Shown one piece after another: positions 1 through 64,000 of a stretch of 64,000 nucleotides of DNA. Positions within the stretch are counted from its first letter, which is position 1; the number at the start of each line of letters is the position of its first letter. Made by a program: the position numbers and the translations under genes. The notes under the pieces are model-generated. The model worked only from the letters and a program-made list of their open reading frames with translations, did not search any database and was not told where the DNA came from. This DNA comes from Hemileia vastatrix (taxonomy: Eukaryota; Basidiomycota; Pucciniomycetes; Pucciniales; Zaghouaniaceae), in the NCBI GenBank assembly GCA_030280995.1, contig JASXTE010000017.1:21319998-21383997 (forward strand), given 5' to 3'.

Positions 1-460
1 TAATGTGTATATAGCCTTGTAAAAATGTAATATATTTATTTATTTATTTTAAAATATTTTCCTGTGAGAACTCTACAACTGCGAGATGAGTTGCCCCCAA
101 AATATCATCCTTTTTCTAAGCAGCGCACCCTTCTACTAAGTGCCTATGAAAGATTAAACAACGAATAAAAAATAACAACTTGAGATTGTTGCTACATTCT
201 ATAGCAGCAATTACTTCCCCTGCATTATTTATGTATGTTCTCTCTTTAATAACTTGAATCTTGGCAATACATGTCTTTCCCTTGATTGTAACAATTCATC
301 TTTCCTTGGGTTCTTCATTAAAACAAACGCTTCTCACTAGATTCTTAGAAACCATCCAGCGCTCAAGTCTGACGTGGCGCAACTGATGACTTCTTTATAA
401 TGCTATTTTTAACCTATAAATAGCCCTTCTAATAACCTGAATTTCCTTTATCCTAACATC
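1..460. other. AT-rich flank upstream of the element A antisense gene
   Basis: No convincing reading frame is seen. In elements B, C, D and E the corresponding stretch between the 3' LTR and the antisense gene is only about 50-125 bp, so the 3' LTR of element A should lie here or just left of the window. I could not align one. A short block near 75-140 (around GCGAGATGAGTTGC) vaguely resembles the start of A's 5' LTR near 7655, which is too weak to call an LTR. Confidence 0.4.
415..423 (+). promoter_or_regulatory. TATA box of the element A antisense gene
   Basis: TATAAATAG lies 46 bp before the ATG at 461, a normal core-promoter spacing for a fungal gene. It implies that the antisense gene has its own promoter rather than depending on LTR transcription. 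Confidence 0.5.
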
Positions 461-1260
461 ATGACTCAATATCGCACAGTTCCCAGAGATCAAGCTTGCT
501 CATTTTGCAAACGCCGTAACTTTCATTGTACATTTTCTAGACCTTGGGGGTATGCTTCTTTTATACCTGCCTGTGACAATTGCTTTAGATACCACAAAAC
601 TTGCGATACCTCTCTTAACCAGAATACTTCTCAGCCTACTGGTTATATTCACTTTCCACCTAGCTCTACCAGTAGCACTCCCATAATTACTACCACTAGT
701 CCCACTATTTCCACTAATAATAATAATGTTCTTTATGAGTGGCCATCACTTCCTAGTCTTACCAGGCGCGAAATATCCATACAGCCTAGCGCTACACTTT
801 ATTCCCCTCCGAGTTCCAGTGCTTCCATGCGCTCAGGCTCCCCTACAGCTGCTCCTGATGCGGTTACTGTTACTTCACCGTCAGCGCGCCCAAAAGACTT
901 ATTTGCAAGTAAGTATCCTTTACTATACTTATGCTCTTCTTGCTTACTAACTTCCTGTCAGGCTTCAATGAATCCATCTCCTTGGGATGGGTTCCCATTC
1001 TTTTACCCTTTGTCCATTCCATGCGAATGTTTTCCAGACTTTGTCTTATATATGACGCTATGTCCCTATCCTACAATAACGCACCAGATTTTTCTGACGC
1101 TGAACTTGAAGCTTGCTATACTCATATAGAAATGATAGGTCAACTAATGACTGAAATCAGCTCAACGACTATTCTTGGATTCCCCGCCAATCCCCATCAC
1201 TTCATCATGCCTGAAGACTGGAAAGGATATCCTATTAGCTTTCACACTTATACTGAATAG
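461..1260 (+). CDS. Antisense Zn2Cys6-type protein of element A (2 exons)
   Basis: The first exon, 461-908, encodes a cysteine cluster at residues C13, C16, C23, C38, C41 and C48 (C-x2-C-x6-C-x14-C-x2-C-x6-C), the spacing of GAL4-type binuclear zinc clusters. A Ser/Thr/Pro-rich linker follows. A 53-nt intron (GTAAGT at 909, branch-like CTTACTAAC, CAG at 961) splits a codon in phase 1, and the second exon 962-1260 stays in frame to a TAG. The predicted product is about 248 aa with no internal stop. It runs convergent to gag-pol, and its end lies about 610 bp from the end of pol. Function is inferred as DNA binding; the C-terminal half is not recognised. The equivalent gene is present in elements B, C, D and E. 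Confidence 0.75.
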
Positions 1261-1872
1261 ACCACTAGTGCTTTTCCTTATGAGTCTCCTCTGTCCATTC
1301 TCCCTGTACATAGTCTTCATATATTTTTCATGCTATGCCTTCAAATAATCTTTTTAGACATGGCGCTATTTTGTTACACCTGTCTTCCATACTTTTAGAG
1401 CGCCTAACTTTTCTCCCTCTACTTTCTTTAAAAAACTATTAACCCCTAAGAAAAAAAAATCCCAAATAAACTTTATATCATAAAACTTTACCGCCTTCAC
1501 TGCCATACAGCAATATACCATGTAGAATAAGAATTGAACTATAGAGAGCCCCATCTATAAATCGCCATTCCACTCCTGGTTAGTTAACCCATTAGTTGAA
1601 TTCCCAGCATATTTTGTGTTTACATGGTACACATCTCCTTCAATCCAATTACCTATTTTGTCATGTCCCCTTGAACAATGAAAATATAAGATTTCATTTT
1701 CCTCTATTCCCTCATCTAAGCGCTTATGCCAATTGCCTGTTCAGCCATAGTCTGCCTAACTTCCGGTTAGCGCCCTCTATCCGTCACAACTGTGTCAAAG
1801 CCTCCTTTGAGTCCTTTTTTTAAAAAAATAAAATTTAACATAACTTGTTAGTTTAACCTCTTCCCGGAGGTA
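1261..1872. other. Spacer between antisense gene and pol of element A, with two mini-hairpins
   Basis: There is no gene here. On the minus strand, two copies of the stem-loop motif shared with B, D and E occur: CCTC-6 nt-GAGG-TTAAACT at 1870-1851, and CCTC-6 nt-GAGG-AAAAACTAC at 1903-1881, overlapping the last codons of pol. The long spacer arrays of B, D and E are absent. Confidence 0.6.
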
Positions 1873-4200
1873 TTATTCTGGTAGTTTTTCCTCATTCTGG
1901 AGGTTATCTTGTATCACTGGAACACCCCTTGGGTAGAATCTTTTGATCTGATCTGCGGCCACATGCCCCTTCCACTTAGTACCATCCAATTCCTCCAGTA
2001 AGTAAGAACCTCCAGTTATCTGCTTTCTTATCCTATAAGGACCATTCCATCTGTCAGAAAACATCTTCCCCCATTGGCTTTCTAAACTTCTATTATAAAC
2101 CAAAACCAAATCTCCTGGGCTCAATGGCTTTCTTAACCTATGCACTAAGCGCTCATCACAATATTTAACTGACTTGCCCTGGATCTGCATCATTCTTTCA
2201 TACACTTTCTCCACAAACTCATCTTTTCTTTCAAGTTGCGCTACCCTTGCTAGAATTAAATCTTCGGTTGAGCGCACTTGATCCCAATCACATCCTAGGA
2301 AAGATCCAGCCTCCAGATCAATAGGTAATACCGCCCTATGACCAAACATAAGTTTGAACGGCAAAAACCCTGTTGTCCTTTTAACTGAAATCTTGTCCGC
2401 AAACAAAACTAATGGCAAGTAGTTCTTCCACTTTTCCCCATTATTTCCACATAATTTAACTAGCGCGTCCTTTATAACTTGATGCCCTCTTTCTACCATT
2501 CCCTCTGCTTCAGGATAATATGGCGTTGCAACACGTAATTTTGTGTCAATACCTTTTACTACTTCTTGGAATTCTCCCGCAAATCCAGTGCCACCATCTA
2601 AGGTTACCATCTTCATTACCCCATACCTATAAATCCATTCTTTCTTCAAAAACTCGGCCACATTACTTGCCTTAAGGTTTATCAACGGCGCTGCTTCAAC
2701 CCATCCTGATAGATCATCCCTGGCTACTACCAAGTATTTAAAGTGTCCTTCTTTTATATGGACTGCATCTAAACTAACCCTAAAAAAAATAGTATCTTTG
2801 CCCGTCACTCTTCTTTTTTCTTTTGGCTTTCTGTAACTTCTGTGCTGGCATTCAGGACAAGATTTAACCCAATCTCTTACTTCATTTTTCATGTTGGGCC
2901 ACCAGAATCTTTCCCTAACTCTGCGATGAGTCTCCTCTTGACCTCTATGTCCTAAATTCTTGTGTAACTCCCTGAGCATCTTCTCCTTCCCTTCCCTAGT
3001 TTGAATAACTAACTGAGGAGACGAAGCTTGTTTCTTCCATAACTTCCCATTTTTACTAAAATAGCCTTTAGCGCGCTTCTTAATATTGCGCCAAACCTTT
3101 TTATTGCAAAAAAAGGGTTGACTATAACCTTCCAAATATATCCTTAACAACTCTACTCTCTCATCTGTAGATGCATTGTATACTAAATACTCCTCCTCTT
3201 CGAGTTGAGTACTACTTTCCTGACTTCCCTTTGAAGCATCTTCATCATCTGACTCCTCCAATACCTCGCCTTGCGCACTCCTTGTCGCTATATTAGCTTC
3301 AGTGTTCCCTAAATCCAGTTGCAGTTCCACCTCGCTACAAACATCCTTTGCATTGTCAGAATTTAGTTTTATGTCTTTTCGGACATTCCACATTACTAGT
3401 TTATTGTCATCGTGGACGTTCTTATCAAATTTTGTATAACAATAATCTATCCCGTTTACCCACCTCTTATCTGCTTCCAATTCTTCTGCTTCCGAGTCTT
3501 CTTCACACAACGGTCTTCTCGACAGCGCATCTGGAATAGTGAAAGATTTCCCCGGCTTATGGACTAAATCAAAAGAAAATAAATTAATCTGCGCTACCCA
3601 CCTCATCATGGGAGCATCTAGTAAACTCAGGCTATTAATCATTTGCACCAACAACAACACATCAACCTGCAGCTTGAAATGCTGCCCCCAAAGCATCCAT
3701 TGTAGATTTTTAAGAATTTTTGCTACTCCACATAACTCCAGCTTAGACTGGGAGTACCTAGACTCTACTTTGGTAAAAGTCTTGGACTCGTAAAGGACAG
3801 GTCTATCATTACCTTCCTTGTCCTCCTGCATCAAAACTGCGCCCACCGCGGACACACTAGAATCCACCACTAAAGTAATTTTTCCAGAACCTGGTCAATA
3901 CTCCGATTTCTTCAAAAGAATATCTTCCCATACAACCCTCTTTAATAACTCGAATGACTCCTCACATTCCTCTGTCCAATCCCATACAGCATCCTTTCTT
4001 GTTAAGCGCCGTAAAGGTGAAGACAACAAAGAAAAATCTTGAATAAACATTCTTACATATGTACAAATGCCTAAAAACCCTCTAACTTCCTTAATATTTC
4101 TTGGTCTTGGCCATGTGAGTACCTTATTCATATGTTTTTCGGCCATGATTCTCCCTTCTTGCATACCACATGTCCCACTATATCTAGCGCTGGAACACAA
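1873..4200 (-). pseudogene. pol: Element A pol, RNase H and integrase part
   Basis: Read 4200 to 1873 in one frame with a TGA near 3892-3894. The first part ends the RT/connection region (a WPRP then RGFLGIC motif). It continues into Ty3-type RNase H (VDSS, then LELCGVAKIL) and integrase with an HHCC zinc-binding domain near 2970-2850. The integrase D,D-35-E triad is visible as SLDAVH, LDGGTGF and VERGHQV, followed by a GPYRI (GPY/F) motif near 2040-2030. No chromodomain follows. The reading frame ends inside the shared mini-hairpin motif. Confidence 0.8.
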
Positions 4201-5207
4201 CAGGCAAATTTAGACCCAGAAATTGTTAATCCTGCCTCCTCTATCCTAAATAGCACTCCTTCCAGGGTAATTGCATATTCCCAAATAAAATTTCTAATAT
4301 ACGGATTTTCTTTTAACACTTCCCCTTCATAATCACTGGCTGCTGGTCCTTTTATACCGCCTTAATCAATGAAAATTCCCACATGTTCTGGAATTTCATC
4401 CTGCAATATCCACATCATTTGTGCTTGATATACCGCCACAGAATTATTTGCGCCTTGCGGTAACCTTGTCAACCTAAAGTGCCCCAGTGGTGTTTCAAAC
4501 ATTGTCATGGGTCTGGAAGATTCGTCCAACTCGCGCTCATCGTATCCTCCCATAGTATCACCTAGTCCGTAACATGCACGTCCCGCAAAAGAATCCACAT
4601 ATTCTTCTGGCGTTGCTGGCATCCCTGCATCCTTTACTGTAACCTTGTTCATCTCCCTAAGATCATGAACAACCCTCAATTTACCATTATGTTTGACCAC
4701 ACAAAACACTGGACTTGAATAACTAGACAAAGACTTTTCACACAAGCCAGAATTTAACCTTCCCCTAATTAATTCCGTATACTCTTCTCTTATAGCCGCT
4801 GGTATTGGAAACACCTTCTTTTACCACGGCGCATGAGGTATAACTGGAACAATATAAGGCTTACCATAAGAGTGTTTTAACAAACCTCTTTCATTTCCTG
4901 AAAACGCAATAGCCTTTTCCCTAAGAACCATAACATGTAATAATAACTTCTTTTCTTCCTGCAATAACCAGCCCTCTGGTTGAAAATCTACCATCTGAAG
5001 CCTTTCCATTGTAATCTTACTTGTAAACACAAAATCAGGCGGAAACTTCATTAAAGGCGTATCATAAGGATTTCTAGATAGCGCCGGCCTCTGCAATGGC
5101 GGATTCAAATCAGGCATCTCTATATTCACTGGTTTAACCTTAACAGCTACTGGTTGATACTTGGATACAAAACAGTCCTTGCTACTTCCTTCATTAATTA
5201 AAATCAA
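4128..5207 (-). pseudogene. pol: Element A pol, reverse transcriptase part
   Basis: Minus-strand pieces 5207-4821, 4814-4362 and 4319-4128 share one frame, separated by single stops. They are offset from the RNase H frame downstream, so a frameshift exists near 4128. RT landmarks are NGKLRVVHDLREMN, LGDTMGGYDER, LPQGANNSVAVYQAQ and FID followed by a stop. The second Asp codon of the FIDD catalytic motif is replaced by TAA at about 4362, so this RT cannot be active. Confidence 0.8.
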
Positions 5208-5446
5208 ACCCTTTCTAATATAACTACGGGTTGCACCTAAATCCTGTTTTTGTCTTTTCTTTTTAATATAAGTATAACTATATCCAAAATTAAAGAAATC
5301 AAAAAGCTTAGGTATAATACATTCTACAGTAGTATTCCCAAGACACCTATGAAGTACCGCTTTACGTATCCCTCCTTGTTGGACTGACTGGTCACTATCC
5401 GGGTTCCTCTCATCCTGGGAGATAGTAACACCTAAAATTCCAGTCC

Positions 5447-5960
5447 CTAATGAAAATGTTGGCGCCTTCCTGGCAGTTGCCCTATCTCCTCATCTGAGAC
5501 TTCCTCATAAAACTCTCTTTCTTTCTCTAACTGCGCAGCTCCAGAGTACTTAGTTTCCCAGCCACCATCCTTGGGCGCTACTAAGACTGCTGTTACTGGA
5601 ACACCATCATCACCCATAATCCTTATTCCTATAGTCTTATTTAAACAATAATCTATAGTGGCCGAATAATCCATTAAAAATGGTGTGCCTAAAACTGGTT
5701 TAACCACACCCATTGGAACATAAAAATTTATATCTCTTGTTGCTCCCGCAACTCTAGTGCATACATACTCTGCTACACCTATAACAGGTAACCTACCTCC
5801 CCCAATTCCTGCGACAATGCCTTCTCTGTCTTTTACACGAAGACCTAATTCCACTGCGTCTTCCACTGATACCACGTTGATTTGTAAACCCGTATCCACT
5901 AATGCATTAACTTGCTTACCATTTACCGTAATAGTTAAATACCCTAAGGGCCCTGCATAA
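5447..5960 (-). pseudogene. Element A aspartic protease
   Basis: A retropepsin-like segment with an intact D-T-G active site (MDTGLQINVVS) near 5899-5867. An Ile-Gly-Gly flap-like stretch and a VLGTPFLMDYSATIDY motif typical of Gypsy proteases follow. The segment from the first ATG is 150 aa and its frame is offset from the RT frame, so gag-pro-pol continuity is lost. The 5208-5446 interval between protease and RT carries no open frame. Confidence 0.7.
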
Positions 5961-6363
5961 TGTGGCGCCCTAGGTAATCCAACAACTGGCTGAAATGACT
6001 GTTCTGCAATATTGAACTCATTTCAACATCCTCGATAGGTGCAGGTGTATTTTCTCTAGTAGTATATCCTACTTCCTACATATCCTCTGGATTCGCATAC
6101 CTAGTGCCAGCCCTTCTTGGCCTATTAATTGTAGGTGGGGCCATTTTCTTATGCTTCGCCACAAATATCTCCAATCGTGCTGCGGTAAGTGGCGCTGCAA
6201 CCGCTCCTTCTTTTATTTTAAAATCTAACACCGCGCAAGTAACTGCAAAACTAACCGACTTCGAATTCTTCCCTTTCTCCTTATTTTCCGGCTATTTGCC
6301 CTTGCTTGACCTACTTTCCATAGACTTTTTATTAATATGAACGATGACCATGGCTCACATCCC

Positions 6364-7380
6364 TCAATCTTTGTCTTTAACCAACTTAGTACCATCTTCC
6401 AACATAAGCGTAGTCCCATCCTCGTAAACTACCTTTTCCTCTTTATCCTTTTGAAGCACATTACACCTCATCCTTGTATGCACCTCTTTATTACAATAAT
6501 AGCACACCATAGCGGAAAAATGCGAAGTTTGAGGAAAACTCTTGGGCCTAAACGATTCTTTCGCCTTTGCCACTTCATCTTCTTCTCAAACTCATCGATT
6601 CTTGCCATGACTGAATCTGGATAACTTTAGGAGAGGAAATCTGAGAAGGCAATTGTACGCCTGGCGCATCTTCCTCCATATCCTCATTATCCAGAGCCAC
6701 CCTTGCTGCACGTCCCTCCACTCAACAAAACTTTATTTCAGCTTCCACTGCCATTTCTACTTCTTCTAATCCGGGATACTTGTAATTTCCGTCCCTCTTT
6801 TTAACCAGCTTTCCTTTGTTATCCAAACGCTTTTTTGCCCAGTCTTCAACTTCTGGCGCTAACGCTTCACAAATCAAGGTAACGACACATTAACATCACT
6901 AAAATCTTTGTTACTAACTAAATATTCCACTATCCAATCGAAGTCTTCCCTAAAACTTTTAAATTCCTTGGGGTCTTGAACACCTCCTCTAGCCTTGACC
7001 CTATTTACCAAAATATCCAGGTCCTTCATTGTATACCTAGTTTCCTCGGTAACTTTTGGCCATCTCTTGAGTATTTGTTCTTTTAGCGCTGACCAATTTT
7101 GCTCCTAACACCCTTTTAGATCCTCTAAATCGTCTTTGCACTCATCAGATACAAAGAATAGTACTTGTCGTACCATATCATATTCTGTTTCTCCATGAAC
7201 TTCTGCTGCTTGTTCAAACCTGCGTAAAAACTTTTTGGTATTAATTCCCAAAAAGCGCAAGCTTTCATCTTTACACCTAATAATCATGGTTACCATTTTT
7301 GGAAACGATGTCGAAGAATTGGGCAATTTAACCCTCTCCTGACATCCCCTAGATGTAGTCGCAGTAGGATCCATTCCCAA
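6364..7380 (-). pseudogene. gag: Element A gag
   Basis: Frame 7380-7105 encodes the N-terminal capsid-like part, with a phenylalanine-rich stretch resembling the gag of B, D and E. The 7090-6860 part (KRWPKV, GGV) matches the E gag, and 6573-6364 contains a CCHC zinc knuckle (C-x2-C-x4-H-x4-C) followed by the VYEDGTTLMLEDGT stretch that parallels the post-knuckle region of B. Several stops and frame changes separate these pieces. Confidence 0.7.
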
Positions 7381-7598
7381 AATATCAAATCAAAGCAAAG
7401 ATCACAAAGAAAAACACACGCTTGGTAATTAAACCTGACTGTTTTCACAATACATCCCTACGCTATCCTCTGATAATAGCTATTGATCCACTTGTTGTAG
7501 ACCCTAAAACTCTTCCGCTAAAGCGCCGGCTTGATTACGTCCTCTTGACAAAACCTTTAAAAACCAAACAATCTAATAAAAAACACTAGTTACAATTA

Positions 7599-7617
7599 CC
7601 CCACTGTTGGGACACCA
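7599..7617 (-). other. Primer binding site of element A
   Basis: On the minus strand, TGGTGTCCCAACAGTGGGG starts 2 nt inside the LTR end (TGTAGAC at 7620 on the plus strand). Its location and its initial TGG (complement of a tRNA CCA end) identify it as the PBS. The likely tRNA was not assigned. Confidence 0.6.
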
Positions 7618-7619
7618 AT

Positions 7620-8605
7620 TGTAGACTGTTCTAAAGTACTAAGAAGTAGACACAATGCGGGATGGGTTGCTTCTTCTCTTTAATTTCTAAAAGAAGTGCC
7701 TGCCACTCTTATTTTAAAGACAGTGTAAAAATGTGCAATGCTAATAATTGACTAGAAAGTTTATAAGTTGAGATGAGTTAAAGATAAGGAAAAAAACAAG
7801 TATTACTATCTGGATATTTCTATTCTTAATAAGCGCTATTATCTACAGCTACTCCCTCTTGAAGCGCTCTCTTTGAATATGCCTTATTATAGTAATATAA
7901 TATCTCTAATAATAGTTAATCCCACTGAATCTATATATTCTCTCTATGTTGCGCTTTTTCACTATACTATATGAAATACACACACAGACGCACAAACTCT
8001 AAAAGACTCAGAAATAACTTTTAATTTTCTCTCAAACAATTAATCATAAAAAGATCTAATATCTTATACTGGGCACTATCACTATAGCTACTCGTATATC
8101 TCTATATTGGTTTTTCTATGATCTGCTTTTTAAAGCAACAACTAATACGATTTTTCATATTTTTATTATTTTACCTCTCTCTTTAGATAGATTGACCGAT
8201 TCTCCTTTTATATTTTTCCAGCACTTAAGACACAGTTCCCTAATGGATCTCCAGCGCTGACTCTAACGCCACATTAGTAAAACAACATCTAATCTATTAG
8301 TAAACTACGTACACCGCTTGTAGAAACTACAGCGCCTAAATCATACCCTATAATTACTAACACTAGTATTAACTTGTTTCACTGATGCTCCACATATGCG
8401 CTTTTAACTATACCTTGTTTTGTTTCAGAACTAGTTCCAGGTTTGACTTATCCTAAAGCTGCGTCTAGTTGCCTTAACTCTTGGGTAGTTTTACAATTGA
8501 ATCCACACTCTCTTTGCTTTGAATACTAAGTTCATAGTTCCAACAGCTCTCTTAACTAGTTAGCCTTCTTCATTACTTGTCTCAGTAAGTTAAATCACTT
8601 TCCGC
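7620..8605 (-). repeat. 5' LTR of element A, inner part
   Basis: Begins TGTAGACTG next to the PBS. It is cut at 8605 by element D and resumes at 43206. The two parts together make about 1.3 kb, with TGTAGAC...ACCACA termini like those of the D family. A second, truncated copy of the same LTR sequence starts at 43545. Confidence 0.65.
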
Positions 8606-10783
8606 TGTAGACAATCCTATAGTGCTAGCTATAGGCCTTGACCAAGGGAGTTGGAGAAAAACCAGAGAGAAAATCCCCTGTCCCTTTAGAAAAATAAGTG
8701 AGATTTACCTGCTACAGTAAATTGGTTCCTGTTTTGCTAAAGACCCTTTTCCAATACACTTGACTGCTTGATGAGCCAAGAAAGTAGTCACCATACAGAC
8801 TACCAGACCAAAGAACTGAAATCTAGACCAATGTCCACACCAGAGACAGCAAAGATACTTGATGTAGGATGCAAATCCACACCAGAGACAGCAATAATAC
8901 TTGCTATAGCTTGCAAGACTATAACAGAGAAAACAGTTGCCAAAGTTAAGTTAAATGAAGAACTCAATTTCAACAAACACAGCCAATTGTGGCCAGAAAA
9001 CAGAGAAAACTGAGTGAGGAAAAATGATATCACCTCCGGATAGTTGTATGATGATTAAGGTTGCCCCAAAATGTCTTATTCACTATATACACACAGACCA
9101 CTATCAATTAGCCCATGTGCACCCACCAATCTGGCGCCTGTACCCGCTAAATTGCATAAAAAACCCTCCAAAAGCGCTCCCCAACCTTCTAAAACAGAGG
9201 TGGGCGGGCCGCCTGACGTTGGAGGTGCCGCCTGAAGCGGAACACCCTCCCTGAAGCGAGAGAATCACTAAAAACACCCAATCTACTTAGAAAAACTAAC
9301 TACAACTACTAAAACCTTTAAAACACAGAATTTCACTATAACAACTTTGAGACATGAAATATAGAGAAAAATTATTTCTATTCAATGGTACTAGGCACTT
9401 AACCTTAAGACTTAAGGTTAGCCCGTAAAACACGATGTTGTCTTCCAACATTGGCAGGGGCCTTAGTTGTGTGATTTGGCGCTGTTTGTGCATGTCTTAA
9501 TTGACATCTGTTAAGGAATTAGGTATTTTTCTGGTTTTAATCCGTAGATATTGGGTCTGCGGGTATGTGGGTACTATCATTGGATAGCCCTGGTTTTTCT
9601 CTATATTTTATGTCCTGTAGACATTTTTCATATTCTAAGTTTTAAGGGGTCATTTCCTCATTTTTCATTTATAAAAGATTGCTGTTTAATTTGGTTTTTT
9701 GTGTTTTACGGGCTAACCTTAAGTCTTAGGGTTAAATGCTTAGTACCATTGGATAGAGCTAATTTTTCTCTATATTTCATGTCCCAATGTTGTTATAGTG
9801 AAATTGCGTGTTTTAAAGTTGTAGCTAGTTTTTCTAAGTAGATTAGTTGTTTTTATTGGTTTTCTGGCTTCAGGGAGGCCGGGCCGCTACAGGCGGCATC
9901 TCAGACGTCGGGCGGCCCGCCCGCCTCTGTTTTAGGATGTTGGGAAGCGCTCCAGGAGGGTTTTTTATGCAATTTGGCGGGTACAGGCTCCAGATTGGTG
10001 GGTGTGCATGGGCTCTTTGATAGTGGTCTATGTGTATACAGTGAATAAGACAGTTTGGGGCAATCTTAATCATCATAAAACTATCCGGAGGTGATATCAT
10101 TGTTCCTCACTCAATTTTCACTGTTTTCTGGCCACAATTGGCTGTGTTTGTTGCAAGTAAGTTCTTCATCTAACTTAACTTTGGCAACTGTTTTCTCTGT
10201 TATGGTCTTGCAAGCTATAGCAAGTATTATTGCTGTCTCTGGTGTGGATTTGCAGCCTACATCAAGTATCTTTGCTGTCTCTGGTGTGGACTTTGTTCTA
10301 CATTTCAGTTCTTGGTCTGGTAGTCTATCTGGGGACTACTTTCTTGGCTCATCAAGCAGTCAAGTGTGTTGAAAAGGAGCTTTAGCAAAACAGGAACCAA
10401 CTTACTTTAGCAAGTAAATCTCACTCTATTTTTCTAAAGGGACACGGGATTTTCTCTCTGGGTTTTCTCCAACTCCCTTGGTCAAGGCCTATAGCTAGTA
10501 CTATATGATTGTCTACAACGAAAAACAATATTAAATAGCTATCTTTTTAAATGAAAAATGAGGAAATGACACCTTAAAACCTAGAATATGAAAAATGTCT
10601 ACAAGACATAAAATATAGAGAAAAACCGGGGCTATCCAATGATAGTACCCACATACCCGCAGACCCAATATCTACGGAATAAATCCAGAAAAATACCTAA
10701 TTCCTTAACAAATGTCAATTAAGACATGCATAAACAACGCCAAATCATGCAACAAAGGCCCCTGCCAATTTTGGAAGACCACA
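8606..10783 (-). repeat. 3' LTR of element D, interrupted by a solo LTR
   Basis: 8606-9435 plus 10522-10783 (1092 bp) match the 5' LTR at 42114-43205 end to end. A GC-rich block at 9201-9240 holds several CGG/CCG triplets in otherwise AT-rich sequence. Confidence 0.85.
9436..10517 (+). repeat. Solo LTR of the D family, inverted inside the D 3' LTR
   Basis: The sequence TGTTGTCTTCC...TTGTCTACA is the reverse complement of a D-type LTR (1082 bp), flanked by a perfect 4-bp duplication ACGA (9432-9435 and 10518-10521). No internal sequence is present, so it is a product of LTR-LTR recombination. The empty site is visible in the other D LTR near 42937. Confidence 0.9.
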
Positions 10784-10793
10784 TCCTCCCTCC
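10784..10793 (-). other. Polypurine tract of element D
   Basis: GGAGGGAGGA on the minus strand directly precedes the 3' LTR (TGTGGTC). The same decamer abuts the 3' LTR of B (24350-24359), and E has a one-base-shorter form at 47367. Confidence 0.8.
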
Positions 10794-10831
10794 AATTAAG
10801 AATGTCTACATTCTTTATTCCTCTAACCACC

Positions 10832-11472
10832 ATGTTCAACCTTCTTCCTAAACATGCCTCTGAAATAGGTCCTTGCCAATACTGCATTGACAATAATCTA
10901 ATCTGTGTCATGACACCACCTGTCCATCCATACAGAACGTCCTGCAATGTCTGCCAATCTAGAAAGAAGCCCTGCTACAGACCTGGTCCATTATCTTCTG
11001 CAACAGATTCACCTCCACCTCAACCTTGTCCATCTTCTACCAGCACCAAAAGATCTAGGCTATCCATCCTGATACCCAGATTAATCAAAAAGCTTTACCC
11101 TTCCCAGAAGAGTCCCACAACCCATAGAACAACAAGTTCCACCATCCCTGGTCCACCTGATGGTAAAGAACTTTCATTTCTTCCTTCAAATTTAAAACTG
11201 ATGACTTCTCAGTTCCTTCATCTTCTGATAGTGATGATAACAATGTAGGATCCATTGCACCACCAACACCAAACCATGTGCCCACCATCAAGGCCAAGTT
11301 TCAGCAACACACATCTCAACAGAAACAACTTCTGCTTCACTACTTCCAATCCACTCCTGCTAGAGATCCACAGGACATTGATAACGGAAGACACCTCATT
11401 CACCAGTTCAAGGCTAATTCTGAACACTTCATTTCATCTCCTGATTCTCTCTGTCATTCCACTAGTACTTGA
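10832..11472 (+). CDS. Antisense Zn2Cys6-type protein 1 of element D (2 exons, intact)
   Basis: I chose ATG 10832, which has a strong ACCACCATG context; an upstream in-frame ATG exists at 10802. Exon 1 is 10832-11162, the intron is 11163-11212 (GTAAAG, branch-like CTGATGAC, TCAG, 50 nt, phase 1) and exon 2 is 11213-11472. The product is 196 aa without stops. Cysteines C15, C18, C25, C38, C41 and C48 give C-x2-C-x6-C-x12-C-x2-C-x6-C. A basic STSTKRSR stretch follows. The C-terminal region (LLLHYFQSTPA, then R-x-L-x3-F-x4-E-x-F) aligns with the B and E proteins (MLAYFQETPA). It is probably a nuclear DNA-binding protein; targets are unknown. Confidence 0.8.
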
Positions 11473-12095
11473 GTTTGATTCAGAAAAGAAAAATTGACCA
11501 CACCCTCTATAGGATGTAACCACAAAAAACCACCAGTTTAAGTCTTGGGGGACCATCCTCATTTTATAGTCTTGGGGGACTCAAAAACCCTCAGTTTAAA
11601 GTCTTGGGGGACTCAAAAACCTAAATCATAGACCCAGAACCAGAGATCAACCACATTAAGACACAGAGAAAAAACTAAAATTCTGGGGTAATTGTGAATA
11701 GAGCTTCCAGCCCATCAATTACCCCCAAACTTGCCTTTGCTAAATTTGGAGGCTCCCCCTGTGGATACCCTCCACCAATCTTTCAAACCAACTCCATCAA
11801 CAACAAAACACATTCCTCAGTTTATAGTCTTGGGGGACTAACAAAGTGTTCAGTTTAAAGTCTTGACAGACTAAGCTTGAAACCATAAAATTTCAGTTTA
11901 AAGTCTTGATGGACTAACAGAAATTCCAGTTTAGAGTCATAGAGGACTTCCAGAATCTTGCGTAAATTTGACCCAGCCAATTTGATGCAATAAACCCACA
12001 GCTAGACTTGTGGAGCATCTGCCTTCACTTCATCTTCTACTCATCACTGACAAAATTCTTCTATTATCATTTTCATCATCTTTACACCACAGATC
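11473..12095 (-). repeat. Spacer between the two antisense genes of D, with mini-hairpins and a 10-bp-stem hairpin
   Basis: No coding frame. On the minus strand there are at least seven copies of the AGTC/GGTC-6 nt-GACT-TTAAACTG motif (around 11530-11950). One hairpin has arms GGGGTAATTG (11685-11694) and CAATTACCCC (11716-11725), matching the post-pol hairpins of B and E. The whole block resembles a duplicate of the post-pol spacer. Confidence 0.7.
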
Positions 12096-12343
12096 ATGTC
12101 TGGATCCCCTGATGTTGACTCCTCTACTCTTCCTTGCTTCACTGCTCCCAGGGACTATGCCTGCAAACAGGGCATCCACATGTGCAGACCTAGCACATTC
12201 ACTCTTCCAACTCCTGAAGCAAAATTCTACAACAGGGCTTGTGATTCTTGTTAGTCTGAAAAGAAGAAATGTGACAGAGATGCCCACTATACTATTCCTC
12301 CGCCTTCTCCTTCTCACAAATACATCTCCAGATCCCCTACCAG

Positions 12344-13474
12344 TGTGGTATCCTAAAGTTAAGTACGGCACCTAAGTATGTAAATGGAGTTATTACGGTG
12401 TGCAGGATTGGAGTTATTATTTTTTATAAAAAGGGTTTTATTTAATTTATTGGAGTTTAAAATATGAAGAAATTGGTCACGAGCAAATGCCTACACAAAT
12501 ACAATTTATTTTACGGAGAAAACTTATTTTTACGGTTTGAAAATTTATAAGTATCAAGTCGAGTCACTCAAGAACCTTGGGAAATTTTCCCAGAATTTTT
12601 ACTATTTTTCTTATATTTTTAAATGAATTTTAAAGTTTTATAGAAATATTTACGTTTTCAAAAACTACTTAACTTTAATGAATTTTCACGGGGTAATTAG
12701 AGCTGCGCAGACTACGAAAATTAGTTTGGTAGGTAAAGAGGAAGTAGCTCTATTATGTGTAATTTTTCTAGATTTTTTATTATGGTTTTAAGGTTCTAAA
12801 TTGAGTCCGGAAGTCCGGACGGACTCCGTTTCGACTCCGTACGGACTCCGTACGGACTCCGCTTTGACTCCGTACGGGCTCCGGATTGACTCTGGAAGAG
12901 CTCTGGAGGGGAAAACTTAGGCACGTGACTAGGAATACTTAAGCGCTTCTCAAACTCGAAATTGAGAGGGGGGACACATCATACAGCTTAATCATTAACC
13001 ACCACAGTCTCATTTTTTATTACTCAACAAATTAAAATAACTTGTAATACCCTTATAACATTATTATTTTTACATAACATTTTAGAAATACAATTCAACA
13101 GTTTAAATAACACTTCATACAGGGTATCTTTAGAAAGGTCTTCATCTCTGGGACTTGATTATTGCTGTCTCATAAAAATTCAAAATATTATAAAAACATA
13201 AAAGTCAATCTTTTCAGATCTTTCACTGGTACACCTTAATTGTTGTTATCAGTATTTCTTTATCAACAGCCACTTTCATTAAATCTCAATAAGCGTTAAT
13301 TATTTTAGAGTTTCATTATTTTCATCAATCAGATCTAAGTAGATTGGTTAGCTTAGTGATTTAGAACACCTACTTTGTTATTTTTATTGGAAGGACGGGG
13401 TTTTCAGCTAAATCCATATATCTCCTCCGGATTCTGCTTACAGCAAGGCGACTGTAAGAGTTTACCTTACCATA
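12344..13474 (+). repeat. 5' LTR of element B
   Basis: 1131 bp, matching 24360-25479 (1120 bp). The only length difference is one extra 11-bp GACTCCG-type unit in the triplet array. E carries the same LTR type in reverse orientation. Confidence 0.92.
12804..12893 (+). promoter_or_regulatory. CGG/CCG triplet array in the LTR
   Basis: A GC-rich island in an AT-rich LTR. An 11-bp unit (CGGACTCCGTA and variants) is repeated, producing CGG-N3-CCG and CCGTACGG inverted triplets plus CCGGA copies. Zn2Cys6 proteins of the GAL4 class characteristically bind paired CGG triplets, so this is a candidate binding region for the element's own antisense-encoded protein. That link is inference. Equivalents lie at 24819-24900, 46863-46910 and 57376-57453. 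Confidence 0.5.
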
Positions 13475-13476
13475 GT

Positions 13477-13493
13477 TGGCGCCCAACGTGGGG
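13477..13493 (+). other. Primer binding site of element B
   Basis: TGGCGCCCAACGTGGGG lies 2 nt after the LTR. It is the class of sequence complementary to the 3' end of tRNA-Lys known from other LTR elements. The E element has the same site with two substitutions, and D has a related TGGCACCCAACGTGGAGG. Confidence 0.75.
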
Positions 13494-13546
13494 TTCGATT
13501 TCTCTAGCTTTCTTTAAAAGACTTACTTGGATCAAGAACGTTATTA

Positions 13547-13608
13547 GCCTGCAAGAGGCTTATTTTCTGGAACTCTAATTGGATTTTTGTTATTGGCCTG
13601 CAAGAGGC
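13547..13608 (+). repeat. Pair of identical leader hairpins in element B
   Basis: GCCTGCAAGAGGC occurs at 13547-13559 and 13596-13608 (4-bp stem GCCT/AGGC, 5-nt loop) between PBS and gag. E keeps both copies in its leader near 56660 and 56712. The location would suit a packaging or dimerisation signal, which is inference. Confidence 0.45.
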
Positions 13609-13651
13609 TTGTTATTTTATCAATTGTTAACGCTTTTCATTACTTATTGGG

Positions 13652-15313
13652 ATGTCTTCTTCTGCTGTTGCTTCTGGATCTTCTAATCCTCTTACTCCCT
13701 CAGTTAGAATTGTTTCTTAGGATGGCCCAAAGTTTGATGGGGAGGAGGTTAAATGGTTCATTAGCAGGTATGAAGCTGCTGCTGCTGTTGATGGTGCTTC
13801 CCATGTGGATATGGTGAAGCAAGTTAGGTTTTTTATTGCTGATAGGGAGGTGGAAAAAGAGGTTATTGCTATGCAGGCATTCAAGGACAAGGATTGGGTT
13901 AAGCTTTCTAAAGCTATGGTTGATAGATGGGGTGTTAGGTTTACTATGATGGACCTCAATAAAATTGTTGGAGACTGGCAAGCAAAAGGTGGAGTTTCTT
14001 CTATGGCTGACTTCAAAAAGCTCTGTGTTCAGTTTGATGAAGTGGTGGAATATCTCATACTGGTGGACGAGTTAGTGCATGAGAACCAAGCAAAAGATTT
14101 GTTTTGGTCAGCATGCAGCAGGGATATTCGTATGGACGTCTTGAAGGATCTTTCAAGAAAAGATTTGATGAAGGAACTGCCTAATGGTGAGCAGAAACTG
14201 CCGGCTCTGGAGGTTATCAAAGAGAACATTCAGGCCCATCTAAAGTTATTAGCGTTGGACAAATATCAAGAGTCTTGCACTCAATATGTTAGCAAGGTTA
14301 GCGAGGTTTTGGCTGAAAACAACGATATTATGGTCAAAGCCCAGGAGGCCAAGAAGGCTCAAATGGGATTACCTGCTGCTAAAGTTGAGGGTAATGTGGA
14401 TAATAAGATGGTCGATCACCTGGCCGATTTAACTAAACAATTAAAAATATTTGTTCAAGAGACTCAGAAGGCCAACAAGGCCCCAATTGCTTCTTCGTCG
14501 ACATCGACTTCTTATCAGTCTAGAGGTTATGAACGTCGAAATTATAATGGCAATAACAACGGTAACCGCTTCCCAGGCAATGGGAGAAATGGTGGGAATG
14601 GTGGTAATGGATATAGAGGTGGCTATGATGAGCCAAAGGTGTGCTCCTATTGTAATAGGAGGGGTCATAGAGCAACAGTTTGTTTTGCTCTTGATAAGGA
14701 TATGGATTCTGGGCGAGTTTTATTCGATGGTAAAGTTTATAAATTTCCCGATGGTTCGTTCATCAAGCCCAGTGATGGACAGTCTCCTTCTGATTTGGTC
14801 AGAAGAAGTTTAACGGCTGAAAGGAGAGCCAGATTTGAAGAGGTGACGGATGAAGATGTTAATGCCAAGAGTGGCAAAAATGGTAACAGTAATGGTGGTA
14901 AAGCTGACAAGGGCAAGGAGAAAGAGGTCAGTAAAGCCACATTTTCTACTTCTTTTGGTGGTTTAGAGCTGGCGACGGTTGCCCAGGTGGAGGGAAGCTG
15001 TATGGCTGGCGAATACGATGTTAATGCTGCTAGAAGAGCAGCCGCTACTAAGGCGAAAAGTAGCATTCAGAGCCAATTGAGGGCTAATCCTGGCAAGGCC
15101 AATAACAAAGTGAACCCTTACTCTAAGGACAAGAATTCTAGTGCTCAAACTGCCGCCAACAAATTGAACCCTTACTCTAAGGACAAGAATTCTAGTGCTC
15201 AAACTGCCGCCAACAAATTGAACCCTTACTCTAAGGACGAATTATATAAAATGCAGAAGGGGATTGCTGATATGGGGCCCCCTAGTTATGGCAAGTTTGA
15301 TTTAAATGGTTAG
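13652..15313 (+). pseudogene. gag: Element B gag
   Basis: The start at ATG 13652 (MSSSAV) is supported by the homologous MSSTSG start of E. A TAG at 13718-13720 replaces the Trp codon found in E (RIVSW), so only the frame from 13805 (502 aa) is open. The N-terminal capsid-like region shares DMVKQVRFFIADREVEKEV with D and E. A Gly/Asn/Arg-rich stretch precedes a CCHC zinc knuckle (C-x2-C-x4-H-x4-C, about 14642-14683). The C-terminus contains a 54-bp tandem repeat. The frame ends at TAG 15311-15313, where D has a Glu codon (NGEPMP), so gag and protease were originally one frame. Confidence 0.85.
15112..15238 (+). repeat. 54-bp tandem repeat in gag
   Basis: Two full copies and a partial third of a unit encoding NPYSKDKNSSAQTAANKL, in frame. 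D has only one degenerate equivalent (YSKEELYKMQ), so the expansion is specific to B among the copies here. Confidence 0.85.
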
Positions 15314-15316
15314 CCT

Positions 15317-16315
15317 ATGCCAGAGGATGATTCGGATTCTGAGGAGGACGTACCGTTGGCGTCTCTACCCAGACCAAGTTTTAGCGGTCCCATCCCAATG
15401 GAGGGAGTAAGAAGGACTAGCGATGGATCAGGATTAGTGCAAGAAGCTGGTGACGGAGTTAGGGTTATAGAAAGTGAAGATGTTATAATGGGGGGTGAAG
15501 ATGGCTCGGTTGGACCTCAAGAGGTACCCAGGGCCAAGGTTGTTAAATCAAAGGTCCAGTATGAGCGGCCAGTAGTTTCCGGTCAAGCTAATGCAATGGA
15601 CGCAGTTTTGAATAGGGTGAATCAACTTCAGATTCCCTTATCTTTAGGGGAGTTATTTACAATTAGTCCGGCGCTTGCTGAAAAGCAAAAGAAGCATTTG
15701 ACGAGGCGTCGGGTTTCCACTGGAGAGGTGGAATATATTTGTGAAAATGCTGAAAAGTTTGGGGAAGATGTAGATACACATTTTTCCGCTCCCCTGGGTT
15801 ACCTGGTGGTAACTCTTAATGGTAAAGAAGTAAAGGCCTTGGTCAATTCAGGGTCTCAAATTAATTTAATTTCATTGGAGCAAGCGACGAGTATAGGCTT
15901 GCCAATTAAAAGTGGAACTGGGGGAAACCTCAGAGGTATTGGAGGGCATGCAACAGAGCTGATGGGTACTGCTGAGCATGTCAGGTTAGGCATTGGTGGA
16001 TCTGTTGGTAAGGTTCACTTTTATGTGGCCAGAGGAGCAGTCAAAACTGTTCTTGGTGGTCCTTTTTTGTTGGATTTTGAGGCCAGGATAGGGTATCAAG
16101 CTGGCATGGGGATTAGTTTGGAGATCACTGGTGAAGATATGCGGAGGTTACATATGCGGTTAGCGCCTCCTGGAGATGAAGGTTGGGAAACACGGCCAGG
16201 GATTACTACACTGTGCCAGTGTTGTGTTTGCACCAAGAAGAGGCATATTAAACGGACGGCTTCTGGTGAATTATGTTTGTTGGAAGGGGATGAATGCCCT
16301 CATTTTTTGGGGTAG
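15317..16315 (+). pseudogene. Element B aspartic protease region
   Basis: In the same frame as gag after the TAG at 15311. An acidic and Pro-rich lead is followed by a retropepsin-like domain with GYLVVTLNGKEVKALV, IGLP, GIGGHATEL and VLGGPFLLDFEARIGY. The active-site triplet reads N-S-G (VNSGSQINLIS) where element A has D-T-G, a single G to A change that should abolish catalysis. A CQCCVCTKKRH cysteine cluster lies near the C-terminus. The frame ends at TAG 16313, overlapping the pol frame by 22 nt. Confidence 0.8.
16303..16309 (+). promoter_or_regulatory. Candidate -1 frameshift heptamer T TTT TTG
   Basis: In the protease frame the codons are CAT TTT TTG GGG TAG, giving X XXY YYZ slippage one codon before the stop. 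Moving back one base enters the pol frame that is continuous with FFGVAGADHSN of element E. The position and direction fit programmed -1 frameshifting; no downstream structure was computed. Confidence 0.6.
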
Positions 16316-16571
16316 CAGGGGCTGATCACTCTAATGTTGTAATCTCTCCTCAGGATGAGATCCCGGATTGCAATAGGTCAGCTCACTTGGAGATAATTCA
16401 AGTGGATTCTCAATTATTTTCTGTTAATATTACTTTGGAGTGCAAATACGTTTTGGACTTTTCTATATGTTTATTGGATTTACCCGGTTTTTCTATTAAA
16501 TTTAAAAACGGTGAAAAAGGCAAAATGGGCCAAATTAGGTTGGATAAAAATTGGAAGGGTATGTTTATGGA

Positions 16572-16850
16572 CCTCCAGCAAGAGGGTAAACTGCAATTAT
16601 CTCATCAAAATCAAATAAAAAATCTCAGTATAAGTAAAACACAAAAAAATAATTTTTGTGAAAATTCATTTCCGGACCTCCAGCAAGAGGTTAAACTGCA
16701 ATTATCTCCTTCTATTTTGGGCCTCCAGCAAGAGGTTAAACTGCAATTAACTCCTCAAAACTCAATAAAAAATCTCAGTATAATTAAAACACAAAAAAAT
16801 AATTTTTGTGAAAATTAAATTCCGGACCTCCAGCAAGAGGTTAAACTGCC
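16572..16850 (+). repeat. Mini-hairpin repeats translated inside pol
   Basis: Four copies of CCTC-CAGCAA-GAGG-KTAAACTGC start at 16572, 16677, 16722 and 16827 and encode LQQEVKLQ-type peptides, separated by a repeated KNLS-x3-KTQKNNFCEN segment. Two diverged copies lie at about 18816 and 18871. E has about seven copies at 54595-55075, showing copy-number change inside a coding region. Confidence 0.8.
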
Positions 16851-19800
16851 AACTTTCTTTACGGGTGATTTACTGTTGGATAAGGGAAGCAAAGGTGTTG
16901 GAAAAACTGTTTATAAATTAGACGAGGGAAAGGAGAAAAGGGTAAAATTTAAAAATGAAATAAAATATTTTTCTAATTTTTCTTATTCTGATTCTGGCGA
17001 TGAAGAAGATTCATTTGATGAAAGTTTTAATGGCGATGTTTTACCTCAAGTTTATTCAGATGTGGACGCAGCTAAATATAAGAAGGTAGCAAATAAAGTT
17101 CGACCTATTAATGAACCGCTACCTGCTGAATTAAATCCACCTTTGAGAAGACCAAGGTTATCAAGAGATCCTTATGAAAGTCCCTTGGTAAAGAATCCGC
17201 CTGAATTTTCTGAGACGTCAAGAATCACTTTTGAGAGACTGGGTGTTGTTAATTTTGGACCTGATGGTTGGTTGTCTGGAGAAGAGAAGAAGTTGTTGTT
17301 GGATGTGATGGTCAAGCAAGAGAAGGCCATTGCTTTTGTAGAAGAGGAGAGGGGTGTGTTGAAGCATTCCTATGGGGAGCCTTACAAGATTCCTGTGGTA
17401 TGTCATGAACCGTGGCAGCAGAAACCGATTCCTATTCCAGCTGCATTAAAAGAAGCTTATATCGAAGTTGTCAGAGAACGGATACGCACTGGACTTTATG
17501 AGCAATCAACGTCAAGTTATTCTAGTCCGTTATTTTGTATCAAGAAACCGAATGGCAAGCTTAGAGTTGTTCATGATCTTAGGGAATTAAATAGCGTTAC
17601 AATAAAGGATGCTGGGATACCACCTAGTGCTGAGGAGTTTGTTGAAGCGTTTGCAGGGAGAGTGTGCTATGGTTTGGGAGATATTATGGGTGGATATGAT
17701 GAGAGAGAGTTACATCCGGACTCAAGGCCTCTCACTACATTCGATACGCCACTTGGACGTTTACAGTTAACAAGATTACCTCAAGGAGCAACAAATTTGG
17801 TTGCAGTTTATCAAGCTCAGATGGCTTGGATCCTTCAAGATGAAATTCCACAATATGCTGGAATCTTTATAGATGATGGAGGAATTAAGGGACCAACAAC
17901 CGACTATGATAACCAGGTGTTGGAAGAGAATCCCGGGATACGCAAATTCATTTGGGAGTTTGAAATTACTTTAGAAAGAATCTTGTTTCGAATTGAAGAG
18001 GCTGGTTTAACTATTTCAGGTTCAAAATTTTCATGTTGTGTGCCAGCCTTAGAAATATTAGGCCATGTGGTATGTAGAGAGGGTAGGATTATGTCCAAGA
18101 AGAAAGTTAACAAAATTCAGTCCTGGCCAAGACCCAAGAATACGACCAAAGTTAGAGGGTTTTTAGGCATTTGCGTATATGTTAGAATGTTTATCAAGGA
18201 CTTTTCTTCATTGGCAGCTCCATTGAGACGGTTAACGAGAAAGGATGCAGACTGGGAGTGGGATGAAGAGTGTGAGAAGGCGTTTGTGAAGTTGAAGGAG
18301 GTTTTGGGGAAGGATTTAGTCCTGCACAAGTTGGATTATGAAAAAGAAGCTGGCAGAATTTATTTAGCAGTCGATTCAAGTCAGGTTGCAGCTGGGGCGG
18401 TTTTGTCTCAGATGGATAAAGCTGGTTACATCAGGCCAGTTAGGTATGAATCTGTAGTATTTACTGAGGTCGAATCAAGATATTCTCAACCGAAATTGGA
18501 ATTATGTGGTGTGGCAAAAATACTGAAGAAACTTCAGCATATTTTGTGGGGGCAACATTTTGAGTTGCAAGTGGATGCGAAATCGTTAATCCAGATGATC
18601 AATTCCCCAAGTTTACCAAACGCACCCATGACGAGATGGGTAGCTTTTATTCAACATTTTTTGTTTGATTTAGTTCATAAGCCTGGCAAAACTTTCACTA
18701 TGCCAGATGGTTTATCAAGGAGACCACCCACTGAAGAAGATTCAGACTCAGAAGAGTTCAATGAAGATATACCTATTATCAAAGCCAGCACTAAAGGAGC
18801 TGAAGACTTTCCATACCTCCCCCATGAGGTTAAACTGGCAGGACTATTATGTTTAGATTATGGTGATGATGTCCTCCACCAAGAGGATAAACTGGAAAAT
18901 AGTTTTTATGTTAATAAAGGTGTAGATAAATTCGGCAGAGAGGAGGTAGAAGAAGATGTGGTGTATGTAGAGGAAAATGGATTGGTAGTGTGGGATAGTA
19001 GTAAATTAAGGAATGGTGTATATGTTGGAGAATTAGAGAACTTAAATAAAAAGGTGGATAAAGAGAAAGAGGTATTTTCAAATACGGTTTTGGAAGGATC
19101 CAAAGGTTCAGAAGAAAAACGTCGACATCGCTTGATTAAAGATTTATTTAGGGGTCAACGATTATTGGCTCATTCATGTGCAGGTGATATTGGTGATAGA
19201 GAAGTCCCTATTGATGTTATATTAATCAATTTTCAAGATGAAGTCTGGGGTCAGACTGGTTTTTATTTTTTGTTAGTCAAATATTTGTTGACTTTAGAGA
19301 GGCCAGAAGATTGTGAAGACGATGAATGGGTGGCTATCAAGAGGAAGTCATCTACGTTTTACCTATCCGGTCGACGTTTAATGAGGAGGAGGTATCCAAA
19401 TCCTCAAGTAGTTATAACTCAACAGAAGGGGCAAGAATTAGTTTTGAAATCACTGCATGAAGATCTCGGGCATAGAGGCGTTGGAGAAACGTTTAGAAGA
19501 ATTTCTGATCGATTTTGGTGGCCTGGCATGAAGATGGCTGTTAAACAGTGGGTTCAGTCATGCGAAGAATGTCAAAGACGAAGTTATTTAAGGCCAAAAG
19601 AACCTGGACGCGCGACCGGTGAATATACGCTCTTTGGGAGAGTTAGTTTAGATGCCGTTCATATAAAAGAGGGACGGTATAAATATTTAATTGTGGCCAG
19701 AGATGATTTATCTGGTTGGGTAGAGGCAGAGCCTCTTATTAATTTAACTGCCAAAAATGTGGCAGAATTTTTTTTGAATAATTGGGTATATAGGTATGGG

Positions 19801-20515
19801 GTGATGAAGTTGGTGACGGTAGATGGAGGTCCTGAATTTGGGACAGAGTTTAAAGAGGCCGTATTGAAAGTTGGATCAAAGGTTAGGGTAGCAACCCCAT
19901 ATTATCCTGAAGCTGAAGGCATGGTTGAAAGAGGGCATCAAGTTATTAAGGATGCTTTAGTTAAAATGTGTGGGACAAGTGCTGAAAAGTGGAGGCACTA
20001 TTTACCTTTAGTTTTATTTGCTGATCGAATCACTGCCAAAAGGACGACCGGATTTTCACCTTATGAACTTGTTTTTGGACAGAAAGCAGTTTTACCGGTG
20101 GATTTAGAAGCTGAATCATATCTTGGAGTTGACTGGGACACGGTCAAAACTACTGAAGAATTATTGTGTGCAAGAATGATGCAGCTAGAAAAGAAAGAAG
20201 AATATTTAGAAAAGGCATATTTGCGGATGATGAAGATCCGAAATCAATCAGTCAAATATTGGGATGAGCGGTTGGCACATCGATTAAGGAAACCTTTGAA
20301 CCCAGGTGATATGGTCCTGGTGTATAATAGGAGTTTGGAAAGTCAATGGGGAAAGATGTTTGCAGATAGGTGGAATGGACCGTATAAAATCAAGGAGCAA
20401 GTTTCCGGCGGTTCATATGTGCTAGAAGAGTTGGATGGAGTAGTATTAAAGAAGAGGGTAGCGGCCGATCAAGTGAAACGGTTCTATCCTAGAGGCACCA
20501 GGAGTGCCGAAGTCT

Positions 20516-20634
20516 TCCTCCGCAATGAGGATAAACTATGAAATTTCTTAAATTTTATCAACTCTGAAATGAGGATAAACTACAATTTTAAATGAAATTT
20601 ATCAAATTTTATACCTCCGCAACGAGTATAAACT
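20516..20634 (+). repeat. Mini-hairpins at the end of pol
   Basis: Three copies of CCTC-6 nt-GAGG-ATAAACTA or variants, near 20518, 20564 and 20613. The first encodes the RNEDKL end of pol and contains its TGA. E has five copies in the matching region 50690-50900, and D and A have one or two. Confidence 0.75.
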
Positions 20635-20853
20635 ATCTTCTTATTTTTATAAAAAAATACTTTACTATCGTTACACTGCATATGGGCAACGAAACTGTGA
20701 TGAAACATAATGAAATGCAAGAAAACCTTCATTGAAAATTTTCGAAATTAAAAATTCTTAAAATATGGGTGAAGATAGTGTTGGAAAAATTTTAAAATTT
20801 ATTGGAAGAAGTGTTCACAGGGGAACCTTCTTAATTAAATATTGGCAAGTGTG

Positions 20854-20894
20854 GGGGTAATTGATGGGCTGGCTGCTCTATACACAATTACCCC
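20854..20894 (+). other. Conserved hairpin, GGGGTAATTG / CAATTACCCC
   Basis: A perfect 10-bp stem with a 21-nt loop (ATGGGCTGGCTGCTCTATACA). Counterparts are at 50428-50468 (E), 11685-11725 (D spacer 1) and 35005-35046 (D spacer 2). In the last, T-A becomes C-G on both arms, consistent with selection for pairing. Confidence 0.65.
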
Positions 20895-21474
20895 ATAATG
20901 TTCGTTTCCAAAATTTTCCCTGTTTCTAGTTGAATCCTGGCTTTGTCTTTTAATTTTAGGAAGTCCACTAAGACTATAAACTGGAACGAATCAAGAGACA
21001 CTGCTCTCAAGGCCAGATTTAAGATTCTTTTTATTTTATTTTGTTTTTGATTTTTTTTATGTTAGATTGTGATTTCTTTTCTTTAATATATATTATGAAT
21101 TATTGTAAAGGTGATGCTCACTGGTGGTCTCTAATCATTTTTATAAATTGGAGGGAGCCCACCCAGTGATCATCATTATAAAAATTATCTTCTAAAAACT
21201 TTCATTTATTTTATTTTATTTTCAATTTCTCAAAATTGTGTAACCACATCAAGTTGCACTTGGATGTGGGTATGATGTCGAGGGTACGGCTCATCAAATG
21301 GCCGGGGGGCATCTTTTAAAATTTTACTTTTTAAATTTTTTTTTTATTATTATTACTTTTTTTTATCTTTCTTTTCACATTCGTTTATCTTTCTTTAAAA
21401 ATTAAATTTTAACTTTTATTTCAAAAATATCTTTTCTAAAATCTTTTATTTTAAATTAAAAACAAAATTAAAAA
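20895..21474 (+). other. Post-pol spacer of B with a second conserved hairpin
   Basis: No gene. Contains one mini-hairpin (AGTC-CACTAA-GACT-ATAAACTGG near 20969), a block TTGGAGGGAGCCCACCCAGT near 21150 shared with E and D, and an inverted repeat CCACATC...GATGTGG at 21244-21269. The latter is conserved at 50057-50082 (E) and at 34421-34446 and 34609-34633 (D). Confidence 0.6.
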
Positions 21475-22075
21475 ATAAAAATAAAAATAAAAATAAAAAT
21501 AAAAATAAAAATAAAAATAAAAATAAAAATAAAAATAAAAATAAAAATAAAAATAAAAATAAAAATAAAAATAAAAATAAAAATAAAAATAAAAATAAAA
21601 ATAAAAATAAAAATAAAAATAAAAATAAAAATAAAAATAAAAATAAAAATAAAAATAAAAATAAAAATAAAAATAAAAATAAAAATAAAAATAAAAATAA
21701 AAATAAAAATAAAAATAAAAATAAAAATAAAAATAAAAATAAAAATAAAAATAAAAATAAAAATAAAAATAAAAATAAAAATAAAAATAAAAATAAAAAT
21801 AAAAATAAAAATAAAAATAAAAATAAAAATAAAAATAAAAATAAAAATAAAAATAAAAATAAAAATAAAAATAAAAATAAAAATAAAAATAAAAATAAAA
21901 ATAAAAATAAAAATAAAAATAAAAATAAAAATAAAAATAAAAATAAAAATAAAAATGAAAATAAAAATAAAAATAAAAATAAAAATAAAAATAAAAATAA
22001 AAATAAAAATAAAAATAAAAATAAAAATAAAAATAAAATAAAATAAAATAAAAATAAAATAAAATATTAAAATAA
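21475..22075 (+). repeat. Hexanucleotide microsatellite (TAAAAA)n
   Basis: About 90 units of T plus five A in near-perfect phase from about 21475 to 22030, with one A to G interruption near 21956, then irregular TAAAA units. Element E has only degenerate T-rich sequence at the same place (49680-49900). Confidence 0.95.
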
Positions 22076-22189
22076 AAAAAAAATAAATTAGTTAAATCAA
22101 AATTATTATATTTCTCAGTTATATTTTTTTAGTTTTATTCATTTAGTTTAGACAGGAAACAGGGTCTAGGGGAACTCAATACCTATGGG

Positions 22190-22965
22190 ATTTTACTTCA
22201 AGACATCTGTTAGTCCTCCAAGACTTTAAACTGGCTACAGTTCAAGACGTTCTTTAAGGTTTTTTTACACGTATTTTGGATCTGTTAGTCCTCCAAGACT
22301 TTAAACTGGCTAATTTTCAAGATTTTCATTAAAGATTTTATATTGGAACTGTTAGTCCTTCAAGACTTTAAACTGAATTTCAAGGATGTTCAAGATTTTA
22401 TGGATATTTTTGGAGACAATTTTTTTTTTATATAAATCAAATGTTAGGTCCATCAAGACCTTAAACTGTAGTGTTATCAAATGTTAGGTCCACCAAGACC
22501 TTAAACTGGACTGTTATCAAGCTGTTGGGTCCACCATGACCTTAAACTGGATTTCTTATCGATTAAATGTTTGGTCCACCATGACTTTAAACTGGTAGTT
22601 CATTAATTGTTTAGTCCACTATGACTTTAAACTGGAAAATTAATATCTGCAGGATAATTCAACATTCATTGGACCACTATGGCCTTATACTGGATTACTT
22701 GTCGATCAAATGTTTGGTCCACTATGACATTAAACTGGATTATCAAATTTATTCAATCTTTGGTCAAGCCTAGGCCTTACTTAGGAATATATCAAGTTAT
22801 TTATGCACTTAAACGATCTTTGGTCCACCAAGACCATAAACTGGCAATCAATTATATGTTTGGTCTACCAAGACTTTAAACTGGAATGTCAATCTTGTTT
22901 GGATAACTCAACTCAATCTTTTAATTTATCACTGTCCACTAAGACTCTAAACTAGTTATTCAACT
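22190..22965 (+). repeat. Array of mini-hairpin motifs in the 3' spacer of B
   Basis: About 14 copies spaced 35-75 bp. Consensus is RGTC-CWCCAA-GACY-TTAAACTGG; the 4-bp stem is GGTC/GACC in some copies and AGTC/GACT in others, with G-T intermediates. Starts include 22212, 22287, 22353, 22447, 22487, 22528, 22573, 22613, 22716, 22822 and 22862. Mirror-image array in E at 48775-49570. Confidence 0.85.
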
Positions 22966-23543
22966 ATTTCTGGAATTGGGTGCTGATAGCTTTAGGAGGT
23001 TAAAATTTTAGGTGGTGATGATGCTAAAGAAAGCATAATGGTTAATTAGGTGAAATTTGTGGCGCTTTAACATGGTCTAAAGTTAAAATTATTATTGGAA
23101 GCCTGGCAAAAGTATTTTATGGGTTTGCTGTATAGCAAAGTTTGAAAATTGTGATGAAGGAATCAGAAGTTAGGATGGTAGTTGGATTTTAGGGAATGAT
23201 TTTTTTTAGTGCCTCATAGTTAGGCCATTTTTTTTGGTGTGAAGCTTGGAGGACCTTATGGCGAGATTGGAATCATAGAATTCGGCTCAGTGGGGGGCCC
23301 TATGAGGTTGGAATCAGGAGTATTCGGCTCATAGGAAGATCCACTCTCTCAATGCTGTGACAAGAAGGAAGACTGGTATATGGGAGTCTGAAGGGATTCA
23401 AACCTTGCTCTCAGTAGTGGAATCATCACAAGATTTATTTTATTTTATTTTATGTTATATCAAGCCAGAGAAGAAAGAAAACATCATTTATGTTGAAAGT
23501 TTAAGAAGACCAAGCAAAAACAAAATTTTATCAAGTTATACTG
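22966..23543. other. Spacer between hairpin array and antisense gene of B
   Basis: No supported gene. A direct repeat GGAATCATAGAATTCGGCTC / GGAATCAGGAGTATTCGGCTC lies near 23270-23330. The stretch is also present in E (48165-48750). It probably holds the 3' untranslated part of the antisense gene. Confidence 0.4.
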
Positions 23544-24236
23544 TTAGAAAAGATAATTTCTTTGAAATTGTTCAACATCATTATCAAAGCTTTGCATTAA
23601 AATTCTTCTTTTCATGAGGTCTTCATGGTTATTAGCTGGAGTTTCTTGAAAATAGGCCAGCATTTTTTGTTTCAACTCATTAGTAAAGTCAAGAAAAAGA
23701 TAGCGATGAAAATTTGGGTAATGATTGATATAGTCCGTCTTCACTCTACCAACATCATCAGTGTTGGTTATTTCGACAGCTAGAAGTTCAAATATGTTAT
23801 TAAGTCATAGGTTTAGTCAATTTTGATTAAAAGTTTTTTTTAGTAAGATAATTAGGGTCTTACATTTAGAGCCAGGAAACATAGTCTCAGCAAAGTTAGT
23901 TAGGGGTACTGGCATTATAGGATTAGGATCTTGTGAAGGCAAAATTAGGCCGGGATCCGTTGATGAAGATTGAACTTTTGAAGCTGTTTTTGTTCTTATT
24001 CGTTTTAAGAAGACAGGAATTTTGGATCGCTTTTTAGAAGTTGAGGGATCAGGGAGAGCTGCTGGTCCTAAATATACGTTTGTTTTAGAAGGAACTATTG
24101 GCCGGTTGCATTTGACTTTTTTCACATGGCATAAGTCGCAAGCTGTTCTGCCAGGAAGATTAGGGTTGGACATTAAACAAGGTACCTGGTATCGAGCGCA
24201 GAGTTCACATGGAGCGACAAGTTCTTTGGAAGACAT
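23544..24236 (-). CDS. Antisense Zn2Cys6-type protein of element B (2 exons, intact)
   Basis: Exon 1 is 24236-23864, the intron 23863-23780 (84 nt, GTAAGA...CTAG, phase 1) and exon 2 23779-23544; the product is 202 aa without stops. Cysteines C10, C13, C20, C33, C36 and C43 form C-x2-C-x6-C-x12-C-x2-C-x6-C. The second half (ACDLCHVKKVKCNRP) looks like the basic half of GAL4-type clusters. Next come a Pro/Ser linker with a basic STSKKRSK stretch and a C-terminal region (NELKQKMLAYFQETPA to VEQF) shared with D gene 1. It starts 124 bp from the 3' LTR, transcribed against gag-pol. It is more intact than the element's own gag and pol. A DNA-binding or regulatory role is inferred. Confidence 0.85.
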
Positions 24237-24349
24237 ATTGATGAAGATGAATTTTATAGTTGATTAAAGAAGATGGTGGTTGAAGGTTAAAGATGAATAA
24301 TGTGTTCGACCACTTATGCAAAGTTTTAAGAATGAGGACATTCTCGATT

Positions 24350-24359
24350 GGAGGGAGGA
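24350..24359 (+). other. Polypurine tract of element B
   Basis: GGAGGGAGGA directly before the 3' LTR start at 24360, identical to the D tract and inside a conserved CATTCTCGATT context also found in E. Confidence 0.85.
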
Positions 24360-25479
24360 TGTGGTAGCCTAAAGTTTAGTACGGCACCTAAGTATGTAAA
24401 TGGAGTTATTACGGTGTGCAGGATTGGAGTTATTATTTTTTATAAAAAGGGTTTTATTTAATTTATTGGAGTTTAAAATATGAAGAAATTGGTCACGAGC
24501 AAATGCCTACACAAATACAATTTATTTTACGGAGAAAACTTATTTTTACGGTTTGAAAATTTATAAGTATCAAGTCGAGTCACTCAAGAACCTTGGGAAA
24601 TTTTCCCAGAATTTTTACTATTTTTCTTATATTTTTAAATGAATTTTAAAGTTTTATAGAAATATTTACGTTTTCAAAAATTACTTAACTTTGATGAATT
24701 TTCACGGGGTAATTAGAGCTGCGCAGACTACGAAAATTAGTTTCGTAGGTAAAGGGGAAGTAGCTCTATTATGTGTAATTTTTCTAGATTTTTTATTATG
24801 GTTTTAAGGTTCTAAATTGAGTCCGGAAGTCCGGACGGACTCCGTTTCGACTCCGTACGGACTCCGTACGGACTCCGTACGGGCTCCGGATTGACTCTGG
24901 AAGAGCTCTGGAGGGGAAAACTTAGGCACGTGACTAGGAATACTTAAGCGCTTCTCAAACTCGAAATTGAGAGGGGGGACAAATCATACAGCTTAATCAT
25001 TAACCACCACAGTCTCATTTTTTATTACTCAACAAATTAAAATAACTTGTAATACCCTTATAACATTATTATTTTTACATAACATTTTAGAAATACAATT
25101 CAACAGTTTAAATAACACTTCATACAGGGTATCTTTAGAAAGGTCTTCATCTCTGGGACTTGATTATTGCTGTCTCATAAAAATTCAAAATATTATAAAA
25201 ACATAAAAGTCAATCTTTTCAGATCTTTCACTGGTACACCTTAATTGTTGTTATCAGTATTTCTTTATCAACAGCCACTTTCATCAAATCTCAATAAGCG
25301 TTAATTATTTTAGAGTTTCATTATTTTTATCAATCAGATCTAAGTAGATTGGTTAGCTTAGTGATTTAGAACACCTACTTTGTTATTTTTATTGGAAGGA
25401 CGGGGTTTTCAGCTAAATCCATATATCTCCTCCGGATTCTGCTTACAGCAAGGCGACTGTAAGAGTTTACCTTACCATA
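24360..25479 (+). repeat. 3' LTR of element B
   Basis: 1120 bp, TGTGGTA...ACCATA. Its CGG/CCG triplet array is at 24819-24900, one 11-bp unit shorter than in the 5' LTR. The D reading frame resumes right after the CCAG duplication at 25480-25483. Confidence 0.92.
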
Positions 25480-25922
25480 CCAGGTCTCCAGAACTTGGTC
25501 CATCCTCTCCCTCTCTATCTTCAGCTCTTTCCAGAAGATTCAGAAGCTCAGCTTCCCGCACTCTTCCCAAAAGACCAGCCTTAGCTTCTCAAGAAACTGC
25601 TTTCATCACTGATAAATTAGCTCCAAAAGCTTTGAAATCAACCCCTAGGCTTCTAAACCGCGTCCAGGCCGCCCGGCCGACATCAGGCGGCCTGCCCCCC
25701 TCACCAAACAGTGAAAATCAGGGCCAAAACCTCCAAAAACGGCTTGAAAACAGCCAAATTCATCCAGAAAATGACAACAACTCAACACAACTATCTCATA
25801 CTTCTCCCAGAGAAATGCAATCAACCCTTTCAAAGTCCAAAAGCGCCAAAATTTCCCAAATTTCTAAGAGACCTGCCAAAGGACCCCAGGAAGAAAACAT
25901 AACACCCAGCACTGCACCAAGA

Positions 25923-26696
25923 TGTCACTGGACGACCTACGCACAAGGTCGAGGATGTTCCTGTAAGTGAGATGAGGTATCTTAGAAACTTCTTCGAAGC
26001 ACAGAGGAATGATTCGAGGAAATGATTCGAAGGTTACTCGAAGTAATAGATATAGGTTCGAGGTTCGTTCGAGAAGAATTATAAACTAGTTCCAAGGTAA
26101 TGATAATTCTTAAAATCTCACGAAGGGTTGGAAACTCAATAATCAAAGATTTAGGATTTAGAAATGAATATTGAGAAAGTAAAAGAAAGATGCAATAACA
26201 ATGATTTTAACTTTTAAGGATTTTCCACTATTAATGTAAATATGATATTATAATTTAATTCTAAGGAATATCGAACCAAATACCCAACTCCTTTTATATC
26301 CTTTTTTCCTCCTCGCATTGACCTCCCTTCCATCGCAGCATTCCCATTCCATTGACTATAACTAAAATACACTTAGACCCTCTCCACTAAATATCCGTCC
26401 ATGCTCAATTTACCCCTTTTAATTAATTAACAAAACTTTAATGAAAAAACTACTACTATACTATTTCGTTGATCCTAGCGCTGTGCGTCGCTTATTGAAA
26501 AGGACTAAGGTACCCTATTGGGAGATTGACTAATTTAGATTTAGAGTTTAGGCTAGCGCAGTTAAATAGTAAGTACACAAAGGAAAATTGCAGTTGCTAT
26601 GGAGAATTGCTTTCTGCGCCTTGAGTATAGATTTAGGACTCGATATTATTGATTTATTGAGTTAATTTCGCCTCAAGTGTCACGTGGCGCGTGACA
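25923..26696 (-). repeat. 3' LTR of element C
   Basis: 774 bp, ending on the plus strand in GTCACGTGGCGCGTGACA, an imperfect palindrome. It is immediately followed by the promoter-like region of the antisense gene. No clear polypurine tract is visible beside it. Confidence 0.9.
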
Positions 26697-26706
26697 GATG
26701 CCCGGG

Positions 26707-26715
26707 TATAAAAAA
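26707..26715 (+). promoter_or_regulatory. TATA box of the element C antisense gene
   Basis: TATAAAAAA, 11 bp outside the LTR and 100 bp before the ATG at 26807. The sequence before it (GCCCGGG) is GC-rich. This matches the TATA box before the element A antisense gene, so these genes appear to have private promoters. Confidence 0.55.
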
Positions 26716-26806
26716 TGCGAACTCCGTTGAGCTTGAGCCATCTTCCCACACTAATTTCCCTTGTCTAATACTTTTTTTCCCTCACCTCTTAATTATTTAT
26801 TTTATA

Positions 26807-27396
26807 ATGAACTGCCCTACTCCCACACCCACGCCTCCACACCCTAAAGCAGATGGGTGAATAATCACACGACAGTTTTCACAGACTTGCATGGCTTGTG
26901 AAAGCATGGAATATTTCTGTGTCGAAAGTACGGCGACTCGAGGCCCTCGCCAGAAATGCCAGTTTTGCCGTTGGCGACGAGTGGCGTGCGATGCGTTGAC
27001 GAAGAACGCGGAAATCGAAAAACAATTTACAAAAACTAAGTTTTGGGTAGTTCTGAAGACCAAAGAGGTGGTCGAAGACATTTGGGATGTCTCGATCGAA
27101 GATGAACAATTGGTGGGGGAAAATGATAAGGAGTTGAACAATGAGATCTCAACCTGGGTAACCCAGGCCACGAGTTAGAAGCGAGGTGTCGAGGAAGAGG
27201 TTGATGAATTGGTGGAGGAGGATGAGGATGAAGTCTCTGTTCCAGGGCGGGCACCCAAGAAACGACGGGTGGTCATCGAGGACGATGAGGAAGAGAGAGA
27301 GGTAGAGGTCGAAGTGGCGCCCAGGTTATTTCTAGAGCCTGACCCCATCTTCGAGGTAAGTTTTATTTGTTTGTTTTAAGGATGAAGTTACTGATG

Positions 27397-27431
<35 letters not shown>

Positions 27432-27574
27432 CATCGAATAACCTTGAAGAGCCGTTTGCGGAGCCTGCACTGGTTATACCAACTGAGGCAAACCCTCCAG
27501 CCACGGAAGTAGTTGAAGAGCCCGAAGACACCCTGGACCAGGTGTGGTTGAAGAAACCTCGTCAAGGTCGATGA
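26807..27574 (+). pseudogene. Antisense Zn2Cys6-type gene of element C (2 exons, two stops)
   Basis: One frame of 230 codons: exon 1 is 26807-27355, the intron 27356-27430 (GTAAGT, a run of about 30 T, TAG; phase 0) and exon 2 27431-27574. Stops TGA 26858 and TAG 27176 lie in frame. The cluster starting at codon 26888 reads C-x2-C-x6-C-x12-C-x2-C-x6-C, with the basic half second (KCQFCRWRRVAC). A long acidic segment follows, broken by a PKKRRV nuclear-localisation-like motif at about 27253-27270. This acidic plus NLS design resembles a transcriptional activator. The intron phase and C-terminus differ from the A/B/D proteins, suggesting a distinct lineage. Confidence 0.65.
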
Positions 27575-28690
27575 GTAAGGTTCGCGGAAGAACTATGTGG
27601 GGAGGTCGACACTATTATTGACGCTGCTTCCTTTGACGTGGCAGAGGAGCTATTGGAGATGGGAGAGGTGGTTCAGGTAGGAGAGGAGGAGGTATTTGAG
27701 AAATGCAGGAAGAAAATAAGGGTAGTTTTGGAGAAAATGAAAAGATTGGTTTGAGAGAAGTTAAAAGAAAAGATTTGAAAAGAAAAGGAGATGTAAAGAA
27801 GTAGAGAAAAAAATTGTATTTTAATTTTATTTTATTTTTATTTTATTTTATTATTAGTATTATTTTTTTTCATTGTAGGTGAATGTTGTTAATTTTATAA
27901 GATTTGAGAGAGAGAGAAAAAGAAGTTTTAAATAAAAAATTTTAGAATTTGAAAGAGGAATTTTAAAGAAAGGAAAAAAGGTTGTTTTAATTGAAGGAAG
28001 TTTTAGTGTTTTTTTTTTTTAAAAAGAAAAATTTTTATATAAGAAAAGAGAGAGAAAAAAGAAACGGTTTTGTGATTGAGATGAATTTGTTAAATTGAGG
28101 ATTTTGAAATTTTTTTTTTTTTTTTTTTTTAAGAAATTTTAGTTGAAAAGAGAGGAAGAAGAAAGAAAAGAAAAAAAAACAGAATTTAGAATTTAAGAGG
28201 GTTTGAAAAGAAGAATTATTTGTTTCGAAGAATTATTATAGGGAGATTTAGAGGTTGAAGTTAAGTTCGAGGAAATGGTCGTGTCGTACAAGATTTGATT
28301 ATTCGAAGGAAAGAAAGTTTTTTTTAAAAGAGAGAATAAATTTTTTGGAAGAGAAGTTTTTTAAAGAGAATTTTAAATTTAAGAAAAGAATGTATTTAAA
28401 GAATTGAAAAGAAAAGAAAGAAAATATTTAGAGAGATTTATTTTTTTATTTTATTATTTATGTTTTATTCTATTTATTTTATTTTATTTAATTTTAATTT
28501 TGATTTTATTTTATTTTATTTTATTGTATTTAATTTTAATTTTGATTTTAATTTCAGTTGGTTTTGGAGGAAATTTTATAGAAAGAAAAGAAGAGAGAAA
28601 GAAGAAAACAAGGCTAAAAAAAAATTTAAGAGGTGTTTTAGATTTTAAAGAAAGAAAGAAAAAGAGAAGAAAATTTTAAATAAAGAAATT
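27575..28690. other. Purine-rich spacer of element C
   Basis: No credible gene; open frames here are low-complexity Lys/Glu or Phe/Leu/Ile runs. The plus strand is dominated by A and G, with homopolymer T runs near 28100 and TTTTATTT stretches near 28440-28550. It separates the convergent antisense gene from the end of pol. Confidence 0.6.
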
Positions 28691-31600
28691 TTAAGGTTTT
28701 GGTTTTAAAGGATATTTCGAATAAAAAGATTTTAGGAGTTCAGGAGCGTTAGAAACATTGATGGCTGGTTCCCAGGATGTTTTGTCTGAGTCATTGAGGA
28801 AGCCTTCCCATTCCACGAGGTATTGAAGTTTCCCCTTGTGTATTCTTGAATCAAGGATACGACTTACTTCCCACTCTAGACGATCTTCTACTTCGACCGG
28901 TTCCAGAGGGGGTTGGATCTTGCCCGGGTATATTTCTCGAGCCAGTTCCAGGAGAGATACATGGAAAACAGGGTGAATCGCCTGCCATTTAGGAGGTAAC
29001 TTGAGTCGAAATGCAGTTTTAGAGACTTCAGAGTCAATTTTGAATGGTCCCAAGCGCTTTTCAGCCAGTTTCTTTGATGGTCTTGTTGTTCGGATGTTTC
29101 GTGCATCGAGCCATACTTTGTCGCCTGGTTTAAAGGAAGGAGCAGATTGTCGATGTTTGTCAGCCTGTTCCTTGTATCTTTGAATCGCTGATTACAAATT
29201 TGTTTTAAGTTCTTCTTGGAGTCGTGATATAGTTCGAAGATAGTGTTCCGCAGGATGATTAGTTCCTACATGGATTGAGTTGAATCGAGGATGTCGTCCA
29301 TAAATGGTTTCAAAGGGAGATTGTCGTGTCGAAGAATGAGTCGAGTTATTATAAGCAAATTCGGCCAATGGTAGCCATGTGGTCCAATCGTCTTGTTGGT
29401 AACTGACATACATTCGAAGATATTGTTCGAGGATTTGGTTAACTCTTTCTGTTTGCCCATCAGTTTCAGGATGATAGGCCGTGGAGAGATTCCTCGTGAT
29501 ATTGAGTTGTCGACACAGTTGGGTCCAGAATGTGAATACAAACAATGAGCCTCTATCTGAAATAATATCATTTGGTAAGCCGTGTTTAGAAAATACATAT
29601 TCTAGAAACAATTTTGACAAATCTTCTGCTGTAGCAGTAGTAGTGGTTTTAATAAAAATAGACATTTTTGAGAATCTATCTACTATTACTAATATAGCAT
29701 CAAAATCATTAGAAATAGGAAGTTGAGAAATGAAATACATCGATAAAGATTCCCAAGGTTTAGAGGGAATAGGAAGTGGTTGAAGCAACCCATGCTTCCG
29801 GTGACGGGGAGCCTTATTCCTATTACATTCGTAACAAGCTTTTATATAGGCCTTGATTTCCTTGGTCATACCTGGCCAGAAGAAATCCCTCACTATTAAC
29901 TGGTAGGTTTTATCAACCCCAAAATGACCAGCTAACGGAAAATCATGTTGACTGTTGAAAATCCATAATTTTATCTCATTGTTGTCGGGTATGACTACTC
30001 TACCTTCGAAGACTAATAGACCTGATTCAATACTAAATCTTTTGGCCCCTTGCTTCGAGAGTATTTTGTCTTTTAACCCTAAACAATAATCATCCTTTGA
30101 CTGAGCTTGGAGGATGTTGGATAGTGGATTTCGAAAAGATTGAATTGTCATCGAATTAAGTTGATGAGTCGTCAACATTGATTCATTGAAGATTGATTGC
30201 ACATTTGCTGGTTTCTTGTTAGCAAATGCGTCCCCCCGCTGTGGGTAAATGTCGTCCCGACGTGACAAGATATCTGGGACAATGCAGTTTTTTCCTGGGC
30301 GATAGGAAATAGAGAAAGAAAATTCAGACAAAAATTCAGCCCACCTGGCTTGACGCCTGGTTAACACTTTAGAAGACATGAAGTATTTCAAAGCATTATG
30401 ATCTGTTAAAATTTGGAAAGGACTATCTAGGCTGAGAAGAAAAGAACGCCATTTTTTAAGACAATGGATAATAGCTAAAAGCTCTTTGTCATGAATTTCA
30501 TAATTTAATTCCGCGGCTATGAGTTTGCGTGACTCAAAAGCAACAGGATGAAACAAATTTGTTTCAGGATTTAATTGGGAGATGACCCCTGCAATAGCAT
30601 AATCGCTCGCATCTGTCTCAACTATTGTCGAGGCAGAAGGGTCAAAATGCCAAAGAATTGGGGCTGTGGTGAACGCCGTTTTTAGTGCTTCGAATTCCTT
30701 TCGTGCTGTAGAAGTAAAAACAAAAGGAATATCTTTTCTAAGAAGAGAAGTAAGATTGGAAATAGTTTTAGAGTAATCTTCAATAAATCTTCTATAGAAG
30801 TTTGCAAAACCCAAAAATCCTTGCAGTGATTTAGTGTTTTTGGGCTCAGGCCATTCCAGTATTTTTTGGATTTTTTTATCATCCATGACTAAACCGTCAG
30901 TGGACAACGTAAAACCCAAAAAATCAATTGATTTGAGGTGGAATTCGCATTTATTATGCTTGGCGTAGAGACCATGATCTTGAAGACGATTTAGGACCTG
31001 TCGAACATGATGAATACTTTCATCCAGTGTTTTCGAGAATATTAAAATATCATCTAAATAGACGACTACAAATTGTTCAACAACATCCTAAAAGATATCA
31101 TTAACAAAAGTTTGAAAAGTTGAAGGTGCGTTACATAATCCAAAAGGCATAACTAAATATTCAAAACTACCAAATCTAGTGTGCATTGCAGTCAGTGGTT
31201 CATGACCTTCCGCAATGCGAATAAGATTGTAAGCGCCTCTAAGATCAATTTTAGAAAAGAAATTAGCACCATTGAAAAGGGTAAGAAGTAATGAAATAGG
31301 AGGAACAGGATATGCATTTTTCTTCGTGAATGTGTTGAGCTTTCTATAGTCAACACACAACCTAAGACTACCGTCCTTCTTTTTTATAAAGAGGACAGGA
31401 GAGCCGGTTGGAGATTTACTGGCTCTGATGAAACCTTTGGCTACATTCTCTGCAATGTAGTCTCGAAGAACTTGAGATTCGTCCTTCGATAAAGAATAGA
31501 CAGGACCTGCCGGAGGTACTGGGCCTATTAACTCTATTTGATGGTCGTAGGGTTGATGAGGTGGTAACTTATCGGCCTTGCGGATTGAGAAAACATCAAG

Positions 31601-32323
31601 GAAATCGTGGTAGATTTCCGGTAGAGTTGATTTGATGGCTTCAACGTTTATTTGGTCGTCCTCTTCATCTTCGAGAGAATCTGTCGAGGGGATACCTGTA
31701 TTGAGAGAGCATAATTCGATTACTTCAAGGCAATTTAAATCCTCTTCGAGTGAAGTCATCAAGCTAGAAGGGTTAGCCAATTGCTCATTAAAAGAAGGTA
31801 CAGATGCTTGCAAGTCATCTGGCTGAGACTTGTCCTCTAGCAGGACGTTGTCAGGCGGTTTGTTTAACTCCCTATTGACCTGCATTGAAGAATCAGAAAT
31901 ATACTTAGAGCGTGGGGTGATCAATCCCCTAGTCCAATCAATTTCGGGATTCCAATTCGTTAAAAAGTCATGGCCAAGAATGGTATTGTCCATCTTTGGG
32001 GCTTCCAAGACTGATAATTCCCACTCAAAGGGGGGCAAATTCGGAAAGTTGAAAACCCATAAAACCTTCTTACTTACCCAATATTTGGGTTCCTCTTATT
32101 CGACCAAATAGATGGGAGTTGGATCGATATCTGTAAATGTTAGTTGAAGCTTCTCGTCAAAAGATAAACTAACAAAAGAAATTGAAGCTCCAGAGTCTAT
32201 AAGACACCTGAAGGGTATATCCTCCTTAAAAAGAATGAATCTCAAGCGGTTTAAGGCAACTCCAGTCCTTAAGACATGGAGGTTCTGTGCACAGGGAGAG
32301 ATAAGATAGTTTGCTTTGCACAC
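28691..32323 (-). pseudogene. pol: Element C protease-RT-RNase H-integrase-chromodomain polyprotein
   Basis: A single minus-strand frame with stops at about 32096 (TAA), 31088 (TAG) and 29192 (TAA). The protease active site is D-S-G (LIDSGASISFVS). RT carries KKDGSLRLCVDYRKLN, FGLCNAPSTFQ and YLDD at 31049-31060. RNase H shows ETDASDYAIAGV. Integrase has an HHCC domain (GHFGVDKTY to CYECNR), ISDRG and ETDGQTERVNQ, but the first catalytic Asp is Tyr (SMYFISQLP). GPFKI and then a C-terminal chromodomain (EWEVSRILDSR, LQYLVEWEGF, SWEPAINV) place it among chromoviruses. Confidence 0.9.
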
Positions 32324-32337
32324 AAGTAAACTATCTA

Positions 32338-32487
32338 CTAGTTTTTTGACTTCGAACTAGTACCTTCTCTTTCCTTCAACTTTACACAGTCTTCCAACTT
32401 GTGCTTACCCCCACAATACATACATAACCCATTATCTGCTCGTCTCTTTCTCTCAGCTTCTTTAAGTTCCCCTTTAGGATCCACTAC
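32338..32487 (-). pseudogene. gag: Element C gag remnant with zinc knuckle
   Basis: Only the gag C-terminus survives: C-x2-C-x3-H-x4-C (CMYCGGKHKLEDC), one residue shorter than a standard knuckle, with a Lys/Glu-rich flank. The frame is shifted relative to the protease frame. Upstream gag sequence is replaced by a 44-bp integrase-derived patch at 32488-32531. Confidence 0.7.
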
Positions 32488-32531
32488 TCTTGGAGTCGTG
32501 ATATGGTTCAAAGATAATGTTCCGCAGGATG
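32488..32531 (-). repeat. 44-bp integrase-derived patch at the gag deletion junction
   Basis: 41 of 44 bases match 29214-29257, inside the integrase C-terminal coding region, in the same orientation. It joins the LTR through only four bases (TGGC on the minus strand), which may be the first bases of the lost PBS. Confidence 0.75.
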
Positions 32532-32535
32532 GCCA

Positions 32536-33309
32536 TGTCACCGGACGACCTACGCATAAGGTCAAGGATGTTCCTGTAAGTGAGATGAGGTATTTTAGAA
32601 ACTTCTTCGAAGCACAGAGGAATGATTCGAGGAAATGATTCGAAGGTTACTCGAAGTAATAGCTATAGGTTCGAGGTTCGTTCGAGAAGAATTATAAACT
32701 AGTTCCAAGGTAATGATAATTCTTAAAATCTCACGAAGGGTTGGAAACTCAATAATCAAAGATTTAGGATTTAGAAATGAATATTTAGAAAGTAAAAGAA
32801 AGATGCAATAACAGAGATTTTAACTTTTAAGGATTTTCCACTATTAATGTAAATATGATATTATAATTTAATTCTAAGGAATATCGAACCAAATACCCAA
32901 CTCCTTTTATATCCTTTGTTCCTCCTCGCATTGACCTCCCTTCCATCGCAGCATTCCCATTCCATTGACTATTACTAAAATACACTTAGACCCTCTCCAC
33001 TAAATATCCATCCATGCTCAATTTACCCCTTTTAATTAATTAACAAAACTTTAATGAAAAAACTACTACTATACTATTTCGTTGATCCTAGCGCTGTGCG
33101 TCGCTTATTGAAAAGGACTAAGGTACCCTATTGGGAGATTGACTAATTTAGATTTAGAGTTTAGGCTAGCGCAGTTAAATAGTAAGTACACAAAGGAAAA
33201 TTGCAGTTGCTATGGAGAATTGCTTTCTGCGCTTCGAGTATAGATTTAGGACTCGATATTATTGATTTATTGAGTTAATTTTGCCTCGAGTGTCACGTGG
33301 CGCGTGGCA
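32536..33309 (-). repeat. 5' LTR of element C
   Basis: 774 bp, same length as the 3' LTR. Its inner edge abuts the patch instead of a normal PBS, so this copy could not prime reverse transcription again. Confidence 0.9.
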
Positions 33310-33923
33310 CAAGACCACAACTTTGTCTCCAATCAAGGCAACACAACTACACCTATCCTCTGTCAGCCAACTATTCTTCTGACAGTTCCATTCCCTCAAA
33401 ACCTCCATCCAGAAGAGATCAATCTGCTTCCAAATCACCGTCTCCTGCTCCATCTTTCAACCATCCTGGTACTCCATCACCAGTACCTCCTCCAACTGAA
33501 CCAAGCAAAAATATTAACAACAACAATCCTGCTGCTATAACTAGGCCCCAGGAAGATCAGCATCCCAGTTCACCTACTCAGGATCCTTCAGAAAAAAACC
33601 AAGAGAATCCGTATCTTTATTTGATTGATCCTCCTACTATGACCATGCCAAATTCTTCAGAAGTCCAAATTACGGCTGCTTACAGATTCGATGAGCTTCC
33701 AATCTGTAAGTACCACATTAATTCATCTAATTTCTTCCACAAAAGTAATTACTGATCCAATTCTTCTTGTCTAGTTGTCACCTCTCCTCCTGAAACTACT
33801 ATTGGAGTTGGCCAACCTCTAGAAACTTCTTTGACCCTGGATTATGGAGACATGAAAAAAACACCTAAGCACCATGTGTTCCAACATGCTGAAAGCCTTC
33901 GCCCTCCATGGATCTTTGAATGA

Positions 33924-35442
33924 CTTTGAAAAATCCCTGAGAAAGAGCCTACTGGACGACCACTGGAAGATGTCTAGAATCATTAAGCACACCTTCCAGC
34001 ACTCTATTCCTGCCTCTTCTTCCTCCTCCTCCTCTGAACTTCCATCCAAACCCATTCCTGACCATTACAACCCATATAATCTCTCCAGCAGGACACACTT
34101 CAGAGAACACTGTGCTCTCCACAACCGCAGCTAAAAAACAAAAGCGACATCATAATCCAGACTAGCCTCCAGAAGCTTCATCATCCAGACAATGAGCTCC
34201 TGCAAAAAAGATCAAAAACATAATAATAAAATAACACAACAAAATAATTTCAGATTTTTTTTTATATTTTTTCAACAATGAATTCTACTAAACTACTAAT
34301 TATAAAGAAATTTGAAAATAAAATGTAAATGGACTAAATAAAATAATATGAAATAAATAATTATATAAAACAAATTGGTATCCTCCAGCCAATTGATGAG
34401 CTGATCCCCTGATACCTTACCCACATCCAAGTGCACCTTGATGTGGATACACAATAAAATATTTTAAATGATTAACAATAATTAAATAATTTCAGATATT
34501 AAAGAAGATAATAAAAATAATGAAACACAGAATTAAATGAAAAAATAAAATAAAAAAGAAAATAGTGTTGCCCGGCCAATTGATGAGCCTTTACCCACCA
34601 ATGCTTGCCCACATCCAGGTGACCCTGATGTGGTAACACCCTATATTTTTGATTTTATAATTTTAAACAACCCCCATAAAAAATTAATAGAAAAAAAGAG
34701 CAAAAAAGAAATTAATCTAAAACTACTATCTAGCAAAAACATAACTGCAATATCAAAGACAGTCCAGCTCCATAGATGGTCCAATAAGAAAAAGTCCGGT
34801 CCATAGAAATCATAACTGGGTGGGATCCCTCCAATAAGTAAAAATGATGGGAGAACACCAGTGATCCACCGCCAATCCATAAGAACCAAAGACAAAGAAG
34901 CCAGTCTTGAACCAGTTTAAAGTCATAGTGGACTTATACCTGAATAATTAACAACAGAACTAGAATTCAACTAGGAAAAACAAAACACATGAGACAGACA
35001 TTCTGGGGTAACTGTTCTACAGAGCAGCCAGTTCATCAGCTACCCCCACACTTGCCACAATAAAATCTAGAAGCCCCCCTAGGTACCTTCTAACCAACAA
35101 AACACAACATCCAACTGATAAACCAAAACCAATAAAGGTGAAGAGTCCGTCACATGAAAAACAAAGGAATTTCCAGTTTAAAGTCATATAGGACTTAAAC
35201 CTGTGAAAAGAAACCAATACTAGGGTTCAACCAATTTAAGAGAAAGGGTTGGAAACAGACAATCTGGGGTAGGTGTTGATAGAGCAGCCAGCCCATCAGT
35301 CACCCCCACACTTGCCAAGGCAAAATCTAGAGGCCCCTCCCATGGGTACCCTCTAACAAAAGTTTCCAACAAACAGATACATAGCATCACCACAAAAAAA
35401 CCAAAATTAATGAATGGTCCGTAGTTTATCCTCATTGCAGAG
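33924..35442 (-). other. Post-pol structured spacer of element D
   Basis: A frame at 33874-34134 (plus) overlaps exon 2 of antisense gene 2 and might be its shifted continuation, but it is not recognised. Further right are two CCACATC/GATGTGG hairpins (34421-34446, 34609-34633), GGGATCCCTCCAATAAGTAA (matching the B block near 21150), two mini-hairpins (near 34910 and 35175), a 10-bp-stem hairpin at 35005-35046 and a decayed second copy near 35263, then a CTCT-6 nt-GAGG-ATAAACTAC copy at about 35420-35442. Confidence 0.6.
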
Positions 35443-38400
35443 TCAATCTTCTTCATGCCTAGTTCTTCTGAGATAAAATCTCTTCACCTGATCTACAGCC
35501 ACTCTCTTTTTCAAGACTGCACCATTTAACTCTTCTAAAACATAAGGACCTCCAGACGCCTGAGATCTGACTCTGAAAGGTCTGTTCCATCTGTCAATAA
35601 ACATTTTTCCCCACTGACTCTCCAAACTTCTATTATACACCAAAACCAAACAACCAGGTTTCAAGGGATTCCTGAGTCTATGAGCCAACTTCTTGTCCCA
35701 GTACCTGACTGATTGATATCTAATTTTCATCATTCTAGAGTATTCCCTCTCTTGACATTCTTCTTTAAATTCCAACTGTTGCATCCTGGCGCAGAGAAAA
35801 TCTTCTGTTGAGTACACGTCATCCCACTCAATTCCAAGATAAGAGACAGCTTCCAAGTCCACTAGTAGGACAGATTTCTGAAAAAACATTAACTCGTAAG
35901 GAGAATAGCCAGTTGTCCTTTTCACAGTGACCCTATCAGCAAATAACACCAAGGGTAAATAATGCCTCCACTTTTCAGCACTATCCCCACACATCTTTAC
36001 CAAAGCATTCTTGATAACTTGATGGCCTCTTTCAACCATTACTTCATCTACAGGATAATAAGGTGTAGCTACTCTAACTTTAGAACCAACACTAGCCACA
36101 GCTTCTTTAAATTTAGCACCAAACTCTGGCCTGCCATCAACAGTCACCAACTTCATCAACACAAACCTATAAATCCACTCCTTCTTCAAAAACTCTGCCA
36201 CATTCTTGGCAGTCAAACTAACTAGAGGCACTGCCTCAACCCAACCAGACAAACTATCCCTAGCAACAATTAAGTATTTATATCTTCCCTCTTTAATGTG
36301 GACAGAATCTAGACTGACTCTTCCAAACACAGTTGTTTCACCAGTAGCACGGCCAACCTCTTTAGGTTTCAAATGACTTCTTCTTTGACATTCTTCGCAA
36401 GATTGAACCCAACCCTGCACCTCCAACTTCATACCTGGCCACCAAAATCTGTCAACTACTCTTCTGTAAGTCTCCCCAAAGCCCCTTTGACCAAGGTCTT
36501 CATGCAAAGACTTCAACACAACTTCTTTACCCTTCTTCTGAGTCTCTAAAACTTGAGGATTAGGATGTCTCCTCCTCATCAGCCTTCTTCCTGACACATA
36601 GAAGCCAGGACTCTTCTTCTTGATTGCAAGCCAAGTATCATCATCACAACTATCTGGCCTCTCCAAGGTCAACAGTTTCTCCACCATAATAAAATAAAAC
36701 CCAGACTGACTTCAGGTCTCATCTTCAAAATCAAACAAAACAACATCCAAGGGTACAACTCTGTCATCAAAATCACCCGTGTGGACATGAGCCAATTGAC
36801 CAGCTTAACCAGGACACCAATCCTTAAATTTTGGCACATACTTCTCTTTCCACTGAATCTTATGAGAATCCAGTTCACTAACAAAAACACCCTTTTCCAA
36901 TTTTGAGCCATCCCTAACAACAACTCCATCCTGATCACCAGAATCAAGATCAGATCCAGCCAGTTTACCCCCTTGGGGGAGGTCAGAACAATCATCCAGT
37001 TTAGCCTCATGGGGGGGGGTCAGAAAAATCTTCAGCACCATTTGTGCTCACCCTAACCACTGGAACATCTTCATCAAACTCTTCAGAATCAGAATCCTCA
37101 ACTGTAGGTGGCCTCCTCGATAATCTATTGGGCATTGTAAAAGTTTTTCCTGGTTTGTGTACCAGGTCAAAAGAAAAATGCTGAATAAATGCCACCCACC
37201 TAGTCATCGGCGCATTTGGAAGATTAGGTCTATTGATAATATGAACCAAAGATTTTGCATCCACCTGCAACTCAAAATGCTGCCCCCACAAAACTGTCTG
37301 TAGCTTCTTCAAAATTTTTGCTACACCACACAACTCCAATTTAGGTTAAGAATACCTAGATTCCACCTCATTAAACACCACAGACTCATAAATTACTGGC
37401 CTGACCCTCCAAGTCTTATACTCCTGAGACAAAACAGAACCAGCATCAATATAGCTTGAGTTCACTGCCAGATAATTTTTCCAGCATCAACGCCATAATC
37501 CAACTTGTGAAGAATAATACCTTCACCAACCACCTTCTTCAACTTCTGAAAAGCCACTTCACACTCTTCAGTCCATTCCCAGTCTGCATCTTTCCTGGTC
37601 AGCCTCCTTAAAGGTGAAGCCAACAAAGAAAAATCCTTAATGAAACTCCTGAAATAAACACACACACCCAAAAACCCCCTGACTTCAGTGCTATTTTTAG
37701 GCCTTTGACATGACTGAATTTTATTAACTTTCTTCTATGCCATAATTTTTCCCTCTGTACATACCACATGACCCAGAATTTCCAAAGCAGGAACCCAAAA
37801 GCAGAGTTTTGACCCTGAAATGGTCAAACCAGCCTCTTCAATCTTAAACAACACTCTCTATAGAGTTATTGCATATTCCCAGACAAACCTCCTTATACCT
37901 GTGTTCTCCGCTAACACCTCATTATTATAATTAGTTGATCGTCCTTTAATTTCACCATCATCAATGAAAATACCAGCATGAGTAGGGACCTCATCCTGCA
38001 AAATCCAAGCCATTTGTGCTTGATAAACTGCCACTGAATTAGTTGCTCCTTGAGGCAACCTAGTTAGCTGAAATCTTCCCAAAGGACTCTCAAAAGTTGT
38101 GAGAGGCATTGAATCCCTGTGAAATTCCCTCTCATCATAACCACCCATAATATCACCCAAACCATAACACACCCTTCCAACAAAAGCTTCAACAAAGTCC
38201 TCTGCACTTGGAGGCATTCCAGAGTCCTTAATAGTAAGTTTATTCAAGGCTCTAAGATCATAGACCACCCGCAATTTTCCATTCTGCTTCTTTACACTGA
38301 ACACTGGACTTGAGTAACTCAAAGTCGATTGTTCGTATAACCCAGTCCTGACTCTTTTCCTAACTATCTCTACAAAATCCTCTCTGATAGAAACTGGAAT

Positions 38401-38748
38401 AGGAATAGGTTTGATTTTCCAAGGTTCATGACTAACCACAGGAATTAAGTATGGTTCCCCATAAGAGTGCTTCAACACACCCCTATCCTCTTCAACAAAT
38501 GCCACAGCTTTCTCCCTCAGCACAATAACGTGCAACAACAACTTCTTTTCTTCTTCTGAAAACCACCCATCAGGACCAAAATTAACAACCTTCAACCTCT
38601 CTGCAGTCACTCTAGCCGTCTCTACAAATTCGGGAGGTTTCTTCACCAAAGGAGTGCAGTATGGATCTCTTGACAAAGGTGCTCTCTTCAAAGGCAGGTT
38701 CAAACCCACAGGCATAGGCTTATTGACAGGCCTAATCTTCTGCGCCAC
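35443..38748 (-). pseudogene. pol: Element D pol: RT, RNase H, integrase
   Basis: Fragments 38748-37858, 37671-37462, 37339-37007 and 36687-35443 are homologous to B pol in order, separated by stops and at least two frameshifts. RT has NGKLRVVYDLRALN, LGDIMGGYDER and an intact FIDD. RNase H is partial. The integrase HHCC domain and all three acidic residues (LDSVH, TVDGRPEFG, VERGHQ) are still present, followed by a weakened GPY/F-like motif. Mini-hairpin copies occur inside the coding region near 36960-37015. Confidence 0.85.
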
Positions 38749-39774
38749 CTTCTTATATTTTTCCGCTTCATCTTAAACTTGAGGGATCTTCTGGACATCT
38801 TCACCACCAGAACTGGAACACAAACCAAGGGTTTCCTCATTGCTCACATGTGTGGCCAAGGTAATGTTTTTGAAAGGTGTAGAAGAAACCCTAGCAGTGC
38901 ACAATTTGGAGGACTTACTTTTAGACCCCAATCTCACCACTCCACAACTTTTCCGCAATCCCAAATCTTCATCTCCACTTCCATCTTCTAAATCTTTAAA
39001 TCTTGATTCATCACCATAATCAACTCTTCATAAATATTTCAGTTTATCCTCTTGCTGGAGGCCCAAAAATAGATCTTGATGATCTTCCTTCTTAAATATC
39101 TTCTGCAGTTTAACCTCATGCTGGAGGCCCAAAAATAGATTTTGTCAATCTTCACAAAAATATTTTGAATCTTCTTTCTTCATTATCTTTTGATTTTTTT
39201 CTTGATTTTCTTGAATTATTTTGAAATTTTTATTTTATTTTCTAGAGTTCTCTTCTGACCTAAAAAATAACCAGGGGTCTCCCCAATGCTCACAGGTGTG
39301 GGCAAGGTAATGTTTTTGAAAGGTGTAGAAGAAACCCTAGCGGTGGACAATTGGGAGGACTTAATTTTAGACCCCAATCTCACCGCCCAAAACTTTTCTG
39401 CATATCTTTCAATAAAGATATATAACCAATCTTCTTTTTTGAACTTGAATTAAAAATAATTAAAAATATTGAGGGAGAACAGAGACTTGATAAAAAATTT
39501 GATGAATACTTGCAGAGAAGAGAAACATTAAAAAGAGAAAGTTGAAAATCCACTTGGTATATCTCCAAGGGAACTGACCTACTTCAACCTGGGATTTCCT
39601 CACCTTGGGGAGAGGTTGTAGCACTTGGGTGATCAGCCCTCATCACTCTAAAAAAGACAGACTCTCAATAGAGCCTGAGCCACACTCCAAAAAACCGGAG
39701 GCAGCACCAACTTCTCTCCGTCTCCTGCAACAATCCATACACTGGCACATTGAAGATAAGCCAGGCCTGGTCTC
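38749..39774 (-). pseudogene. Element D protease-RT connector with a direct duplication
   Basis: A degenerate equivalent of the B 16.3-16.9 kb region. About 110 bp at 38835-38945 is repeated at 39280-39390 in the same orientation (GGTAATGTTTTTGAAAGGTG, then the CCCAATCTCACC end), flanking mini-hairpin copies near 39045 and 39110. The frames are closed. Confidence 0.6.
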
Positions 39775-40266
39775 TCAACCATCCTCTCCAGGGGATGATA
39801 ACCTCATGTGAAGTCTTCTTTCATCTTCACCAGTCAACTCCAAACTGATTCCCAGTTCATATTGGTAGCCAATTCTTGCCTGGAAATCCATCAAGAATGG
39901 CCCACCCAAAACTGCTTTTACATTACCTTTAGCAATGTAAAAATGAACCTTCCCTGAGGCTCCACCAACATCTAACTTCACAAATTCAGAAGTTCTGACC
40001 AATTCAGTGACGTGGCCACCAATCTTTCTTAAGTTTCCACCAATACCAGTTTTGATTGGGAGGCCCAAATGAGTTACCTCAAACAAGGAAATCAGGTTTA
40101 TCTGTGAACCTGAATACACCAATTCCCTTGCCTCCCTGCCATTCTGAGTGACATTGAAATATCCCAGAGGAGCAGAAAAATGAGTCTCCAACCCCTCACC
40201 AAACTTTTCAGCAGAATCACAGATGTATTCCACCTCCCCAGAAGACACCCTTCTCCTGGTCAACAA
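39775..40266 (-). pseudogene. Element D aspartic protease
   Basis: 163 aa open and closely parallel to B (GYFNVTQNGREARELV, IGGHVTELV, VLGGPFLMDFQARIGYQ). The catalytic triplet reads Y-S-G (VYSGSQINLIS), a different substitution from the N-S-G of B, so the loss was independent. Confidence 0.8.
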
Positions 40267-40272
40267 TTTCTT

Positions 40273-42043
40273 TTAGCTATCAGCCAACCCTGGACTGATA
40301 GCATACAATTCCCCATAAGATAGGGAAACCTGACCCTGATTCATCCTTTCCAGGACAGAGTCCATAACATTAGATTTACCAGAAACCACTGGCCTCTCAA
40401 AGTGAGCCCTTGGCTTCACCACCTTGGTCCTAGAATTTTCCTGAGGACCAGCACCACCAACAGATTTACAATCCACAGGAACCAAACCTGATCCCTCACC
40501 AGACCCTCTAACTCCAGAAGGCTTTGGCAATGAGGCCAAAGGGACATCCTCCTCCCAGTCAGAATAAACATCCGTAGGCATTGGCTCACCATTCATGTCC
40601 AATGCACCAAAACTAGGGGGGCCCATATTAGCAATCCCCTTCTGCATCTTGTACAGCTCCTCTTTGCTGTACTTCCTCCTAGATGCACCCAGCTTAGGAT
40701 CCGCTTGAGAAGCCTTAGGCTTTGGTTGGGCTTGAGAACTGCTCTTTGGCCTTCCCACCTTACCTGCCTCTACATCTTAACACCAGTTAAGCATTCACCA
40801 CTTGACTGTCCACCACAAGAATACAATTCCAAACCACTAAAAGAAGTAGAAAAAGAGACCTTATTGACCTCCTTCCCCTTTCCCTTGACATCCTCATTCT
40901 CCTTAGCAGAAGACTTCCCCTGATCAGGAATCTCCTCAAATCTTGGCCTCCTTTGGTAGAGACCACCCCTCCTCCTGACCAAATCCACAGGAGCCAGCTC
41001 CTCACTGGGTTTAACAAAAGAACCATCAGGGAACTTGAAAACCCTGCCATCAAACTCCACTTTTCCTTCAGACACATCTCTGTTCAATGCCCAACAATCA
41101 TTGGACCTGTGTCCCCTCCTACTGCAATAAGAGCAAACCCAAGATCACTCATACCTGCCCTCCTTTCAAACTCTCTAGGCTGAGAATGTGCTTTGTTGAC
41201 CTTCTTAGCCTCCTGAAAAAAAATGTGAGGCTGTTTTTTCAGGTCAGCTAACTGTTCCACCATTGGGTCCCTCTCCTATTTTGGAACCTTCACCAAATTC
41301 TTCTCCTTCTTCTTCTCCCTAACCTCCTCATCAGCCAAAGCCTCACTGACTTTGCTGACATACTTGGCACACACCTCCTGATAGGTGTCCACAGCCAATA
41401 ACTTCAAATGGGCCTCAACAGCCTCCTTAACCTTATCCAAGGCAGGCAACTTTTGACCCCCATTAGAAAGAGTTTTCATCAATTCCTTTCTTGACAACTC
41501 CTTCAACACATCCATCCTGACATCCCTAGACAGTAAAGACCAAAAAACATTCTTGGCAGCATTTTCATGTGCCAGATCTTCCACTTCCACCAAGTATTCT
41601 ACCACAGGATCAAATTGCAGCAGAAATTTTCTGTAACTGTGTAAGTTACCAACACCACCATAAGATTGCCATTCACTAAAAACCTTGTTCAGATCCACCA
41701 TAGTGAACCTGACACCCCATCTATCAATCATCTCCCTACACAGCAACTTCTAATCCCTCTTCTTGTAGCCAGACATAGCCACAATCTCCTTCTCCACTGC
41801 CCTATCACCAATGAAGAAGATAATCTGCTTCACCATGTCCAGGTAGGAGGCACCATTTGCTGCAGAAGCAGTTTCATACTTCTCTAGAAACCACTTGAAA
41901 TCCTCCCCATTAAACTTGGTACCATCCCAAGTTTTAATCCTTACACATTCCCTAACCATCACAGAAGGAGGACCATCTCCCCCACTGACAGTCACCACAG
42001 GAATAGCAGAACCAGAAGCCATTCTTCCAGTCCAAAACACCAA
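40273..42043 (-). pseudogene. gag: Element D gag
   Basis: Pieces 42043-41750 and 41746-41276 share a frame split by one stop at a position that is Trp in B and E (KDKDW, KDQDW). The capsid-like core has DMVKQIIFFIGDRAVEKEIV and DRWGVRFTMVDLN. A CCHC zinc knuckle (CSYC-x4-H-x4-C) lies near 41091-41140, followed by 41087-40770 and 40758-40273 in other frames. It retains the NGEPMP sequence that is a stop in B. Confidence 0.8.
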
Positions 42044-42090
42044 ATAGAGCCAACCAAAGAAAACAGATATTCCAAAGAACTAGCAGGTTC

Positions 42091-42109
42091 TCCTCCACGT
42101 TGGGTGCCA
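42091..42109 (-). other. Primer binding site of element D
   Basis: TGGCACCCAACGTGGAGGA on the minus strand, 4 nt inside the LTR end, closely related to the B site. Confidence 0.7.
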
Positions 42110-42113
42110 GAAA

Positions 42114-43205
42114 TGTAGACAATCCTAGAGTGCTAGCTATAGGGCTTGACCAAGGGAGTTGGAGAAAAACCAGAGAGAAAATCCCCTGTCCCTCTAGAAA
42201 AATAAGTGAGATTTACATGCTACAGTAAATTGGTTCCTGTTTTGCCAAAGACCCTTTTCCAATACACTTGACTTCTTGATGAGCCAAGAAATTAGTCACC
42301 AGACAGACCACCAGACCAAAGAACTGAAATGTAGACCAAAGTCCACACCAGAGACAGCAAAGATACTTGATGTAGGCTTCAAATCCACACCAGAGACAGC
42401 AATAATACTTGCTATAGCTTGCAAGACTATAACAGAGAAAACAGTTTCCAAAGTTAAGTTAAATGAAGAACTCACTTGCAACAAACACAGCCAATTGTGG
42501 CCAGAAAACAGTGAAAACTGAATAAGGAACAATGATATCACCTCCGGATGGTTGTATGATGATTAAGGTTGTCCCAAACTGTCTTATTCACTATATACAC
42601 ACAGACCACTATCAAAGAGCCCATGCGCACCCACCAATCTGGCGCCTGTACCCGCCAAATTGCATAAAAAACCCTTCAGAAGCACTCCCCAACCTTCTAA
42701 AACAGAGGCGGGCGGGCTACCTGACGTTGGAGGTGCCACCTGAAGCAGCACAGCCTCCCTGAAGCCAGAGAACCACTAAAAACACCCAATCTACTTAGAA
42801 AAACTAACTACAACTACTAAAACCTTTAAAACAGGGAATTTTACTATAACAACCTTGAGACATGAAATATCAAGAAAAATTAGCTCTATCCAAAGATACT
42901 AAGCACTTAACCCTAAGACTTAAGGTTAGCCCGTAAAACACGAAAAAACAAAATTAAACAGCTATCTTTTTAAAGAAAAATGAGGAAATAACCCCTTAAA
43001 ACCTAGAATATGAAAAATGTCTACACAACATAAAATATAGTGAAAAACTGGGGCTATCCAATGATAGTACCCACATACCTGCAGACCTAATATCCACAGA
43101 ATAAAACAAGAAAAATACCTAATTCCTTAACAGATTTCAATTAAGACATGCATAAACAACGCCAAATGACGCAACAAAGGCCCCTGCCAATGTTGGAAGA
43201 CCACA
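42114..43205 (-). repeat. 5' LTR of element D
   Basis: 1092 bp, TGTAGACA...ACCACA. Two divergent small frames (42296-42541 minus, 42532-42762 plus) stay open here and in both other D-type LTRs near 8800-9254 and 9870-10372; they look like by-products of LTR similarity. Confidence 0.9.
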
Positions 43206-43544
43206 CTGCGGTACAGTATACTATGCACTTGAGTCGTCCTTAAGCCATAACTCCTTCTTTAATGTGTAACACACAATTATTGGAAAATCCAAATCCGTAT
43301 TGTTTAGTGCTTGCGATCGTAAATCAATAACACACAATTCCCCTATTGTGCGGCACATCTTGCTGCAAAATCCGAGCGCACAGACCCTTAATCCTTTTCC
43401 GCGCTTCTATTTCCTTTTTTCCTTGAAACACACAAATACATATTATATTTTTATACTTCCTGCTGCGCTAACTCCCCTTTATTCTTCCTGGACTACACGC
43501 GCTGATTGGTCTAAATTCACGCTTCCTGCGAGGCGCGTACCACA
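43206..43544 (-). repeat. 5' LTR of element A, outer part
   Basis: Continues the LTR cut at 8605 and ends GTACCACA at 43544. The junction is shown by the neighbouring related LTR copy, where the two halves are uninterrupted around 44040-44070. Confidence 0.65.
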
Positions 43545-44367
43545 ACACACAAAGGATAAAAGAATCAGAAAATATCTCTAATTCACTATTCTATGTTACT
43601 TATATATATATATATATATATCTAAAAAAGGGCTCCCTATCTCTATCTAATAGTCCTCCTTTTTATATTTTACCAGTACTAAAGACACGGTTCCCTAGTG
43701 GATCTTCAGCGCTGGCTCTAGCGCCATATTAGTAAAACAATAGCTAATCTATTAGTAAACTACGTACACTGCTTGTAACAACTTATGGTGCCTAGAAAAT
43801 ACCCTATGATTACTAACGCTAGCATTAACTTGTTTCACTCATACTCCACATATGCGTTTTTGACTATACCTTTGTTTTTGTTTCAGCACTATTTTCAGTT
43901 TTGACCCATTCTAACGCTGATCCTAGCTGCCTTGACTCTTGGGTAGTTTTGTGATTGAGTCCCCACTCTCCTTTCTTTAATACTAAGTTCATAGTCTTGA
44001 CAATTCGCTTAACTAGTTGGCTTCCCTTATTACCTGTTTCAGTAAGTTACCCAACTAGCCACAGTACAATATACTATGCACTTAAATTGTCCTCAAGTCA
44101 TAACTCTTTTCTTAATGTGTAACAAATAATTATTGGAAAGTCCAAATCCATATTGTTTAGCGCTTTACGGTCCTAAATCAATAACACACAATTTCCCATT
44201 GTGCGGCACATTTTGCTACAAAATCCGAGCGCCCAGACTCTTAACCCTTTTCCGCACTTCCATTTCCTTTGTTCTTTGAAACACGCAAATACATATTTTA
44301 TTTTAGCACTTCCTACTGCGCTAACTTCCTTTGTACTTCCTGGACTACGTGCGCTGATTGGTCTAAG
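43545..44367 (-). repeat. Truncated second copy of the A-type LTR
   Basis: 43590-44062 parallels 8150-8605 and 44062-44367 parallels 43206-43510, so this is one uninterrupted but end-truncated LTR lying directly against element A. It may be an older insertion or an imperfect tandem. A (TA)n run lies at about 43600-43622. Confidence 0.6.
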
Positions 44368-44650
44368 AAGCCAACAACTCACTGTGTATATACATTTACT
44401 TGATAAAGTAGAATTTTTGTTAGCAGCAAATCAAAGGGCTCTTCTCCAGTATAAAAAGACATATGAGTGCTCTTCTGAGAAAAAATCTTCAAAAAATGGT
44501 ATAATTGGTGTTCCCCAAAATTTACCAAAAAAAATTTCCTCAAGTTATTTTTTAAAAAGTCTAAATAAGATTGAAAGTGATATTCTTGCAGCTAAAAATG
44601 AAGTTGATTTAGAAAATATTTATTTAAGCTTGAATAATTTATGTAAATAG
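44368..44650 (+). CDS. Unrecognised C-terminal frame beside the LTR remnant
   Basis: An open stretch of about 93 codons to a TAG, Lys/Asn/Leu-rich with heptad-like Leu spacing (HLLDKVEFLLAANQRALLQY, then LNKIESDILAAKN). It has no start of its own, because its upstream part is cut by LTR sequence. It may be the 3' exon of a unique gene displaced by transposon insertion. Function unknown. Confidence 0.35.
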
Positions 44651-45944
44651 TTATAATTAAAAGAAGCTCTTTCATATATCATGTAAGAAATATATTGTTT
44701 ACTGTAGATATTACATAGTTGTTCTTACAGGTGATTAATGCTGAAATTGTATCTACTAGCTAACCAGCTTTTTTCCTAATCTAATTATAAATAGCAAGAA
44801 AAAAAGTGTTTTATTTGTAAATATATCTTTATATGTAAATGAGCCAAAAGTGCAGTGAAAATTTCTAAGTTTTAATCATTGGATTATTATGATAGAACAA
44901 TTAAGTGTGTGTAGGTTTGATTGAGACATACAGGTGTGTACCTGTGATATGTGCCGTGTTGGCACAAATGCATTGGAAAATCATAGTGATCAAATATATG
45001 CAATAGTAGAATAAAAAAGTCTAATGATAATTTTACATTTAAGTACATGAATACTAGACAACCCAAGGTAGGTCAACCAGCTTTAAGAAGAAAAAAAATT
45101 GGAAGTGTATTCTTTCACTAAAATCTAAGTTTCATTCCAATTTTAATTAATATTTTTAATGAATGTTCAATGTAATCTTGAATAACTGTTTTGATTTGGA
45201 TTGAATATTTAGATTAGCCATTTTATAATTTTATAAGGTGATTATGATGTGGCATATTATTTTTCCTAACAAAATTTTAAAGTATATCACTTAAAAGATG
45301 TTTAAGATCCTTTTTAACTTGTTTCAAACTCATGCTGAAATCTGGTTGAACACAGGTGGAAGCTTGTTGTGGGGTAAAGTTTGGTACATATTCAAACTTA
45401 GTCTGGTGAATTTTCCATAATTGTTTTTTAATAGTTCAAGTGTATAGTGCATATTCCTAAGGCCATTTTATTGATTTTCAATTCATTTTAAATGTTCTGC
45501 ATGAAGAATGTTAGAAATTTTAATGTATGGAAAATCCTTTAATTTGAAATTTTCTCAACCAGCTGAAGTATAGTTATTAAAGGACTTAGTGCTTAGCTGT
45601 TTAATTATTTACAATGCATGTTTAGTTTGAAATTTATTTCACCTGTCTTTCCTTAAAAGGTATTCCCTAACAACCTAAAAATGTGGGTTGCATATGCAAT
45701 CAAAATTTTCAAATTGCACAATAGTTTTCTCAGGGAAAAACATTACTGTAACTTAAGAATGAAGGCTTAAATAATTATATAAGAGAGTCTGATTTCAAAG
45801 TTTTTTCACATCATCCCACATTTGTCTAAATAAAACAAAACATTATCGATCTCAAATATTTTCTCCATTTGATACATTAGTTAAATTTAAATAATTCATC
45901 TATTAATGAAGATTATTGTCCTCTTCATTCTAATTTTTTATAAT
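44651..45944. other. AT-rich unique DNA
   Basis: No supported open frame, repeat or RNA gene. Very AT-rich, unlike the transposon bodies. Confidence 0.5.
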
Positions 45945-46277
45945 CTTATAGCATGTCAGACTCAAGTACAGAGCTATCATCAGTCCCATCTTTAGGTTCT
46001 AAGAAAAATGAATCACCATCACCCAGTTAGTAATAATTGAGTGGTAAAAAAACTATTTATTTGAAAGCTTACTTTTCATTTTGTATATAGATGCTCAAGC
46101 AATAAAGAAAATTTCAATGAGACTTCCTCTTTCAAAAAATTTTCACTCCAATCAAGAAATCCATTACAATCAAAATCTAGGGAGCCAGAACTTCAGTCAG
46201 AAATTATTGAGATCATGGCTGAAGAATACTATGCAAGATTCAATATGATGGAGGAGCAAGCAGTATCTTTTTTTCGG

Positions 46278-47366
46278 TATGGTAAGGTAAACTCTTACAG
46301 TCGCCTTGCTGTAAGCAGAATCCGGAGGAGATATGTGGATTTAGCTGAAAACCCCGTCCTTCCAATAAAAATAACAAAATGGGAATTCTAAATCACTAAG
46401 CTAACCAGTCTACTTGGATCTGATTGATAAAAATAATGAAACTCTAAAATAATTAACGCTTATTGAGATTTAAAGAAAGTGGCTGTTGATAAAAGAAATA
46501 CTGATAACAACAATTAAGGTGTACCAGTGAAAGATCTGAAAAGATTGACTTTTACGTTTTTATAATAATTTAAATTTTTATGAGACAGCAATAATCAAGT
46601 CCCAGTGATGAAGACCTTTCTAAAGATACCCTATATGAAGTGTGATTTAAATTGTTGAATTTTATTTCTAAAATGTTATGTAAAAAAAATAAATGTTATA
46701 AGGGTATTACAAATTTATTTAATTTGTTGAGTAATAAAAAATGAGACTGTGGTAGTTAATGATTAAGCTGTATGATGTGTCCCCCCTTCTCAATTTCGAG
46801 TTTGAGAAGCGCTTAAGTATTCCTAGTCACGTGCCTAAGTTTTCCCCTCCAGAGCTCTTCCAGAGTCAATCCGGAGCCCGTACGGAGTCCGTCCGGACTT
46901 CCGGACTCAATTAGAACCTTAAAACTATAATAAAAAATCTAGAAAAATTACACATAATAGAGCTACTTCCCCTTTACTAACCAAACTAAATTTCGTAGTC
47001 TGCGCAGCTCTAATTACCCCGTGAAAATTCATCAAAGTTAAGTAATTTTTGAAAACGTAAATATTTCTATAAAACTTTAAAATTCATTTAAAAATATAAG
47101 AAAAATAGTAAAAATTCTAGGAAAATTTCCCAAGGTTCTTGAGTGACTTGACTTGATACATATAAATTTTCAAACCGTAAAAATAAGTTTTCTCCGTAAA
47201 ATAAATTGTATTTGTGTAGGTATTCGCTTGTGACCAATTTCATCATATTTTAAACTCCAATAAATTAAATAAAACCCTTTTATAAAAAAATAATAACGCC
47301 AATCTTGCACGCCGTAATAACTCCATTTACATATTTAGGTGCCGTACTAAACTTTAGGCTACCACA
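46278..47366 (-). repeat. 3' LTR of element E
   Basis: About 1089 bp, plus-strand TATGGTAAGG...CTACCACA. Its triplet array at 46863-46910 is the shortest of the four B/E LTRs. The PPT (TCTCCCTCC on the plus strand) lies at 47367. Confidence 0.9.
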
Positions 47367-47488
47367 TCTCCCTCCAATCGAGAATGTCCCCATTCTTAAA
47401 ACTTTGCATAAGTGGTCGAACACAATATTCATCTTTAACCTTCAACCACCATCTTCTTTAATCAACTATAAAATTCATCTTCATCAAT

Positions 47489-48163
47489 ATGTCTTCCAAA
47501 GAACTTGTTGCTCCATGTGAACTCTGCGCTCGATACCAGGTACCTTGTTTAATCTCCAACCCTAATCTTCCTGGCAGAACAGCTTGCGACTTATGCCGTG
47601 TGAAAAAAGTCAAATGCAACCGGCCAATAGTTCCTTCTAAAACAAACGTATATTTAGGACCAGCAGATCTCCCTGATCCCTCAACTTCTAAAAAGCGATC
47701 CAAAATTCCTGTCTTCTTAAAACGAATAAGATCAAAAACAGCTTCAAAAGTTCAATCTTCATCAACGGATCCCGGCCTAATTTTGCCTTCACAAGATCCT
47801 AATCCTATAATGCCAGTACCCCTAACTAACTTTGCTGAGACTATGTTTCCTGGCTCTAAATGTAAGACCCTATTTATCTTACTAAAAAAAACTTTTAATC
47901 AAAATTGACTAAACCTATGACTTAATAACATATTTGAACTTCTAGCTGTCGAAATAACCAACACTGATGATGTTGGTAGAGTGAAGACGGACTATATCAA
48001 TCATTACCCAAATTTTCATCGCTATCTTTTTCTTGACTTTACTAATGAGTTGAAACGAAAAATGCTGGCCTATTTTCAAGAAACTCCAGCTAATAACCAT
48101 GAAAACCTCATGAAAAGAAGAATTTTAATGCAAAGTTTTGATAATGATGTTGAACAATTTTAA
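47489..48163 (+). CDS. Antisense Zn2Cys6-type protein of element E (2 exons)
   Basis: Exon 1 is 47489-47861, the intron 47862-47945 (84 nt, GTAAGA...CTAG, phase 1) and exon 2 47946-48163; 196 aa. It is nearly identical to the B protein, including C10, C13, C20, C33, C36 and C43, the STSKKRSK basic stretch and the MLAYFQETPA region. Where B reads QFQRNYLF, a C to T change gives a TAA here, trimming six residues from the C-terminus. It starts 122 bp from the 3' LTR, convergent with pol. Confidence 0.85.
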
Positions 48164-48774
48164 AGAAATTATCTTTTCTAACAGTATAACTTGATAAAAT
48201 TTTGTTTTTGCTTGGTCTTCTTAAACTTTCAACATAAATGATGTTTTCTTTCTTCTCTGGCTTGATATAACATAAAATAAAATAATATAAATCTTGTGAT
48301 GATTCCACTACTGAGAGCAAGGTTTGAATCCCTTCAGACTCCCATATACCAGTCTTCCTTCTTGTCACAGCATTGAGAGAGTGGATCTTCCTATGAGCCG
48401 AATACTCCTGATTCCAACCTCATAGGGCCCCCCACTGAGCCAAATTCTATGATTCCAATCTCGCCATAAGGTCCTCCAAGCTTCACACCAAAAAAAAAAA
48501 TGGCCTAACTATGAGGCACTAAAAAAATCATTCTCTAAAATCCAACTACCATCCTAACTTCTGATTCCTTCATCACAATTTTCAAACTTTGCTATACAGC
48601 AAACCCATAAAATACTTTTGCCAGGCTTCCAATAATAATATTAACTTTAGACCATGTTAAAGCGCCACAAATTTCACCTAATTAACCATTATGCTTTCTT
48701 TAGCATCATTACCACCTAAAATTTTAACCTCCTAAAGCTATCAGCACCCAATTCCAGAAATAATTAAATAAATA

Positions 48775-49570
48775 GTTTAGAGTCTTAGTGGACAGTGATA
48801 AATTAAAAGATTGAATTGAGTTATCCAAACAAGATTGACATTCCAGTTTAAAGTCTTGGTGGACCAAACATATAATCGATTGCCAGTTTATGGTCTTGGT
48901 GGACCAAAGATCGTTTAGGTGCATAAATAACTTGAAATATTCCTAAACAAGGCCTAGGCTTGACCAAAGATTGAATAAATTTGATAATCCAGTTTAATGT
49001 CATAGTGGACCAAACATTTGATCGACAAGTAATCCAGTATAAGGCCATAGTGGTCCAATGAATGTTGAATTATCCTGCAGATATTAATTTTCCAGTTTAA
49101 AGTCATAGTGGACTAAACAATGAATGAACTACCAGTTTAAAGTCATGGTGGACCAAACATTTAATCGATAAGAAATCCAGTTTAAGGTCATGGTGGACCC
49201 AACACTTGATAATAGTCCAGTTTAAGGTCTTGGTGGACCTAACATTTGATTGATAAAAAAAAATTTAAAAAATCCATCTCCAAGAATATCCATAAAATCT
49301 TGAACATCCTTGAAATTCAGTTTAAAGTCTTGAAGGACTAACAGCTCCAATATAAAATCTTTAATGACAGTCTTGAAAATTAGCCAGTTTAAAGTCTTGG
49401 AGGACTAACAGCTCCATAATTTGTATAAAACCCTTAAGGAAAGTCTTGAACAGTAGCCAGTTTAAAGTCTTGGAGGACTAACAGATCCAAAATACGTGTA
49501 AAAAAAACCTTAAAGAACGTCTTGAACAGTAGACAGTTTAAAGTCTTGGAGGACTAACAGCTGTCTTGAA
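48775..49570 (-). repeat. Array of mini-hairpin motifs in the 3' spacer of E
   Basis: About 15 copies on the minus strand of RGTC-6 nt-GACY-TTAAACTGG, in the same order as in B, with both GGTC/GACC and AGTC/GACT stems. Between it and pol lie degenerate T-rich sequence (49680-49900), the CCACATC/GATGTGG hairpin (50057-50082) and the GGGGTAATTG hairpin (50428-50468). Confidence 0.8.
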
Positions 49571-50876
49571 GTAAAATCCCATAGGTATTGAATTCCCCTA
49601 GACCCTGTTTCCTGTCTAAACTAAATGAATAAACCTAAAAAGAATGAAGACTGAAAAATAAAACTAAGAAATATAATAATAATTTTGATTTAATTAATTA
49701 ATTAATTAATTTTTATTTTTTTTTATTTTTTTATTATTTTTTTTTATTTTATTTTTATTTTTTTTATTTTTTTTATTATTTTATTTTTTTATTTATTTTA
49801 TTTTTATTTAATTTAATTTTATTTTTATTTATATTTTTTTTAAATTTAAATTTGTTTTTTTTTTTTTGTTTTTGTTTTGTTTTTTTTTTTTTTTTTTAAT
49901 TTAAAATAAAAGATTTTAGAAAAGATAGTTTTGAAATAAAAGTTAAAATTTAATTTTAAAGAAAGATAAAAAAGGTAATAAAAAAAGAATTATCAAAATA
50001 AAATTTTTAAAAGATGCCCCCCGGCCATTTGATGAGCCGTACCCTCGACATCATACCCACATCCAAGTGCAACTTGATGTGGTTACACAATTTTGAGAAA
50101 TTGAAAAGAAAAGAAAATAAATGAAAGTTTTTAGAAGATAATTTTTATAATGGTGATCACTGGGTGGGCTCCCTCCAATTTATAAAAATGATTAGAGACC
50201 ACCAGTGAGCATCACCTTTACATTAATTCATAATATATATTAAAGAAAAGAAATCACAATCTAACATAAAAAAAAATCAAAAACAAAATAAAAAAAATCT
50301 TGAATCCGGCGTTGAGAGCGGTGTCTCTTGATTTGTTCCAGTTTATAGTCTTAGTGGACTTCCTAAAATTAAAAGACAAAGCCAGGATTCAACTAGAAAC
50401 AGGGAAAATTTTGGAAACAAACATTATGGGGTAATTGTGTATAGAGCAGCCAGCCCATCAATTACCCCCACACTTGCCAATATTTAATTAAGAAGGTTCC
50501 CATGTGAACACTTCTTCCAATAAATTTTAAAATTTTTCCAACACTATCTTTACCCATATTTTAAGAATTTTAAATTTTGAAAATTTTCAATGAAGGTTTT
50601 CTCGTATTTCGTTATGTTTCATCACAGTTTCGTTGCCCATATGCAGTGTAATGATAGTAAATTATTTGATAAAAAAAAAGATAGTTTATCCTCGTTGCGG
50701 AGGTCGTCATAAAATATTGTCGACATCATAGTTTATCCTCATTGCGGAGGAATCCATAAAATTTGATAAATGTCATTAAAATTGTAGTTTATCCTCATTT
50801 CGGAGTTCGTCCATATAATTTCATAAATGTCATAGTTTATCCTCATTGCGGAGGAATCCATAAAGTTTCATTGATA

Positions 50877-53800
50877 TCATAGTTTATCCTCATTGCGGAG
50901 GACGACTTCGGCACTCCTGGTGCCTCTAGGATAGAACTGTTTCACTTGATCGGCCGCTACCCTCTTCTTTAATACTACTCCATCCAACTCTTCTAGCACA
51001 TATGAACCGCCGGAAACTTGCTCCTTGATTTTATACGGTCCATTCCACCTATCTGCAAACATCTTTCCCCACTGACTTTCCAAACTCCTATTATACACCA
51101 GGACCATATTTCCTGGGTTCAAAGGTTTCCTTAATCGATGTGCCAACCGCTCATCCCAATATCTGACTGATTGATTTCGGATCTTCATCATCCGTGAATA
51201 TGCCTTTTCTAAATATTCTTCTTTCTTTTCTAGCTGCATCATTCTTGCACACAATAATTCTTCAGTAGTTTTGACCATGTCCCAGTCAACTCCAAGATAT
51301 GATTCAGCTTCTAAATCAACCGGTAAAACTGCTTTCTGTCCAAAAAAAAGTTCATAAGGTGAAAATCCGGTCGTCCTTTTGGCAGTGATTCGATCAGCAA
51401 ATAAAACTAAAGGTAAATAGTGCCTCCACTTTTCGGCACTTGTCCCACACATTTTAACTAAAGCATCCTTAATAACTTGATTCCCTCTTTCAACCATGCC
51501 TTCAGCTTCAGGATAATATGGTGTTGCTACCCTAACCTTTGATCCAACTTTCAATACGGCCTCTTTAAACTCTGTCCCAAATTCAGGACCTCCATCTACC
51601 GTTACCAACTTCATCACCCAATACCTATATACCCAATTATTCAAAAAAAATTCTGCCACATTTTTGGCAGTTAAATTAATAAGAGGTACTGCCTCTACTT
51701 AACCAGATAAATCATCTCTGGCCACAATTAAATATTTATACTGTCCCTCTTTTATATGAACGGCATCTAAACTAACTCTTCCAAAGAGCGTATATTCACC
51801 GGTCGCGCGTCCAGGTTCTTTTGGCCTTAAATAACTTCGTCTTTGACATTCTTTGCATGACTGAACCCACTGTTTAAGAGCCATCTTCATGCCAGGCCAC
51901 CAAAATCGATCAGAAATTCTTCTAAACGTTTCTCCAACGCCTCTATGCCCGAGATCTTCATGCAGTGATTTCAAAACTAATTCTTGCCCCTTCTGTTGAG
52001 TTATAACTACTTGAGGATTTGGATACTTCCTCCTCATTAAACGTCGACCAGATAGGTAAAACGTAGATGACTTCCTCTTGATAGCCACCCATTCATCGTC
52101 TTCACACTCTTCTGGCCTCTCTAAAGTCAACAAATATTTGACTAACAAAAAATAAAAACCAGTCTGACCCCAGACTTCATCTTGATAATCGATTAATATA
52201 ACATCAATAGGGACTTCTCTATCACCAATATCACCTGCACATGAATGAGCCAATAATCGTTGACCCCTAAATAAATCTTTAATCGAGCTATGTTGACGTT
52301 TTTCTTCTGAACCTTTGGATCCTTCAAAAACCGTATTTGAAAATACCTCTTTCTCTTTATCCACCCTTTTATTTAAATTCTCTAATTCTCCAACATATAC
52401 ACCATTCCTTAATTTACTACTATCCCACACTACCAATCCATCTTCCTCTACATACACTACATCTTCTTCTACCTCCTCTCTGCCGAATTTATCTACACCT
52501 TTTCCAACACCTTTATTAACATAAAAACTATTTTCCAGTTTATCCTCTTGGTGGTGGTCATCATCACCATAATCTAAACACAATAGTCCTGCCAGTTTAA
52601 CCTCATGGGGGAGGTATGAAAATTCTTTAGCTTCTTTAGTGCTGGCTTTGATAATAGGTATATCTTCATTGAACTCTTCTGAGTCTGAATCTTCTTCAGT
52701 GGGTGGTCTCCTTGATAAACCATCTGGCATAGTAAAAGTTTTGCCAGGCTTATGAACTAAATCAAATGAAAAATGTTGAATAAAAGCTACCCATCTCGTC
52801 ATGGGTGCGTTCGGTAAACTTGGGGAAATAATCATCTGGATTAACGATTTTGCATCCACTTGCAACTCAAAATGTTGACCCCACAAAATATGCTGAAGTT
52901 TCAACAGTATTTTTGCCACACCACATAATTCCAATTTTGGTTGAGAATATCTTGATTCGACCTCAGTAAATACTACAGATTCATACCTAACTGGCCTGAT
53001 GTAACCAGCTTTATCCATCTGAGACAAAACCGCCCCAGCTGCAACCTGACTTGAATCAACTGCTAAATAAATTCTGCCAGCTCCTTTTCCATAATCCAAC
53101 TTGTGCAGGACTAAATCCTTCCCTACAACCTCCTTCAACTTCACAAACGCCTTCTCACACTCTTCATCCCACTCCCAGTCTGCATCCTTTCTTGTTAACC
53201 ATCTCAATGGAGCTGCCAATGAAGAAAAGTCCTTGATAAACATTCTAACATATACGCAAACGCCTAAAAACCCTCTAACTTTGGTCGTATTCTTGGGTCT
53301 TGGCCAGGACTGAATTTTGTTAACTTTCTTCTTGGACATAATCCTACCCTCTCTACATACCACATAGCCTAATATTTCTAAGGCTGGCACACAACATGAA
53401 AATTTTGAACCTGAAATAGTTAAGCCAGCCTCTTCAATTCGAAACAAGATTCTTTCTAAAGTAATTGCAAACTCCCAAATGAATTTGCGTATCCCGGGAT
53501 TCTCTTCCAACACCTGGTTATCATAGTTGGTTGTTGGTCCCTTAATTCCTCCATCATCTATAAAGATTCCAGCATATTGTGGAATTTCGTCTTGAAGGAT
53601 CCAAGCCATCTGAGCTTGATAAACTGCAACCGAATTTGTTGCTCCTTGAGGTAATCTTGTTAACTGTAAACTTCCTAGTGGCGTATTGAATGTAGTGAGA
53701 GGCCTTGAGTCCGGATGTAACTCTCTCTCATCATATCCACCCATAATATCTCCTAAACCATAACACACTCTCCCTGAAAACGCTTCAACAAACTCCTCAG

Positions 53801-55379
53801 CACTAGGGGGTATCCCAGCATCCTTTATTGTAACCCTATTTAATTCCCTAAGATCATGAACAACTCTAAGCTTGCCATTCGGTTTCTTGATACAAAATAC
53901 CGGACTAGAATAAGTTGATGTTGATTGCTCATACAGTCCAGTGCGTATCCGTTCTCTGACAACATCAATATAGGCTTCTTTCAATGCAGCCGGAATAGGA
54001 ATCAGTTTCTGCTGCCACGGTTCATGACATACCACAGGAATCTTGTAAGGCTCCCCATAGGAATGCTTCAACACACCCCTCTCCTCTTCTACAAAAGCAA
54101 TGGCCTTCTCTCGCTTGACCATCACATCCAACAACAACTTCTTCTCTTCTCCAGACAACCAACCATCAGGTCCAAAATTAACAACACCCAGTCTCTCAAA
54201 AGTGATTCTTGACGTCTCAGAAAATTCAGGCGGATTCTTTACCAAGGGACTTTCATAAGGATCTCTTGATAACCTTGGTCTTCTCAAAGGTGGATTTAAT
54301 TCAGCAGGTAGCGGTTCATTAATATGTCGAACTTTATTTGCTACTTTCTTATATTTGGCTGCGTCCACATCTAAATTAACTTGAGGTAAAACATCTTCTT
54401 TTGTATCGCCATTAAAACTTTCATCAAATGAATCTTCTTCATCGCCAGAATCAGAATAAGAAAAATTAGAAAAATATTTTATTTCATTTTTAAATTTTAC
54501 CCCTTTCTCCTTTCCCTCGTCTAATTTATAAACAGATTTTCCAACACCTTTGCTTCCCTTATCCAACAGTAAATCACCCGTAAAGAAAGTCGGCAGTTTA
54601 ACCTCTTGCTGGAGGACCGGAATTGAATTTTCACAAAAATTATTTTTTTGTGTTTTAATTATACTGAGATTTTTTATTTGATTTTGATGAGATAATTGCA
54701 GTTTACCCTCTTGCTGGAGGTCAAAAATAGAAGGAGATAATTGCAGTTTAACCTCTTGCTGGAGGCCCAAAATAGAAGGAGATAATTGCAGTTTAACCTC
54801 TTGCTGGGGGTCCATAATAGAATTTTCACATAAATTATTTTTTTGTGTTTTAATTATACCAAGATTTTTAATCAGATTTTGATGTGATTTTTGCAGTTTA
54901 CCCTCTTGCTGGAGGTCCGTAATAGAAGGAGATAATTGCAGTTTAACCTCTTGCTGGAGGCCCGGAATAACATTTTCACAAAAATTATTTTTTTGTGTTT
55001 TAATTATACTAAGATTTTTAATCGTATTTTGATGTGATATTTGCAGTTTACCCTCTTGCTGGAGGTCATAAAAAATACCCTTCCAATTTTTATCCAACCT
55101 AATTTGGCCCATTTTGCCTTTTTTACCATTTTTAAATTTAATAGAAAAACACGGTAAATCCAATAAACATATAGTAAAGTCCATAACGTATTTGCACTCC
55201 AAAGTAATATTAACAGAAAATAATTGAGAATCCACTTGAATTATCTCCAAGTGAGCTGACCTATTGCAATCTGGGATCTCATCCTGAGGAGAGATTACAA
55301 CATTAGAGTGATCAGCCCCTGCTACCCCAAAAAATGAGGGCATCCATAATAATTTGAATCCTGAATAAATTGAAGACAT
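50877..55379 (-). pseudogene. pol: Element E pol: RT, RNase H, integrase with one stop
   Basis: From ATG 55379 a 1226-aa frame runs to TAA at about 51699, where B has Trp (LSGWVEA), then continues in the same frame to 50877. The N-terminus (to about residue 270) has tandem DLQQEVKLQ-type repeats from mini-hairpin motifs, more copies than B. RT (NGKLRVVHDLRELN, LGDIMGGYDER, FIDD), RNase H and integrase HHCC plus the D,D-35-E residues are intact apart from the stop. The ATG start is independent, 57 nt beyond the gag stop, with no protease between. Confidence 0.85.
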
Positions 55380-55435
55380 AACAATAAAAAAAAATTTCAG
55401 CCGAGTTTAGGTAGTTTATCCTCATTTCGGAGGAA

Positions 55436-56617
55436 TTATATTCTTGATATCCCCTGGAGATAATCCATAATTTTGCCCCAAGGGCTTATCCACCGATTCC
55501 ATAAAACCCAAAAATAAACCCCCATAATTTGTCCTGCCATTGGACATAAAAAATAAACAACCCTTTTCCAAAACATGAGTGCATCCAATTTATGCACTCT
55601 ATTATCAAATGCCACTACACTCTTTATTAATGCAGGGAAAACCATATCCTCCTTAACAATCTCTCCCTGAGATTGTAACAAATCCACCATATCCATATCT
55701 TCATTGCAGACAGTCTCTGCTTCTGAAGACAAAACCTGAGGCAAAAAATCCTCTAAATCCGATTTCAAATCATTCAACAAAAAATTATCCCCATCATCCA
55801 AAATTTTGTCATTAATGACAACAATATCTTCATCTTCAAAAATCTCTTCTTTCCAAACAGAAGAGTCAACAAAAATAATATCTTCAGGCTGGACAAAATC
55901 TTCAGGAATAGCTGAATCCGGAATTTCATCAGTAACTAGTTCTTTTACACCATCCTCTTCTATCTCTTGAGCGACCACAGTGTCTTCTCCAGAGTCCAAA
56001 TCAACAGAGTCATGAGTATCCAGATGTTCCAAAATAGCCTTCTTTAGCACCTCCATACCAGGAATCCTAGTTTCTCCATCTGGGAGATCCTTCATTAAAT
56101 TCCCATTAATAAGCACCATCAAAACATCTTTCTTAACCTTTTCCCCCATAGCATCCCAAAAAACATACTTTGATGCATTATCATGAAATAAAATTTCATA
56201 CTCCAACAAATAATCCAGAACCACCTGAAATTCAACCATAAACTGATGATACTGATGCAGAGATGTTACACCACCTTTTGATTCCCATTTCCTAGCTATA
56301 TCCTTTAGATCTTCCAATGAATAAACTTTTGGCCACCTTTTTTCCATTTCTATCTTGAGCTTTCTCCAATCTTGATCTTTATAACCATCCATAGAAATAA
56401 CCTCCTTTTCCACCTCTCTGTCCAAAATAAAGAACCTAATCTGCTTCACCATATCCAAAGGTAAAGCACCATCAATCGCAGCTGCAGTTTCATACCTATG
56501 TAAAAATCCTTCTAAATCATCTCCAGAAAACTTGGGCCCAACCCAAGATACAATCCTTACTGATGCCCTAACAGGTACACCAGCAGCCAACACAGCAGTT
56601 CCACTAGTAGAAGACAT
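55436..56617 (-). CDS. gag: Element E gag-like protein with acidic, Trp-rich C-terminus
   Basis: I prefer ATG 56617 (MSSTSG), matching the B start; a further in-frame ATG lies at 56644. The N-terminal 190 residues align with B and D gag (DMVKQIRFFILDREVEKEV, KRWPKV). The rest is a long acidic stretch (Asp/Glu-rich, residues about 200-330) and a C-terminal segment of about 40 residues rich in Trp, Phe and Val that might be membrane-associated. There is no CCHC knuckle and no DTG/DSG protease. The whole frame is open. Confidence 0.7.
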   Translation of the reverse strand: MSSTSGTAVLAAGVPVRASVRIVSWVGPKFSGDDLEGFLHRYETAAAIDGALPLDMVKQIRFFILDREVEKEVISMDGYKDQDWRKLKIEMEKRWPKVYSLEDLKDIARKWESKGGVTSLHQYHQFMVEFQVVLDYLLEYEILFHDNASKYVFWDAMGEKVKKDVLMVLINGNLMKDLPDGETRIPGMEVLKKAILEHLDTHDSVDLDSGEDTVVAQEIEEDGVKELVTDEIPDSAIPEDFVQPEDIIFVDSSVWKEEIFEDEDIVVINDKILDDGDNFLLNDLKSDLEDFLPQVLSSEAETVCNEDMDMVDLLQSQGEIVKEDMVFPALIKSVVAFDNRVHKLDALMFWKRVVYFLCPMAGQIMGVYFWVLWNRWISPWGKIMDYLQGISRI

Positions 56618-56772
56618 CCCAAAACATAAAAAAAGCGTTAACAACCGTTAAAATAACAAGCCTCTTGCAGGCCAATAACAAAATCCAATTAGAGTTCCAG
56701 AGAATAAGCCTCTTGCAGGCTAATAACGTTCTTGATCCAAGTAAGTCTTTAAAGAAAGCTAGAGAAATCGAA

Positions 56773-56789
56773 CCCCATGTTGGGCCCCA
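56773..56789 (-). other. Primer binding site of element E
   Basis: TGGGGCCCAACATGGGG on the minus strand, 2 nt inside the LTR end, with two changes from the B site. Confidence 0.7.
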
Positions 56790-56791
56790 AC

Positions 56792-57913
56792 TATGGTAAG
56801 GTAAACTCTTACAGTCGCCTTGCTGTAAGCAGAATCCGGAGGAGATATGTGGATTTAGCTGAAAACCCCGTCCTTCCAATAAAAATAACAAAATGGGAAT
56901 TCTAAATCACTAAGCTAACCAATCTACTTAGATCTGATTGATAAAAATAATGAAACTCTAAAATAATTAACGCTTATTGAGATTTGATGAAAGTGGCTGT
57001 TGATAAAGAAATACTGATAACAACAATTAAGGTGTACCAGTGAAAGATCTGAAAAGATTGACTTTTACGTTTTTATAATAATTTAAATTTTTATGAGACA
57101 GCAATAATCAAGTCCCAGAGATGAAGACCTTTCTAAAGATACCCTGTATGAAGTGTTATTTAAACTGTTGAATTGTATTTCTAAAATGTTATGTAAAAAA
57201 AATAAATGTTATAAGGGTATTACAAATTTATTTAATTTGTTGAGTAATAAAAAATGAGACTGTGGTAGTTAATGATTAAGCTGTATGATGTATCCCCCCT
57301 TCTCAATTTCGAGTTTGAGAAGCGCTTAAGTATTCCTAGTCACGTGCCTAAGTTTTCCCCTCCAGAGCTCTTCCAGAGTCAATCCGGAGCCCGTACGGAG
57401 TCCATACAGAGCCGAAACGGAGTCTGTACGGAGTCCGTCCGGACTTCCGGACTCAATTAGAACCTTAAAACTATAATAAAAAATCTAGAAAAATTACACA
57501 TAATAGAGCTACTTCCCCTTTACATACCAAACTAATTTTCGTAGTCTGCGCAGCTGTAATTACCCCGTGAAAATTCATCAAAGTTAAGTAATTTTTGAAA
57601 ACGTAAATATTTCTATAAAACTTTAAAATTCATTTAAAAATATAAGAAAAATAGTAAAAATTCTGGGAAAATTTCCCAAGGTTCTTGAGTGACTTGACTT
57701 GATACTTATAAATTTTTCAGACCGTAAAAATAAGTTTTCTCCGTAAAATAAATTGTATTTGTGTAGGTATTTGCTCGTGACCAATTTCTTCATATTTTAA
57801 ACTCCAATAAATTAAATAAAACCCTTTTATAAAAAAATAATAACGCCAATCTTGCAAGCCGTAATAACTCCATTTACATATTTAGGTGCCGTACTAAACT
57901 TTAGGCTACCACA
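56792..57913 (-). repeat. 5' LTR of element E
   Basis: 1122 bp. Its triplet array at 57376-57453 has more units than the 3' LTR of the same element, so unit number changed after insertion. Confidence 0.9.
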
Positions 57914-58005
57914 TCGAGAGTTGGAAGAAATGAGAGTTCACAAGGCATATGTGGACTCAGCATCATTGTTTCTTAAATTTGTTAAACATCAAAAAAAATT
58001 TGAGT

Positions 58006-59781
58006 AATTTCATAATTTAATTTTTATTGAATCTAAAACATTATTTTTTATAATTATTAGCATATCTAGATACTAAGAAAGTTCCTGAAGATTCTCATAT
58101 TAAGGTCAAGGAGGCACAAGAGTCAGGATCAGGTAGTGCTTCAAGAAATGTAAACAAGAGGTTGGTGCATACTCATTGGAAAAAAAGAGCACATACCTCA
58201 TTAACCTCCTCATTGGTTCCAGAATATTCTTCATCTGCTACTCCTGATGGAGAAGAAGAATCTGAAAGACAAGAATACCTAATGTTATTAAGTAATTTGT
58301 AAGCATAATTTTAATCATACAACTTTTATGAGATATACTGATATCCCTTCTCATAAACTATTGTCATGTAATTTAACTTTAGGAAAAACAATCAAGGTGA
58401 ATCTGCAGAAGTTAAAAGATAAATATAATATCATGGTTGATAATTTAACATTTATTTTGTGAAATTGACACATTTCTTTTTATAATATTTACACAGACAT
58501 AGATGCATCAAATTCACAAAAGAAAAAAGAAACACCAATCGTTGCCAATGAAAATCACAGCAGAGAGATTTCAGCTGCAGCTGAAGAAACGACTGAAAGG
58601 GTTGATGTGGTACCAAATTCTCAAATGGAAACATTAAGTATGTGTATTCAATATTTTTATTCAAAAAAAATGTGGCTAAATGTTTAACATTTCTGTTGTA
58701 TCTTCTGCATCAAAAGAGCTGTCCTTGTTCAAAGATATGGATTTAAAATCAGATATCAAAGAGCTTTGTTATTTTTTGAAGGAAAAATCAGCTAGAAAAA
58801 GGTGAACAAGGCATTGAATGAAATCACATTCTTTCTGAATTTTTGTGGAACGGAGAAGATTTTAACACCTTCATTTGATGCCTTCTTGTTTCTTTTCACC
58901 CAAGGAACTCATGAAAAATTGGTTAAAGTCATCAATGAATTGGGTAATTTCTTCACTATTGAAAATGTAATTTTCTTATTTAATAACTTTATGACTCTTA
59001 TTGTAGGCCCTTAATTTTTGGATTTAAATGAATCTACGCAAACATGGTACTCAACCAATCAAATAGGCTTTTCAAAACTTGCCAAGTTCAATGCAAAATA
59101 ATTGAATGAAACTTATGGGGACTTGTTCAAAAAGAAGACATTTAATCCAGAAACCCATTTGTTTCATTTGCTTAGTTGATGTCAATTTGTCAGCCCACAT
59201 TCTCAACACTACAGGTTGACCCTGATGGCCTTGTCTCTAGAGTTAATGGCATACAAAACACATCAGGCACCTCCACCTAAAATGATTGAGAATGATGATC
59301 CGCTAACACAAAGTCTTTTATTAATAAATCATATCAAAAAACTTATGAACAAGACTCCACCAATTTTGAGTTCAGCAAGTGAGATGAAGAAGTAAAAAGC
59401 CATGACCAACTCAATGACACCGCTTTTAAAATTTCAAAATGTCATATTCAACTGTTTGAGGTAAAACTTGGCATTGTATGCAAGATCACAGGAAGAACCA
59501 AAAACAGCTTCAGAAAAGCGGAAAAGAAAAAAAAAGATGGTGGAGAATTGATTCAGTCTGGATCCAACCATGCAGAAGAATGGTCACTGATGCAGATTGA
59601 ACAAAGCACAGCAAATCACAACTTTCAACCTTTTATTATGTATTTGATAGATGGGGTAAGGCGTTTATTTATATGTTTGCATGATTATAGATTTTCAAGT
59701 ATCAGTGACTGTTTAGCATTTATAAGTCAGGTTGATTGTATTTGCAAAAAAATTAATTGCACATTTAATTCAGAATAACAT
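58006..59781. pseudogene. Decayed unique gene region
   Basis: Exon-like stretches with possible GT-AG introns at 58070-58302 and 58500-58640, then a frame 58802-59014 followed by the same frame with several stops to about 59540 (recognisable stretches include LNESTQTWYSTNQIGFSKLA and MALSLELMAYKTHQAPPP). No family recognised. It could be the downstream part of the gene hit by E, or an old transposon gene. Confidence 0.35.
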
Positions 59782-60716
59782 TGTAGACAATCCTATAGTA
59801 CTAGCTTTAGGCCTTGAGCAAGGGAGTTGGAGAAAACCCAGAAAGAATCACCTCTTTACCTTTAAAAAAACAAGTGATATTTACCTGTTGCAGCAAATTG
59901 GAGATCTGTTTGCTAGACCCTCTAATTAAACACTCTTGACCTCTTTAAAAGTGAAGATAATAGTCCCAGACAGACTACCAGAAAGAGTTGAAATGAACAG
60001 TAATATATGCCAAAAAAACACAAGAAAATGAGACAGTGAGGAACAGAGGGGTGATGAGTAAAGTGATAAGATGATTCCCTAAAAATCTTCTCACACACGC
60101 ATCATACAGCCAGTGCACAGACCACCCTGACCAATTCCCTGCCCAAAATCCAGCTTTCCCAGCCTTTTCATGCATAAAAGTGCATTTTAGCGCTTCCCCA
60201 GCGCCCAGGCGGGTGGCTACTTAGGGGAGTGCAGGCTTCTAAGGGGTGGGAGGGCGGCTTCTAGGCCCTAAAACACCCATACAACCCATGAAAACCCTAA
60301 AATCCCTAAAATCCCTAAAATCCCATAAATTCACTAATAAAAAATATAAACACACATAAGATATACCAAAATGAAAAGAAAATAAAGGAAAATAAGCTGA
60401 GACATAATAAGTGGACCTATCTTAAGCCTACATAAGTACCACTAAGCAATAAACTTCCAATAAATACCAATAACAACACCACAACTACCCTATAAAACAA
60501 GGTAACCACCCATAAGGGATACCAAAATGAAGAGAAAAGAAAGGAATTTAAGCTGATACATAATAAGTGACCCTAGCTTAAGCCTCCATAAACACTATAA
60601 ATTATCACCTAAAGATGAAAAAAACCACTAATAACACCATAACCCCAATAACACCCTACATACCAAATACCCCCAAATATGCACTCCAAAGGCCTGCCCA
60701 GGTTTGGATCACCACA
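59782..60716 (-). repeat. D-related solo LTR
   Basis: TGTAGACAATCC...ACCACA, 935 bp, flanked by ACAT and ACCT (4 bp, one mismatch). Diverged from D LTRs in the middle. It contains an internal direct duplication of about 80 bp (60367-60450 and 60517-60600). Confidence 0.75.
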
Positions 60717-61544
60717 ACCTATATGGAAGAATCTCAATTGCTACATCATGGGTCTTTTTTACAAAATCATCAAAAATCAAGCAAATACACAAGAATTCTG
60801 TACGCCATCACATTTGGAAATAGCTCGTGCAATAACTGCAGATTTTTTGAATCATTGGAAAATATTCCAACCTGATATATATTTTTTTCAAACTCCAAGT
60901 ATTAAAGAGTAAATATTGATTATATTTTTGTAAATAGATGCTATAAATGATATAATATTGATGTAAATAGCTACAATAATATGAATCTTTCAAAATAATA
61001 ATTAAAAATTAAAAAAATTTGGAAATAAGAAAAATGCAAGTATTATGTAAAATGTGAAATTATTATAATACATGGATTAAAAATATATGTGAATAATAAT
61101 AAATATGAGGTATGCAAAGGAAGTGTTTAATGATGGAGAAATAAGAATTATAAAAAACTTTAAAAAATAACATCACAGTTATAAATGTATTTAATAGGTA
61201 TAAAGTGTTAGAAAAGAAGAATAGGTAAATAAAAGAACATCAAAAATTAAATATGAAGTACAGAATCATAAAAAATGAAAAAAACTCTTAAGTTGAATGA
61301 TTAAATGATATATTTATTCATAGAAAGAAAGCAGCAGTCTTATACCTGATAATAATAGGAGTATACAAAGGCAAGGAATAATGAATATAATATACTCATC
61401 AAAAATATAATTGGATGAAGAAAAGGAAAAGAATAATTTGAACAAATTCAAATTAAAATGGTTTACTCTAAACTACAGTGGTAGTTAAGGGTAATCCTAA
61501 TTGATATTCCAAAACAGATTGAAATAGAATCAAAAAAACACAAG
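60717..61544. other. AT-rich unique DNA
   Basis: A short frame at 60717-60912 runs out of the solo LTR (HLEIARAITADFLNHWKIFQPD) and may be a fragment of the gene before the LTR. The rest shows no gene. Confidence 0.4.
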
Positions 61545-63440
61545 TGTACCCTGATCTTCGGGGAAAAATCAGGGTACACTTCTCAAAATCTCTGATACAA
61601 TTTTAATCAAGGCCATTATACAATGGTGGACTCTGATATTTGGCCAAAGATGAAGGTTCACCTCTTCAAATATCACTGAAAACATGTTTGCAGGCAAAAA
61701 TATCATGGTGTACCCTGATCTTCGGCCAAAGATCAGGGTACACCTCTTCAAATTTCAAGAAAAAATTGAATAGTAGAAAAAACATATGTACCCTGATTTT
61801 TGTGTGCAAATCAGGGTACAAATCTTCAATTCTCAAGCACAATTTGTAGAAAGGAAAAAATACAATGGATGCCTCTGATGAAGGTGTTAGAACAAGAGTC
61901 ATTTATTTTCAATTTCATGCACAATTTGAATACAGGCAAAACCAAGGTGGACCCTGATCTTTGCCCAAAGATCAGGGTACACATCATTAATTTTCATGTA
62001 GTTTTTGAATAACAGCAAAAACATATTTGTGGACTCAGATCATGGCCCAAATATTAGGGTACACTTCTTAAAATCTCTCATACAATTTAATCAAGGGAAA
62101 AATACAAAGGTGGACTCTGATCTTTGGCCAAAGATGAAGGTCCACCTGTACAAATATCATTGAACACATGTTTGCATGCAAAGATACCATGGTGTACCCT
62201 AATCTTTGGCCAAATATAAGGGTACACCTCTTCAAATTTCAAGAAAATATAATTAGGAGAAAAAGCCACAGGTTTGCATTCATCTAAAGCAAACAATTAA
62301 GGTTAATTATTCCAAATTCAAAGATGAACACCATTAATTTAGCAAATATAAAATAATATTATATATAGTCTTTGATTGTTAGAATTTGAAGTTATTTTTT
62401 TCATGTATAAATTATAACAAACTAACCATGATTAATATCCACAGGTCAAGATTTACATGTGGTTTTAGAAAGAATATTTAAACTTTACTTGAATATCTTT
62501 TAGATAAAATTGTACCTGCAGGGAAGGATCAGATTCCGTTATTGTATTTTTGCATGATTTGAAATAATATGAAATAAATTTAGAGGTGTACACTAATATT
62601 TTCCCAAAGATCAGGGTCCACTATGGTATTTTTTCCTGCAACTATGTTTTAAGTGATATTCTTAAAGGTGGACCTTCATCTTTGGCCAAAGATCAGAGTC
62701 TACCATTGTATATTGGGCTTGATTAAAATTGTATGAGTAATTTATAGAAGTGTAAACTGATCTTCAAGGCATTATCAGAATCTAAAAATATGTTTTTGCT
62801 GTTATTCAAAAAGTACATGAAAATTGATGATGTGTACCCTGATCTTCAGGCAAAGATCAGAGTCCACCTTTGTATTTTTTACCTGGACTAAATTGTATGT
62901 AAGATTTTGAGAAGTGCACCCTAATATTTAGACCATGATCTGAGTCCACAAATATTTTTTTGCTGTTATTCAAAAACTACATGAAAATTAATGATGTGTA
63001 CCCTGATCTTTGGGCAAAGATCATAGTCCACCTTTTGTTTTTGCCTGTATTCAAATTGTGCATGAAATTGAAAATAAATGACCCTTGTTCTAACACCTTC
63101 ATCAGAGGCATCAATTGTATTTTCTCCTTTCCACACATTGCGCTTGAAAATTGAAGATGTGTACCCTGATTTTCACACAAAGATCAGGGTACATTTGTTT
63201 TTTCTCCTATTCAAATATTTCTTGAAATTTGAAGAGGTATATCCTGATCTTTTGCCAAAGATCAGGGTACACCATGGTACTTTTGCCTGCTACCATGTGT
63301 TCAGTGATATTTGAAGAGGTGGACCTTCAACTTTGGCCAAAGATCAGAGTCCAAAATTGTATATTGTCCTTGATTATAATTGTATCAGAGATTTTGAGAA
63401 GTGTACCCTGATCTTTGCCCAAAGATCAGGGTACATATAA
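61545..63440. repeat. Long inverted repeat made of palindromic tandem units
   Basis: Left arm about 61545-62270 and right arm about 62585-63440 are reverse complements over most of their length, with about 300 bp between them. Each arm holds repeated imperfect palindromes around GTACCCTGATCTTTGGCC and its complement, spaced roughly 75-200 bp. Mirror-image chance frames on the two strands confirm the arm homology. It may be a foldback-type transposon or an inverted satellite; no coding gene or clean target duplication was found. Confidence 0.7.
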
Positions 63441-64000
63441 GTGGGTTTACCATTATATTGTTTCCTTTCAACACATTGTTCTTAAAAATTGAAAATGTGT
63501 ACCTTGATCTACAAGCAAACACAGGGGGGAAAAAACGAGGACTTGTAGGCGAGTTGTTTTTCAGGTTTCCTGGAGTAATCTGTGGAGTAATCTCTTGATG
63601 CTAAATTTGATGTCTAGATATAGGTGTATAATTTGTTATCAATATCTGATAATTTATGAGAAATCTCTAAAACCAAACTTTTTTTCTTGGATGCAGATTT
63701 TGGAATGGAAAAATCTTTGAAACTCTAAAAAACAGATATTATCAAATTTCAGACAAGTTCAAATAATATTCTGCACTTTCTTCATGAAAAACACAAATTA
63801 TTTCTATCAAAAGACCAATAACAGGAAAAAGTGCCATGCTATAATTTATTAGAAAAAAAAGTCAAATATAATAACCTGTCATAATGTATTTTGCACTATT
63901 ATTATTTTTTCATTAAACAAATGGATTACATATATTAAGGTAGAGATTCTTGTGCACTGAATTAACTATATCTGAGCCATAAAAATGACCATGTTCACAT
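63441..64000. other. AT-rich DNA without a recognised feature
   Basis: The last palindrome remnant lies near 63495-63525. No gene, repeat or RNA is seen beyond it. Confidence 0.5.

Follow-up and report, generated by a model that had tools for sequence, protein, structure and literature searches.

Some large fungal genomes consist in good part of retrotransposons, and it has long been asked how these elements stay active. The locus analysed here, a window of 64,000 nucleotides from Hemileia vastatrix, raises that question in a particular form: what does a Gypsy element gain, if anything, from a small, intron-containing gene with six cysteines on the strand opposite to pol? The reading that we consider probable is that the antisense genes, one or two per family, would encode small spliced proteins of the element's own making, each beginning with a cysteine-rich, zinc-cluster-like domain, that serve as nuclear DNA-binding regulators of the family that carries them.

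LTR pairs and pol fragments revealed the window to be a nest of LTR retrotransposons, with B on the forward strand and E, C, D and A on the reverse strand (Table 1). D hosts the insertions of B and C, and A is cut off by the left end of the window. Paired LTRs are present for B, C, D and E. Comparison of LTRs and pol showed B and E to be a single family (pol 94.8% identical), and the window holds five elements of four Gypsy families. Pfam and PDB matches in the order RT, RNase H, integrase were found on B, C and pieces of A and D, and Ty3 was the nearest solved sequence to B pol. Piece-by-piece comparison gave A and D pol an identity of 62.9-78.7% with that of B. C pol is distant from B, with 28% identity over RT and 23% over integrase; a chromodomain in other family C copies places C in the chromodomain lineage, and Pfam listed none in B pol. 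In a list of 120 pol relatives, most of the named sequences nearest B came from Puccinia striiformis and P. coronata, followed by Phenoliferia and Austropuccinia, and two relatives were labelled as bacterial MAG. Judged by these relatives, the host would probably be a rust fungus. Neither B pol nor its alignment had confirmed relatives in viral_contigs or genome_contigs, and Rfam gave no match within the window at gathering scores. Possible target-site repeats flank C (CAAGA on both sides) and also B (ACCAG) if its LTR ends in ...CCAT; the flanks of E differ. As minor features, an inverted D-family LTR copy is embedded in the D 3' LTR at about 9436-10517, and a 6-bp tandem repeat (AAAATA) of about 630 bp occupies 21453-22087 of the + strand, between B pol and the antisense gene.

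Table 1. Elements, antisense genes and candidate target arrays in the window.
Feature	Position	Strand	Remarks
B LTR pair	5' 12344-13474, 3' 24360-25479	+	LTR pairing
E LTR pair	3' 46278-47368, partner 56792-57915	-	LTR pairing
C LTR pair	3' 25922-26696, partner 32535-33309	-	LTR pairing
D LTR pair	3' 8606-10783, partner 42114-43205	-	LTR pairing
B pol (RT, RNase H, integrase)	16876..20541	+	sense; Pfam/PDB matches
C pol pieces (RVT_1, RNase H, integrase)	29192..32038	-	Pfam matches
Six-Cys match, A	497-604	+	six-frame scan
Six-Cys match, D	10874-10975	+	six-frame scan
Six-Cys match, C	26888-26989	+	six-frame scan
Six-Cys match, E	47516-47617	+	six-frame scan
Six-Cys match, B	24108-24209	-	six-frame scan
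B antisense gene	exon 1 24236-23864, intron 23863-23780 (GT-AG), exon 2 23779-23544	-	202 aa; six-Cys domain in exon 1
E antisense gene (B family)	exons 47489-47861, 47946-48163	+	stop 6 codons early
D1 antisense gene	exons 10832-11162, 11213-11472	+	196 aa
A antisense gene	exons 461-908, 962-1260	+	248 aa
C antisense gene	exon 1 26807-27355, intron 27356-27430, exon 2 27431-27778	+	298 codons in longest copies
D2 (second antisense Cys-rich gene of D), first piece	12096..12343	+	internal stop; cut by B insertion
D2, middle piece	25480..25921	+	between B and C insertions; pieces read separately, not joined
D2, last piece	33310..33923	+	likely intron 33706-33774; end as in the earlier note
Tandem array of the 11-bp palindrome TCCGTACGGAC (CCG-N2-CGG / CGG-N3-CCG)	24823..24897	+	in B 3' LTR; candidate zinc-cluster target
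YAGTTTA-motif array of B	22210..22883 (approximate ends)	-	3' of antisense gene
YAGTTTA-motif array of E	48884..49558 (approximate ends)	+	
YAGTTTA-motif array of D	11592..11951 (approximate ends)	+	between D1 and D2
YAGTTTA motif sites	16591-16846, 18835, 18892, 20536, 20981, 22231-22881	-	
YAGTTTA motif sites	11594-11929, 34915, 35176, 39042, 39108, 48886-49536	+	
YAGTTTA motif sites, continued	50341, 50684-50882, 52595, 54596-55414	+	

Scanned in six frames with a permissive six-cysteine pattern, the window returned exactly five matches, all antisense to pol, in agreement with an earlier note on this DNA that had described five such frames at these places. The cysteines are spaced C-x2-C-x6-C-x12-C-x2-C-x6-C in B, C, E and the first gene of D (D1), with a linker of x14 in A. 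The note had set the genes between pol and the 3' LTR. LTR pairs and pol confirmed this for B, C, D and E, whereas for A only the orientation opposite to pol can be seen, its LTR lying beyond the window and no pair being seen. In B, the antisense ATG and the start of the 3' LTR are 124 bp apart, the LTR following the PPT GGAGGGAGGA. The genes are indeed small and intron-containing; the GT-AG introns measure 84 bp in B, 50 bp in D1 and 53 bp in A, each in phase 1, and the intron of the window C copy measures 75 bp, in phase 0. A second-exon motif, ..YFQ.TPA.., is common to B and D1. The coordinates first proposed hold overall, except that the C gene had been ended at 27574: its full frame would end at 27778, and the window copy is broken by in-frame stops. 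Nor are all the genes complete, E ending early and D2 carrying a stop and being cut by the B and C insertions. On the sense strand across the five genes the longest stop-to-stop frame is only 125 codons, and a sense-strand ORF as the true gene was therefore dropped.

D2 is also where the proposed cysteine pattern fails; it is present in A, B, C, D1 and E. The first half of D2 departs from C-x2-C-x6-C, as does that of A0, a further antisense zinc-cluster gene of family A that lies on the LTR side, outside the window. Open frames of up to 435 codons were found for D2 (three copies read; 150 places scored), and at least 10 same-strand D1-D2 pairs, 1.0-2.8 kb apart, were counted by eye in the scored tables. 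For A0, one of three copies, itself with an exon-1 stop, yielded a complete three-exon model. The A0 start lies about 150 bp from a sequence resembling the B/D LTR edge together with the PPT complement, and of the three A copies that were followed further outward, two showed such an edge and complement beyond A0.

We then turned to other copies in the genome (747.6 Mb, 791 contigs searched). First-look candidates numbered 9065 for B, 5942 for C, 9184 for D1, 5698 for A, 5231 for D2 and 1563 for A0, totals that may overlap and are not verified copy numbers; 150 were scored per gene, and A0 matched at its 150 scored places. The LTR adjoins the gene in 30/30 B loci (window B and E included) and in 30/30 C loci (window copy included), confirming the position that the earlier note had expected other copies to conserve. 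In B, the LTR stands 123-126 bp from the gene, with LTR edge and PPT complement in all 30 loci. In C the gap is 90-113 bp in 29 loci and widens to 374 bp in L052; among the 29, L051 has a gene match without its first 30 nt. Two of the C LTRs are partial (L045 and L059). For D1, the PPT complement was present in 13/17 rows. By eye, four D2 places were opposite in strand to a neighbouring pol match and four C genes to a neighbouring chromodomain. The probe P0042, used for a third lineage, gave no sequence to classify, and four of its matches were beside D2 places.

The spliced frame is complete in 28 of the 30 B loci (window B and E included), and 13/17 D1 rows and 9/19 A rows are intact. The final stop is reached in 14 of the 30 C loci, the window copy being among the 30. 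All 30 B rows possess the GT-AG intron. The C intron varies from 54 to 75 bp, and its length is not a multiple of three in 20 of 30 loci. In ten C rows exon 1 is interrupted by an earlier stop; the remaining 20 keep the spliced frame open into exon 2, and 14 of these have introns that are not a multiple of three. Of the sequence evidence for a genuine intron, this retention of the frame across introns of variable length is the strongest. A TATA-like box precedes the antisense ATG in 22/30 B loci (at -22), 22/30 C loci (in 21 at -98 to -102) and 19/19 A rows (chance level not estimated).

The earlier note had regarded the gene as a standard part of every Gypsy element. It is a fixed part of the families in the window; genome-wide the claim is too strong. 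Eight chromodomain loci were viewed (L104-L113, of which L112 and L113 extend L106 and L107; L104 and L105 only to about 1.5 kb). Six, taken from the top list partly for their long open frames, were followed for about 3 kb or more downstream. Two belong to family C, with gene and LTR in place, and the remaining four, which may be incomplete elements, have no zinc-cluster frame. Matches to the six-Cys pattern in L104 are a low-complexity CSS repeat. As a separate observation, three chromodomain matches of the same orientation lie about 7.1 kb apart (G000 C26: 34334265, 34341360, 34348456), a spacing that suggests a tandem array of one element.

To ask whether the frames are maintained as coding sequence, we compared copies chosen by protein similarity to the queries; exon-1 pN/pS is consequently biased towards conservation, and exon 2 lies outside the queries. 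For C (30 loci), pN/pS was 0.10 over the stretch used as query, 0.19 over the remainder of exon 1 and 0.26 over exon 2, against 0.58-2.14 in shifted frames. D1 (17 rows) gave 0.47/0.49 against 0.80-1.79. Values of 0.27 for exon 1 and 0.28 for exon 2 were obtained in B (30 loci; no shifted-frame control). A (19 rows, the stretch L095 being excluded as too short) gave 0.73/0.86, similar to its shifted frames at 0.62-1.26. Variable sites at the first, second and third codon positions numbered 72, 63 and 135 in C (third-position excess p=3.7e-8), 10, 9 and 24 in B (p=0.0074) and 51, 44 and 73 in D1 (p=0.017), with no excess in A (p=0.79); variable sites are not independent, so these p values are rough. 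Within exon 2 alone, the excess persisted in C (p=0.047) and was absent in B (p=0.61) and D1 (p=0.48). The B, C and D1 genes appear to be under purifying selection, and A looks neutral.

These data bear upon two of the alternatives. The first is that the region is conserved non-coding sequence, an antisense RNA or cis elements, that is open by chance. Antisense non-coding RNA from fungal transposons has been reported (PMC10648671). Moreover, total divergence is not consistently lower in exons than in their neighbours in B and D1: in B the exons (0.010/0.009) are matched in conservation by the intron (0.006) and 3' flank (0.007), with 0.028 in the 5' flank, and in D1 the exons diverge by 0.058/0.045, the intron by 0.061 and the 3' flank by 0.031. 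The corresponding values for C are 0.049-0.071 in the exon parts, 0.068 in the intron and 0.106 in the 5' flank. Set against this, the shifted-frame controls of C and D1, the third-position excess in C, B and D1 and the frame kept across C introns disfavour a non-coding origin, though not for A, and we find the explanation scarcely credible. The second alternative, which we judge very improbable, holds that the gene is a captured host gene carried as a passenger without function for the element. The introns, a host-like domain and the apparent neutrality of family A would accord with it; selection in B, C and D1 would not, and nor would the occurrence of six distinct antisense cysteine-rich genes in the same region of four families and two lineages.

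Pfam scans with PF00172 (Zn_clus; gathering cut-off 21 bits) placed B (23.0/25.1) and E (23.9) above the cut-off and A (13.9), D1 (14.8/16.1), D2 (13.4) and the window C piece (11.9) below it. A piece of A0 with one wrong letter scored 26.2 bits, and its exons 2-3 alone 16.0; for two intact C copies no Zn_clus was listed. Wherever the match could be read, the basic-half-first order of PF00172 was not found. Instead, the halves of the domain are swapped: the second half fits the start of the profile in B, E, the C piece, D2 and A0, and in A and D1 it is the first half that fits, at profile positions 17-19 to 34-35. The same swap was seen against Lac9 and Leu3, at E 0.8-0.9. On the basis of sequence, the domain resembles the Gal4/Lac9/Leu3 zinc clusters with its halves exchanged. 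Although all six cysteines of the C domain align with those of the A/B/D domain, hhalign gave a probability of 7 (E 0.005), and the two domains may or may not be homologous. The structure predicted for B contains two short helices and is weakly zinc-cluster-like, its structure matches being weak (E 0.9-9); the C model was unusable. Pfam scans of the antisense frames listed no other transcription-factor domain and, at E up to 1, no TRP28 (PF04195). In the protein database, no relatives were found for B exon 1 (4 candidates) or the B/D1/A alignment (2173 candidates), searches that reach only relatives with exact shared 5-residue words and so do not imply absence elsewhere. Compared with the fungal Zn2Cys6 factors Gal4, Lac9, Leu3 and Hap1, the antisense proteins share the six cysteines, a basic CDxCRxxKxKC-like half and, in the B model, the two short helices; they differ in the swapped halves, in the linker of 12-14 residues and in being encoded by a retrotransposon. 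We infer that the protein would be a transcription factor.

CGG triplets are the half-sites of Gal4-type factors. Besides the array in the B 3' LTR, TCCGTACGGAC arrays occur at 12814-12892 and 57374-57443 in B/E LTRs, and each of the 30 B/E-family loci contains CGG-N3-CCG sites in variable number (2-9 per copy). The C and D LTRs and the examined part of A have no CGG-palindrome arrays, CGG/CCG being below shuffles there. With single-base shuffles as the control only the B/E LTR has such sites, and CGG targets in all families were dropped. A, B, D and E carry a second motif on their antisense strand, consisting of YAGTTTA, one nucleotide (N), a 4-nt stem, a 6-nt loop and a 4-nt stem. Its arrays come after the antisense genes. 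All four stem pairs are formed in 47 of 65 antisense sites (E 21, B 16, D 9, A 1; B and E are related, and their counts are not independent), as against 0/18 sense sites in elements and 0/5 sites outside elements. Paired changes in the stem are of three types, CCTC/GAGG, AGTC/GACT and GGTC/GACC. Other loop lengths gave few paired sites, save for 19 at offset 7/loop 8, which are the same pairing, one wider. The inverted repeat could be bound by protein or could fold as an RNA hairpin. Two sets of arrays, CGG in the B/E LTR and inverted repeats in A, B, D and E, qualify as candidate targets of the antisense protein.

An element-encoded protein with arrays of this kind invites comparison with VANC, the product of VANDAL, a plant DNA transposon. 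VANC is not known to be a zinc-cluster protein. By analogy, the antisense protein might bind repeats in its own element and strip repressive chromatin or methylation, acting as an anti-silencing factor rather than a classical activator. The short motif bound by VANC21 is arrayed in a single orientation in non-coding stretches of its element, often as tandem repeats that differ among copies (PMC5735166), a description that the exclusively antisense paired YAGTTTA repeats and the 2-9 sites of the LTR array recall. Yet the arrays described here are candidate targets only, several copies of the YAGTTTA motif lie within pol, and VANC differs in both the type of element and the protein. We consider anti-silencing of this type rather doubtful.

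In the reading that we favour, a promoter located at the 3' LTR edge or close to it would drive transcription of the antisense gene. Only the sense RNA is copied back into DNA during retrotransposition, which is why an intron would survive in a gene of antisense orientation; such placement would explain the persistence of introns in an element that passes through RNA. The protein would enter the nucleus, bind DNA and act in trans on its own family, either by activating the LTR promoter or by countering silencing, with the CGG-palindrome array (B/E LTR) and the oriented inverted-repeat arrays (A, B, D, E) as its candidate targets. The tails of A0 and C are acidic (net -20 across exon 3 of A0, net -23 across residues 84-183 of C), as would fit activation. 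A more specific version can be offered tentatively, namely a self-targeting system whereby the half-swapped zinc-cluster protein recognises inverted-repeat arrays in the LTR or internal region of its own element and trans-activates or de-silences its family. Protein and array would co-diverge, and the layout would have arisen twice or been exchanged between the chromodomain lineage (C) and the distant A, B, D and E.

The opposite effect is also conceivable. HBZ of HTLV-1, a human retrovirus, is spliced, is of the bZIP type and has a repressor role. A comparable negative regulator would use antisense transcription together with the protein to dampen sense expression and control copy number. Placement near the 3' LTR is as in the antisense genes of deltaretroviruses, and HBZ, compared here by description only, is likewise the antisense regulator gene of an LTR element (mentioned in PMC11963269). 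Two weak arguments count against this alternative, which seems unlikely to us: the thousands of first-look candidates per gene suggest good amplification, and the acidic tails of A0 and C are better suited to activation than to repression.

The earlier note knew of no established class of retrotransposon with an antisense gene of this kind. In part this does not stand, as antisense ORFs for predicted DNA-binding proteins are known in plants. In Retand Ty3/Gypsy elements an antisense TRP28 ORF lies between pol and the 3' LTR in 97% of clusters; a DNA-binding domain is predicted for the antisense ORFs and tandem repeats often occur in the same region (PMC11963269). B, C, D and E share that location. 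Retand, however, carries TRP28 (PF04195) and is a single non-chromovirus lineage of flowering plants (PMC11963269), whereas the fungal elements encode a zinc cluster in two lineages, in spliced genes and sometimes two per element. What is new is that the antisense gene has this domain and introns, that its host is a fungus and that it occurs in two distant Gypsy lineages (C and B, as above). Extra ORFs have been noted in plant and planarian Gypsy elements (PMC9289625), and the main text of a survey of fungal LTR elements contains none of the terms zinc, opposite, Zn_clus or transcription factor (PMC3248453). A search of open-access papers found no report of a fungal antisense zinc-cluster gene.

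A DNA-binding-like protein that is encoded by the element and under selection, together with its candidate arrays, would make the question of retrotransposon activity testable, and would provide a fungal counterpart to the plant Retand and retroviral antisense genes. Furthermore, catalogues of fungal genes may count transposon genes among the zinc-cluster transcription factors of the host.

Elsewhere in the window, arrays of an 82-bp repeat occupy 61544-62247 and 62750-63435, with a palindrome-like ATCTTTGGCCAAAGAT in two consensus units.
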